Notes under the pieces: generated by a model
Databases searched by the model: none
Seen by the model: the letters and a program-made list of their open reading frames with translations, nothing else
What the model was told of the DNA's origin: nothing
Assembly (NCBI GenBank): GCA_017302035.1
Contig: JAFLEA010000020.1
Location: 1 to 42,800 of the forward strand
Length of the DNA stretch: 42,800 bases
Reading direction: 5' to 3'
Origin: Lysobacterales bacterium
Lineage (GTDB): Bacteria > Pseudomonadota > Gammaproteobacteria > Xanthomonadales > Xanthomonadaceae
Position numbers and translations under genes: made by a program
Part shown: piece by piece, positions 1 through 42,800 of the stretch
How the letters are laid out: every line of letters starts with the position of its first letter
How positions within the stretch are numbered: the first letter of the stretch is position 1

Positions 1-1
1 C

Positions 2-463
2 CCGGCACCGGCCGCGCCGCGGCCGGCCGCGCGCGGCAGCGCATCGACGCAGAAGCGCAGCCTGGTGCGCAGCGCCATCGCCCTGCTGCTGCAGCACCCG
101 GCGCTGGGCCTGCAACTGGAGCGACCCCACCGCTTCGCCGACCTGCGCCAGCCGGGCATTCCGTTGCTGCTGCAGATCCTGGACGTGGTGGAGCAGCGTC
201 CGGAAATCAGCACCGGCGCGCTGCTCGAACACTTCGCCGGGCACGACCAGGCCGACGCCCTGCAGCGGCTCGCGGTGCAGGTACTCCCCGGCGAGGAAGT
301 CTCCTGGGCGCATGAGCTGCACGACGCCGTCGCCCAGCTGGAACGCCAGACCCTGCAGCAACGCATCGACGAACTGCAGCAGAAGCAGCGCGCGCAAGGC
401 CTGGACGAGACCGACAAGTACGAGCTGCGGATGCTGCTGCAGGCCCTGGCCGGCCGCGGCTGA
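2..463 (+). CDS. dnaG: DNA primase, C-terminal part (5' end outside window)
   Basis: The frame is open from the first complete codon and ends with TGA. The visible 153 residues match the C-terminal helicase-binding domain of bacterial primase. A basic linker with QKRSLVRSAIALLLQHP leads into helices containing LLLQILDVVEQRPEISTGALLEHF and a charged final helix with QQRIDELQQKQRAQGLDETD, similar in layout to the end of E. coli DnaG. In the family this domain docks on DnaB so that the primase can lay RNA primers at the fork. The zinc-binding and TOPRIM catalytic domains lie upstream of the window. A GTG at 65 could be read as a start but is internal, because the family homology continues before it. 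The gene converges with the next small gene, 11 bases away. Confidence 0.9.
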   Translation, partial: PAPAAPRPAARGSASTQKRSLVRSAIALLLQHPALGLQLERPHRFADLRQPGIPLLLQILDVVEQRPEISTGALLEHFAGHDQADALQRLAVQVLPGEEVSWAHELHDAVAQLERQTLQQRIDELQQKQRAQGLDETDKYELRMLLQALAGRG

Positions 464-474
464 GGCCGCAGGCG

Positions 475-603
475 CTATCCTTGGGCCGCCTGCGCCGGCG
501 CAGCATCCTTCCGGGCCAGATACTGGCCGGTCTTGTACCCGAGCGAAGCGATGGCGATCGCAATGAAGACGACCAGCATGCCGACGATCACTTTCCTGGC
601 CAT
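475..603 (-). CDS. 42-residue single-span membrane peptide, unknown function
   Basis: A short minus-strand frame starts at ATG 603 with a GGGAG motif about 10 bases upstream. It encodes 42 residues: MARKVIVG, a hydrophobic segment of about 17 residues (MLVVFIAIAIASLGY), then a polar tail KTGQYLARKDAAPAQAAQG. One membrane span with a cytoplasmic N terminus is the likely topology. No family is recognised. The ribosome binding site and clean span support it being real, but proteins this short are easily overcalled. It diverges from the lipoprotein gene at 665. An ATG at 602 of that gene would overlap this start, which is one reason to prefer the later start there. Confidence 0.5.
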   Translation of the reverse strand: MARKVIVGMLVVFIAIAIASLGYKTGQYLARKDAAPAQAAQG

Positions 604-664
604 GAGCAGGGCTCTCCCGACTGGACTGGCACGAATCCTGAGGCTGCGCACGCGCCGTCCACGC

Positions 665-1294
665 GTGCAGGAAGTCACCCGGACTTCGGGGGCCGCGGCT
701 GCCGGATCCTGCCTGGCGATCGTCCTCGCGCTGGCTGGCTGCGCCAGTGTCGGCGAACCTGCCGCTCCCGCGACCGCAGGGGCCGGCGTCGATGCCGCCA
801 TGACCCGATTCGCCGAAGTGCGGCCCGGGCTGCACGCCGGTGGCCAGCCCACCGCCGCCGACCTGGCGCGGATGCAGGCGCAGGGCGTGCACACCGTGAT
901 CGACCTGCGCGGCGAGAACGAGGACCGCGGCTACGACGAAGCGGCCGAGGCGCGGCGCCTCGGCCTGGCCTACGTCGCCCTGCCGGTCACGGGTGCCGAC
1001 GGCATCACCGCGGCCAACGCCGAGGCGCTGCAAGCCCTGCTCGACGCACACCGCAACGGCGTGCTGCTGCATTGCGCCTCCGGCAATCGCGCCGGCGCGC
1101 TGCTCGCCCTGGGCCATGCGAATGCCGGCATGCCGCGCGACCAGGCGCTGGCGCTGGGCCGCGCAGCCGGGCTGAAGTCGCTGGAGCCGGCAGTGATCGA
1201 GCGGATGCAGGCACCCGCCCCGGCCGTCGACGCCGAGCGCTGCGGAAAGGACGCCGGCGGAACATCGGGCTCCCGCTCAGGAAAGGCATGCTAG
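665..1294 (+). CDS. Lipoprotein with DUF442/protein-tyrosine-phosphatase-like fold
   Basis: From GTG 665 the product has 209 residues, starting with a lipoprotein signal peptide whose lipobox is LALAGC followed by AS. A domain of the DUF442 / beta-lactamase-hydrolase-like phosphatase type follows: FAEVRPGLHAGGQPTAADL, then VIDLRGENEDRG, then HCASGNRAGALLAL. The last segment is the phosphatase loop with the C(x)5R signature (CASGNR), so nucleophilic Cys and phosphate-binding Arg are both present. A lipid anchor implies action on the periplasmic face. The substrate is unknown. An ATG at 602 would add 21 Arg-rich residues before the signal peptide and would collide with the divergent small gene, so 665 is preferred, but no strong ribosome binding site decides it. 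The stop lies inside the leader of the next gene. Confidence 0.75.
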   Translation: MQEVTRTSGAAAAGSCLAIVLALAGCASVGEPAAPATAGAGVDAAMTRFAEVRPGLHAGGQPTAADLARMQAQGVHTVIDLRGENEDRGYDEAAEARRLGLAYVALPVTGADGITAANAEALQALLDAHRNGVLLHCASGNRAGALLALGHANAGMPRDQALALGRAAGLKSLEPAVIERMQAPAPAVDAERCGKDAGGTSGSRSGKAC

Positions 1295-1304
1295 GCTTGC
1301 CGCT

Positions 1305-1416
1305 CGAAGGGGAGTAGTCCTCACATGCTGTCGCCGTCACGACGGGCCCCGTGCCCCGGTGCAGCAGCGGATCCGGCCGGCGGGCACGCGCGGCGGATTC
1401 GTGGACAAGACCTTCG
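1305..1416 (+). promoter_or_regulatory. yybP-ykoY family (manganese) riboswitch aptamer
   Basis: The leader of the TerC gene contains both conserved segments of the yybP-ykoY RNA at the expected spacing. The 5' block is CGAAGGGGAGUAG (1305-1317) and the 3' block is GGACAAGACCUUCG (1403-1416). CGAAGG (1305-1310) pairs exactly with CCUUCG (1411-1416) as the closing helix P1. GUCC (1317-1320) can pair with GGAC (1403-1406) as the next helix. The GC-rich 80 bases between form the remaining arms. This family senses Mn2+ and is often placed before TerC/Alx-type or MntP genes, usually as an ON switch. The aptamer starts 10 bases after the stop of the lipoprotein gene. Confidence 0.82.
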
Positions 1417-1434
1417 CCGCCCCGCGGCGAAGGT
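1410..1434 (+). promoter_or_regulatory. Riboswitch expression-platform hairpin
   Basis: A perfect 11-bp hairpin, ACCTTCGCCGC (1410-1420), loop CCC, GCGGCGAAGGT (1424-1434). Its 5' arm contains CCTTCG, the same bases that close the aptamer P1 helix. Aptamer and hairpin are therefore mutually exclusive, as expected for a switch. No T-tract follows, so it is not a classical intrinsic terminator and may work through Rho or by changing ribosome access. Confidence 0.7.
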
Positions 1435-1579
1435 GCGTCCGAACGACGCGTCCGTGCCGTGGCCCCGCCACCTTCCGTCTCCCGTTTCTCCTCCAGTCCC
1501 GCCAATGCCCCAACCGGCCTGAAGGCACGCTGTGCGTGCAGGGCCGGCGACCGCGCCGCGCCACTGCCCACGGAACCCC

Positions 1580-2314
1580 ATGGACGCCCTCTACTCCCCC
1601 GAAATCTGGATCGCCCTGGCCACGCTGACCGCGCTGGAACTGGTGCTGGGCATCGACAACATCATCTTCATCTCGATCCTGGCCGGCCGGCTGCCGCCGG
1701 AACAGCGCAACCGCGCGCGCCGGCTCGGCATCGCCGGCGCGGCGATCACCCGCCTGGCGCTGCTGTTCGCCATCGTCTGGATCACCCGCCTGACCTATCC
1801 GCTGTTCGAACTGTTCGGCCAACCGTTCTCGTGGCGCGACCTGATCCTGATCGGCGGCGGCCTGTTCCTGATCGCCAAGGCCACCCACGAGATCCATCAG
1901 AAGATCGAGGGCGCCGGCGGCGAGCCGAGCCTGAAGCGCGCGGCCACCTCCTTCGGCGGCGTGATCGCCCAGATCATGGTGCTGGACATCGTGTTCTCGC
2001 TGGACTCGATCATCACCGCGGTGGGCATGGTCGACGAGCGCTGGGTGATGGTGACCGCGATCCTGGTCTCGATCGGCTTCATGCTCGCCTTCGCCGGCCC
2101 GATCGGCGAGTTCGTCGAGCGCCACCCGACGGTCAAGGTGCTGGCCCTGAGCTTCCTGCTGATGATCGGCCTGGTGCTGATCGCCGACGGCTTCGGCCAG
2201 CACATCTCCAAGGGCTATGTCTATGCGGCGATGGCGTTCTCGGTGTTCGTCGAGTCGATCAACCTGTGGATCCGCCGCCGCGAGATGCGCGCGGCGGAGG
2301 CCAAGGCCGAATGA
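1580..2314 (+). CDS. TerC-family integral membrane protein, probable manganese exporter
   Basis: 244 residues from ATG 1580. The protein has several hydrophobic spans and the TerC-family signature at its start, LTALELVLGIDNIIFISILAGRLP. A second matching acidic segment is QIMVLDIVFSLDSIITAVGMVDE. The paired Asp-containing membrane motifs (GIDNIIF and SLDSIITAVG) are typical of the family and likely bind metal. TerC proteins of the Alx/YceF/YkoY type export Mn2+ or help load it into exported enzymes. The manganese riboswitch in the leader supports that role here. A GTG-type upstream extension to 1532 is open, but the family start MDALYSPEIWIAL fits 1580. The gene converges on cyoE, 6 bases away. 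Confidence 0.85.
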   Translation: MDALYSPEIWIALATLTALELVLGIDNIIFISILAGRLPPEQRNRARRLGIAGAAITRLALLFAIVWITRLTYPLFELFGQPFSWRDLILIGGGLFLIAKATHEIHQKIEGAGGEPSLKRAATSFGGVIAQIMVLDIVFSLDSIITAVGMVDERWVMVTAILVSIGFMLAFAGPIGEFVERHPTVKVLALSFLLMIGLVLIADGFGQHISKGYVYAAMAFSVFVESINLWIRRREMRAAEAKAE

Positions 2315-2320
2315 TCGTGC

Positions 2321-3220
2321 CTACCCGAACAGCAGCGGCAGCCAGTGGTCCACCAGCAGGAACGCGAACAGTGCCATCAGGTACACCACCGAGTAGTGGA
2401 ACACCTTCATGGCAAAGAACTCGTCCGGCGGGTCGAGCAGCCGCCAGGCGTACCAGAGGAACACGCTGCCCAGCACCAGCGCCCCGCCCAGGTAGAAGAA
2501 CCCGCTCATGCCGAAGATCACGGGCAGCAGGCTCACCTGCAGCAGCAGCACGGTGTAGAACAGGATCTGCCAGCGGGTGTAGGTGACCCCGTGGGTCACC
2601 GGCAGCATCGGGATCAGCGCGCGCGCGTAGTCCTCGCGGCGGAAGATCGCCAACGCCCAGAAGTGCGGCGGCGTCCATACGAACACGATCAGCACCAGCA
2701 GTAGCGCGTACTGCCAATCCCAAGGCCCCTGCATGTTGGTGACCGCCGCCCAGCCCAGCAGCGGCGGCACCGCGCCGGCGACGCCGCCGATCACGATGTT
2801 CTGCGGGGTGGCCCGCTTGAGGAAGCCGGTGTAGACCACCGCGTAGCCGATCAGCCCGGCGAAGGTCAACGCCGCCGTCAGCGGATTGACCAGCAGCACC
2901 AGCACCAGCATCGAGGCCATGCCCAGCAGCAGCGCAAAAGCCAGTACCTGTCCCGGGCGCAGCGCGCCGGTGGCCAGCGGCCGGTGCGCGGTGCGTACCA
3001 TCACCTTGTCGATGCGCTGGTCGATCAGGTGGTTGATCGCCGCCGCCGAGGATGCCGCCAGCCAGATCCCGAGCAGGCCGAACACACTCTCCCGCAATGG
3101 CGGCAGGCCGGGCACCGCCAGGAACATGCCCACCAGCGCGGTGAACACCAGCAGCGCAACCACGCGCGGCTTGGTCAGCTCCAGGTACTGGCGCCAGGCG
3201 GGAATCGCGCGGGAAGTCAT
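2321..3220 (-). CDS. cyoE: Protoheme IX farnesyltransferase (heme O synthase)
   Basis: 299 residues, a polytopic UbiA-family prenyltransferase that adds a farnesyl group to heme B to make heme O. The start [20 protein letters not shown] is typical. The metal and prenyl-diphosphate binding motif is [20 protein letters not shown] (N..xD...D..M.RT..RP). A second conserved loop contains [18 protein letters not shown]. The ATG overlaps the ctaA stop by four bases (ATGA), which points to translational coupling. ctaA and cyoE act in sequence to make the heme A needed by the oxidase encoded upstream on this strand. Also named ctaB. Confidence 0.95.
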
Positions 3221-4452
3221 TCGAGCCGCCCGGGGCCCTTCAGCCGCGCCAGCAACGTCACCAGCACGAACAGCAGGGCCAGCGCGCCGGCGTTGTGCAT
3301 CACCGCCACCGCCAGCGGCAGCGCCAGCTTGACGTTGAGCACGCCCAGCGTCACCTGCAGCAGCGCCAGCCCGCCCAGTGCCGCGCCCCACGGGCGCATG
3401 CCGGGCAGGCGGAAGATCCGCAGCGCCAGCCACAGCAGGTAGGCCAGCGCCACCATCGCCATCATCCGGTGCGCCATCTGGATGGCGATGCGCGAGGCGC
3501 CGTCGAGCACGCCGCCTTCGTAGTCCACCCCGATCCCGCGCCACAGCACGAAGCCTTCGCGGAAGTCGGCGTGCGGCCACCACTGGCCCACGCACCTGGG
3601 GAAATCCAGGTAGTGGTGCGCCGCGCCGGCCCAGCCGCCCCCGCCGCACGACAGCGCCGCGTAGTTGGCGCTGGTCCAGCCGCCCAGCGCGATCTGCACT
3701 CCCAGTACCACCAGGCCCACGACCACCCAGCGCGACAGGCTGCGCGCCTCGGCCAGGCGGATCGGCTGGCCGGTCGCGCGCCAGGCCATCCACAGCAACA
3801 GCGAGAACGTGGTCAGGCCGCCGAGCAAGTGGCCCATCACCACGATCGGCTTGAGCAGCAGGGTCACCGTCCACTTGCCCAGCAGCGCCTGGAACACGAT
3901 CACCGCCAGGGTCAGCACCGCCACCCCGGCCAGGTCATGCGCCTGGCTGGATCCGGGCGGCGGCCGTGGCCCGGCGTTCGGCCCCAGCCCCGACCAGCGC
4001 AACGCAGCCAGCAGCAGGATCGCCTCGCCGCCGCCGGCCAGGGCGAAGGCCAGGCCGATCTGCCCGTACATGTATGCCGGGATCGCCGCAGCCACCAGCA
4101 GCGAAGCGGACAGGATCGTGGCCACCCCGAAGCGGCGCTTGCGCGCGGCCAGCAAGGCCAGCACCAGCACCAGCACGCCGAGGCTCGCGGCCAGGTGGCG
4201 GTGCACCTGCTCGCGCCATGCCTTGTGGGTCTCGAACGGGCGGATCTCGCTGGCCGCGTGCGCCGCCGCGTCCTGCGACGCCGATGGCCAGGTGGCGCGG
4301 CCATAGCAGGTCGGCCAGTCCGGGCAGCTGAGGCCGGCGTCGGACAGGCGCACGAAGGCGCCGAACACCACCACGATGGCGGTCAGGGCCACCGCCAGCC
4401 AGGCGATGCGGTGGAAATGGCGGGCCAGCGCGGGCCGGGCGATCGCGTTCAT
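3217..4452 (-). CDS. ctaA: Heme A synthase
   Basis: About 411 residues, a COX15/CtaA-type membrane protein with eight predicted spans that oxidises the C8 methyl of heme O to a formyl group. The signature loop after the first span, [19 protein letters not shown], is the proteobacterial form. Conserved His ligands lie in segments such as [30 protein letters not shown] and [11 protein letters not shown] 4452 is chosen. A GTG at 4458 (MPMNAIARP) sits 5 bases after a GAGG motif and is a real alternative. The stop overlaps the cyoE start. It lies 13 bases downstream of the SCO-like gene. Confidence 0.93.
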
Positions 4453-4465
4453 CGGCACACGGGCC

Positions 4466-5035
4466 TCACTTCAACTTGAGCAGGCGGGCCACGTCGGTGC
4501 GCAGCCCGGCCGGATCGGCGTGCGGCGGATAGCGCAGCACCACGAAACCATTGGGATCGATCACGTACAGCGGGATGCCGGTCGGGTCGCCGGTCCGCGG
4601 CAGCGCCGCGCGCAGCGCCGGATCGTCGCCCAGTTGGCGCACTTCCGGCAGTGCCGGCGTGCCGGCCGGCAGCGGCCCCAGCCACAGCACCTCGACCTTG
4701 TCGGCATTGTGCCCGAACAGCCTCCACACCTTGTCCAGCTCGGCCAGCACCCGCGCGCATTCGGCGTCGCAGGCCTGCGGCGGCACGGCGAGGATGCGCC
4801 AGGTCCGGGCGCCCGGGTTCCAGGCGTAGGGGCTGCCGTCGGCCAGCGACAGCTGCAGCCCGCGCAGGTCGGCCGGCGGTTGCAGCAGCTCGCCGTGGTT
4901 CTTGAGCCCCGCCGGCATCCAGCCGCTCAGGCGCAACAGGCCGGCACCGAAGGCCGAGCCGAAGAACAGGACGAACAGGGCGACGAGGATCAGGCGTCCG
5001 CGGGTGCGGGCGGGTGCGGCGGCGGAATCGGTCAT
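4466..5035 (-). CDS. SCO1/SenC-like thioredoxin-fold membrane protein of the oxidase cluster
   Basis: 189 residues: a short cytoplasmic segment, one N-terminal membrane span (LILVALFVLFFGSAFGAGLL) and a periplasmic thioredoxin-like domain. It keeps the SCO-type cysteine pair as QACDAEC (CxxxC) and ends with LYVIDPNGFVVLRYPPHADP, which looks like the last strands of the fold. Classical SCO copper donors also use a His just before the LxDxxG strand. Here that stretch reads GDPTGIPLYVIDPNG, with no His. Its place between SURF1 and ctaA argues for a role in oxidase assembly, either as an altered copper carrier or as a thiol reductant for CuA. The function is inferred. Confidence 0.75.
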   Translation of the reverse strand: MTDSAAAPARTRGRLILVALFVLFFGSAFGAGLLRLSGWMPAGLKNHGELLQPPADLRGLQLSLADGSPYAWNPGARTWRILAVPPQACDAECARVLAELDKVWRLFGHNADKVEVLWLGPLPAGTPALPEVRQLGDDPALRAALPRTGDPTGIPLYVIDPNGFVVLRYPPHADPAGLRTDVARLLKLK

Positions 5036-5081
5036 GGGCGGGATTTTCGCACGATGCGCGGGATCGACGGCGCCGGGGCGC

Positions 5082-5807
5082 TCAGCGCCGGCGGCGCGCG
5101 CGCCAGGTCAGCAATGCGGCGATGGCCAGCACCGCCGCGGCCAGGGCGAACCACTGCACGGCATAGCCCAGGTGCCGCTCCGGCGGCAGCGTGTTCGGCA
5201 ACAGGTCCAGGTCGCGCGCGTAGCCCAGCGGCAGGTCCGGATCCAGGCGCAGTACCCGTGGTGCCAGCGCCGGCAGGCCGAGCGCGGTGGCTACCGCGGC
5301 CGGATCCAGCGTCACCAGCAGCAGGGTGCCGTCGGCCTGCACTTCCACGGCCGGCGCGGCCAGGCCGGGCGACGGCGGCGGCAGCAGCAGGCCGGAGACC
5401 CGTCCGGCAGCGGGCATGGCCACGCCGGGCAGCCGGCGGTCGCCGGGCAGCGGCAGCCAGCCCAGTTCCACCAGCAGAGGCGCGGCACCTGCCTGCTCCG
5501 GCTGGAACACTCGATAGGCGCGCACGCCGGCGCGGCCCTCGCGGTTCTGGTTGTCCAGCAGCACGGCGGGCAGCGGCGGGAAGCCGCCGGCGCCCGCCGC
5601 CCAATCGAAATCGCGCGCGCGCGCAGGATCGGCGGCCAGTGCCAGCGGCTGCGCGCGGCGCTGCTCCAGCACCCGGGCCGAATCGTCCAGCAACGCCTGC
5701 TTGGCGTGCATGCGCTGCAATTGCCAGAAACCCAGCGCCGCGCACAGCGCGGCCACGGCCAGCGCCAGCAGCCAGCCGGCCCACAGCGGCAGGCGGCGCC
5801 CGCTCAC
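5082..5807 (-). CDS. SURF1-family oxidase assembly protein
   Basis: About 241 residues with the SURF1 layout: N-terminal span followed by FWQLQRMHAKQALLD, a periplasmic domain with DNQNREGRAGVRAYRVF and LLVELGWLPLPGDRR, and a C-terminal span after RHLGYAVQWFALA. SURF1 helps insert heme A into subunit I. GTG 5807 is chosen because GGAG lies 9 bases upstream and the start then reads SGRRLPLWAGW. An in-frame ATG at 5855 would add 16 residues and run across the apparent promoter of the divergent DUF2909 gene. It precedes the SCO-like gene by 46 bases. Confidence 0.88.
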   Translation of the reverse strand: MSGRRLPLWAGWLLALAVAALCAALGFWQLQRMHAKQALLDDSARVLEQRRAQPLALAADPARARDFDWAAGAGGFPPLPAVLLDNQNREGRAGVRAYRVFQPEQAGAAPLLVELGWLPLPGDRRLPGVAMPAAGRVSGLLLPPPSPGLAAPAVEVQADGTLLLVTLDPAAVATALGLPALAPRVLRLDPDLPLGYARDLDLLPNTLPPERHLGYAVQWFALAAAVLAIAALLTWRARRRR

Positions 5808-5876
5808 GCTGGCCTGCTCCGCGCCTGCGATAATGCGCGCCTGCCTTTCCCACATCCCATCGCCGAGGGCCGCGCC

Positions 5877-6095
5877 GTGAACGATTCGCTCAAGACCCTG
5901 CTGGTGGTCGCGTTCCTGCTGGTCATCCTATGGAACCTCGGCACGGCCCTGTACTACCTGCTGGTCGATCGCGGCCAGAGCAAGCGCACGGTCAACGCGC
6001 TCACCCGCCGGATCGGCTTCTCGGTGCTGCTGATCCTGCTGATCGTGCTCGGCATCTGGACCGGGGTGATCGAACCGCACGGCGTCGGCCGCTGA
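5877..6095 (+). CDS. DUF2909-type twin-transmembrane protein
   Basis: 72 residues from GTG 5877. Two hydrophobic spans (LLVVAFLLVILWNLGTALYYLL and IGFSVLLILLIVLGIWTGVI) are joined by a basic loop DRGQSKRTVNALTRR. This matches the small DUF2909 proteins found beside ctaE and SURF1 in many gammaproteobacterial oxidase clusters. The role is unknown, and oxidase assembly is only inferred from position. It is the one gene of the cluster on the plus strand. A GATAAT hexamer at 5829-5834 could serve as a -10 element, though no clear -35 was found. Confidence 0.85.
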   Translation: MNDSLKTLLVVAFLLVILWNLGTALYYLLVDRGQSKRTVNALTRRIGFSVLLILLIVLGIWTGVIEPHGVGR

Positions 6096-6114
6096 CCGCA
6101 GGACCCCGGAAACG

Positions 6115-6140
6115 GCAGGGACGCCCGAAGGCGCCCCTGC
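6115..6140. terminator. Hairpin between convergent DUF2909 gene and ctaE
   Basis: GCAGGG (6115-6120) and CCCTGC (6135-6140) enclose a second helix, CGCC (6122-6125) with GGCG (6130-6133), closing a CGAA loop. One A/C mismatch separates the two helices. There is no T-tract on either strand, so a Rho-independent role is uncertain, but the position between convergent stops fits termination. Confidence 0.5.
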
Positions 6141-6169
6141 GTCGCATCCCGGGTCGCCCCGCCGCGCGC

Positions 6170-7039
6170 TTACAGCACGTAGACGAACAGGAACAGCGCC
6201 AGCCATACCACGTCGACGAAGTGCCAGTACCACGCCGCCGCCTCGAAGCCGAAATGGTTGTCCGCGGTGAAATGGCCCTTGAAGGTCCGGAACCACATCA
6301 CCGTCAGCATGATCGTGCCCAACAGCACGTGCATGCCGTGGAAGCCGGTGAGCATGAAGAAGGTCGAGCCGTAGATGCCCGAACCCAGGGTCAAGTTCAA
6401 CTCGTGGTAGGCGTGCAGGTATTCCTCGGCCTGGAAGAACAGGAACAGCAGGCCCAGGCCGATGGTGATGCCCAGCCACAGCAGTACCTGGCCGCGTGCA
6501 TTGGCCTTGATCGCGTGATGGGCGACGGTCAAGGTCACGCCGGAGGTGAGCAGGATCAGGGTATTGATCAGCGGCAGGCCCCAGGCCGGGATGGTCTGGA
6601 ACTGGCCGCCGACCTGATCGGGACCGGCGGTCGGCCAGGCCGCGGTGTAGCCGTCCCACAGCAGGGCATTGGTCATCACCCCGTCGCCTTCGCCGCCCAG
6701 CCACGGCAGCGCGAACTGGCGCGCATAGAACAGCGCGCCGAAGAATGCGGCGAAGAACATCACCTCGGAGAAGATGAACCAGATCATCCCCATCCGGAAC
6801 GAGACGTCGACCTGGCGGTTGTAGTGCCCGGCCAGCGACTCGCGCACCACCTCGCTGAACCAGTAGAACAGGGTGGCGATCATCATCGCCACGCCGGTGA
6901 AGAACGCCCACTTGCCCCAGCCGACGCCGTTGAGCCAGCTGGCCGCGCCCACCATCAGCGTGAACAGCGAGATCGAGGCCATGATCGGCGCCTTGCTTTG
7001 CGCCGGTACGAAGTAGCGGTCCGTCTGCGGATGGGCCAT
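6170..7039 (-). CDS. ctaE: Cytochrome c oxidase subunit III
   Basis: 289 residues, seven predicted membrane spans of the COX3 family. Clear segments are WFIFSEVMFFAAFFGALFYA, FFQAEEYLHAYHELNLT, FFMLTGFHGMHVLLGT and AAAWYWHFVDVVWLALFLFVYVL. Start ATG 7039 gives MAHPQTDRYFVP. Subunit III stabilises the subunit I/II core and supports proton uptake. It follows ctaG by 20 bases in the minus-strand operon. Confidence 0.96.
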   Translation of the reverse strand: MAHPQTDRYFVPAQSKAPIMASISLFTLMVGAASWLNGVGWGKWAFFTGVAMMIATLFYWFSEVVRESLAGHYNRQVDVSFRMGMIWFIFSEVMFFAAFFGALFYARQFALPWLGGEGDGVMTNALLWDGYTAAWPTAGPDQVGGQFQTIPAWGLPLINTLILLTSGVTLTVAHHAIKANARGQVLLWLGITIGLGLLFLFFQAEEYLHAYHELNLTLGSGIYGSTFFMLTGFHGMHVLLGTIMLTVMWFRTFKGHFTADNHFGFEAAAWYWHFVDVVWLALFLFVYVL

Positions 7040-7059
7040 GGCGTGGGTTTCCGTGCTCG

Positions 7060-7659
7060 TCAGGGCGCCGCGTGCGGCGCGTTGGCGGACTGCGCCGCGC
7101 CAAGTCGCGCGGTCAGGTCCTCGTTCTTGAAGAAAGTGTAGGACAGCGTGATCGTCTTGACGTCGTCCGGCAGGTCGCGGTCGACGATGAAGCGTACCGG
7201 CATGTCGCGGCTCTCGCCCGGCTGCAGGGTCTGCGCGGTGAAGCAGAAGCACTCGGTCTTGGTGAAGTGGCCCGAGGCCCGCGCCGGCGCCACCGAGGGC
7301 GTGGCGCTGCCGACGATGGCGCGGTCGCCGTCGTTGCGGGCCACGTACATCGCCTCGTTCAACTCGCCGGGCACCACCTGCATGCTCAGCTGCGCCGGCC
7401 GGAATGCCCAAGGCAGCTTCGAATTCACCCCGCCGTCGAACTGCACGGTGACCGTGCGCGCCTTGCGCGCCTCGCCGCCGCCGGCCACGGCAGCGCGCGC
7501 CTGGCCCGGCCCCTGCTCCAGGCGGATGCCGAACACCTTCTCGCAGGCGATCCGGTACAGCGGCACCAGCGAGAAGGTGAACGCGAACGCGACCAGCGCC
7601 ACGCCGACCAGCTTCAGCCAGCCCGCATTGCGCTTCGCCGGGGCCTGCGCTTCGCTCAT
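7060..7659 (-). CDS. ctaG: Cytochrome c oxidase assembly protein CtaG (Cox11 family)
   Basis: 199 residues. An N-terminal membrane anchor (LKLVGVALVAFAFTFSLVPLY) is followed by a periplasmic immunoglobulin-like Cox11 domain. The copper-binding motif is present as TECFCFTAQTLQPGE (CFCF). The conserved LVPLYRIACEKVFG supplies the third Cys near the membrane. In the family this protein delivers copper to the CuB site of subunit I. Its ATG overlaps the stop of the 45-residue gene upstream (ATGA). Confidence 0.95.
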   Translation of the reverse strand: MSEAQAPAKRNAGWLKLVGVALVAFAFTFSLVPLYRIACEKVFGIRLEQGPGQARAAVAGGGEARKARTVTVQFDGGVNSKLPWAFRPAQLSMQVVPGELNEAMYVARNDGDRAIVGSATPSVAPARASGHFTKTECFCFTAQTLQPGESRDMPVRFIVDRDLPDDVKTITLSYTFFKNEDLTARLGAAQSANAPHAAP

Positions 7660-7793
7660 GCGCCGAGCACCCCGGAGAGGATGAAGGCCACGTAGATCGC
7701 CAGCGCCACCGCGCCCAGCACCAGCGCGGTGCGCACCACGCCCTTGCGGCGCCGTGCGGTGTCGTCCTGGTTGTGGTGAGTCGGAGGGGTCAC
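7656..7793 (-). CDS. 45-residue single-span membrane peptide between ctaD and ctaG
   Basis: A short frame from GTG 7793, with AGGAAA five bases upstream, ends inside the ctaG start (ATGA overlap). The product starts with a polar segment, VTPPTHHNQDDTARRRKG, followed by one span, VVRTALVLGAVALAIYVAF, and a short tail. Small membrane peptides at exactly this place are common in proteobacterial oxidase clusters and are thought to help assembly. The overlap and the ribosome binding site are the main evidence that it is translated. Confidence 0.75.
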   Translation of the reverse strand: MTPPTHHNQDDTARRRKGVVRTALVLGAVALAIYVAFILSGVLGA

Positions 7794-7812
7794 GCCGCTT
7801 TCCTGTTGAATC

Positions 7813-7887
7813 CCGGCACAGGGATGTGCCGGCTTTTGCCAAGGACTCGCATCAACGATGCGGGTTCTTGCGAGGGACTCGCATCAA
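7813..7887. repeat. Hairpin and repeated 13-mer in the ctaD / small-gene gap
   Basis: The 90-base gap downstream of ctaD holds an 8-bp hairpin, CCGGCACA (7813-7820), loop GGGA, TGTGCCGG (7825-7832). On the plus strand a TTTT lies right after it. GGACTCGCATCAA occurs twice, at 7843-7855 and 7875-7887, and the second copy covers the ctaD stop codon. The look is that of a REP-like mRNA processing or stabilising element that could set the ratio of ctaD to ctaG/ctaE transcripts. Confidence 0.5.
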
Positions 7888-9497
7888 TGCGTTACGTCGT
7901 CGTGGGCCAGGTCGCCCGGCCGGATCACCGGCGGCAACTCGAAGGTATGGTGCGGCGCCGGCGACGGCACGGTCCATTCCAGGCCGCGCGCGCTTTCCCA
8001 GGCGCGCGCCTCGGCCTTGGCGCCGTTGCGCAGCGAGGACCACAGGATCGCGCCCATCATGAACGGGGTGACGAACATGCCGAATGCGCCGATCGAGCTG
8101 ACCAGGTTCCAGTCGGCGAACACCACGTTGTAGTCCGGGATGCGGCGCGGCATGCCGGCCAGGCCGAGGAAGTGCTGCGGGAAGAACAGCAGGTTGGAGA
8201 ACACCATGGTCCACCAGAAGTGGAACTTGGCCGCGCCCTGGCTGTACATGCGCCCGGTCCACTTCGGCCACCAGTAGTACACCGCGGCGATCAGCGCGAA
8301 CACCGCGCCGGTCACCAGCACGTAGTGGAAGTGGGCAACGACGAAGTAGGTATCGTGGTACTGGAAGTCCGCAGGCACGATCGCCAGCATCAGGCCGGAG
8401 AAGCCGCCGATGGTGAACAGGATCACGAAGGCGACCGCCCACAGCATCGGCGCCTCGAAGCTCAGCGAGCCCTTCCACATGGTGCTGACCCAGTTGAACA
8501 CCTTCACCCCGGTCGGCACCGAGATCAGCATGGTGGCGAACATGAAGTAGATCTCGCCGCCCAGCGGCATGCCCACGGTGAACATGTGGTGGGCCCAGAC
8601 GATGAACGACAGGAACGCGATCGCCGCGGTGGCGTAGACCATCGCCTGGTAGCCGAACAGCGGCTTGCGGCTGAAGGTCGGGATGATCTCGCTGACCACG
8701 CCGAAGGCGGGCAGGATCATGATGTAGACCTCGGGGTGGCCGAAGAACCAGAAGATGTGCTGGTACATCACCGGGTCGCCGCCGCCGGCCGCATAGAAGA
8801 AGCTGGTGCCGAAGAACTTGTCGGTCAGCAGCATGGTCACCGCGCCGGCCAGCACCGGCATCACCGCGATCAGCAGGAACGCGGTGATCAGCCAGGTCCA
8901 GCAGAAGATCGGCATCTTCAGCAGGTCGATGCCCGGGGCGCGCATGTTCAACACGGTGGCGATGATGTTGATCGCGCCCATGATCGAGCTGATGCCCATC
9001 ATGTGGATCGCCAGGATGGTGAACGCGGTGTTGTAGCCGCCCTGCAGCGACAACGGCGGATACAGGGTCCAGCCGCTGCCCGGCGCGCCGCCGGGCAGGA
9101 ACAGGGTCCCCAGCAGCAGGGTGAAGGCGAACGGCATGATCCAGAACGACCAGTTGTTCATCCGCGGCAGCGCCATGTCCGGCGCGCCCACCTGCAGCGG
9201 GATCATCCAGTTGGCCAGGCCGACGAAGGCCGGCATCACGCCGCCGAAGATCATCACCAGCGCGTGCACGGTGGTCATCTGGTTGAAGAACTCGGGGCTG
9301 ACGAACTGCAGGCCCGGCGTCGCCAGCTCGGCGCGGATGACCACGCTCATCGCCGCGCCGATGATGAACATCGTGAAGGAGAACAGCAGGTACAGCGTGC
9401 CGATGTCCTTGTGGTTGGTCGAGAAGAACCAGCGCTCGACGAAACCCTGGTGGTGGCCGTGGTGGTCGTGGTGGTGCTCGGCGTCGGTATGGGCCAT
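7884..9497 (-). CDS. ctaD: Cytochrome c oxidase subunit I (aa3 type)
   Basis: 537 residues, heme-copper oxidase catalytic subunit with about 12 spans. It reduces O2 to water at the heme a3/CuB site and pumps protons. Metal ligands are visible: heme a His in MTTVHALVMIFGG, CuB His and crosslinked Tyr in FFGHPEVYIMILP, the CuB pair in VWAHHMFTVG, and heme a3 and heme a His in FVVAHFHYVLVTG. The N terminus carries a His-rich stretch (DAEHHHDHHGHHQG) that could bind metal but is not catalytic. Start ATG 9497 follows ctaC by 62 bases. Confidence 0.97.
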   Translation of the reverse strand: MAHTDAEHHHDHHGHHQGFVERWFFSTNHKDIGTLYLLFSFTMFIIGAAMSVVIRAELATPGLQFVSPEFFNQMTTVHALVMIFGGVMPAFVGLANWMIPLQVGAPDMALPRMNNWSFWIMPFAFTLLLGTLFLPGGAPGSGWTLYPPLSLQGGYNTAFTILAIHMMGISSIMGAINIIATVLNMRAPGIDLLKMPIFCWTWLITAFLLIAVMPVLAGAVTMLLTDKFFGTSFFYAAGGGDPVMYQHIFWFFGHPEVYIMILPAFGVVSEIIPTFSRKPLFGYQAMVYATAAIAFLSFIVWAHHMFTVGMPLGGEIYFMFATMLISVPTGVKVFNWVSTMWKGSLSFEAPMLWAVAFVILFTIGGFSGLMLAIVPADFQYHDTYFVVAHFHYVLVTGAVFALIAAVYYWWPKWTGRMYSQGAAKFHFWWTMVFSNLLFFPQHFLGLAGMPRRIPDYNVVFADWNLVSSIGAFGMFVTPFMMGAILWSSLRNGAKAEARAWESARGLEWTVPSPAPHHTFELPPVIRPGDLAHDDVTH

Positions 9498-9559
9498 GGC
9501 GTTGCTACCTCTGGAATGCGTATGCGTGGCGGCCGCGGCGCGGCCGTTGCGTGATCGGA

Positions 9560-10465
9560 TCAGCCCTGCCCGGCGCCGGTTTCGGTAGCGGCTTCGGGCG
9601 CAGCCTCGGCGGCGGGAACCTCGGCGGCCGGGGCGGGCTCGGCGGCCGGGGCCGGCTTCTTCGCCGCCAGCCAGCGCGCGAACTCCTCCTTCGGCAACGC
9701 CTCGACCACGATCGGCATGAAGCCGTGGTCCTTGCCGCACAGCTCGGCGCACTGGCCGCGGTACACGCCCGGCACCTTGATCTCGGTCCAGGCCTCGTTG
9801 ATCAGGCCCGGGATCGCGTCCTGCTTCCAGCCCAGCGCCGGAACCCACCAGGAGTGGATGACGTCGTCGGCGGTGATGACGAAGCGGACCTTGGTGTCCA
9901 CCGGCAGCACCAGGCGGTTGTCCACCTCCAGCAGGTAGTGCGGGTTGGCGTCGTGGGACGGGCGCTCGCCGCTCTGGCGGATGCGGTCGGATTCGCGGTC
10001 CAGGCGGCTGGTGAAGGCCACGTCCTCGCCCAGGTACTCGTACTTCCACATCCACTGGTAGCCGGTGACCTTGACCGTCATCTCGGCGTCGCGGGTGTCG
10101 TACATGGCGATCAGCTTGGCCGTGGCCGGCCAGACCATCGCCAGCAGGATCAGCACCGGGATCACCGTCCAGATCACCTCGGCGGTGGTGTTGTGGCTGA
10201 ACTGCGCCGCGACCGCGCCCTTGGACTTGCGGAACTTGAACATCGCCACGCCCATCGCGCCGAACACGAGGATGCCGATGCCCACGCACACCCACAGCGC
10301 GATCATGTGCGCGTCGTAGGCGTTCTGCGAGGACGCGGTGACGCCGCGCCCCATGTTGAGCTGCCAGCGGTGCGGGTCCGCCGACTGGGCCCAGGCCAGC
10401 GCCGGCGCCGCCAACAGCACGCCCGCCGCCAACCACCGCTTCCACCTTCCGTTCACTCGCATCAT
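9560..10465 (-). CDS. ctaC: Cytochrome c oxidase subunit II
   Basis: 301 residues: a signal peptide ending near ALAWA, two membrane spans and a periplasmic cupredoxin domain. The CuA site is complete, with His in DDVIHSWWVPALG and the motif CAELCGKDHGFMP providing Cys, Glu, Cys, His and Met. VTGYQWMWKYEY is the aromatic electron-entry patch. No C-terminal heme c domain is present. The tail is instead Ala/Pro/Glu-rich and probably disordered. ATG 10465 overlaps the DUF2244 stop, which supports this start over ATG 10462. Confidence 0.96.
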   Translation of the reverse strand: MMRVNGRWKRWLAAGVLLAAPALAWAQSADPHRWQLNMGRGVTASSQNAYDAHMIALWVCVGIGILVFGAMGVAMFKFRKSKGAVAAQFSHNTTAEVIWTVIPVLILLAMVWPATAKLIAMYDTRDAEMTVKVTGYQWMWKYEYLGEDVAFTSRLDRESDRIRQSGERPSHDANPHYLLEVDNRLVLPVDTKVRFVITADDVIHSWWVPALGWKQDAIPGLINEAWTEIKVPGVYRGQCAELCGKDHGFMPIVVEALPKEEFARWLAAKKPAPAAEPAPAAEVPAAEAAPEAATETGAGQG

Positions 10466-10959
10466 TGCCTAGACCCTGGTTGCGTCATCGGTTGCGGCCG
10501 CTCGGCGGCCGCCAGGAATTCCTTCAAGCACCGCGCCAGCTGCGAGCGTTCGGCCGGGCCCAGGAACGCGCCCACCTCCACCCGCCTGCCGCTGGACGAC
10601 AGCGTGACCCTGCCGTCGTCCCCCTCCACGCCCATCCGCACCCAGTGCGGGTGGGCGCTGAATACGGCCCCGGCCCCACGGCGGACTTCCACCGCCGAGG
10701 GTCCGATGGCGATCTCCTCGCCGCGTTCCCCGCTGCGCCACAGCCAGCGCAGCGCCACGCCCACCCCCACACTGTGCAACAGGGCGAAGGCCGGGGCGAA
10801 AACGTTGCCGGCCAGCCAGCCGAGCCCGGCCGCCACCCACATCGCCCCCACCAGCACGGCGAACAGCGCCCTGAACTGGCGGGCCGTCAGCGCCCGCGGC
10901 GGGCGCAACCGCAATTGCGCGCCTGTGCCACCGGACCCCGGGGAAACCACCTCGATCAT
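10462..10959 (-). CDS. DUF2244 membrane protein, first gene of the oxidase operon
   Basis: 165 residues. Two adjacent spans (FRALFAVLVGAMWVAAGLGWL and FAPAFALLHSVGVGVALRWLW) are followed by a cytoplasmic beta-rich domain with EEIAIGPSAVEVRR and VRMGVEGDDGRVTL. This is the layout of DUF2244 proteins, often found just before ctaC. The function is unknown. The stop overlaps the ctaC start by four bases, so the two are probably co-translated. It appears to head the minus-strand oxidase operon. Confidence 0.85.
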   Translation of the reverse strand: MIEVVSPGSGGTGAQLRLRPPRALTARQFRALFAVLVGAMWVAAGLGWLAGNVFAPAFALLHSVGVGVALRWLWRSGERGEEIAIGPSAVEVRRGAGAVFSAHPHWVRMGVEGDDGRVTLSSSGRRVEVGAFLGPAERSQLARCLKEFLAAAERPQPMTQPGSRQ

Positions 10960-11176
10960 GTCGCCTGCCGCCGCTTGCCGCCCGCGGAAAACCTTAAGAT
11001 GGTAAGGCTGGGCGCCGCCAGCGGCAACCCGCACCGCGCCGAATGGAGCTCGCGCGATGGGCCGGCGGCCTGTTCCTTTAGAATACCGGCCGCGCCCGAA
11101 CCGGCCCCGGACGGGCCATCGCCCGACCCGTCCACGCGGCGCGCCGGATGTCCACGCCACTCCCGCCGAGCCCCGC

Positions 11177-14100
11177 ATGGCCCCCATGTCCTCCCCGCAT
11201 TCCGACGCCAGCCACACCGGCGCGACCGGCACCACGGGTCCGATCCCGGTGCTGGACGCTCCGGCCCCTCCGGCTCCGCCGCTGCGCGCGGCGATCACCG
11301 CCGCCTGGCTGCGCGACGAGGCCGCGCACGTGCGCGAACTGCTGGAACAGGCGCGGCTGGATCCGGCCCGCCAGGCCGAGGTGGACGCCCTCGCCGCCGA
11401 CCTGGTGCGCCGGGTGCGCGCCCGCGCCCAGGACCAGGGCGCGATCGAGGCCTTCATGCGCCAATACGACCTGGGCAGCGAGGAAGGCGTGCTGCTGATG
11501 TGCGTGGCCGAGGCCCTGCTGCGCATCCCCGACCAGGAAACCGCCGACAAGCTGATCCGCGACAAGCTCGGCGAGGCCGACTGGCAGAAGCACCTGGGCC
11601 AGAGCGAGTCGGTCCTGGTCAACGCCTCGACCTGGGGCCTGATGCTCACCGGCAAGCTGGTCAACCTCAACGACCTGACCCGCCACGACCCCGCCGGCGC
11701 GTTCAAGCGCCTGGTCGGCCGGGTCGGCGAGCCGGTGATCCGGCTGGCGGTGCGCCAGGCGATGCGGATCATGGGCCACCAGTTCGTCATGGGCCGGACC
11801 ATCGGCGAGGCCCTGGGGCGCTCGCGCAAGGGCGCCAATGCCGACTACCGCTATTCGTTCGACATGCTCGGCGAAGGCGCGCTGACCATGAAGGACGCCA
11901 GCCGCTACCTGCAGGCCTACCGCGACGCGATCCATGCGATCGGCAAGAGCGGGAGCTACCTGGGAACCGATGTGTTCGCCGCGCCGAGCATCTCGATCAA
12001 GCTCTCGGCGCTGTTCCCGCGCTACGAGCACGCCAAGCGCGAGCGGGTACTGGCCGAACTCGCCCCGGCGGTGCTGGAGCTGGCGCGGCTGGCGCAGTCC
12101 TACGGCATCGGCTTCACCGTCGATGCGGAGGAAAGCGACCGCCTGGAACTGTCGCTGGACGTGATCGAGGCCACCTACGCCGATCCCTCGCTGGACGGCT
12201 GGGAGGGCTACGGCCTGGCGGTCCAGGCCTACCAGAAGCGCGCGCCGTACGTGATCGACTTCCTCGCCGACCTGGCCCGCCGCACCGGCCGCCGGATCCC
12301 GGTGCGCCTGGTCAAGGGCGCGTACTGGGACGCGGAGGTCAAGCGCGCCCAGGTCGAGGGCCTGCCCGGCTACCCGGTGTTCACCCGCAAGCAGAACACC
12401 GACGTGTCCTACCTGGCCACGGCCCGGCGCATGTTCGAGCACGGCGACGCGCTGTACCCGATGTTCGCCACCCACAACGCACAGACCATCGCCGCGATCC
12501 GCGCGATCGCGGCCGGCCGGCCCTACGAGCACCAGAAACTGCACGGCATGGGCGACGACCTCTACGCCGAAGTGGTACCGGCCGACCGCCTGGGCGTGCC
12601 CTGCCGCGTGTACGCGCCGGTGGGCAGCCACGAGGACCTGCTGCCGTACCTGGTGCGGCGCCTGCTGGAGAACGGCGCCAACTCCAGCTTCGTCAACCGC
12701 ATCACCGACGAGAACGTGCCGGTGGCCGACCTGGTCCAGGACCCGGTGGCGATGGTCGCCGGCTTCGAGTCCAAGGGCCTTTCCATCGGCCACCCGCGCA
12801 TCCCGCTGCCGCGCGAACTCTTCATCCAGCAAGGCTTCGACAGGAACAACTCCATGGGCGCCAATCTCGCCGACGACAACGTACTCCGGGCCCTGGCCGC
12901 GCAGTTGAACGAGCATCCGGGCCCGTGGCGCGCCGCGCCGCGGGTACCCGGCGCCACGCCGTCGGGCGCGGCGGTCGCGGTGACCAGCCCGGCCGACCGC
13001 CGCCAGGTCGTCGGCCACTGGCAACCGGCCGACACCGCCACCGTGCAGCGCGCACTGGCCAATGCCGTGGCCGCGCAGCCGGCCTGGGACCGCACCCCGG
13101 CCGCCAGCCGTGCGGCGATCCTGGAGCACGCCGCCGACCTGCTCGAGCAGCGCATGCCGCAGTTCATGGCCCTGTGCGTGCGCGAGGCCGGCAAGACCCT
13201 GCCCGACTCGGTGGCCGAGGTGCGCGAGGCGGTGGACTTCCTGCGCTACTACGCCAGCCAGGCACGTCTGCAGTTCGGCGCCCCGGAGCAGTTGCCCGGC
13301 CCCACCGGCGAATCCAACGAGCTGCGCCTGCAGGGCCGCGGCGTGTTCGTCTGCATCAGCCCGTGGAACTTCCCGCTGGCGATCTTCCTGGGCCAGGTGG
13401 CCGCGGCGCTGGCCGCAGGCAACGCGGTGATCGCCAAGCCGGCCGAGCAGACCAGCCTGATCGGCCATGCCGCGGTGCAACTGCTGCACGAGGCCGGGGT
13501 GCCGGCCGAGGTGCTGCAGTTCGTGCCCGGCGACGGCGCCACCGTCGGTGCAGCGCTCACCTCCGACGCGCGGGTGGCCGGCGTGGCCTTCACCGGCTCG
13601 ACCGAGACCGCGCGCGCGATCAACCGCGCCCTGGCCGCGCGCGACGAGGCTCCCCTCGCGGTGCTGATCGCCGAGACCGGCGGCCAGAACGCGCTGATCG
13701 CCGACTCCTCCTCGCTGCCCGAGCAGCTGGTCAAGGATGCGGTCGGCAGCGCGTTCACTTCCGCCGGCCAGCGCTGCTCGGCCGCGCGCGTGCTGTTCGT
13801 GCAGGACGACATCGCCGACAAGGTGATGACCATGCTCGCCGGCGCGATGGCCGAACTGAAGGTCGGCGACCCCGGCCTGCTGTCCACCGACGTCGGCCCG
13901 GTGATCGATGCGGATGCGCTCGCGATCCTCGAAGCACATGCGCAGCGCATGGACGCCGAGGCGCGACTGATCGCGGTGGCCGCCACCGGCGAGGCCGTGG
14001 CGCACGGCACCTTCTTCGCCCCGCGCGCCTACGCGCTGGAGTCGCTGTCGCAGCTGCAGCGCGAGGTGTTCGGCCCGGTGCTGCACGTGCTGCGCTGGAA

Positions 14101-14413
14101 GGCCGACCAGCTCGACGCGGTGATCGACCAGATCAACGCCACCGGCTACGGCTTGACCCTGGGCATCCACTCGCGCATCGACGAAACCGTGGATCGGATC
14201 GCCTCGCGGGTCCGGGTCGGCAACGTCTACGTCAACCGCAACCAGATCGGCGCGGTAGTCGGAGTGCAGCCGTTCGGCGGCCAGGGCCTGTCCGGCACCG
14301 GCCCCAAGGCGGGAGGACCGCACTACCTGCCGCGCTTCGCCACCGAAAAGACGGTGACGGTCAACACCACGGCCGCCGGCGGCAACGCTTCGCTGCTCAC
14401 CCTCGGCGACTGA
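11177..14413 (+). CDS. putA: Bifunctional proline dehydrogenase / delta-1-pyrroline-5-carboxylate dehydrogenase
   Basis: 1078 residues from ATG 11177 (a second ATG at 11186 is equally possible). The FAD-dependent proline dehydrogenase half, roughly residues 90-480, has the TIM-barrel motifs VRLVKGAYWDAEVKRAQ and FATHNAQTI. The aldehyde dehydrogenase half, about residues 540-1040, has CISPWNFPLAIFLGQ, AKPAEQTS, AETGGQNALI and the active Cys in SAGQRCSAARVLF. The C-terminal signature TEKTVTVNTTAAGGNASLL is present. Proline goes to glutamate with channelled intermediate. The N-terminal ribbon-helix-helix DNA-binding domain of E. coli PutA is absent, so it should not self-repress that way. A TAGAAT -10-like box lies at 11079-11084. 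Confidence 0.96.
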   Translation: MAPMSSPHSDASHTGATGTTGPIPVLDAPAPPAPPLRAAITAAWLRDEAAHVRELLEQARLDPARQAEVDALAADLVRRVRARAQDQGAIEAFMRQYDLGSEEGVLLMCVAEALLRIPDQETADKLIRDKLGEADWQKHLGQSESVLVNASTWGLMLTGKLVNLNDLTRHDPAGAFKRLVGRVGEPVIRLAVRQAMRIMGHQFVMGRTIGEALGRSRKGANADYRYSFDMLGEGALTMKDASRYLQAYRDAIHAIGKSGSYLGTDVFAAPSISIKLSALFPRYEHAKRERVLAELAPAVLELARLAQSYGIGFTVDAEESDRLELSLDVIEATYADPSLDGWEGYGLAVQAYQKRAPYVIDFLADLARRTGRRIPVRLVKGAYWDAEVKRAQVEGLPGYPVFTRKQNTDVSYLATARRMFEHGDALYPMFATHNAQTIAAIRAIAAGRPYEHQKLHGMGDDLYAEVVPADRLGVPCRVYAPVGSHEDLLPYLVRRLLENGANSSFVNRITDENVPVADLVQDPVAMVAGFESKGLSIGHPRIPLPRELFIQQGFDRNNSMGANLADDNVLRALAAQLNEHPGPWRAAPRVPGATPSGAAVAVTSPADRRQVVGHWQPADTATVQRALANAVAAQPAWDRTPAASRAAILEHAADLLEQRMPQFMALCVREAGKTLPDSVAEVREAVDFLRYYASQARLQFGAPEQLPGPTGESNELRLQGRGVFVCISPWNFPLAIFLGQVAAALAAGNAVIAKPAEQTSLIGHAAVQLLHEAGVPAEVLQFVPGDGATVGAALTSDARVAGVAFTGSTETARAINRALAARDEAPLAVLIAETGGQNALIADSSSLPEQLVKDAVGSAFTSAGQRCSAARVLFVQDDIADKVMTMLAGAMAELKVGDPGLLSTDVGPVIDADALAILEAHAQRMDAEARLIAVAATGEAVAHGTFFAPRAYALESLSQLQREVFGPVLHVLRWKADQLDAVIDQINATGYGLTLGIHSRIDETVDRIASRVRVGNVYVNRNQIGAVVGVQPFGGQGLSGTGPKAGGPHYLPRFATEKTVTVNTTAAGGNASLLTLGD

Positions 14414-14423
14414 GTGGAAAACG

Positions 14424-14446
14424 GGCGGACCAACGAACGGTCCGCC
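14424..14446. terminator. Bidirectional terminator between putA and tyrS
   Basis: GGCGGACC (14424-14431), a 7-base loop, GGTCCGCC (14439-14446). On the minus strand the hairpin is followed by CGTTTTCC, a weak T-run, so it fits an intrinsic terminator for tyrS best. It also sits 10 bases after the putA stop. Confidence 0.75.
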
Positions 14447-14456
14447 TGCGCTTCCG

Positions 14457-15692
14457 TCAGCCCGCGACGAGGCGCACCCGGGCGAAATTGCGCTTGCCCA
14501 CCTGCAGCACGCCTTCGAAACCGGGGGCGAAGGCCGTGTTCGGGTCTTCGACCACGCTGCCTTCGACCTTCACCGCGCGCTCCTTGAGCTTGCGATTGGC
14601 CTCCGAATTGGAGGGCGTGATCCCCGCGGCGGTCAGCAGCGCGGCAATGCGGATGCCTTCGGCCGGCACCGCCACGTCCTGCAGCGGCAGGGTCGAGGTG
14701 TCGCCCTGGCCGGTCACCACCGCATGCCAGCCGGCGATGGCCTGCTCGGCGGCCGCCGCGTCATGGAAGCGCGCGGCCAGCTCGCGCGCCAGGCGCAGCT
14801 TGACCTCGCGCGGGTTGAGCGTGCCGGCCTCGACCTCGCTGCGCAGCTTCGCCGCCTCGGTCGCTGAAATGTCGAAACTGAGCAGGTCGATCCAGCGCCA
14901 GGTCAACGCGTCGCCGATCTTCATCGCCTTGGTCACGATGTCGATCGCCGGCTCGCTGATGCCGATGTAGTTGCCCAGCGACTTGCTCATCTTGTTGACC
15001 CCGTCCAGCCCTTCCAGCAGCGGCATGGTCAGCACGACCTGCGGCGCCTGGCCGTGGTGCTCCTGCAGGCCGCGGCCCATCAGCAGGTTGAACTTCTGGT
15101 CGGTGCCGCCCAGTTCCACGTCCGCGCGCAGCGCCACCGAGTCGTAGCCCTGCACCAGCGGGTAGAGGAACTCGTGGATGGCGATCGATTGCTGCGCCGC
15201 GTAGCGCTTGGCGAAATCGTCGCGCTCGAGCATCCGCGCCACGGTGTGTTGCCCGGCCAGGCGGATCATGTCCGCCGCGGTCATCTGCCCGAACCACTCG
15301 CTGTTGAAGCGGACCTCGGTGCGCCCGCGGTCCAGCACCTTGAACACCTGTTCCTCGTAGGTGCGCGCGTTGGCCTGCACGTCCTCGCGGGTCAGCGGCT
15401 TGCGGGTGGCGCTCTTGCCGGAGGGGTCGCCGATCATCCCGGTGAAGTCGCCGATCAGGAAGATCACCTGGTGGCCCAGGTCCTGGAACTGGCGCATCTT
15501 GTTCAACAGCACCGTGTGGCCCAGGTGCAGGTCCGGCGCGGTCGGGTCGAAGCCGGCCTTGATCCGCAGCGGGCGCCCCCCGGCCTTGGTCGAAGCCGCC
15601 AGCCGCGCCTCCAGCTCCTCGCACTTGAGGATCTCGTCGGCGCCGCGGCCGATCAGGGCAAGGGATTCTGTGACGGATTTCTCGGAAGACAC
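14457..15692 (-). CDS. tyrS: Tyrosyl-tRNA synthetase
   Basis: About 411 residues, class I synthetase that charges tRNA-Tyr. The HIGH-type motif is [10 protein letters not shown] and the KMSKS motif is [23 protein letters not shown] and [14 protein letters not shown] are family signatures of the TyrZ-like subgroup. The C-terminal S4-like RNA-binding domain starts near [25 protein letters not shown] 15692 is preferred because GGAG lies 6 bases upstream. A GTG at 15704 would add four residues without a ribosome binding site. The gene is divergent from the M23 peptidase gene. A TAACAT hexamer at 15737-15732 may be its -10. Confidence 0.96.
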
Positions 15693-15786
15693 GTGCAACT
15701 CCACGCTGGGGCGACGACGAACTTGAACGAAATGTTACGTGCGGGTTAACCGGAAAGCCAGCGAAAAGTGCAATGGCTTCAATGGT

Positions 15787-15815
15787 TTGACGCACAAGTT
15801 TCAGGTGTTTATGGT
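15787..15815 (+). promoter_or_regulatory. Sigma-70-type promoter of the M23 peptidase gene
   Basis: TTGACG (15787-15792), a 17-base spacer, and TATGGT (15810-15815), 48 bases before the chosen start. Spacing is ideal and the -35 matches consensus in five of six bases. It is one of the few consensus-like promoters readable by eye in this GC-rich window. Confidence 0.65.
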
Positions 15816-15863
15816 ACCCGCCCAGCGGGCCGCATTCCGGGGCCCCGTGAAGGAAGTCGAGCG

Positions 15864-17270
15864 ATGCCTCTGACCGACCATGGCCGCGGCCGCAAGCAGC
15901 AGTTCCACGAACGCCTCGGCATCCTTCACCACCGCCAACTGCACCGCAAGCTGAAAGAGCGCTTTCCCGCCGCCTTCAACACCCGCTGGACCCGCCGCCA
16001 CTGGCTGCACGCCAGCCTGTTCGTCACCCTCGGCGCACTGCTGGCCACCATCGTCCCCGGCTTTTCCGCGCAGCTGCAGCCCACCGCGCAAGCCAACGCC
16101 ACCCTGCCGCTGCAGTTGCCGCCGCTGACCCTGCACGCGCCAGCCAGGGACGCCGGTGTGTTCTGGGACATCGTCCAGGTCGAATCCGGGCAGACCCTGG
16201 GCGAAGTGTTCGAAAGCATGGGCGTGCCGGCCGCGACCATGCACCGCATCCTCGACAACCCGGCCAACCAGGACGCGCTGGCACGCCTGCGCCCGGGCGC
16301 CGAGCTGGGCTTCGCCCTGGACGAGGAAGGCGCGCTGCGCGGCTTCCGCTTCGACCGCAACCCGACCCAGCGGGTGGAACTGGACCTGCGCGGCGAAACC
16401 ATCCACGAGAAGGTGCTCGAGCGCGCCACCACCACCCGCCTGGCGGTGACCAGCGCCGAGATCGACCACTCGCTGTACGCGGCCGGGCGCAAGGCCGGCC
16501 TCAGCCCGGCGGCCATCGCGGTGATGACCGACGAGATCTTCAAGTACGACATCGACTTCAAGGACGTGCAGCCCGGCGATCGCTTCAGCGCAGTGGTCGA
16601 GGAGACCTGGCGCGAGGGCGAGCGGATCGGCACCGGCAAGATCCTGGCGGCGACCTTCACCACCGACAAGAAGACCTATACCGGCTTCCGCTTCGACCGC
16701 AACGGCAAGGCCGAGTACTTCACCGCCGAAGGCCGTCCTCTGAAGAAGAGCTTCATCCGCATGCCGATCCCGTATGCGCGGTTGTCGTCCTCGTTCGGTT
16801 CGCGCCGGCACCCGGTGCTGGGCACGATGCGCATGCACAAGGGCGTGGACTACGCGGCCGGCACCGGCACCCCGATCATGGCCGCCGGCGATGCCAGGGT
16901 GCAGTTCGTCGGCCAGCAGCGCGGCTATGGCAACGTGGTGATCCTCGATCACGGCCGCGGCCACACCACCCTGTACGCGCACATGTCGCGCTTCGGCAAG
17001 TTGAAGAAGGGCCAGCAGGTCGCGCAGGGCTCGGTGATCGGCTACGTCGGCTCCACCGGCCTGGCCACCGGCCCGCACCTGCACTACGAATTCCGGGTCA
17101 ACGGCGTGCACCGCAACCCGCTGTCGGTGACCATGCCGCCGCCGGAACCGCTGAAGGGCGCCGACCTGGCCGCGTTCAAGGCCGCCACCGCGCCGACGCT
17201 GGCGCGGATGGAGTCGATGGAGCAGATGATGTTCGCCCACGTCGATTCGGGCAAGGCGAAGAAGCGGTAA
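15864..17270 (+). CDS. M23-family peptidoglycan metalloendopeptidase
   Basis: 468 residues from ATG 15864, with AGGAAG seven bases upstream. A basic cytoplasmic N terminus is followed by one span (LHASLFVTLGALLATIVPGFSA). Next comes an OapA/LysM-like segment (VESGQTLGEVFESMGV) and a C-terminal LytM domain. Zinc ligands are in RMHKGVDYAAG (HxxxD) and GPHLHYEFRVNG (HxH). GYGNVVILDHGRGHTTLYAHM supplies the catalytic His. The intact zinc site indicates an active endopeptidase rather than an EnvC/NlpD-type activator. It probably cuts peptide cross-links during cell growth. anmK follows by 37 bases, which links cell wall turnover and recycling. Confidence 0.93.
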   Translation: MPLTDHGRGRKQQFHERLGILHHRQLHRKLKERFPAAFNTRWTRRHWLHASLFVTLGALLATIVPGFSAQLQPTAQANATLPLQLPPLTLHAPARDAGVFWDIVQVESGQTLGEVFESMGVPAATMHRILDNPANQDALARLRPGAELGFALDEEGALRGFRFDRNPTQRVELDLRGETIHEKVLERATTTRLAVTSAEIDHSLYAAGRKAGLSPAAIAVMTDEIFKYDIDFKDVQPGDRFSAVVEETWREGERIGTGKILAATFTTDKKTYTGFRFDRNGKAEYFTAEGRPLKKSFIRMPIPYARLSSSFGSRRHPVLGTMRMHKGVDYAAGTGTPIMAAGDARVQFVGQQRGYGNVVILDHGRGHTTLYAHMSRFGKLKKGQQVAQGSVIGYVGSTGLATGPHLHYEFRVNGVHRNPLSVTMPPPEPLKGADLAAFKAATAPTLARMESMEQMMFAHVDSGKAKKR

Positions 17271-17307
17271 CAGCCTTTCCCTGCCCGCGTTCGGCTAACC
17301 TGCGCGG

Positions 17308-18450
17308 ATGTCGCGACTCTTCCTCGGCCTGATCTCCGGCACCAGCGCGGACGGCATCGACGCCGCGCTGGTCGAATTCCCCGATGACGCGGACGCCACC
17401 GCCGGGCTGCGCCTGCGTGCGGCCTGCACCGTGCCGTGGGCGACGGAAATTCGCGAACGCCTGGTGGCACTGGGCCAGGGCGGCGAGCCGGAATCGCTGG
17501 ACGAGCTGGGCCGGCTGGACGTACGGGTGGCGCGGGCGTTCGCCGATGCCGCCCTGGCGCTGCTGGACGAAGCCGGTACCGTCCCCGCCCAGGTCGCCGC
17601 GATCGGCTCGCACGGGCAGACCGTGCGCCATCGGCCACATGGCGAGGCACCGTTCACGATGCAGCTCGGCGACGGCAGCGTCATCGCCGAACGCACCGGG
17701 ATCGCCACCGTGGCCGACTTCCGCCGCCGCGACGCCGCCGCCGGCGGCCACGGCGCACCGCTGGTGCCGGCCTTCCACGCCGCACTGCTGCGTTCGCCCG
17801 CCGAGGACCGCGCCGTGCTCAACCTCGGCGGGATCGGCAACTACACCCTGCTGCCACGCGCAGGCGCTCCCGGATCGGACGGTCCGGCCCAGGCCGTCCG
17901 CGGCTTCGACACCGGCCCGGCCAATGCGCTGCTCGATGCCTGGTGCCTGCGCCACAGCGGCCATGCGTTCGACGCCGACGGCGGGTTTGCCGCCAGCGGC
18001 AGGGTCGACGAAGCGCTGCTTGCGCGCCTGCTGGAGGAGCCGTGGTTCGCGCTGCCGCCGCCCAGGAGCACCGGCCGCGAGCAGTTCCACCTGGGCTGGC
18101 TGCAGGCGCGACTGGTCGGCGGCGAGTCGCCGGCCGACGTACAGGCCACGCTGCTCGAGCTGACCGCGACCACCGTCGCCGACGCGCTGCGCGCGCAGCA
18201 GCCACGCACCGCGCGGGTGATGGCCTGCGGTGGCGGCGTGCGCAACCCGGTGCTGATGCGGCGCATCGCCGCCCACCTGCCCGGCATGAGCCTGGAATCC
18301 ACCGCCGACCACGGCCTGGATCCGGACTTCGTCGAGGCGATGGCCTTTGCCTGGCTGGCCCGGGAAACCCTCGCCGGCCGCCCCGGCAACCTACCCGCGG
18401 TCACCGGCGCCCGCGCTCCGCGGGTGTTGGGCGTGGTGCATCCGGCCTGA
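17308..18450 (+). CDS. anmK: Anhydro-N-acetylmuramic acid kinase
   Basis: 380 residues of the AnmK family (ASKHA fold). It phosphorylates 1,6-anhydroMurNAc released by wall turnover while opening the anhydro ring. Motifs: [18 protein letters not shown] at the N terminus, [58 protein letters not shown] and [12 protein letters not shown]. The ATG at 17308 starts [11 protein letters not shown]. It lies directly downstream of the M23 peptidase gene. Elsewhere in the window an AmpG-like permease supplies a likely import step for the same recycling path. Confidence 0.96.
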
Positions 18451-18511
18451 ACCCGCGGCGGCGCGGCGCGCATTGAACTGCCGCGGGACGCCGCGGTGGA
18501 GCGGCCGCAAA

Positions 18512-18540
18512 CAGGAAGGGGGCCGGCGGCCCCCTTCCTG
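18512..18540. terminator. Strong terminator hairpin between anmK and the TonB receptor gene
   Basis: A perfect 13-bp stem, 18512-18524 paired with 18528-18540, loop GGC. The outer bases are CAGGAAGG/CCTTCCTG and the core is GGGCC/GGCCC. It lies six bases from the receptor stop and 61 bases after the anmK stop. No T-run follows on either strand, but stability and position between convergent genes support termination. Confidence 0.8.
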
Positions 18541-18546
18541 ACTACG

Positions 18547-21411
18547 TTACAGCGTGCTGCCGCCGAACTTCACGGTGACCTGCAGGTAGTAGCTGCGCCC
18601 CAGGCTGTCGAACCATGCCGTGTCGTAGTACGGGTAGTTCGCCCAGGTCGGATCGACCGGCGGCATCTTGTCGAACAGGTTGTTGACCGACAGGGCCATG
18701 CGCAGGTGGTCGTTGACGTCGTAGCGGGCGCCGGCGTTGAAGCGCCAGGTGGACGGGATCCACGCATCGTTGTCGTAGTTGGCCAGCCGGCCCAGGTAGG
18801 TGCCGAACAGGCTGGCGCCCCACTGGTTCCTGTCCCAGCTCATGCCCAGGTTGGACTTGATGCGCGGAGAGGCATAGGTGTAGCTGACATCCAGCATGTC
18901 CTCCCACGGATCACCCGGATACTGCTGGTTGCGGTGGCGCTCCACCCAGGTGTGGCTGCCGCTGAAGCGGAAATCGCCGGCATTTTCGGTCTGCCACCGG
19001 TAACTGGCGGTCAGGTCGATGCCCGAGGTCTCTTCATTGGCGATGTTGATCGGCCCGAAGCGCATGCTGGTGATGTCGCCGTCCGCATCGCGGACCACGC
19101 GTGCCAGCGCATCGACACAGGTCGGCGAGCTGATGTCCACGCTCGCACCGCCCGTGGTCTTGCCCAGCCGGCAGTCGGCCTCGACGATGCGCAACTGGTC
19201 GCGGTCCTGGACCTGCACCTGGTTCGACACGCGGATCCTGTAATAGTCCACGGTCAGGTCGAGGCGGGGGATCGGCGACCAGACCATGCCGACGGTGAAC
19301 GACTTGCTGGTCTCCACCTGGAGGTCCATGTTGCCGCTGTAGACATCGAAGGTGCTCACGTCCCAGCTGCCGTCGTCGTAGCAATCGCCGTTGCTGAAGC
19401 CAGGCTCGTCAGTGCGGCACTGGTAGTAGTCGGTGGCGTAGCGGGTGCGGTAGTAGTCGTTGCCGGCGAACAGGTAGTGCATGTCGGGCGCGCGGAAGCC
19501 GGTGCCGTAGGAGCCACGCACCAGCAGCGTTTCCAGCGGCCGCCATTCCAGGCCTGCGCTGTAGGTGAACTTGCCCGGGTTCTTGTTGCCGTAGCTGTAG
19601 CGGTCGTAGCGACCCGCCAGGCTGGCGTCCAGGGTGGACACCAGCGGCACGCGCAGCTCGGCCGCAGCGCCCCAGCGGTTGCGGCTGCCGGAACCGTCGC
19701 CGTAGCGCGGGCCGTAGTAGGCGTCCTCGGTCAACGCCAGCGGATCGGGATTGATCGCATAGGACTGCCTGCCGTACTCGAGCGCGCCGGCGAAGCCGAC
19801 GTCACCGGCCGGCATCGAGAACAGCGCGGTGTTGTCCAGGGTGTAGCTGAAGTTGTCGTTCTCGGCCTTGGGCCGGAAGGTCGACATCACGCCGATGGTG
19901 GCGAACTGGGCCGGGGTCAGCGGGGTGAACATGCGCGCCGGATCGGGGTTGTACATCGCGTAGCCGTCGTCGTCGTAGCCCAGCAGCGGGCCCAGGAACA
20001 GCGTATTGGCGGTCGCGGCCTTGATCCGCGGCATGTCCACGTCGGCCCGGTACTCGGAGTGGTTATAGGCCGCTTCCCAGCCCCAGCCGTCGCCGAAGTC
20101 TCCTTCCAGGCCGGTGGTCACCCCCAGCGTCTTCTGGGTGGTGGTGTTCATCCGGTCCCTGAGCCCGCCACCCATTTCCTCCGGCGAGAACTGCCGCGAC
20201 CAGATCTCGTAGTGGCCGGTGCCGACGTTGTAGAACATCTTGCTGCGGTAGTTGTTGGTGGAGAGCGGATCGTGGAACTCCCAGCCCATGTGGTCGCTGA
20301 CCACGTCGTTGCCGTTGGTGCCGGTCAACAGCCGGACGTCCTGGCGGCCCAACTGCACGTCGGCGAACCACGACAGGCTGTCGCTGAACCGATACTTGAG
20401 CGAGGCGTAGGCATTGAAGCCCTTGCGCTCGTTGGTGATGGTCCGGTACGCGATTGCGCGCTCGCTGCCGCAATACGGTTCCCCGTAGCGGTCCTTGGCC
20501 AGCACGGTGGTGCCTTCGTTCAGGCGCGACATCGCCTTGCAGGCATCGCCGGGGGCGATGTTGACGTCGTCGTCCCAGTCGTAGATCTGCGCGATCAGGC
20601 GCGGCAACCGCCGCCGTGCGGTCGGCGCGTTGAGGGTGGAGGACTGGATGTCGCGATCGGTGCCCCACACCGGGGACTTGCTCTGCACCTCCAGGCCGAA
20701 GATGCCGCTGAAGTCTCCGCGCTCGAAACCGGTGGTCGCGGTGGCGTTGAAGGACTGGCCGCCACCGCCGCTGGTACCGCCGAAGCGGTAGTCGAGGGTG
20801 GTGCCGTCGACGGAGTCCTTGAGGATGAAGTTGATCACGCCGGCCATCGCGTCGGAGCCGTACACGGCCGAGGCGCTGCCGGTCAGCACTTCGACCCGCT
20901 CGATCATCCCCAGCGGGATGTTGCCGATATCGGTGAAGTTGCTGCGGCCGTTGAGCGGCAGCGGGAAGTCGGCGATGCGGCGACCGTTGATCAGCACCAG
21001 GGTGTGGTTGGGGCCGAGGCCGCGCAGATCCACTGCCTGGGCACCCGGCGTGGACTGGGCGCCGGTGGTGTTCTGCTGGCCCTGGGTGTAGCCGTTGTTC
21101 TGGCTCAGCGAACGCAGCACGTCCGGGACCGACATCAGGCCGGCCGCCTGGATCTGCTCGGCGGTCACCACCATGATCGGTGCCGGGCCCTCGATCTGCG
21201 CGCGCGGGATGCGCGAACCGGTGACCTGCACCGCGTCGATCTGGGTCACCGACGTCTCGGCGGGGGCCGAGCCGCCGGCGCTGGATTCCTGCGCTGCCGG
21301 CGGCAGCTTGCCGGACGCCGCGCCGATGGGGTTGGACGGGTTCTGGGCCTGCGCCGCCAATGCGGTCGAACAGGCCAGGCTCAACAGCAGGACTCGCGAC
21401 GGGTGACGCAT
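18547..21411 (-). CDS. TonB-dependent outer membrane receptor
   Basis: 954 residues from ATG 21411, with a GAGAGAGG ribosome binding site. A signal peptide ends near ALAAQAQ. A TonB-box-like segment (IDAVQVTGSRIPR) precedes the plug domain, which contains GPAPIMVVTAEQIQAAG, DLRGLGPNHTLVLINGRRI and LTGSASAVYGSDAMAGVINFIL. A large barrel rich in Tyr and Trp follows and ends with SYYLQVTVKFGGSTL, close to the usual terminal strand. This type (large Xanthomonas/Caulobacter-like receptors) usually imports peptides or saccharides rather than siderophores. It diverges from the cyanophycinase/isoaspartyl peptidase gene, so the imported substrate may be a beta-aspartyl peptide. That link is an inference. 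Confidence 0.92.
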   Translation of the reverse strand: MRHPSRVLLLSLACSTALAAQAQNPSNPIGAASGKLPPAAQESSAGGSAPAETSVTQIDAVQVTGSRIPRAQIEGPAPIMVVTAEQIQAAGLMSVPDVLRSLSQNNGYTQGQQNTTGAQSTPGAQAVDLRGLGPNHTLVLINGRRIADFPLPLNGRSNFTDIGNIPLGMIERVEVLTGSASAVYGSDAMAGVINFILKDSVDGTTLDYRFGGTSGGGGQSFNATATTGFERGDFSGIFGLEVQSKSPVWGTDRDIQSSTLNAPTARRRLPRLIAQIYDWDDDVNIAPGDACKAMSRLNEGTTVLAKDRYGEPYCGSERAIAYRTITNERKGFNAYASLKYRFSDSLSWFADVQLGRQDVRLLTGTNGNDVVSDHMGWEFHDPLSTNNYRSKMFYNVGTGHYEIWSRQFSPEEMGGGLRDRMNTTTQKTLGVTTGLEGDFGDGWGWEAAYNHSEYRADVDMPRIKAATANTLFLGPLLGYDDDGYAMYNPDPARMFTPLTPAQFATIGVMSTFRPKAENDNFSYTLDNTALFSMPAGDVGFAGALEYGRQSYAINPDPLALTEDAYYGPRYGDGSGSRNRWGAAAELRVPLVSTLDASLAGRYDRYSYGNKNPGKFTYSAGLEWRPLETLLVRGSYGTGFRAPDMHYLFAGNDYYRTRYATDYYQCRTDEPGFSNGDCYDDGSWDVSTFDVYSGNMDLQVETSKSFTVGMVWSPIPRLDLTVDYYRIRVSNQVQVQDRDQLRIVEADCRLGKTTGGASVDISSPTCVDALARVVRDADGDITSMRFGPINIANEETSGIDLTASYRWQTENAGDFRFSGSHTWVERHRNQQYPGDPWEDMLDVSYTYASPRIKSNLGMSWDRNQWGASLFGTYLGRLANYDNDAWIPSTWRFNAGARYDVNDHLRMALSVNNLFDKMPPVDPTWANYPYYDTAWFDSLGRSYYLQVTVKFGGSTL

Positions 21412-21764
21412 GTTTGCCTCTCTCCAGTGCCGGGCGGCACTCATTGTTGTTGTTGATCTGGACGAACCGGGTCTGGCGGGCGAAACGGCCCATGCCCGTG
21501 GCCCCATGCCCCATCGGGCATGCGGAATGATACGGCCGGGGGATCGTTTTGCGCGCAACCGGATTCACCCCCTCCGGACGGGCCGGCACGATCCGCCCAG
21601 GTCGGCACGGCGCGGGCCGCCGGCGCTCCCGCGCCCGGGGCCGCCAGGCGTCCCGGACCGATGCCGCGGTCCTGCCGAGGGCGGCAAGCCGGCCCGGGTT
21701 CGTCTAGGCTAGGGGTGGCCCGCGGCTTGCGCCGCCCCTCCCCCCTGGACCTGGAGCGAATCGG
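21412..21764. promoter_or_regulatory. Divergent regulatory region of receptor and cyanophycinase genes
   Basis: 353 bases with no supportable gene. On the minus strand a TATCAT hexamer (21532-21527) may be the receptor -10. Just downstream an 8-bp inverted repeat, CATGCCCG (21491-21498) and CGGGCATG (21515-21522), would form a hairpin in the receptor 5' leader. TTGCGCGCAA-type palindromic sequence lies near 21549-21558. On the plus strand TAGGCT near 21705-21715 is a weak -10 candidate, and GGAG sits 8 bases before the peptidase ATG. No known operator was recognised. Confidence 0.4.
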
Positions 21765-23705
21765 ATGGACAAACGCGGTTGGATGTCGTGGATGGCCGCC
21801 CTGGCCCTGGTGCTGGCCTCGGCGACGCCGGCGATGGCGGCCGAGTACGGCCACTACCTGAGCGGCGATACGTCCCTTCCGACCCCCGGCCCGGTCAAGC
21901 CCGGCCTGCTGCTGATGGGCGGCGGCGACCGCAACCACGACGCCCTGCGCTGGTTCATGGACAAGGCCGGGCACGGCCACATCGTGGTCCTGCGCGCCTC
22001 CCAGGGCGGGCAGATCGGCGACGAGTTCTACAACGAGATCGGCGGCATCCAGTCGGCCGAGACCTTCGTGTTCCGCGACCGGGAGTCGGCCTACGACCCG
22101 GAGATCCTGGCGGCACTGGCACGGGCGGACGGCATCTTCATCGCCGGCGGCAACCAGTCCCGCTACGTACGCTACTGGCGCGACACCCCGGTGGCGCAGG
22201 CGCTGGAAGCGCACGTGCGCGCCGGCAAGCCGCTGGGCGGCACCAGCGCCGGCCTGGCCATGCTGGGCGAATACCTCTACGGCGCGATGGACGGCGGCAG
22301 CGTGAACAGCCCCGTCGCCCTGTCCGACCCGCTGGGCCCGGACACCACCATCGAGACCGACTTCCTGCGCCTGGACCTGATGCGCGGCATCGTCACCGAC
22401 ACCCATTTCAGCGAGCGCGGCCGGCTGGGGCGGCTGATGGCCTTCGTGGCCAAGGCCGAGGCGATGGCCGACGGTCGCCCCCTGCTCGGCCTGGGCGTGG
22501 ACGAGGACGCGGCGGTGGCGGTGGAGGGCGATGGCCGCGCCCGGGTCTACGCGACCGCGCCCGGCGCCGGCGCCACCGTGGTCCGCGGCGGCCTGGTCAA
22601 GGAACTGCGCGAGGACGCGCCAATGAGCGTGTCGCGCGTGGAGGTGGTCGGCGTGGGCACCGATTCGGTCCTGCACCTGCCCAGCGGCGAGGTGGAACGT
22701 CCGGTATTCGAGCGCCCCTACGCGGTGCGCGACGGCGTGCTGGTGGCGACGCAGAACACCTTGCTGGCGATCCACGGCGGTGCCGGGGTCGAGCGCGCCG
22801 ACCTGTCGGCGGAAGATGAAGCGGCCGCGCGCAAGGCGCTGGAGCAGGCGCTGCTGGCCGGCCATGCCGAACTGGCGGCCGGCAAGTCCGCGCTGGACGC
22901 GGTGACCGCCGCCATCGCCGTGCTCGAGGACGCGCCGCAGTTCAACGCCGGCCGCGGTGCGGTGTTCACCCATGACGGCCGCAACGAACTGGACGCCTCG
23001 ATCATGGACGGCGACAGCGGCAAGGCCGGCGCGGTGGCCGGGGTAAGCAAGGTCAAGCATCCGATCCAGCTGGCGCGCACCGTGATGGAGCGCTCCAACC
23101 ACGTGATGCTGGTCGGCGCCGGCGCCGAGGCGTTCGCCGCCGAGCAGGGCGTGGAACTGGTCGACCCGTCCTGGTTCCGCACCGAGAAGCGCTGGCAGCA
23201 GTTGCAGAAGGCACTGGACGCGGAAGCCAAGGCACAGGCTGCGAACGCACCGCTGAAACTGCCCGGGAAAGCCTACTTCGGCACCGTCGGCGCGCTGGCG
23301 CTGGACACCGATGGCCACCTGGCCGCCGGCACCTCCACCGGCGGCATGACCAACAAGCGCTGGGGCCGGGTTGGCGACTCGCCGATCATCGGCGCCGGTA
23401 CCTGGGCCGATGCGCGCTGCGCGGTGTCAGGCACCGGCTGGGGCGAGTTCTACATCCGCGCCGCGGCCGCGCACGAGATCTGCGCGCGGGTACGCCTGAC
23501 CGGCCAGCCGCTGGCCAAGGCCGCGCACGACGTGATCAACGTGCAGATCCCGCGCGCCGGCGGCGACGGCGGCGCGATCGCGATGGGGGCCGACGGCAGC
23601 GTCGCCTTCCCGTTCAACACCGAGGGCATGTACCGCGGCTGGATCGGCCCCGACGGCGTGCCGCACGTGGCGGTGTTCGCCGGCGAGGAGCTGCCGGCGC
23701 CCTGA
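21765..23705 (+). CDS. Exported fusion of cyanophycinase (S51) and isoaspartyl peptidase (Ntn hydrolase)
   Basis: 646 residues. A signal peptide (WMAALALVLASATPAMA) cleaves near residue 25. Residues about 45-310 form a cyanophycinase domain: nucleophile S161 in GGTSAGLAML, H214 in TDTHFSERGRLGRL and E247 in LGVDEDAAVAVEGDG match the Ser/His/Glu triad layout. Residues about 332-646 form a type 2 asparaginase/isoaspartyl peptidase: LLAIHGGAG, FNAGRGAVFT, the autocleavage site before T507 in FGTVGALALD, and R535/D538 in GRVGDSPIIGAGTWAD. The T-to-R and T-to-D spacings (28 and 31) equal those I recall for E. coli IaaA. The first domain should release beta-Asp-Arg dipeptides and the second should split them. 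The start has GGAG 8 bases upstream. Confidence 0.9.
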   Translation: MDKRGWMSWMAALALVLASATPAMAAEYGHYLSGDTSLPTPGPVKPGLLLMGGGDRNHDALRWFMDKAGHGHIVVLRASQGGQIGDEFYNEIGGIQSAETFVFRDRESAYDPEILAALARADGIFIAGGNQSRYVRYWRDTPVAQALEAHVRAGKPLGGTSAGLAMLGEYLYGAMDGGSVNSPVALSDPLGPDTTIETDFLRLDLMRGIVTDTHFSERGRLGRLMAFVAKAEAMADGRPLLGLGVDEDAAVAVEGDGRARVYATAPGAGATVVRGGLVKELREDAPMSVSRVEVVGVGTDSVLHLPSGEVERPVFERPYAVRDGVLVATQNTLLAIHGGAGVERADLSAEDEAAARKALEQALLAGHAELAAGKSALDAVTAAIAVLEDAPQFNAGRGAVFTHDGRNELDASIMDGDSGKAGAVAGVSKVKHPIQLARTVMERSNHVMLVGAGAEAFAAEQGVELVDPSWFRTEKRWQQLQKALDAEAKAQAANAPLKLPGKAYFGTVGALALDTDGHLAAGTSTGGMTNKRWGRVGDSPIIGAGTWADARCAVSGTGWGEFYIRAAAAHEICARVRLTGQPLAKAAHDVINVQIPRAGGDGGAIAMGADGSVAFPFNTEGMYRGWIGPDGVPHVAVFAGEELPAP

Positions 23706-23841
23706 AATCCGGGCGATGAACTCAACCGTGTGGCGCCGACTGCTGGTCGGCCGCCCCCGATCCTTGGCCGCCCGGGCGGCGGCCGAGTGGCGGTGGCCCT
23801 ACACCGCGGTGATCCCGTCCCGGCGCAGCGGCCTGGGCGGC

Positions 23842-24069
23842 CTAGAACCCCTTGCCGGCCGGCACGTCCTTCAATGCGGCGATCGCCTCGGCCAGGGCGT
23901 CGACCTCGCCCCCCTCCAGCCCGCCGCGCACTTCCTGTTCGGAGGCGAACAGGCCCTGTTCGAGCAGGCGCAGGATGGTCTCGTGCTCGGTCCAGCCGCG
24001 GGCCACGGACACCCGGTGGATGCGGTCGGCCAGGATCGGATCGATGTCGCGCAGCAGCAAGTCGGTCAT
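23842..24069 (-). CDS. Small protein, possible ribbon-helix-helix DNA-binding (antitoxin-like)
   Basis: 75 residues from ATG 24069. The N terminus MTDLLLRDIDPILADRIHRV, then ARGWTEHETILRLLEQGL, has the strand-helix-helix pattern of FitA/Arc-like ribbon-helix-helix proteins. The rest is acidic and Ala-rich (VDALAEAIAALKDVPAGKGF). No PIN-domain toxin or other partner lies next to it, so an antitoxin role is only a guess. It could be a stand-alone regulator. It lies 71 bases downstream of the AmpG-like gene on the same strand. The 136 bases between it and the peptidase gene hold GC-rich inverted sequence and no gene that I can see. Confidence 0.6.
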   Translation of the reverse strand: MTDLLLRDIDPILADRIHRVSVARGWTEHETILRLLEQGLFASEQEVRGGLEGGEVDALAEAIAALKDVPAGKGF

Positions 24070-24140
24070 GACAGCCCCCTGTGGCTGGGCCAAGACTGCC
24101 ACGAATCGCCCACCCCGGGCGACCGCCGGCACCTGTCCGT

Positions 24141-25472
24141 TCAGCCGCCCCGTGCAGGCGCCGGCGGCCGCTCGCGGATGCGATGCCACAGCCAGGCCAG
24201 CAGCACCAGGGTCGGCACCACGGTCAACGCACTGAGCAGGAAGAACGTGCCGTACGAGGTGGCTTCGACCAGGTATCCGGACAGGCCGCCGGCGAACTTG
24301 CCCGGCAAGTTGGCCAGCGACACCATCAGCGCGAACTGGGTGGCGGTGAAGTTGCGGTCGGTCAGCGAGGACATGAACGCGATCAGGGTGGTGCCAGCGA
24401 AGCCCTGGGCCACGTTGTCGGCGGTGATCGCCGCATAGAACGCCCAGATCTGCGACGGGTAGTGCGCCATCAGCAGGAATGCCAGATTCGACAGCGCCAC
24501 CCCCAGCGCCGCCACCAGCAGCATCCGCCGGTAGCCGAACGCGGCCACGCAGATGCCACCGAGGAACGCCCCACCGATACCGGCCCAGATGCCGTAGAGC
24601 TTGGACACCGTGGCGATGTCGGCCTTGGTGTAGCCCGAGTCCAGGTAGAACGGCCCGGCCATCACCCCGATCACCTGGTCGGGGAACTTGAACAGGCCCA
24701 CGAACAGCAACAACGCGATGCCGAAGGTCACCCCGTTGTTGCGGAAGAAGCTGGCGAACGGTTGCCAGAACGCGCCGAGGAAATCGATCCGCCGCTGCAC
24801 CGTCAGTTCCGGCACCGCCGGCTCGCGGCTGAGCAAGGTGGCCAGCAGCGGCAGCGCCATCAGCGCGGCCATGCCCAGGTAGGCCGCCTTCCAGCCGGCG
24901 AACTCGGCCAGGTACAGCGCCCCGGCGCCGCCGACGATCAGGCCGATGCGGTAGCCCAGGGTATAGGTCGCCGCCAGCGCCGCCTGCGCATCGGCCGGCG
25001 CGATCTCGATCCGGTAGGCATCCACCACCGAGTCCTGGGTGGCGCCGGCGAACGAGGTGAACAGCACCCAGCCCACCAGCGGCCCCACGCCCAGGTCCGG
25101 CCGGGTGAACGCCAGCGCCGCCAGGCCCAGGCCCACGCCCGCCTGCGCGGCCAGCAGCCAGGAACGGCGGCGGCCTAGGAAGCCCAGTGGCAGGAACACG
25201 TAGCGATCCAGCAGCGGCGCCCACAGGAACTTGAACAGGTAGAAGAAGCTGGCCAGGCTGATCAGGCCGATGCTGTGCAAGTCCAGCCCGGCGTCGCGCA
25301 GGCGCGTGGCCAGGGTCAGCGAAGCGATGGCCAGGAACGGCAGGCCCGAGCCGAAGCCCAGCACCGCCAGGGTCAGCGCCGAGGGCGTGCCGAAGGCGCG
25401 GCGGATGCCGGCCCAGCCCTTGTACGAGGGCTTTTGCGGTGCGGTCGACTCCTGCGGTGTCGCGGCGCTCAC
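24141..25472 (-). CDS. ampG: AmpG-like MFS permease (muropeptide importer)
   Basis: 443 residues, GTG start at 25472, about 12 membrane spans. Family features include LGFGSGLPFLAIASLTLATRL, KFLWAPLLDRY, SFAGATQDSVVDAYRIEI and ALMVSLANLPGKFAGGLSGY, as in AmpG permeases that import anhydromuropeptides from the periplasm. The start overlaps the xthA stop (GTGA), so translation is probably coupled. An AmpG role fits with anmK and the M23 peptidase in the same window. Some AmpG-like MFS proteins have other substrates, so the exact cargo is inferred. Confidence 0.85.
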   Translation of the reverse strand: MSAATPQESTAPQKPSYKGWAGIRRAFGTPSALTLAVLGFGSGLPFLAIASLTLATRLRDAGLDLHSIGLISLASFFYLFKFLWAPLLDRYVFLPLGFLGRRRSWLLAAQAGVGLGLAALAFTRPDLGVGPLVGWVLFTSFAGATQDSVVDAYRIEIAPADAQAALAATYTLGYRIGLIVGGAGALYLAEFAGWKAAYLGMAALMALPLLATLLSREPAVPELTVQRRIDFLGAFWQPFASFFRNNGVTFGIALLLFVGLFKFPDQVIGVMAGPFYLDSGYTKADIATVSKLYGIWAGIGGAFLGGICVAAFGYRRMLLVAALGVALSNLAFLLMAHYPSQIWAFYAAITADNVAQGFAGTTLIAFMSSLTDRNFTATQFALMVSLANLPGKFAGGLSGYLVEATSYGTFFLLSALTVVPTLVLLAWLWHRIRERPPAPARGG

Positions 25473-26278
25473 TTGGCACCGTCCGCGTAGTCCACGGTGA
25501 ACGGCGCGTGGTCGGAGAAGCGCTGCCCGGTGTAGATCGAACACGCGCGCAGCTTCTTGCGCAGCGAAGGCGTGACGAACTGGTAGTCGATCCGCCAGCC
25601 CACGTTGTTGGCGCGCGCCGCGCCGCGGTTGCTCCACCAGGTGTAGTCCTGGCCCTGCGGATGCAGCACCCGGTAGGCATCCACCCAGCCGCGTCCGGCC
25701 TTCGCGTTCGCGTCTTGCTCGTGGTCCGCACACAGCCCGTTGAGCCAGTCGCGCTCCGGCGGCAGGCAACCGGAGTTCTTCTGGTTGGACTTCCAGTTGC
25801 GGATGTCCAGCTCGCTGCGGACGATGTTCCAGTCCCCGCACAGCACGTAGTCGCGGCCGCTGGCCAGCCACTCGTCCAGGATCGGTTTCAACCACTCCAT
25901 GATCTGGAACTTGTAGCCCTGCCGCAGCTCGCCCGACGACCCGGACGGAATGTAGAACGAGACCACGCTCAGCTTGCCGAAGCGCGCCTCGATGTAGCGC
26001 CCCTCCTCGTCGAAGTCCGGCCGCCCCAGCGCCGTGCGCACCTCGTCCGGCTCGCGCCGCGCGTAGATCGCCACCCCGCTGTAGCCCTTCTTGGTGCTGG
26101 CGTCGCGGTAGAAGCAGTGGTGCCCGTCCGGCCGGAAGCGCGGATCGGTCAACTGGTCCTCCTGCGACTTGGTCTCCTGCAGGCAGACCACGTCGGCGCC
26201 CTGCCCGTCCAGCCAGTCGAAAAAGCCCTTGCTAGCGGCCGAGCGGATGCCGTTGGCGTTGAAGCTGATGATGCGCAT
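25469..26278 (-). CDS. xthA: Exodeoxyribonuclease III (AP endonuclease)
   Basis: 269 residues from ATG 26278. All catalytic motifs of the exonuclease III/AP endonuclease family are visible: ISFNANGIRSAA, VVCLQETKSQ, DYVLCGDWNIVRSELDI, WRIDYQFVT and RFSDHAPFTVDY. These supply the metal-binding Glu, the Asp/Asn pair and the final Asp-His. It cuts DNA at abasic sites and trims 3' ends. The related Pseudomonas protein Crc lacks catalytic residues, but this one keeps them. In related genomes xthA (or crc) lies beside pyrE. Here they are separated by about 8 kb of accessory DNA. Confidence 0.95.
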   Translation of the reverse strand: MRIISFNANGIRSAASKGFFDWLDGQGADVVCLQETKSQEDQLTDPRFRPDGHHCFYRDASTKKGYSGVAIYARREPDEVRTALGRPDFDEEGRYIEARFGKLSVVSFYIPSGSSGELRQGYKFQIMEWLKPILDEWLASGRDYVLCGDWNIVRSELDIRNWKSNQKNSGCLPPERDWLNGLCADHEQDANAKAGRGWVDAYRVLHPQGQDYTWWSNRGAARANNVGWRIDYQFVTPSLRKKLRACSIYTGQRFSDHAPFTVDYADGAK

Positions 26279-26330
26279 GCTTAATTCCAGGTGGTGGTAC
26301 GCGCGGTGTGCAACCCGCCGCCGATGCCCT

Positions 26331-27521
26331 TCATGCCGATGATCCGCCGGAAATGCCGTCGGGCACGTCATCGGTGAACAAGCGCACATAGGACTCGTAG
26401 CGGAAGCGCCGGTTGCGGGCGAAGCCGGTCATTTCCACCAGTATGTCCGCCTCGACCAGGCGGTGCACCAGGTTGTTGGCGGCGGCATACGTGGTGCCGG
26501 TCAGTTGCTGCACGTCCGATACGGTCAGGATCGGCCGATCGAACAAGCGCTCCAGCACACGATGGCCGTTGCCAGCAGCACGGCCGAGCCTGTCGGTGAT
26601 GATCGCCCTGTGCTCCTCGCGCAGCAGCTGGATGCGCCGCGCGGTATCGGCCGCCTCGCCCGCGACCTCGATCACGCCGCGCAGGAAGAAGATCAGCCAC
26701 TGCTCCCATTCGCCGCGGTCGCGCACTGCCTGCAAGTGCTCGTAGTACGCCTGCCGGTGCTGGCGGAAGTAGTGCGACAGGTACAGCACCGGTTTGTGCA
26801 GCACACCGCACTCCGTCAGCAGGAACGTGACCAGCAAGCGTCCCACGCGGCCATTCCCGTCCAGGAAAGGATGGATCGTCTCGAACTGCACATGCGCAAG
26901 GGCGATCTTCACCAACGGCGGCAGTCCGTCTTCGGCATGCAGGAACTGCTCCCATTCGCCCAGAACCCGCGGCACCTCATGCGCCGGGGGCGGCACGAAG
27001 GTGGCCGTGGCGAGCGTGCATCCGCCCGGGCCGATCCAGTTCTGGGTACGGCGCAATTCGCCAGGCTGCAAGCGACCGCCGCGCACCCCACGCATCAGTT
27101 CGGCGTGGATATCGCGCACCAGGCGCACGGACACCGGCAACTCGTCCAGCCACCGCAGGCCGAGATGCATGGCGCGCACGTAGTTGATGACCTCATCCAC
27201 GTCATGCGGCCGGTTCTCGTCGAACAGATTGGCCTCGGCGGACAGCAGATCCTGCAGGGAACTCTGCGTGCCCTCGATCTGGCTGGACAGCACCGCTTCC
27301 TTGCGTACATACATGAAGATGAACAAGTCCGGATTCGGCAGCGTCAGGACCGAACCGTCCAGCCGTCCCAGCGCCCGATCAGCCTGCGACAGCAGTCCCT
27401 GTATCTCCCCCTGCAAGGAAACAGGCGGCTCGGGCGGCAAGGGCGCGGGAATGAAGGCCCGGTAGCCCGTCTGCTGGCGAACGTAGGTACCCGCGCGAGT
27501 CGATATGGGCTGCTGGCTCAT
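26331..27521 (-). CDS. Class II Fic-domain protein (probable AMP-transferase) with C-terminal winged helix
   Basis: 396 residues from ATG 27521, with AGGGA upstream. The Fic core motif HPFLDGNGRVGR (217-228) is complete, with catalytic His and phosphate-binding Gly/Asn/Arg. The N-terminal part carries the inhibitory motif SSQIEG (79-84), matching (S/T)xxxE(G/N), so the enzyme should be self-inhibited (class II). The C-terminal third (LTVSDVQQLTGTTYAAANNLVHRLVE) looks like a winged helix that may bind DNA. Such proteins move AMP from ATP to a Ser/Thr/Tyr target. The target is unknown. No separate antitoxin is needed given the built-in inhibitor. It is the first gene of the accessory island next to xthA. 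Confidence 0.92.
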   Translation of the reverse strand: MSQQPISTRAGTYVRQQTGYRAFIPAPLPPEPPVSLQGEIQGLLSQADRALGRLDGSVLTLPNPDLFIFMYVRKEAVLSSQIEGTQSSLQDLLSAEANLFDENRPHDVDEVINYVRAMHLGLRWLDELPVSVRLVRDIHAELMRGVRGGRLQPGELRRTQNWIGPGGCTLATATFVPPPAHEVPRVLGEWEQFLHAEDGLPPLVKIALAHVQFETIHPFLDGNGRVGRLLVTFLLTECGVLHKPVLYLSHYFRQHRQAYYEHLQAVRDRGEWEQWLIFFLRGVIEVAGEAADTARRIQLLREEHRAIITDRLGRAAGNGHRVLERLFDRPILTVSDVQQLTGTTYAAANNLVHRLVEADILVEMTGFARNRRFRYESYVRLFTDDVPDGISGGSSA

Positions 27522-27561
27522 GGAATTCCCTGAGTTCACCACGGAAGCCGACAGGCCCCAT

Positions 27562-27580
27562 ATGATAGTTAAAGTTTAAC
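27562..27580 (-). promoter_or_regulatory. Palindromic operator next to a -10 box upstream of fic
   Basis: GTTAAAGTTTAAC (27568-27580) is a perfect inverted repeat with a single central base. Immediately downstream on the minus strand is TATCAT (27567-27562), a -10 candidate, about 40 bases before the fic ATG. The stretch is strikingly AT-rich for this genome. A repressor site is likely. The Fic protein's own winged helix is one candidate binder. Confidence 0.5.
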
Positions 27581-27651
27581 ATAAGGAAGAGTGTTTTACA
27601 TACTAAAGCCTCCCTTAAACATGAGGGCCTGTCGCCTACGCGGGGAAGCGC

Positions 27652-27999
27652 TTACTTCGCCGGCTTGAGCAACTCCAGCACCGCCTGCCGCCGCTTCGGC
27701 GACAGCGCGCGGTAGCGGACCAGCAGGTTCTTCTCGTCGGCGTTGCCGACGTAGACCTCCGGCGCCTCCTTGATCGACTCCCGGCCCGCCTGGGCGACCG
27801 CCGGCCCGCAGACCAGCTCGTCCAGCGAGGCCCCCAGCGCCGTGCGCAGGGACGGCAGCAGGCGGAAGCCGGGCGTCTCGCGCTCGTTCTCCCAGGCCGA
27901 TACCGAGGACTTGGTGACGCCCAGGGCGAAGCCCAGTTGCTCTTGGGTCATCCCGGCAGCGATGCGCGCGGCGCGCAGCCTGTCGCCGAAGCTCTTCAT
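27652..27999 (-). CDS. XRE-family transcriptional repressor, copy A
   Basis: 115 residues from ATG 27999. A helix-turn-helix of the Cro/C1 type covers residues 5-60 (FGDRLRAARIAAGMTQEQL, then GVTKSSVSAWENERE). A conserved tail contains EVYVGNADEKNLLVRY and SPKRRQAVLELLKPAK. Copy B at 31053-31400 is identical in 100 of 115 residues, and the first 41 residues are the same, so both should read the same operator. An in-frame ATG ten codons upstream (MAGHFRRAID) exists in both copies and could be the true start. The gene diverges from cargo operon A and lies upstream of fic on the same strand. Confidence 0.85.
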   Translation of the reverse strand: MKSFGDRLRAARIAAGMTQEQLGFALGVTKSSVSAWENERETPGFRLLPSLRTALGASLDELVCGPAVAQAGRESIKEAPEVYVGNADEKNLLVRYRALSPKRRQAVLELLKPAK

Positions 28000-28023
28000 G
28001 TCGATGGCCCGCCGGAAATGCCC

Positions 28024-28101
28024 GGCCATCAAAATATGGAGCTTCCCTACTAGTGTCGTCCGGCATTCCTTGACTCTTGTAGTCAGGCATAGCAATACTC
28101 C
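28024..28101. promoter_or_regulatory. Divergent promoter/operator region of cassette A
   Basis: GGCCATCAAAATATGG (28024-28039) is identical to a block at the same place in cassette B. TTGACT (28070-28075), an 18-base spacer and AATACT (28094-28099) form the likely plus-strand promoter of cargo A. AATACTCC (28094-28101) is one half-site of the palindrome seen complete in cassette B, with a degraded partner GGCATAGC (28086-28093). TGACT/AGTCA (28071-28084) is a further small inverted repeat. Confidence 0.6.
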
Positions 28102-28148
28102 GGCCAATCCGGGTACGGAACGCCTATACACACGAGGAGAAGGAGCTC

Positions 28149-28421
28149 ATGGGGCGGTCGTGGGTCATTGCTGTCATAGCGGGGGCCGTGGCGCTGCTGG
28201 GCCTGGCCGGGGTCGCCCGCGCGGAGTTGTATGCCGTCGAGGTCCGGCGCATCGACCAGGACCTCTACAAGACCTCCGAGGGCGTCTACATCCAGACCCG
28301 GTACTGCTACGTCCATGCCTACGGCGAGAAGGCGGTGCTCAAGTACGAGCCGTACGGCTACGACAACAAGCTCATCTTCGAGGACGACGATACCTGCGAT
28401 GTCGTGAAGGTGTTCAAGTGA
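28149..28421 (+). CDS. Small exported protein, unknown function (cargo A, gene 1)
   Basis: 90 residues from ATG 28149 after a purine-rich GAGGAGAAGGAG. A signal peptide (VIAVIAGAVALLGLAGVARA) leaves a mature protein of about 65 residues starting ELYAVEVRRIDQDLY. It has two Cys (in TRYCYVHAYGE and DDDTCDVVKVF) that could form a disulfide in the periplasm, and many Tyr. No family with known function is recognised. Its stop overlaps the GTG start of the protease gene (GTGA), so the two are likely made together. It may be an inhibitor, substrate or subunit of that protease. Confidence 0.8.
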   Translation: MGRSWVIAVIAGAVALLGLAGVARAELYAVEVRRIDQDLYKTSEGVYIQTRYCYVHAYGEKAVLKYEPYGYDNKLIFEDDDTCDVVKVFK

Positions 28422-29503
28422 GGGGCGTGCGTGTTCTCGCCCTGGGCGCCGTACTGCCGGTGCTGGCGCTGGTCGCGCGTCCTGCGGATGCGCAAAGCCT
28501 GTCTCCGCAGGAAGTGTTCCGGCGGGTATCGTCCAGCGTGGTGGTGATCGAAGTCACCGACGACGACAACAAGGTTATCGCGTCGGGAAGCGGTGTGGTG
28601 ATCCCGAATCGTTTCAAGGACGGGATACTGAAACTGAACCAGGTATTGGTCGCCACCAACTGCCATGTGGTCGACCAGGCACCGGATGGAAGGGTCACTC
28701 TCCGCCAAGGTGACATCCGGGGATGGGGACGGATCAACGGTCGTGATGCCTCGCGCGATCTCTGCACGATCCGTGGGCTGCTCATCGACTCGCCTGAGCT
28801 TCCAGCTAGTCAGGTCGGCTCTTCGCAATGGCTGGAAGTAGGCGATAGCGTCTATGCCGTGGGAGCACCGAAAGGTCTGGAGTTGACTCTATCCAATGGA
28901 ATTGTTTCCGGTTTTCGAGAGCACGAGGGCAACGAATACATCCAAACGACTGCGCCCATCTCCAGGGGCTCCAGTGGCGGCGGCCTGTTCGACGCGCAAG
29001 GTCGGCTGGTCGGAATCACCACCATGTACGTCAAGGACGGGCAAGCATTGAACTTCGCCATTCCGGCCGAATTGATCGCGTCGGTTCCAGAATTCCAGCC
29101 TGAAAGGAGGAACGTATCAAACCCCACGACTGGCCAGCCACCGCCGCTGACAACTGCGTCGGATGCTGATTCCAGGTGGATATACGTCACCGACGCCGAT
29201 GATGGCGCCCTAATCTATCTGGACAAAAAAACTGCAAAGCGGTCCGGCCAGGATGTCACGGCCTGGTGGAAATCGACGTACAAATCCCCGCAAAAGGATA
29301 AAACGGGCGATGTTTACGATGAGACATCCCATCTAAACGTCTTCCATTGCTCAACCCGCCAATTCTCCAGGATGAGCTTTGTACAACGGCTACGAGGCAA
29401 GGCAATCTACTCGCATGACTTCAAAAACTATGAAGTAGAAAGGAAACAAGCGCAGCCTGAAACGGTAGGCGAAGCTCTTCTTGAATTGGCCTGCTCGCTG
29501 TGA
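28418..29503 (+). CDS. Exported trypsin-like serine protease with extra C-terminal domain (cargo A, gene 2)
   Basis: 361 residues from GTG 28418. Signal peptide to about residue 25 (ALVARPADAQ). The S1-type protease domain has H83 (VATNCHVV), D114 (ASRDLCTI) and S186 in ISRGSSGGGLF, so the triad is complete. It resembles Deg/HtrA-type enzymes but has no visible PDZ domain. After a Pro/Thr-rich linker near residue 240, about 110 residues (DSRWIYVTDADDGALIYLDKK to the end) resemble the surface-adhesin E type domain by eye, with medium confidence. The gene turns AT-rich from about 29.1 kb (27 of 60 bases G/C at 29281-29340). Its stop overlaps the next GTG start. Confidence 0.88.
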   Translation: MRGVRVLALGAVLPVLALVARPADAQSLSPQEVFRRVSSSVVVIEVTDDDNKVIASGSGVVIPNRFKDGILKLNQVLVATNCHVVDQAPDGRVTLRQGDIRGWGRINGRDASRDLCTIRGLLIDSPELPASQVGSSQWLEVGDSVYAVGAPKGLELTLSNGIVSGFREHEGNEYIQTTAPISRGSSGGGLFDAQGRLVGITTMYVKDGQALNFAIPAELIASVPEFQPERRNVSNPTTGQPPPLTTASDADSRWIYVTDADDGALIYLDKKTAKRSGQDVTAWWKSTYKSPQKDKTGDVYDETSHLNVFHCSTRQFSRMSFVQRLRGKAIYSHDFKNYEVERKQAQPETVGEALLELACSL

Positions 29504-29835
29504 CTTGCCCGTCAGATCCTACTGCTGTTGCCTGGATAGGTGTCGTTGGCGCCATTATAGGGAGCGTTGCAACAGCAGCCACTTCAATCGTCAACCAATG
29601 CCTCCAGCGTCATTGGATCAGACGATCGGATGAACCGAGAAGAAAGCTGCTGCGCCAGATGCTGAATGACCCAAGGTACGACTGGCGCGAGCTAGACACC
29701 CTTAGACACGTCATCGGAACTGACGAAGAGGTGGCCAAGAGGCTGCTTCTCGACATCGGTGCGCGTGTTTCCGAAAACGGAAAGCAACAATGGGGGCCTA
29801 TCTCTCGGAACCCCCTTGCTGGTCAAAAGAAGTGA
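29500..29835 (+). CDS. Small membrane protein with cytoplasmic tail (cargo A, gene 3)
   Basis: 111 residues from GTG 29500, overlapping the protease stop. One N-terminal span (AVAWIGVVGAIIGSVATAATSIV) is followed by a basic segment (QRHWIRRSDEPRRKLLRQML). A compact helical region, YDWRELDTLRHVIGTDEEVAKRLLLDIGARVSE, may be a winged-helix-like fold. Proteins of this shape are widespread and uncharacterised. Base composition is low in GC compared with the flanks. Its stop overlaps the J-domain gene start, continuing the coupled order of the operon. Confidence 0.75.
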   Translation: MTCPSDPTAVAWIGVVGAIIGSVATAATSIVNQCLQRHWIRRSDEPRRKLLRQMLNDPRYDWRELDTLRHVIGTDEEVAKRLLLDIGARVSENGKQQWGPISRNPLAGQKK

Positions 29836-30788
29836 CCAAGCTCCGCACCCATTACGACAACCTCAAGGTCTCGCGCGACGCACCGGACAACGTCATCCGC
29901 GCCGCCTACAAGACGCTCAGCCAGAAATACCATCCCGACAAGAATCCGGGCGACGAGCGTGCCGCCCATGTCATGGCCGTCATCAACAGCTCCTACGAGG
30001 TCCTTTCCGACCCGGAACGGCGCGCCCGGCACGACGCCTGGATCGCGGCGGAAGAACAGAAGCTGAAGCGGCAGACCCAGCCGCAGTCCCCACCCATCCC
30101 GCCCGCGTGGCAACCGCCACCCACGGCGCAACCCCGGGAGCCGGAGCAAAACGCCCTGCTCGCGATCCTGCTCTGGCCGTTGAAGATCGTACTGCGCATC
30201 TTCATCGCCGTGCCGCAACTCCTGCTGCTCCTCATCATCGTAGGTGGCATGTTGGTCTGGGATGCGGTGGCCCCGGATCGCCCGCCACCCGCCGGACCCA
30301 AGCCCTACCAGGCGCAGGCTCCCGAACGACAGGTGCCGGCGAAGCAGCCAAAGGCTGAAAGCCAAGCGCCCAAGTATGTCCGCCCCGACAACGCACCTAA
30401 CGGCAGCCCCTGGCCCACCAATGCGGCCTACATCAAGGGCTATCCCGTCGACAACGCCGACGGCTACTCCAAGGTGACGGTGGACAACAGTCGCAACGAC
30501 GCCGACGTATTCGTCAAGCTCGTCTCCCTCGACGACGACACCGCCTATCCGGTGCGACAGTTCTACCTCCCGGCGAAGTCCCGCTTCACCCTCGACAAGG
30601 TGACTGCCGGCAAATACGACATCCGCTACAAGGATCTTGGAACAGGCGGGCTGTCCCGCTCGGAATCGTTCGAAGTGGACGAGACCCACTCCGCCGACAG
30701 CGTGCAGTACAGCGAAACTACCCTGAGTCTGTATAAGGTCCAGGGCGGCAATTTCCACACCTACGACCTTGCCGATTCGGAATTCTGA
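29832..30788 (+). CDS. Membrane-anchored J-domain protein (cargo A, gene 4)
   Basis: 318 residues from GTG 29832 (overlap GTGA). An N-terminal J-domain (HYDNLKVSRDAPDNVIRAAY; HPD at residues 34-36 in QKYHPDKNPG) would recruit and stimulate DnaK. A Pro-rich linker leads to a hydrophobic stretch at about 108-143, long enough for one or two spans. A second Pro-rich linker precedes a beta-rich C-terminal domain (about 190-318) that ends LYKVQGGNFHTYDLADSEF. There is no zinc-finger or CTD of true DnaJ, so this is a specialised co-chaperone. GC returns to about 70% at once. The last 21 codons recur as a fragment at 32552-32617. Confidence 0.9.
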   Translation: MTKLRTHYDNLKVSRDAPDNVIRAAYKTLSQKYHPDKNPGDERAAHVMAVINSSYEVLSDPERRARHDAWIAAEEQKLKRQTQPQSPPIPPAWQPPPTAQPREPEQNALLAILLWPLKIVLRIFIAVPQLLLLLIIVGGMLVWDAVAPDRPPPAGPKPYQAQAPERQVPAKQPKAESQAPKYVRPDNAPNGSPWPTNAAYIKGYPVDNADGYSKVTVDNSRNDADVFVKLVSLDDDTAYPVRQFYLPAKSRFTLDKVTAGKYDIRYKDLGTGGLSRSESFEVDETHSADSVQYSETTLSLYKVQGGNFHTYDLADSEF

Positions 30789-31052
30789 TCGCCTGTCCCG
30801 GTTCCAACGAACAACCGGCGTCCACTGGCTTCGCTTCAGGAAATGGAAAGCAAGGCAAGCACGCTTCGCAATGCGAGCCCATCATGAGAGTGGTGTCCAA
30901 GCGTCGGGCCGGACTGTCCTGTCGTATCCGGCGCGAGCCGGAACGAATCCCAGCCCTTCATCTCCGAGACCCGCGGCCATGTGGCAATCGAATGCGCGCA
31001 TGAATCCGGAGCGGAGTAGCCGCGACCGGCAACGTCATGGCACCACCGGCAT
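30789..31052. other. Intergenic stretch, no gene seen
   Basis: 264 bases between the J-domain gene and the stop of XRE copy B. Only short frames without ribosome binding sites occur. No hairpin with a T-run and no repeat end was found. It marks the junction between cassette A and cassette B. Confidence 0.5.
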
Positions 31053-31400
31053 CTACCTCGCCGGCTTGAGCAACTCCAGCACGGCCTGCCGCCGCTTCGG
31101 CGACAGTGCGCGGTAGCGGACCAGCAGGTTCCTTTCGTCGGCATTGCCGACGTACACCTCCGCCATCTCCTTGACCGACACCCCGCCCGACTGCGCGGTC
31201 GCCGGCCCGCAGATCAGTTCGTCCAGCGAACGCCCCAGCGTGGTACCCAGGGTTGGCAGCAGGCGGAAGCCGGGCGCCTCGCGCTCGTTCTCCCACGCCG
31301 ACACCGAGGACTTGGTGACGCCCAGGGCGAAGCCCAGTTGCTCCTGGGTCATCCCGGCGGCGATGCGCGCGGCACGCAACCTGTCGCCAAAACTCTTCAT
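31053..31400 (-). CDS. XRE-family transcriptional repressor, copy B
   Basis: 115 residues from ATG 31400, same fold and length as copy A. The first 41 residues, including the recognition helix TKSSVSAWE, are identical. The 15 differences lie from residue 42 on, mostly between residues 42 and 90. The tail EVYVGNADERNLLVRY and SPKRRQAVLELLKPAR is kept. The in-frame upstream ATG is also present (MACPFRRAAG), with synonymous changes relative to copy A, which hints that this extension may be translated. It diverges from cargo operon B. Shared DNA-binding regions make cross-regulation of both cassettes likely. Confidence 0.85.
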   Translation of the reverse strand: MKSFGDRLRAARIAAGMTQEQLGFALGVTKSSVSAWENEREAPGFRLLPTLGTTLGRSLDELICGPATAQSGGVSVKEMAEVYVGNADERNLLVRYRALSPKRRQAVLELLKPAR

Positions 31401-31424
31401 GCCCGCGGCCCGTCGAAAAGGACA

Positions 31425-31502
31425 GGCCATCAAAATATGGGGCTTCCTGACCGCTGTCGTGCGGGCTTTCTTGACTCATCGAGTTGGGAGTATCGATACT
31501 CC
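31425..31502. promoter_or_regulatory. Divergent promoter/operator region of cassette B
   Basis: GGCCATCAAAATATGG (31425-31440) matches cassette A exactly. TTGACT (31471-31476), an 18-base spacer and GATACT (31495-31500) form a plus-strand promoter. The perfect 16-base palindrome GGAGTATCGATACTCC (31487-31502) covers the -10, the ideal place for a repressor dimer. This is the best operator candidate for the XRE pair. Confidence 0.7.
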
Positions 31503-31534
31503 GGGGGTACGGAAAAACCGGCCGAAAGGACACC

Positions 31535-31603
31535 ATGGCAGCGTTCGTCGCCGAGCCCATGGAGCCGAGGAAACAGGACCTGCCACGCACCGGAGATCGA
31601 TGA
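31535..31603 (+). CDS. Possible 22-codon leader ORF before the membrane protein of cargo B
   Basis: ATG 31535 follows AAAGGACACC, a better ribosome binding site than that of the next gene. The frame encodes 22 residues (MAAFVAEPMEPRKQDLPRTG and two more). Its TGA overlaps the ATG of the membrane protein gene at 31600 (ATGA). It may act as a leader peptide for coupled translation. It is too short for coding statistics to help. Confidence 0.35.
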   Translation: MAAFVAEPMEPRKQDLPRTGDR

Positions 31604-32205
31604 TGCAGAAGCTGCTACTAGCCGTTGGCATCGCCTTGCTGGGATGCGCCGTCGTTGCTGCCGTCCTCTACGCCTGGCATGGACACTGGTTTCCGGTCGT
31701 GCTCGCCATCGGTGCCGCCTTCGCCGGCAAGCTGGTGCTGGGCCTGGTGGAGATCGTGCTGACGCCGTTGTCCTTCCCGGCGGCCCATTTCGCCAGGCGC
31801 GGGAACATGGCGCTGTCGTTCCTGTTCGCGGCCCTTCTCGCCCTCCTCGGGCGTACCGCGTTCGCCGCGTACTGTGCCTTCATCCTGCTGTACTACTTCC
31901 ACACGCCCGGGCCGCCGGCCTGGCTTGCCGTCGCGCTCGCCATAGTCGTGGCAAGCGCGCCGTTCGCGCAGGCGTCCCGGCACGCTCCGGACGACACCCA
32001 TCCAGGCCACTTCGACATGCTTGCCGCCATGTTCGGCGTGGCGATCTCCGGCGCGTTGCTGATCTTCGGCGTCGGCACGATTCCCGGCCTGGCTCCGCTG
32101 GCCCTGCTGTTCCTCGTCTCGGCGGCCGGCTTCGTGATCTGGTGGATGAGCCGCGGCGCCCGGCTGGCCAGGATCGCGTATTTGGCAAACGGTGGTTTGC
32201 CTTGA
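31600..32205 (+). CDS. Polytopic membrane protein, unknown function (cargo B)
   Basis: 201 residues from ATG 31600 (ATG 31603 is equally possible, with GGAG upstream of both). About six hydrophobic spans: LLLAVGIALLGCAVVAAVLYAW, VVLAIGAAFAGKLVLGLVEI, LSFLFAALLALLGRTAFAAY, AWLAVALAIVVASAPFA, MLAAMFGVAISGALLIFGVG and LALLFLVSAAGFVIWW. A His/Asp-containing loop (RHAPDDTHPGHFD) lies between the fourth and fifth spans. No family is recognised. It stands at the position where cargo A has its exported protein and protease, so the two cassettes share a regulator but carry different genes. Confidence 0.75.
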   Translation: MMQKLLLAVGIALLGCAVVAAVLYAWHGHWFPVVLAIGAAFAGKLVLGLVEIVLTPLSFPAAHFARRGNMALSFLFAALLALLGRTAFAAYCAFILLYYFHTPGPPAWLAVALAIVVASAPFAQASRHAPDDTHPGHFDMLAAMFGVAISGALLIFGVGTIPGLAPLALLFLVSAAGFVIWWMSRGARLARIAYLANGGLP

Positions 32206-32275
32206 CGCTCTGCCCCATACCCGCCCCCTGATGCAGCAAGTACTTCCATCGCCTCCTTTTGCAGAGAACGCGACC

Positions 32276-32530
32276 ATGAGTGAGAAGATCCCTATCGTCT
32301 GCCGATTCGAGTTTGCCTGCCCCATTCAGTGGGAAGACCTGCAAGTCGTCGGAGGATCCGGCGGCGCCCGTCACTGCACGGAATGCGAGGAATTGGTCCA
32401 CCCCTGCAGGAACTACGACCAGTTGCGGCACCATGTGCAGCAAGGCCATTGCGTGGCCATCAACCTAGGTACGCCTTTCAGGACGGCGGGCATTGTGAGA
32501 CTCGAGGATCTTCTGGCAGAGGAGCGGTGA
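32276..32530 (+). CDS. Cys-rich small protein, probable zinc-ribbon (cargo B)
   Basis: 84 residues from ATG 32276. CRFEFACPIQWEDLQVV is followed by ARHCTECEELVHPCRNYDQL and a His/Cys pair in QQGHCVAINL. The pattern (C-P-x-x-W-x-x-L, then R-H-C-x-x-C, then C, then G-H-C-V-A) fits a widespread uncharacterised family of small proteins with four or more metal-ligand Cys/His. I know of no proven function. It lies 70 bases after the membrane protein gene and 21 bases before the J-protein tail remnant. Confidence 0.75.
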   Translation: MSEKIPIVCRFEFACPIQWEDLQVVGGSGGARHCTECEELVHPCRNYDQLRHHVQQGHCVAINLGTPFRTAGIVRLEDLLAEER

Positions 32531-32551
32531 CCGCGCGTGATGTCGAGCTGC

Positions 32552-32617
32552 CTTGTACCTCTACAAGATCCAGGACGGGAACTTCCAGACCTACGATCTG
32601 GCCGACTCCGAGTTCTG
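32552..32617 (+). pseudogene. Remnant: last 21 codons and stop of a second J-protein gene
   Basis: The frame ending at TGA 32615-32617 encodes a tail that matches the end of the J-domain protein at 30788: LYKxQxGNFxTYDLADSEF. Most base differences between the copies are at third codon positions (tat/tac, aat/aac, gac/gat, ctt/ctg, gat/gac, gaa/gag), so both descend from coding genes held under selection. A TGA at 32537 closes the frame upstream, and no J-domain exists in cassette B. Confidence 0.75.
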
Positions 32618-32658
32618 AACGAATCCAGGGCCATCCAGATCTGAATCAGGAGTAGCAA

Positions 32659-32988
32659 ATGAACACATCCGCTCCGCCATTGGCCGATCTTCTGCGCCGG
32701 GATATCGGTCCCGATTTCCCCGTGGTATCAGGCACCAGCAAGGCAGACTCGCCACTGGTCATTTCCGAGACGGTCGATTACGTCGCGGTTGAGCATGTCG
32801 TCATCCGCCATGTGATGGGGATGATCGACGAGGAATGGAAGCTGGCCGAGCAACGCGTGACCCATCAGGACGGTCGCGTGATCGACGAGATGGTAGTCAA
32901 CGTGAAGGACGCTGGTGCGCCGGACTGGCAGGGGCGTCGACGTTTCTACTTCGACATCACCGCTGGCTGGCACGCCACCTACGGATAG
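32659..32988 (+). CDS. Protein of unknown function, probably cut short by an in-frame TAG
   Basis: 109 residues from ATG 32659 with an excellent AGGAG six bases upstream. The N terminus is MNTSAPPLADLLRRDIGPDF and the middle contains ETVDYVAVEHVVIRHVMGMI, with RRRFYFDITAGWHATYG at the end. No family is recognised. No signal peptide or membrane span is present, so it is likely cytoplasmic. The stop is TAG (32986-32988). The same frame stays open for 30 more codons with normal codon use (VDLRHPTKLDTISAALEATR, then KRLVLGVADA) to a second TAG at 33079-33081. The original gene may have run to 33081. Confidence 0.65.
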   Translation: MNTSAPPLADLLRRDIGPDFPVVSGTSKADSPLVISETVDYVAVEHVVIRHVMGMIDEEWKLAEQRVTHQDGRVIDEMVVNVKDAGAPDWQGRRRFYFDITAGWHATYG

Positions 32989-33162
32989 GTCGACCTGCGC
33001 CACCCCACGAAGCTCGACACCATTTCCGCGGCACTGGAGGCCACGCGCAAGAGGCTGGTACTTGGCGTGGCCGATGCCTAGGAGTTGGGTCGCCGGCAAG
33101 CCCTGTGCCTGCAGGGACGCCGCGTCCTGTCGTCCCGCTCGCGCTGGGGCGAGTGCTTCCAG

Positions 33163-33468
33163 TCATCGCGTGGGTTTCCAGTTGGATCGCGAGGGGAACA
33201 CGCGCTCGATCTCCACCGTGTTGCCATCGCGCCGGTAGAGGATCACGAACAGGCCGTCGCCGGTGGGGTACAGGCGCGAATCGGGCAGCGGGCCTTGCAG
33301 GTAGGTGGCCACGCCATCGAGGGCGTCGCCTTCGGCTTCGATGCGGTCATCGCGATCCAGGGCGGCGGCATACACCTGCGGGTCGGAGGCGTCGATGGCG
33401 CGATCCAGTGCCCGGGCGAGCAAACCGGCACGGTCATCGAGCGCGGTTTGCTTCCATGCCACCGTCAT
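33163..33468 (-). CDS. RelE/ParE-superfamily toxin
   Basis: 101 residues from ATG 33468. The start MTVAWKQTALDDRAGLLARAL and the end SRLYPTGDGLFVILYRRDGN, then TVEIERVFPSRSNW match the ParE/RelE-like toxin fold (helical hairpin, then a sheet ending in a basic strand). In the family such toxins poison gyrase or cut mRNA on the ribosome. Which applies is not clear. It follows its putative antitoxin by 12 bases, in the usual antitoxin-first order. It is likely one operon under the promoter near 33960-33990. Confidence 0.85.
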   Translation of the reverse strand: MTVAWKQTALDDRAGLLARALDRAIDASDPQVYAAALDRDDRIEAEGDALDGVATYLQGPLPDSRLYPTGDGLFVILYRRDGNTVEIERVFPSRSNWKPTR

Positions 33469-33480
33469 GCGCGGGCGCCC

Positions 33481-33942
33481 TCAGTCTTGCAGCGCGGCAT
33501 CAAGCCGCGCCCGCTGCGCGGCCTTGATGGCATCCATGTGCCGCCTGGCTTCGGCACTGGACAGTGCGGAGCGGGTGTCTGCACGCGCTTCCAGCACGCC
33601 TTCGCGCAGGAGCGCGGCATAGCGTGCGTCGGCGTCCTTCTGCTTCATGGCGGCGGAGCGGTCGGGCCGCTGCCGGGTGCCGGCCGCGCTGGGGGCGTCC
33701 CATCGCGCGGCATCCACGCGCAGCATGTCCAGGCGAACGCCCAGCTCACGCAGCACCTTCAGTGCGCTCTCGAAGGTACCGAAGCGGCGCGGCTCGTTGC
33801 CCTTGGTGGCCAGCACGCGGGCTTGATTGTGGGTTTGCAGCTGCACGGCCCAGCCGCCGGGCTGGCCGATCACTTCGGCCTGCGTGACGGCACCGGCATC
33901 CACCAGCTCGCGGGCGGTGGCCAGTTTGACGAGATCGGGCAT
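33481..33942 (-). CDS. Putative antitoxin of the RelE/ParE pair
   Basis: About 153 residues, starting MPDLVKLATARELVDAG. An ATG seven codons upstream (MIRTESAM) is possible but lies within the repeats thought to be the operator. The N-terminal half (GAVTQAEVIGQPGGWAVQLQ, then RRFGTFESALKVLRELG) looks like a small DNA-binding or partition-like domain. The C-terminal half is highly charged and helical (ARYAALLREGVLEARADTRS) and may wrap the toxin. Pairing is inferred from position, spacing and this layout. It is longer than classic RelB/ParD antitoxins. Confidence 0.65.
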   Translation of the reverse strand: MPDLVKLATARELVDAGAVTQAEVIGQPGGWAVQLQTHNQARVLATKGNEPRRFGTFESALKVLRELGVRLDMLRVDAARWDAPSAAGTRQRPDRSAAMKQKDADARYAALLREGVLEARADTRSALSSAEARRHMDAIKAAQRARLDAALQD

Positions 33943-33960
33943 GGCGGACTCCGTTCTTAT

Positions 33961-33987
33961 CATTAACTGGATTCACAATACCATTAA
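33961..33987 (-). promoter_or_regulatory. Direct repeats upstream of the toxin-antitoxin operon
   Basis: CATTAA occurs at 33961-33966 and 33982-33987, exactly 21 bases (two helical turns) apart, in an AT-rich stretch just before the antitoxin start. This is the usual place for an autoregulatory operator of a toxin-antitoxin operon. Confidence 0.45.
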
Positions 33988-34118
33988 TCAGGACGGCACT
34001 TCCAACCCCTTCCACTGCACGAGATTCAGCCGCTTCAACGCCGGTCCATCCGGGTTCCTTTCGCCCGACTCCCATTGACGGCATGCCCCAGTGCTGCCTG
34101 GGTCGAGCCGAAAACCAT
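33988..34118 (-). pseudogene. Frameshifted remnant of an XRE/HigA-like antitoxin gene
   Basis: One frame from ATG 34118 reads MVFGSTQAALGHAV, the first helices of an XRE domain. A different frame, ending at TGA 33990-33988, reads RQWESGERNPDGPALKRLNL, then VQWKGLEVPS, the typical end of a NadS/HigA-like antitoxin. The turn-plus-recognition-helix part between them appears deleted along with the frame change. This is a decayed regulator next to an intact toxin-antitoxin pair. Just beyond it GGTGTTTTC occurs twice (34131-34139 and 34144-34152). Confidence 0.55.
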
Positions 34119-34213
34119 CGGCAAGTAGCCGGTGTTTTCCGTAGGTGTTTTCTGAGTCCCCGGCGCCGGCAAGCCCGGCTCCTGCACTGGACGGGCGCTA
34201 TCCTGTCCGCCCC

Positions 34214-34241
34214 CGCAATCCGCAATCCGCAATCCGCAATC
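34214..34241 (+). repeat. Four tandem heptamers CGCAATC before pyrE
   Basis: Exact units at 34214-34220, 34221-34227, 34228-34234 and 34235-34241, ending five bases before the pyrE ATG. They occupy the place of the ribosome binding site, and no Shine-Dalgarno sequence is visible. A TATCCT hexamer at 34199-34204 may be the -10, which would put the repeat in the 5' leader. Confidence 0.85.
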
Positions 34242-34246
34242 CGCCG

Positions 34247-34924
34247 ATGACCGACCACCGCACCCGCTTCCTGCAACTGGCCCTGGACGCCGAGGCCCTG
34301 CGCTTCGGCGAGTTCACCCTCAAGTCCGGCCGGGTCTCGCCTTACTTCTTCAACGCCGGCCGCTTCGACCACGGCGCCAGCCTCGCCGCGCTGGCCACCT
34401 GCTATGCCGATGCCATCGACGCGGCCGGGGTCGAGTTCGACCTGTTGTTCGGACCGGCCTACAAGGGCATCCCGCTGGCCACGGCGCTGGCCTGCGAATA
34501 CGCGCGCCGCGGCCGCGACCTGCCGCTGGCGTTCAACCGCAAGGAGGCCAAGGCCCACGGCGAGGGCGGCACCCTGATCGGCGCGCCGCTGGCCGGGCGC
34601 CGAGTGCTGGTGGTGGACGACGTGATCACCGCCGGCACCGCGATCCGCGAGGCGCTGGCCACGATCGCCGGCGCCGGCGGCCAGGTGGCGGGGATCGTGG
34701 TGGCGCTGGACCGGCAGGAAATCGCCTATGAACAGCGCGCCGGCGAACAGGATCGCCGCTCGGCCGCGCAGGCGGTGGCCGCCGAGGCCGGGGTGCCGGT
34801 GCTGGCGGTGGCCGGGCTGGCCGACCTGCTTGCATTCGCCGACGGAAACGACACACTGGCGCAGTACCGCGCACCGCTGCAGGCCTACCGCGCCCGCTAC
34901 GGTTGCCAACCGAGGGCCGACTGA
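34247..34924 (+). CDS. pyrE: Orotate phosphoribosyltransferase
   Basis: 225 residues from ATG 34247. It makes OMP from orotate and PRPP in pyrimidine synthesis. Family features: FGEFTLKSGRVSPYFFNAG, LLFGPAYKGIPLA, AFNRKEAKAHGEGGTLIG and the PRPP-binding loop RRVLVVDDVITAGTAIREAL. The earlier in-frame sequence lacks homology, so this ATG is the start despite the missing ribosome binding site. It is the first backbone gene after the accessory island. The DUF4124-type gene follows by 15 bases. Confidence 0.96.
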   Translation: MTDHRTRFLQLALDAEALRFGEFTLKSGRVSPYFFNAGRFDHGASLAALATCYADAIDAAGVEFDLLFGPAYKGIPLATALACEYARRGRDLPLAFNRKEAKAHGEGGTLIGAPLAGRRVLVVDDVITAGTAIREALATIAGAGGQVAGIVVALDRQEIAYEQRAGEQDRRSAAQAVAAEAGVPVLAVAGLADLLAFADGNDTLAQYRAPLQAYRARYGCQPRAD

Positions 34925-34939
34925 CAGCAGGGGGCTGCC

Positions 34940-35635
34940 GTGACGCCAGTGAAGACGATGCTGGGACCGGTGCTGGTCGCGTTGACGGCCGGGGTGGTGC
35001 TGCCTGCGGCCGCGCAGGACCAAGCCGCGCCGAAGAAGAAGCTGTACTGCTGGAACCAGAACGGCCAGCGCACCTGCGCCGACTCGCTGCCACCGGAGGC
35101 GATCTCCGCCGCGCGCGAGGAGATCAACGTCGAAAGCGGCATGCGCACCGGCGAGGTGCAGCGCGCGCTCAGCGACGAGGAGCGCGCCGCGCAGGCCGAA
35201 GCCGAGGCCCGGCGCCGCACCGAGGCGCTGGCGGCCGAGACCCGGCGTCGCACCGACCAGGCCATGCTCACCTCGTTCCAGACCGAGGACGAGCTGCGCC
35301 GGGTGTTCTCCGAGCGGATCAACCTGGTCGACAACAGCATCAACACCGCCCGCTACAACGTGGCCAGCCTGCGCGAGGGCCTGGTCACCCTGCTGCGCAC
35401 CGCCGGCGAACGCGAGCTGGCCGGCAAGCAAGTGCCGGAGAAGATCGCCACCGACATCCGTGTGCGGCATGCGCAACTGCGCTACCACACCGCCCTGCAG
35501 GGCAGCTTCGAGCGCCAACGCGCCGAGCTGGAGGTGGAGATCGAGGACATCCTGCAGCGCTATCGCGACCTGCGGACCAACGACGCACCCGGCGCGCGGG
35601 CGGCGCTGGGCGTGCCGCCGGCGCCGCGGCAATAG
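34940..35635 (+). CDS. Periplasmic DUF4124-type coiled-coil protein
   Basis: 231 residues from GTG 34940, with GGGG upstream. A signal peptide (MLGPVLVALTAGVVLPAAAQ) leads to a short DUF4124-like motif, KKLYCWNQNGQRTCADSLPP, with two Cys. The rest is mostly helical and charged, with runs such as ERAAQAEAEARRRTEALAAE predicted to form coiled coil. The function is unknown. It may be cotranscribed with pyrE but has no obvious link to it. A similar gene is common near pyrE and algC in xanthomonads, as I recall. Confidence 0.8.
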   Translation: MTPVKTMLGPVLVALTAGVVLPAAAQDQAAPKKKLYCWNQNGQRTCADSLPPEAISAAREEINVESGMRTGEVQRALSDEERAAQAEAEARRRTEALAAETRRRTDQAMLTSFQTEDELRRVFSERINLVDNSINTARYNVASLREGLVTLLRTAGERELAGKQVPEKIATDIRVRHAQLRYHTALQGSFERQRAELEVEIEDILQRYRDLRTNDAPGARAALGVPPAPRQ

Positions 35636-35699
35636 CGCCGACCGCCGCAGGGCCGGTTGCTCGGTCGGCGGCTCTTCGACCCCCGCGGGCAAGCTGCAG

Positions 35700-35728
35700 G
35701 CCTGCCGCCGGCGCTACCGGCGGCAGGC
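35700..35728. terminator. Terminator hairpin between DUF4124-type gene and algC
   Basis: GCCTGCCGCCGG (35700-35711), loop CGCTA, CCGGCGGCAGGC (35717-35728): a perfect 12-bp stem 14 bases from the algC stop, between convergent genes. There is no T-run. Confidence 0.8.
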
Positions 35729-35741
35729 CCGGGATCGCTTG

Positions 35742-38060
35742 TCAGAAGTCCAGCGCGGCATCCGGCAACAGGACGCGCAGTTGCTCGCGGTAGAGGTCCT
35801 TGATCCGCTGCAGCGAGGCCTCGTCGTCGGCCTCGAAGCGCAGTACCAGCACCGGGGTGGTGTTGGAGGCGCGCAGCAGGCCCCAGCCGTGGTTCCAGTC
35901 CGCGCGCAGCCCGTCGATGGTGGTCAGGCGCGCGCCGGCGAACGGTGCGTCCTCGGCCTGCGCGGCACGGGCGAACTGCGCCACCAGCTCGTGCGGGCTG
36001 CCTTCGACCGGCACCTTGATCTCCGGCGTGGCCACGCTCTCGGGCAACTCTTCCAGCACTTCCGACGGGGTTTCCATGCGCCCGGCCAGGATCTCCAGCA
36101 GGCGCGCGGCCGAATACAGGCCGTCGTCGAAGCCGTACCAGCGCTCGCGGAAGAAGAAGTGGCCGCTCATCTCGCCGGCCAGCTCGGCCTCGGTCTCGCG
36201 CATCTTGGCCTTGATCAGCGAATGCCCGGTCTTCCACATCAGCGGGCTGCCGCCCTGGCGCAGCACGTAGTCGGACAGCTTGCCGGTGCACTTGACGTCG
36301 TAGATCACCAGCGCGCCGGGGTTGCGTTGCAGCACGTCGGCGGCGAACAGCATCAGCAGCCGGTCCGGGAACACCATCTTGCCTTCCTTGGTCACCACGC
36401 CCAGGCGGTCGCCATCGCCGTCGAAGGCCAGGCCCAGGTCGGCGTCGAAGCGCTTGACCATCTGCACCAGGTCCTCGAGGTTGTGCGGTTCGCTCGGGTC
36501 CGGGTGGTGGTTGGGGAAGCTGCCATCGACCTCGCAGTACAGCGGGATCACCTCGGCGCCGATCGCCTCCAGCAGGCGCGGGGCGATGTCGCCGGCAACA
36601 CCATTGCCGGCATCGACCACCACCTTCAACGGGCGCTCCATCTGCACGTCGTCGGCGATCCGGCGGATGTAGTCCTCGTCCACCGCCTGCTGGGTCAGCG
36701 AACCGGCGCTGGGTGCGGCCAGCAGGCGGCCTTCGCGGATGCGCTCGCACAGGTCCTGGATCGCGTCGCCGGACAGGGTCTCGCCGCCGACCACGATCTT
36801 GAAGCCGTTGTAGTCCGGCGGGTTGTGGCTGCCGGTCACTGCCACACCGCTCCCGGCACGCAGGTGGTAGGCGGCGAAGTACACCACCGGGGTCGGCACC
36901 ATGCCCACGTCGATCACGTTGCGGCCGGCCTTGCGCAGGCCTTCGATCAGGCCGCCGGCCAGCTCCGGTCCGGACAGGCGCCCGTCGCGGCCGACCACGA
37001 TGTCGGTCAGGCCCTTCTCGGCCATCACGTTGCCGATCGCCTGGCCGATCCAGGCGGCGACCTGCGGGGTCAGCTCGCGGCCGACCACGCCGCGGATGTC
37101 GTAGGCGCGGAAGATGCCCGGTTCCAGTGCGGTCTCCACGGCCGCGGGCACCACCCGGACCGGCGCGACTTGCGGCGCGGCGTCCTGCGCGCTCTTGAGG
37201 GTCTCACCCAGGGTGAGCACCTCCTCCTCGGCCGCGGCGACGGCCGGCTTGCGCCGCAGTTGCGGCAGCTTGCCCTGGACCAGCAGCAGGACCAGCGCCG
37301 CCAGCGCCAGCAGTACCCCGGCGACCACCAGGCATGCGATCGCCCCCAGCCCGAACGGACCGCGAGCCACGTCGGTGACCGCCGCCGCCACACGCAGGCC
37401 GGTCTTGCCAACGTCGCGGGACAGCATGTCGGCGGTGCCGGCGAGCGCGGCATCGCCGCGCTCGGTCATGTTGTAGCCGCCCTGGCGCAGGGCCAGGTAG
37501 GCGCCGGCGGGCACCGCCGCCTGTTCCAGGCCGGCGGTCAGCGGCGCCAGCGGCAGGCGCACGTAGACCACCGCGGGCGCTCCACCCAGGGTCACGGGCG
37601 CGGCCACGCCCAAGCGCGGCGCGCCCTCGTCGCGCACCACCATGGCCACGGCCGCATCGTTGTCGATGGCCTTCTCCAGCAGACCCAGGCGGGCATAGCC
37701 GAAAGCAGCGGCGTCGGCATAGGCAGCGTCCAGGTCGGTCTCCAGGACCTGCGCATGCTCGGCGCCGGTCCAGCCAGCCAGCAGCGCGGACGCCACGGCC
37801 GCGGCATCACCGGCGGCCAGGGCAGCCTTGACCTCGGTGCCCTCCAGGCGCTGCTGCAAGGCATCCGTCTGCACGGCGACGGCCTCGGCGGCGGCCGCCG
37901 CGACCTGGTCGCGTACCGTCGTCAGCTGGGTCTCGCGCGCGTCGGCGCGCCACTGGGTCACACCACTCCAGCCGAACCACGCCGCCAGCAGCACCAGCAG
38001 CCCTGCCACCAGCGGCGCGGCACGCTTGATCTGCGCCTGCGGCAACCGTCCTGAATCCAT
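35742..38060 (-). CDS. algC: Phosphomannomutase/phosphoglucomutase with N-terminal membrane and periplasmic domain
   Basis: 772 residues from ATG 38060, with GGAGGAG upstream. The C-terminal part (about 315-772) is the alpha-D-phosphohexomutase: phosphoserine loop VTGSHNPPDYNGFK, metal loop FDGDGDRLGVV, sugar-binding GEMSGHFFF and phosphate-binding RASNTTPVLVL. It converts Man-6-P or Glc-6-P to the 1-phosphates for LPS and exopolysaccharide (XanA/AlgC role). Residues 1-300 add a span (APLVAGLLVLLAAWFGW), about 200 periplasmic residues and a second span (GAIACLVVAGVLLALAALVLLLV). This recalls a sensor module anchoring the enzyme to the membrane. Long AlgC forms are known in Pseudomonas. The ligand of the extra part is unknown. 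Confidence 0.92.
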   Translation of the reverse strand: MDSGRLPQAQIKRAAPLVAGLLVLLAAWFGWSGVTQWRADARETQLTTVRDQVAAAAAEAVAVQTDALQQRLEGTEVKAALAAGDAAAVASALLAGWTGAEHAQVLETDLDAAYADAAAFGYARLGLLEKAIDNDAAVAMVVRDEGAPRLGVAAPVTLGGAPAVVYVRLPLAPLTAGLEQAAVPAGAYLALRQGGYNMTERGDAALAGTADMLSRDVGKTGLRVAAAVTDVARGPFGLGAIACLVVAGVLLALAALVLLLVQGKLPQLRRKPAVAAAEEEVLTLGETLKSAQDAAPQVAPVRVVPAAVETALEPGIFRAYDIRGVVGRELTPQVAAWIGQAIGNVMAEKGLTDIVVGRDGRLSGPELAGGLIEGLRKAGRNVIDVGMVPTPVVYFAAYHLRAGSGVAVTGSHNPPDYNGFKIVVGGETLSGDAIQDLCERIREGRLLAAPSAGSLTQQAVDEDYIRRIADDVQMERPLKVVVDAGNGVAGDIAPRLLEAIGAEVIPLYCEVDGSFPNHHPDPSEPHNLEDLVQMVKRFDADLGLAFDGDGDRLGVVTKEGKMVFPDRLLMLFAADVLQRNPGALVIYDVKCTGKLSDYVLRQGGSPLMWKTGHSLIKAKMRETEAELAGEMSGHFFFRERWYGFDDGLYSAARLLEILAGRMETPSEVLEELPESVATPEIKVPVEGSPHELVAQFARAAQAEDAPFAGARLTTIDGLRADWNHGWGLLRASNTTPVLVLRFEADDEASLQRIKDLYREQLRVLLPDAALDF

Positions 38061-38085
38061 CTGGCTCTCCTCCCCTCGTCCCCTG

Positions 38086-38553
38086 TCAGCGTACGCCGGT
38101 ATGGCCGAAGCCCCCTTCGCCCCGGGCGCTGGTGGCGAAAGTATCCACCACCTTCAGCTTCGCACGCACGATCGGTGCCACTACCAGCTGGGCGATGCGG
38201 TCGCCGGGCTGGATGGTGAATGCCTCGCGGCCGCGGTTCCACACGCTGATCAGCAGCGGGCCCTGGTAATCGGCGTCGATCAGGCCGGTGCCGTTGCCCA
38301 GCACGATGCCATGGCGATGGCCCAGCCCGGAGCGCGGCAGGACCAGCGCGCACAGGCCCGGATCGGCGACGTGGATGGACAGGCCGCTGGGCACCAGCGC
38401 GGCATCGCCCGGGTGCAGCACCAGTTCGGTTTCCAGCGCCGCGCGCAGGTCCATGCCGGCGCTGGCGGCGGTGGCGTACTCGGGCAGCGGCCAGCTGTCG
38501 CCGAAGCGCGGGTCGAGCAGGCGCACTTCCAGTTCATGGGTGGCGGCGCTCAT
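38086..38553 (-). CDS. dut: dUTP diphosphatase
   Basis: 155 residues, trimeric dUTPase family. The five motifs are visible in order: [57 protein letters not shown] and the C-terminal arm GEGGFGHTG. It removes dUTP and supplies dUMP for dTMP synthesis. Start ATG 38553 overlaps the coaBC stop by four bases. It lies 25 bases upstream of algC on the same strand, so coaBC-dut-algC is probably one operon. Confidence 0.96.
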
Positions 38554-39800
38554 CGCGTGTCTCCGCGCAGCCGCTCGGCGACCAGGTGGACCAGGTCGTC
38601 GGCCAGGCGCAGCTTCGGCGCCGGCGGGAAGTCGCGCTCGCCGCCGGGCCAGTAGGCGGTCATGGCGTTGTCGTCGCTTTCGAAGCCGGCGCCGGGCACG
38701 CCGACCCGGTTGGCCACGATCAGGTCCAGGCGCTTGGCCACCAGCTTGCTGCGGGCATAGTCGGCGATGTTGTCGGTCTCGGCGGCGAAGCCGACCACCA
38801 GTTTCAGGCCGGCGTCGTGGCGGTCGGCGATCTCGGACAGGATGTCGGGCGTGCGCACCAGGTCCACGGCCAGGGTCTGGCCGCCCGCGGTCTTCTTGAT
38901 CTTGTTCGGCGAATACGCACGCGGGGTGTAGTCGGCCACCGCCGCCGCGCCGATGTAGATGTCGGCCGGCAGCGCCGCGGCCACCGCGTCGCGCATCTGC
39001 GCGGCCGAGCGCACGTCCACGCGCCGCACTCCCGGCGGGGTGGCCAGGTGCACCGGGCCGGCGACCAGCACCACCTGCGCACCCTGGCGTGCGGCGCTGG
39101 CGGCGACCGCGAAGCCCATCTTGCCGCTGCTGCGGTTGCCCAGGTAACGCACCGGGTCCAGGTCTTCGTAGGTCGGGCCGGCGCTGACCACCACCTTCAG
39201 ACCCTGCAGCAGGCCGGGGGGGGCGGTTGCGGTTGCAGGCACGGCGAAGGCCGCAAGTTCGACGACGATCGCGTCAGGTTCGCGCAGGCGGCCCGGACCG
39301 GACTCGCCTTCGGCCAAGGGACCGTCGTCCGGGCCGATCACCTGCACCCCGCGCGAACGCAGCAGGGCGACGTTGGCAACGGTGGCCGGGTGTTGCCACA
39401 TGCGGTGGTTCATCGCCGGGACTACCGCCAGCGGCGCGGTCGAGGCCAGGCACAGGGTAGTGACGAGATCGTCGGCCTGGCCGTGGGCCAGCCGCGCCAG
39501 CAGGTCGGCGGTGGCCGGGGCGACCACGATCCGCTCGGCCCAGCGCGCCAGCTCCAGGTGGCCCATCGCCTGCTCGGCGCCCTCGTCCCACAGGGTGGTG
39601 CGTGCCGGATGCCCGGACAGGGCCTGGAAGCTGAGCGGGGTGACGAAGCGCTGGGCGCCGGCGGTCATCGCCACCTGCACCGCCGCACCGGCATCGCGCA
39701 GGCGCCGCACCAGTTCCAGCGCCTTGTAGGCGGCGATGCCGCCGCCCACGCACAACAGGATCCGTTGCCCTTGGAGCGGGCCGCTGGCCGGGACACTCAC
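38550..39800 (-). CDS. coaBC: Bifunctional phosphopantothenoylcysteine decarboxylase / synthetase
   Basis: 416 residues from GTG 39800. The N-terminal FMN-dependent CoaC half has [30 protein letters not shown] and [12 protein letters not shown]. The CoaB half starts near [20 protein letters not shown], with [20 protein letters not shown] and SPNKIKK for CTP use. It makes 4'-phosphopantetheine precursor for CoA in two steps. The gene diverges from radC with 96 bases between the starts, so promoters for both lie at 39801-39896. The pairing coaBC-dut is very common in proteobacteria. Confidence 0.95.
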
Positions 39801-39896
39801 CCTGGGGTTTTCCTACGCCGGACGGGGCGACCAGCTTACTCCAAGCGCGCCAGCGCCCTGATGACCATCGCGCCCGCGCTCATGCACGCTGGCGCC

Positions 39897-40571
39897 ATGC
39901 GCATCCGTGAATGGCCCAGCAGCGAGCGTCCCCGCGAGAAACTCCTGCACCGCGGCCCGGCAGCGCTCTCGGATGCCGAGCTGCTGGCGATCTTCCTCGG
40001 CTCGGGACTGCCGGGCCGCGATGCGGTGCAGACCGGACGCGAACTGCTGGAAGGCCACGGCCCGCTGCGCGCGCTGCTGGACCGCGCCGCGGCCGACCTG
40101 GCCCGCCTGCCCGGCCTGGGGCCGGCCCGCGCCTGCCAGCTGGCCGCCGCGCTGGAACTGGGCAATCGCCACCTGGCCGCGGCATTGGAGCGTGGCGACG
40201 CCCTGACCGATCCGGTCGCCGCCGGCCGCTATTTCGCCCGGCGGCTGCGGCCGCGGGCGCACGAGGTGTTCGCGGTGCTGTTCCTGGACACCCGGCATCG
40301 CGCACTGGCCTTCGAGGAACTGTTCGCCGGCACCATCGATGGCGCCGAAGTGCATCCGCGCGAGGTGGTGCGGCGGGCGCTGGCGCACAACGCCGCCGCG
40401 ATCATCGTCGGCCACAACCACCCTTCCGGCTGCAGCGCTCCCTCGGCGGCCGACCGCGCGGTCACCCAACGCCTGAAACAGGCCCTGTCGCTGGTGGAGA
40501 TCCGGCTGCTGGACCATTTCGTGGTCGGCGACGGCGAGCCGGTGTCCATGGCCGCCCGTGGCCTGGTGTGA
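39897..40571 (+). CDS. radC: RadC-family JAMM-domain protein
   Basis: 224 residues from ATG 39897 ([17 protein letters not shown]). An N-terminal helix-hairpin-helix segment ([18 protein letters not shown] and [21 protein letters not shown]) precedes the JAB/JAMM metal-binding motif in [20 protein letters not shown]. Zinc ligands are the two His and a later Asp. Despite the name, a role in DNA repair has not held up, and the cellular job is unclear. Upstream in-frame ATGs exist (39861 and 39882) but family starts agree with 39897. argS follows with its own probable -10. Confidence 0.92.
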
Positions 40572-40632
40572 GAACCGGCCCCCGCCCAAAGGAGTAAAAT
40601 GCCCGGCCGAACCGCATGAATCACCTCCCCGA

Positions 40633-42321
40633 GTGAAGACCCTCCTCCACGCCCTGGTCGCCCAAGGCATCGAAGCCCTGCGCGCCGCCGGCACCTTGCC
40701 GGCCGACGCGGCCACGCCCGACTTCGTCATCGAGCGGCCCAAGACCCGCGAGCACGGCGACTTCGCCACCAATGCGGCGATGCTGCTGGCCAAGGCCGCG
40801 CGGGGCAATCCGCGCGCGCTGGCCCAGGCGCTGGTCGCTGCGCTGCCGGCCAGCGCCGACGTGGCCCGGGTGGAGATCGCCGGCCCGGGCTTCATCAACT
40901 TCCACCTGGCCGCGGGCGCCTGGCAGCGCGAGATCGCCGCGGCGCTGAACCAGGGCACCGACTACGGCCGCAACACCTCCGGCCGCGGCCGGGTCGCCGG
41001 CGTGGAATACGTCTCGGCCAACCCGACCGGCCCGCTGCACGTGGGCCACGGCCGCGCCGCGGCGATCGGCGACTGCATCGCCCGGGTGCTCGACGCCAAC
41101 GGCTGGACGGTCAAGCGCGAGTTCTACTACAACGACGCCGGGGTGCAGATCGACAACCTGGCCCGCTCCACCCGGGCGCGCCTGCACGGGCTCAAGCCCG
41201 GCGACGCCGAGTGGCCGGCCGACGCCTACAACGGCGACTACATCCAGGACGTGGCCGACGCCTACCTGCGCGGCGACACCGTGGCGATCGAGGGCCACGC
41301 GGTGAGCGGCGCGCGCGACATCGAGGACCTCGACGCGATCCGCCGCTTCGCGGTGGCCTGGCTGCGCAACGAGCAGAACCAGGACCTGGCCGCGTTCGGC
41401 GTGGATTTCGACGTGTATTTCCTGGAGAGCTCGCTGTACGCCGACGGCAAGGTCGAGGAAACCGTGCGCGAGCTGGTCGCCAAGGGCCATGCCTACGAGG
41501 AGGGCGGCGCGCTGTGGCTGCGCACCACCGACTTCGGCGACGACAAGGACCGGGTGATGCGCAAGTCCGACGGCAGCTACACCTACTTCCTGCCGGACGT
41601 GGCCTACCACCTGAGCAAGTGGCAGCGCGGCTACGAGCGCGCGATCACCGAGCTGGGCGCCGACCACCACGGTTCGCTGGCGCGGGTGCGCGCCGGCCTG
41701 CAGGCGCTGGACGTGGGCATCCCGAAGGGCTGGCCGGAATACGTGCTGCACCAGATGGTCACGGTGATGCGCGGCGGCGAGGAAGTGAAGCTGTCCAAGC
41801 GCGCCGGCTCCTACCTGACCCTGCGCGACCTGATCGAGGAAGCCGGGCGCGACGCCACCCGCTGGTTCCTGATCGCGCGCAAGCCCGACTCGCAGCTGGT
41901 GTTCGACATCGACCTGGCGCGCCAGCAGAGCAACGACAACCCGGTGTTCTACGTGCAGTACGCGCATGCCCGCGTCGCCAGCCTGTTGCGCCAGGCCGCC
42001 GAGAAGGGCTTTTCCTACGATCAGGCCAACGCGCTGGCGAACCTGGCCAGGCTGGACGACGAAGGCTCGATCTCGCTGCTGGTGGAACTCTCGCGCTGGC
42101 CGGAAGTGGTCGAAGCGGCCGGGCAATCGCTGGAACCGCACCTGGTCGCGCAGTACCTGCGCGAACTGGCCTATGCTTTCCACACCTGGTACGCGAACAC
42201 TCCGGTGCTGGTGGAGGACGCGGACCTGCGCGATGCGCGGCTGGCGCTGGCACTGGCGGTGAGGCAGGGACTGGCCAACGGCCTGGGCTTGCTCGGCGTG
42301 GGCGCGCCGGAGCGGATGTGA
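40633..42321 (+). CDS. argS: Arginyl-tRNA synthetase
   Basis: 562 residues from GTG 40633 ([20 protein letters not shown]), the usual family length. The N-terminal add-1 domain is followed by the HIGH-type motif in [33 protein letters not shown] and the KMSKS-like [16 protein letters not shown] follow. The C-terminal DALR anticodon-binding domain includes [19 protein letters not shown]. It charges tRNA-Arg. TAAAAT at 40595-40600 is a good -10 candidate. The GTG start is preferred over upstream frames, which lack homology. Confidence 0.96.
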
Positions 42322-42373
42322 CCCCCAGGACAGTGCAGCAGGCAATGGGTCGGGCGAACGGGAGAACGAGGTA

Positions 42374-42800
42374 ATGGCGGCAAAACGTGGCAAGAACCAG
42401 GCCCGGCGCAACGGCAACGGCGGTCGCCCGGCATGGGTCTGGGCGGTGGCGGGCCTGGCGATCGGCGCATTGCTGTTCCTGGCCGTGCCCTCGTTGCTGA
42501 AGAAGGATGGCGACCGGTTCGTCCGCTTCGGCCCGCGCGCCGACCCGGCCGCGCAACCGGCACCCATCGCCGACACCGAGGCCATCGCCGACACCCCGGC
42601 CCCGCAGCCGGCCGACCCGGCGCCGCAGTACGATTTCTACACCGTGTTGCCGGGCAATGAAGTGCGCATGTCCGACGCGGAACTGGCCGCCAGCGCGCGC
42701 GAGGAGGAAGCCCGCCGCGTGCGCACCGAGGCGCAGCGCGCGCGCGATGCGCTGGAGGGCCGGCCCGTGCCGCCACCCGCGCCGGTCGCCGCCCCCACGG
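42374..42800 (+). CDS. Bitopic membrane protein, probably SPOR/FtsN-like (3' end outside window)
   Basis: 142 residues are visible from ATG 42374, and the frame runs off the window. A basic cytoplasmic start (MAAKRGKNQARRNGNGGRP) is followed by one span (AWVWAVAGLAIGALLFLAVP), then a Pro/Ala-rich periplasmic linker with repeated IADT units. A segment with QYDFYTVLPGNEVRMSD and a charged helix follow. The YDFYTVLPGNEV element and the position after argS are typical of FtsN-like proteins whose C-terminal SPOR domain binds denuded septal peptidoglycan. That domain would lie beyond the window, so the call rests on layout and context. Confidence 0.75.
   Translation, partial: MAAKRGKNQARRNGNGGRPAWVWAVAGLAIGALLFLAVPSLLKKDGDRFVRFGPRADPAAQPAPIADTEAIADTPAPQPADPAPQYDFYTVLPGNEVRMSDAELAASAREEEARRVRTEAQRARDALEGRPVPPPAPVAAPT

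Follow-up and report, generated by a model that had tools for sequence, protein, structure and literature searches.

Two tandem units in the xth-pyrE interval

The window analyzed here, a stretch of 42,800 nucleotides, carries two tandem units in the 8-kb interval between xth and pyrE (Table 1). Both derive from one original plan, an XRE repressor gene with a divergent promoter at one end and a membrane J-protein gene, followed by the small gene c34, at the other. In unit A the J gene is intact and c34 is reduced to a relic, while in unit B c34 is intact and the J gene is reduced to its last 21 codons. The pattern is, in part, one of tandem units with reciprocal loss.

Table 1. Features between xth and pyrE, with positions in the window
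Feature	Position	Strand	Remarks
Third-XRE relic (~11 codons and upstream DNA)	26300..26357	-	48/58 bp identical to 27965-28022
SoFic-like Fic gene	26331..27542	-	PADLOC SoFic E 3.7e-121; Pfam Fic_N, Fic
XRE1 repressor, unit A 5' end	27652..27999	-	89% to G215 XRE
Unit A divergent promoter/operator region	28000..28148	.	Kept upstream of XRE in other genera
c22, small exported protein of 90 aa, all-beta by prediction	28149..28421	+	
Exported Trypsin_2 + Adhesin_E protein	28418..29503	+	Pfam; H83/D114/S186; hydrophobic N-terminus
m111, 111 aa, one hydrophobic segment (7-28)	29500..29835	+	60% to G251 protein
J-domain protein (cargo A)	29832..30788	+	HPD at 34; hydrophobic segment 107-149; beta C-terminal domain
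c34 relic, unit A 3' end	30903..30998	+	tblastn E 4e-8, 59% over 32 residues to G215 c34; DNA alignment
XRE2 repressor, unit B 5' end	31053..31400	-	100/115 residues as XRE1
Unit B divergent promoter region	31401..31599	.	31393-31514 73% to unit A region
B201 (cargo B), five hydrophobic segments	31600..32205	+	No Pfam match
B84 (cargo B), small protein with CxxC	32276..32530	+	
J-protein tail relic, 21 codons	32553..32615	+	tblastn E 6.6e-7 within the 8-kb interval; 17/21 codons encode the same residue as cargo A J
c34, 109-aa intact gene, unit 3' end	32659..32988	+	Same place in G215 (79%), G251 (71%)

The first-pass annotation had described two copies of one repressor gene with related divergent promoters, a cargo A ending with a J-domain protein gene, and a cargo B ending with the tail of the same J family. 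All of this was confirmed. The similarity of XRE1 and XRE2 (84.6% over 468 bp of DNA) does not stop at the start codons but continues into the divergent promoters, and cargo A is composed of the small exported protein, the protease, a one-segment protein and the J-protein. At the DNA level, the J-tail of cargo B reveals 79% identity over 63 bp (32559-32621). Since J-tail matches are also located at the same position, directly before c34, in the genome G251, this similarity is not due to chance and reaches to another locus. The J-tail of cargo B is a decayed relic, and the intact 3' gene of the unit is c34. The latter was found in 4 of 393 genomes, three with the island and one with a 29% match elsewhere; B84 has matches in 8 of the 393 family genomes, its own included (E 1e-5).

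The first pass had overlooked three features: the c34 relic (30903-30998), the intact c34 that follows the J-tail of unit B, and the third-XRE relic (26300-26357). The third-XRE relic adjoins the start of xth, overlaps the 3' end of the Fic gene, and was matched at 26326-26357 in the genome-wide search (E 1.8e-4). The genome has no close repressor copy besides XRE1 and XRE2, the third match reaching 45% over 38 residues (E 6.7e-4). Operator matches in this genome are limited to both promoters and the relic, apart from a 20-bp match at E 0.053. Conservation of the promoter in other genera was read from the upstream regions of 26 XRE copies and from pattern counts.

An insertion hotspot in Pseudoxanthomonas

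Within Pseudoxanthomonas, the gap between xth and pyrE is a hotspot for insertions. It was measurable in 16 of the 17 genomes of the genus, of which nine are empty (115-151 bp) and seven have a gap of 305 to 7969 bp. Hence the same core genes flank a variable content, the site is empty in relatives, and defence or toxin-antitoxin genes are among its occupants: the gap in the window includes the SoFic-like gene, and filled gaps elsewhere in the genus contain toxin-antitoxin-type genes, HipA/HipB-type (HipA_C) and Gp49/HTH_37 (Pfam). The unit is present at this site in three genomes only. No paper on this locus was found in the literature searched, a limited collection covered by title and start of abstract.

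In Pseudomonas aeruginosa, cDHS1 and cDHS2 (PMC10250203) are core defence hotspots, in which conserved core genes flank variable defence genes. The xth-pyrE gap is comparable as a core-gene-flanked gap with varying defence genes, but it differs in its size, which does not exceed 8 kb among the genomes examined, and in harboring one unit that keeps its ends while the interior changes.

One reading takes the repressor as the mark of a mobile element. Within the genus, the full XRE is confined to the genome of the window and two others, both of which also have c34 together with either a J gene or J-tails. Outside the genus, this reading was rejected because c22, the J C-terminal domain and c34 are absent near 33 of the 35 other XRE loci for which the neighborhood was inspected (E 1e-4). 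Furthermore, c22 and J modules of two other genera adjoin different HTH-like genes. The repressor has no match on plasmids at 1e-12, and a single partial match each on phage records (at 1e-8) and on viral contigs. Around one of the 33 loci, in G043, there is a protease match of 39% across 145 residues.

As the first-pass annotation had stated for integrases, no recombinase family was identified by Pfam among ten proteins of 26331-33468 (XRE2 left out) and the 153-aa ORF at 33481-33942. In this respect, the locus is unlike integron cassette arrays.

Divergence of the ends and the interior

We compared four-fold sites between the genome of the window (G000) and G215, a congener with the unit at the same site. 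XRE and c22 differ at 28 of 96 sites (0.29) and five flanking genes at 245 of 1023 (0.24), whereas the interior differs at 84 of 156 (0.54). The interior is thus set apart from the flanks (p 2.6e-13) and from the 5' end (p 1.5e-4), while the 5' end versus the flanks gives p 0.26. With 16 of 42 sites, c34 is intermediate (p 0.083 against the interior, p 0.044 against the flanks), which makes the kept 3' end weaker than its 5' counterpart. Taken by itself, the J-domain (10/28) is close to the ends; the interior is therefore uneven. GC content inside is lower (0.50-0.63), which could raise synonymous rates without any exchange, but c22 (0.63) is not elevated.

The tree of c22 pairs G000 with G215 and that of Adhesin_E pairs G000 with G322, each rejecting the other (AU p 0.0019 and 0.0025). 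These trees have four rows and one long branch, and their groups were put to the test with the pattern already in view. The J trees gave groupings without resolution. Three families account for the small membrane protein that precedes J: one in G000 and G251, another in G322 and G041, and a third in G215.

A plain tandem duplication followed by decay, in which copy B lost its interior and gained two unrelated genes, would require no content exchange. In its favor, XRE1 is closer to XRE2 (dS 0.24) than to the XRE of G215 (0.46) or G251 (0.35), and the relics in both units are compatible with reciprocal loss. However, the J-tails of A and B show 11 synonymous differences at 12.8 sites, compared with 19 at 93 sites between the XREs (Fisher p 1e-5, rounded counts); four-fold sites only, a small basis, give 4/6 versus 10/62. 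Therefore, unless homogenisation has acted on the XREs, the two unit ends differ in age. As the interior of unit A is moreover out of step with G215 and the c22 and Adhesin_E trees conflict, we regard duplication and decay without exchange as unlikely.

The divergence step and the tree conflict instead argue for an exchange of contents between kept ends. Of the earlier proposal of constant ends around variable cargo, the 5' end of regulator and promoter and the 3' end of J-tail and c34 hold, with the correction that the J-tail is the relic and c34 the intact gene. The proposal that contents swap by recombination agrees with this exchange. We infer recombination as its cause from the mosaic divergence, no breakpoints having been seen between close strains; placement of the breakpoints is coarse because the unit is present here in just three genomes.

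A putative envelope module

The cargo A protease (Pfam Trypsin_2, E 5.5e-25) resembles exported proteases of the HtrA/Do family in its hydrophobic N-terminus, trypsin fold and H/D/S residues. It differs from them in its C-terminal Adhesin_E and the absence of a PDZ domain (Pfam); its best NCBIfam matches are Do/HtrA peptidases, with scores far below their cut-offs. No relatives were found on plasmids at E 1e-20.

DjlA-type membrane-bound co-chaperones combine a J-domain with a transmembrane segment and work with DnaK. The cargo A J-protein (Pfam DnaJ, E 9.2e-19) shares this combination and the predicted partner, but its J-domain is N-terminal, its C-terminal beta domain is predicted to be periplasmic, and it is a patchy accessory gene. 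Its structure model (mean pLDDT 67.6) gives strong matches for the J-domain only, among them 5nro, solved bound to DnaK; the beta domain has weak beta-sandwich matches. The model of c22 (AlphaFold, mean pLDDT 79) matches nothing in the PDB at an E-value of 0.001 or lower.

These features could constitute an envelope stress device, in which an HtrA-like protease, tied to DnaK via the membrane J-protein, repairs or degrades misfolded periplasmic proteins. The exported trypsin fold, the NCBIfam matches and the order of J-domain, hydrophobic segment and beta domain speak for it. Yet the J C-terminal domain occurs in only 2 of 17 genomes of the genus, control is by an XRE repressor instead of an envelope sensor, and PDZ is missing; this reading is tentative.

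Similarly tentative is a defence-type system, with the unit serving against phage or in conflict; its protease and J-protein would act in the envelope during infection. The same gap holds the SoFic match, HipA/HipB-type and Gp49/HTH_37 genes, although hotspot company is weak evidence. On Klebsiella and Raoultella plasmids, the J family is located shortly after the anti-phage gene ppl, and on plasmids it is also found beside a toxin-antitoxin pair; on viral contigs it has five matches, restricted to the J-domain. Relatives of c22 occur on four viral contigs, but on plasmids c22 either belongs to an Hsp70/AAA operon or has unrelated genes as neighbors. PADLOC gave no match for c22, m111, J, B201, B84 and c34, and XRE1 and the protease match only the HTH or protease parts of models (e.g., RmrA, capH, RT-Protease_XI). 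Kaur et al. 2020 (PMC7159879) describe NTP-dependent conflict systems that include trypsin, HSP70 and DnaJ components. The unit is like these systems in its trypsin and J-domain parts within one gene neighborhood and unlike them in the absence of GTPase, MoxR and vWA domains from the scanned unit proteins (Pfam).

On the whole, we lean with modest confidence towards a hotspot with tandem units, whose contents were exchanged between shared ends before reciprocal decay set in, and which encode a putative accessory module for envelope protection. The unit is most likely an accessory, repressor-controlled envelope module with an exported protease and a membrane J-protein that putatively recruits DnaK. 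In some genomes it comprises, in this order, XRE and its two-way promoter, c22, envelope genes that vary, the membrane J-protein and c34. Homologous recombination in the shared ends (XRE/promoter/c22 and J-tail/c34) may replace the interior, and the tandem units may then have decayed reciprocally, A losing c34 and B losing J. XRE would repress its own gene and the divergent operon. Once repression is lifted, the exported Adhesin_E protease, the small exported c22, the one-segment protein and the inner-membrane J-protein would be made. The HPD J-domain would recruit the host DnaK at the membrane, with the beta domain in the periplasm, and the module may protect the envelope against phage, foreign protein or envelope stress rather than serve housekeeping.

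A bolder and rather improbable reading takes the site as a regulated cassette-exchange locus without integrase, where XRE/promoter/c22 and J-tail/c34 would act as homology handles for swapping envelope-defence contents, linked to the host DnaK by the membrane J-protein. If contents are indeed exchanged between kept ends, accessory envelope genes would be renewed while the switch and the chaperone link are kept, with no recombinase at the locus, and the defined ends would offer a handle for finding further contents. The locus also draws attention to J-TM-beta proteins as an uncharacterised family, and to their small exported partners; some relatives of these are carried by plasmids, next to genes for defence and addiction.

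Architecture of the two units

The window is one entire contig of a 2.9-Mb genome, assigned here to Pseudoxanthomonas, and carries two tandem units, A and B, each led by an XRE repressor gene. As proposed by the first-pass annotation, the two repressor copies XRE1 and XRE2 are identical at 100 of 115 residues, and their match extends into the divergent promoter regions. Cargo A, i.e., the genes following the promoter of unit A, comprises in this order c22 (90 aa, predicted to be exported), a Trypsin_2/Adhesin_E protein, a protein with a single hydrophobic segment (m111), and a J-domain protein. The proposed makeup of cargo B also holds: two different genes are followed by 21 codons matching the end of J (the J-tail). 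Not noted in the first-pass annotation, the small gene c34 is intact behind this J-tail, and a c34 relic follows J in unit A. Consequently, both units formerly had the order XRE ... J - c34; since then, unit A has lost c34 while keeping J, and unit B the reverse.

Likewise absent from that annotation is the remnant of a third XRE, comprising 58 bp around its start next to xth (48 of 58 bp identical). The xth-pyrE gap additionally contains a SoFic-like gene, whose 3' end overlaps the upstream region of this third XRE relic; due to this overlap, the last Fic codons seem to derive from the relic DNA. The two ORFs between c34 and pyrE have no Pfam match.

Coordinates of features in the window and in regions of two comparison genomes
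Feature	Sequence	Position	Strand	Remark
xth	window	25469-26278	-	left border of the site; name assigned from sequence
Fic/XRE relic overlap	window	26326-26357		
Unit A	window	27652-30998		
c34 relic	window	30903-30998		3' of cargo A J gene; E 4e-8 and alignment
Unit B	window	31053-32988		
Two ORFs	window	33163-33942	-	101 and 153 aa
pyrE	window	34247-34924	+	right border of the site; name assigned from sequence
J-tail, first	L075 (G251)	12050-12196		
J-tail, second	L075 (G251)	12238-12318		
HTH_37/Gp49-type pair	L100 (G203)	2404-3288		Gp49-type frame with early stop, HTH partner open

The xth-pyrE site and relatives of its genes

Both xth and pyrE were matched in 16 of 17 genus genomes, and their distance was measured in these 16. 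It amounts to 115-151 bp in nine genomes and 305 bp in one. With distances of 880 and 884 bp, G239 and G203 contain an HTH_37/Gp49-type pair, identified by DNA comparison and ORFs in both genomes and by Pfam in G239. G060 (774 bp) contains only the C-terminal part of XRE. The distance reaches 5182 bp in G251, 5659 bp in G215, and 7969 bp in the window. G215 reveals the order XRE, c22, Trypsin/Adhesin_E, two proteins of 152 and 142 aa (the latter lipoprotein-like), J (526 aa), and c34. In G251, XRE is followed by a broken c22, a relative (60%) of m111, two more ORFs, two J-tails in succession, and c34, such that the J-tail likeness does reach another locus; genes for HipA and for a small HTH protein lie next to xth. 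Among 393 family genomes, c34 was matched in four: the window's, G215, G251, and one with a 29% match at another place.

XRE relatives occur in 41 of 395 family genomes, the window's included (E 1e-15). Their surroundings were read for 35 other loci, the wide reading leaving out G315, G085, G058, G299, and G176. Outside the genus, the repressor does not mark such units: for 33 of the 35 loci, neither c22 nor c34 nor the C-terminal domain of J was seen nearby. The XRE upstream regions are nonetheless alike: a [TC]GTCGT block is present in all 26 copies examined, 16 of which also fit a promoter pattern set as TTGAC ... AATACT-like. This promoter/operator region is similar across several genera, although the gene opposite differs.

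The J C-terminal domain was matched in 16 of 395 family genomes (E 0.001), c22 in 3 of 369 genomes of a class survey, the window's included (E 1e-6). Outside the genus, c22 and J were found together in G322 and G041, in each case beside a different HTH-like gene (in G322 matching XRE2 at roughly 43% across about 55 residues, in G041 judged by eye) and a different small membrane protein. G037 and G101 contain J with no c22 or protease match nearby.

Mosaic divergence of the units

The window and G215 were compared gene by gene at four-fold sites (differences/sites). Flanking genes gave 35/118 (xth), 23/131 (pyrE), 31/108, 93/404, and 63/262; the 5' end 18/63 (XRE) and 10/33 (c22); the interior 45/82 (trypsin), 14/15 (Adhesin_E), 10/28 (J-domain), and 15/31 (J C-terminal part); and c34 16/42. 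The interior differs from the flanks (p 2.6e-13) and from the 5' end (p 1.5e-4), whereas 5' end versus flanks gave p 0.26. For c34, the values are p 0.083 against the interior and p 0.044 against the flanks.

Adhesin_E identity is 50% for G215-G041, 44% for window-G322, and 31-34% for the remaining four pairs. Grouping the window's genome with G215 is rejected by a four-row Adhesin_E tree (p 0.0025), grouping it with G322 by the c22 tree (p 0.0019), for groupings chosen after the pattern was known and with G322 as a long branch. Inside the window, synonymous differences are 19/93 sites between XRE1 and XRE2 and 11/12.8 between the J-tails of A and B (four-fold sites only: 10/62 and 4/6).

Gene order, domains, relics, and mosaic divergence are direct observations. 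Contents would be exchanged by homologous recombination, and we cautiously lean towards this account of the units.

Mobile relatives and possible function

Relatives of c22 were found on 9 of 72,556 plasmid records (E 0.001) and J C-terminal relatives on 23 (E 0.01), five of each being examined. On one Shewanella plasmid, c22 lies within an Hsp70/AAA operon adjoining Tn7-like transposition genes. A similar operon is present on an Aeromonas plasmid. On both, genes for Hsp70, an AAA ATPase, and exported proteins precede a doubled c22 and RDD, apparently forming an uncharacterised accessory system; a similar operon was recognised by eye in G616. A J-TM-beta gene follows ppl, annotated there as anti-phage, on a plasmid of Klebsiella and on another of Raoultella, with one or two small ORFs between. 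Two small plasmids carry J after a Phd/YefM-Txe/YoeB pair; the annotated J relative of an Aeromonas plasmid is a 195-aa protein with no J-domain as read here. In two viral contigs, c22-type genes lie near a candidate tyrosine integrase or serine recombinase (ORFs, by eye).

XRE would repress the unit, c22 and the protease would be exported, and the J-domain would recruit DnaK. The published case of bNACHT25 (PMC12169576) shows that the DnaJ of the host can be relevant for sensing phages, which makes a J-protein in such a setting plausible, but is not evidence for the J-protein studied here. For the unit, functions in defence and in envelope stress are each possible though less likely than not, to about the same degree.
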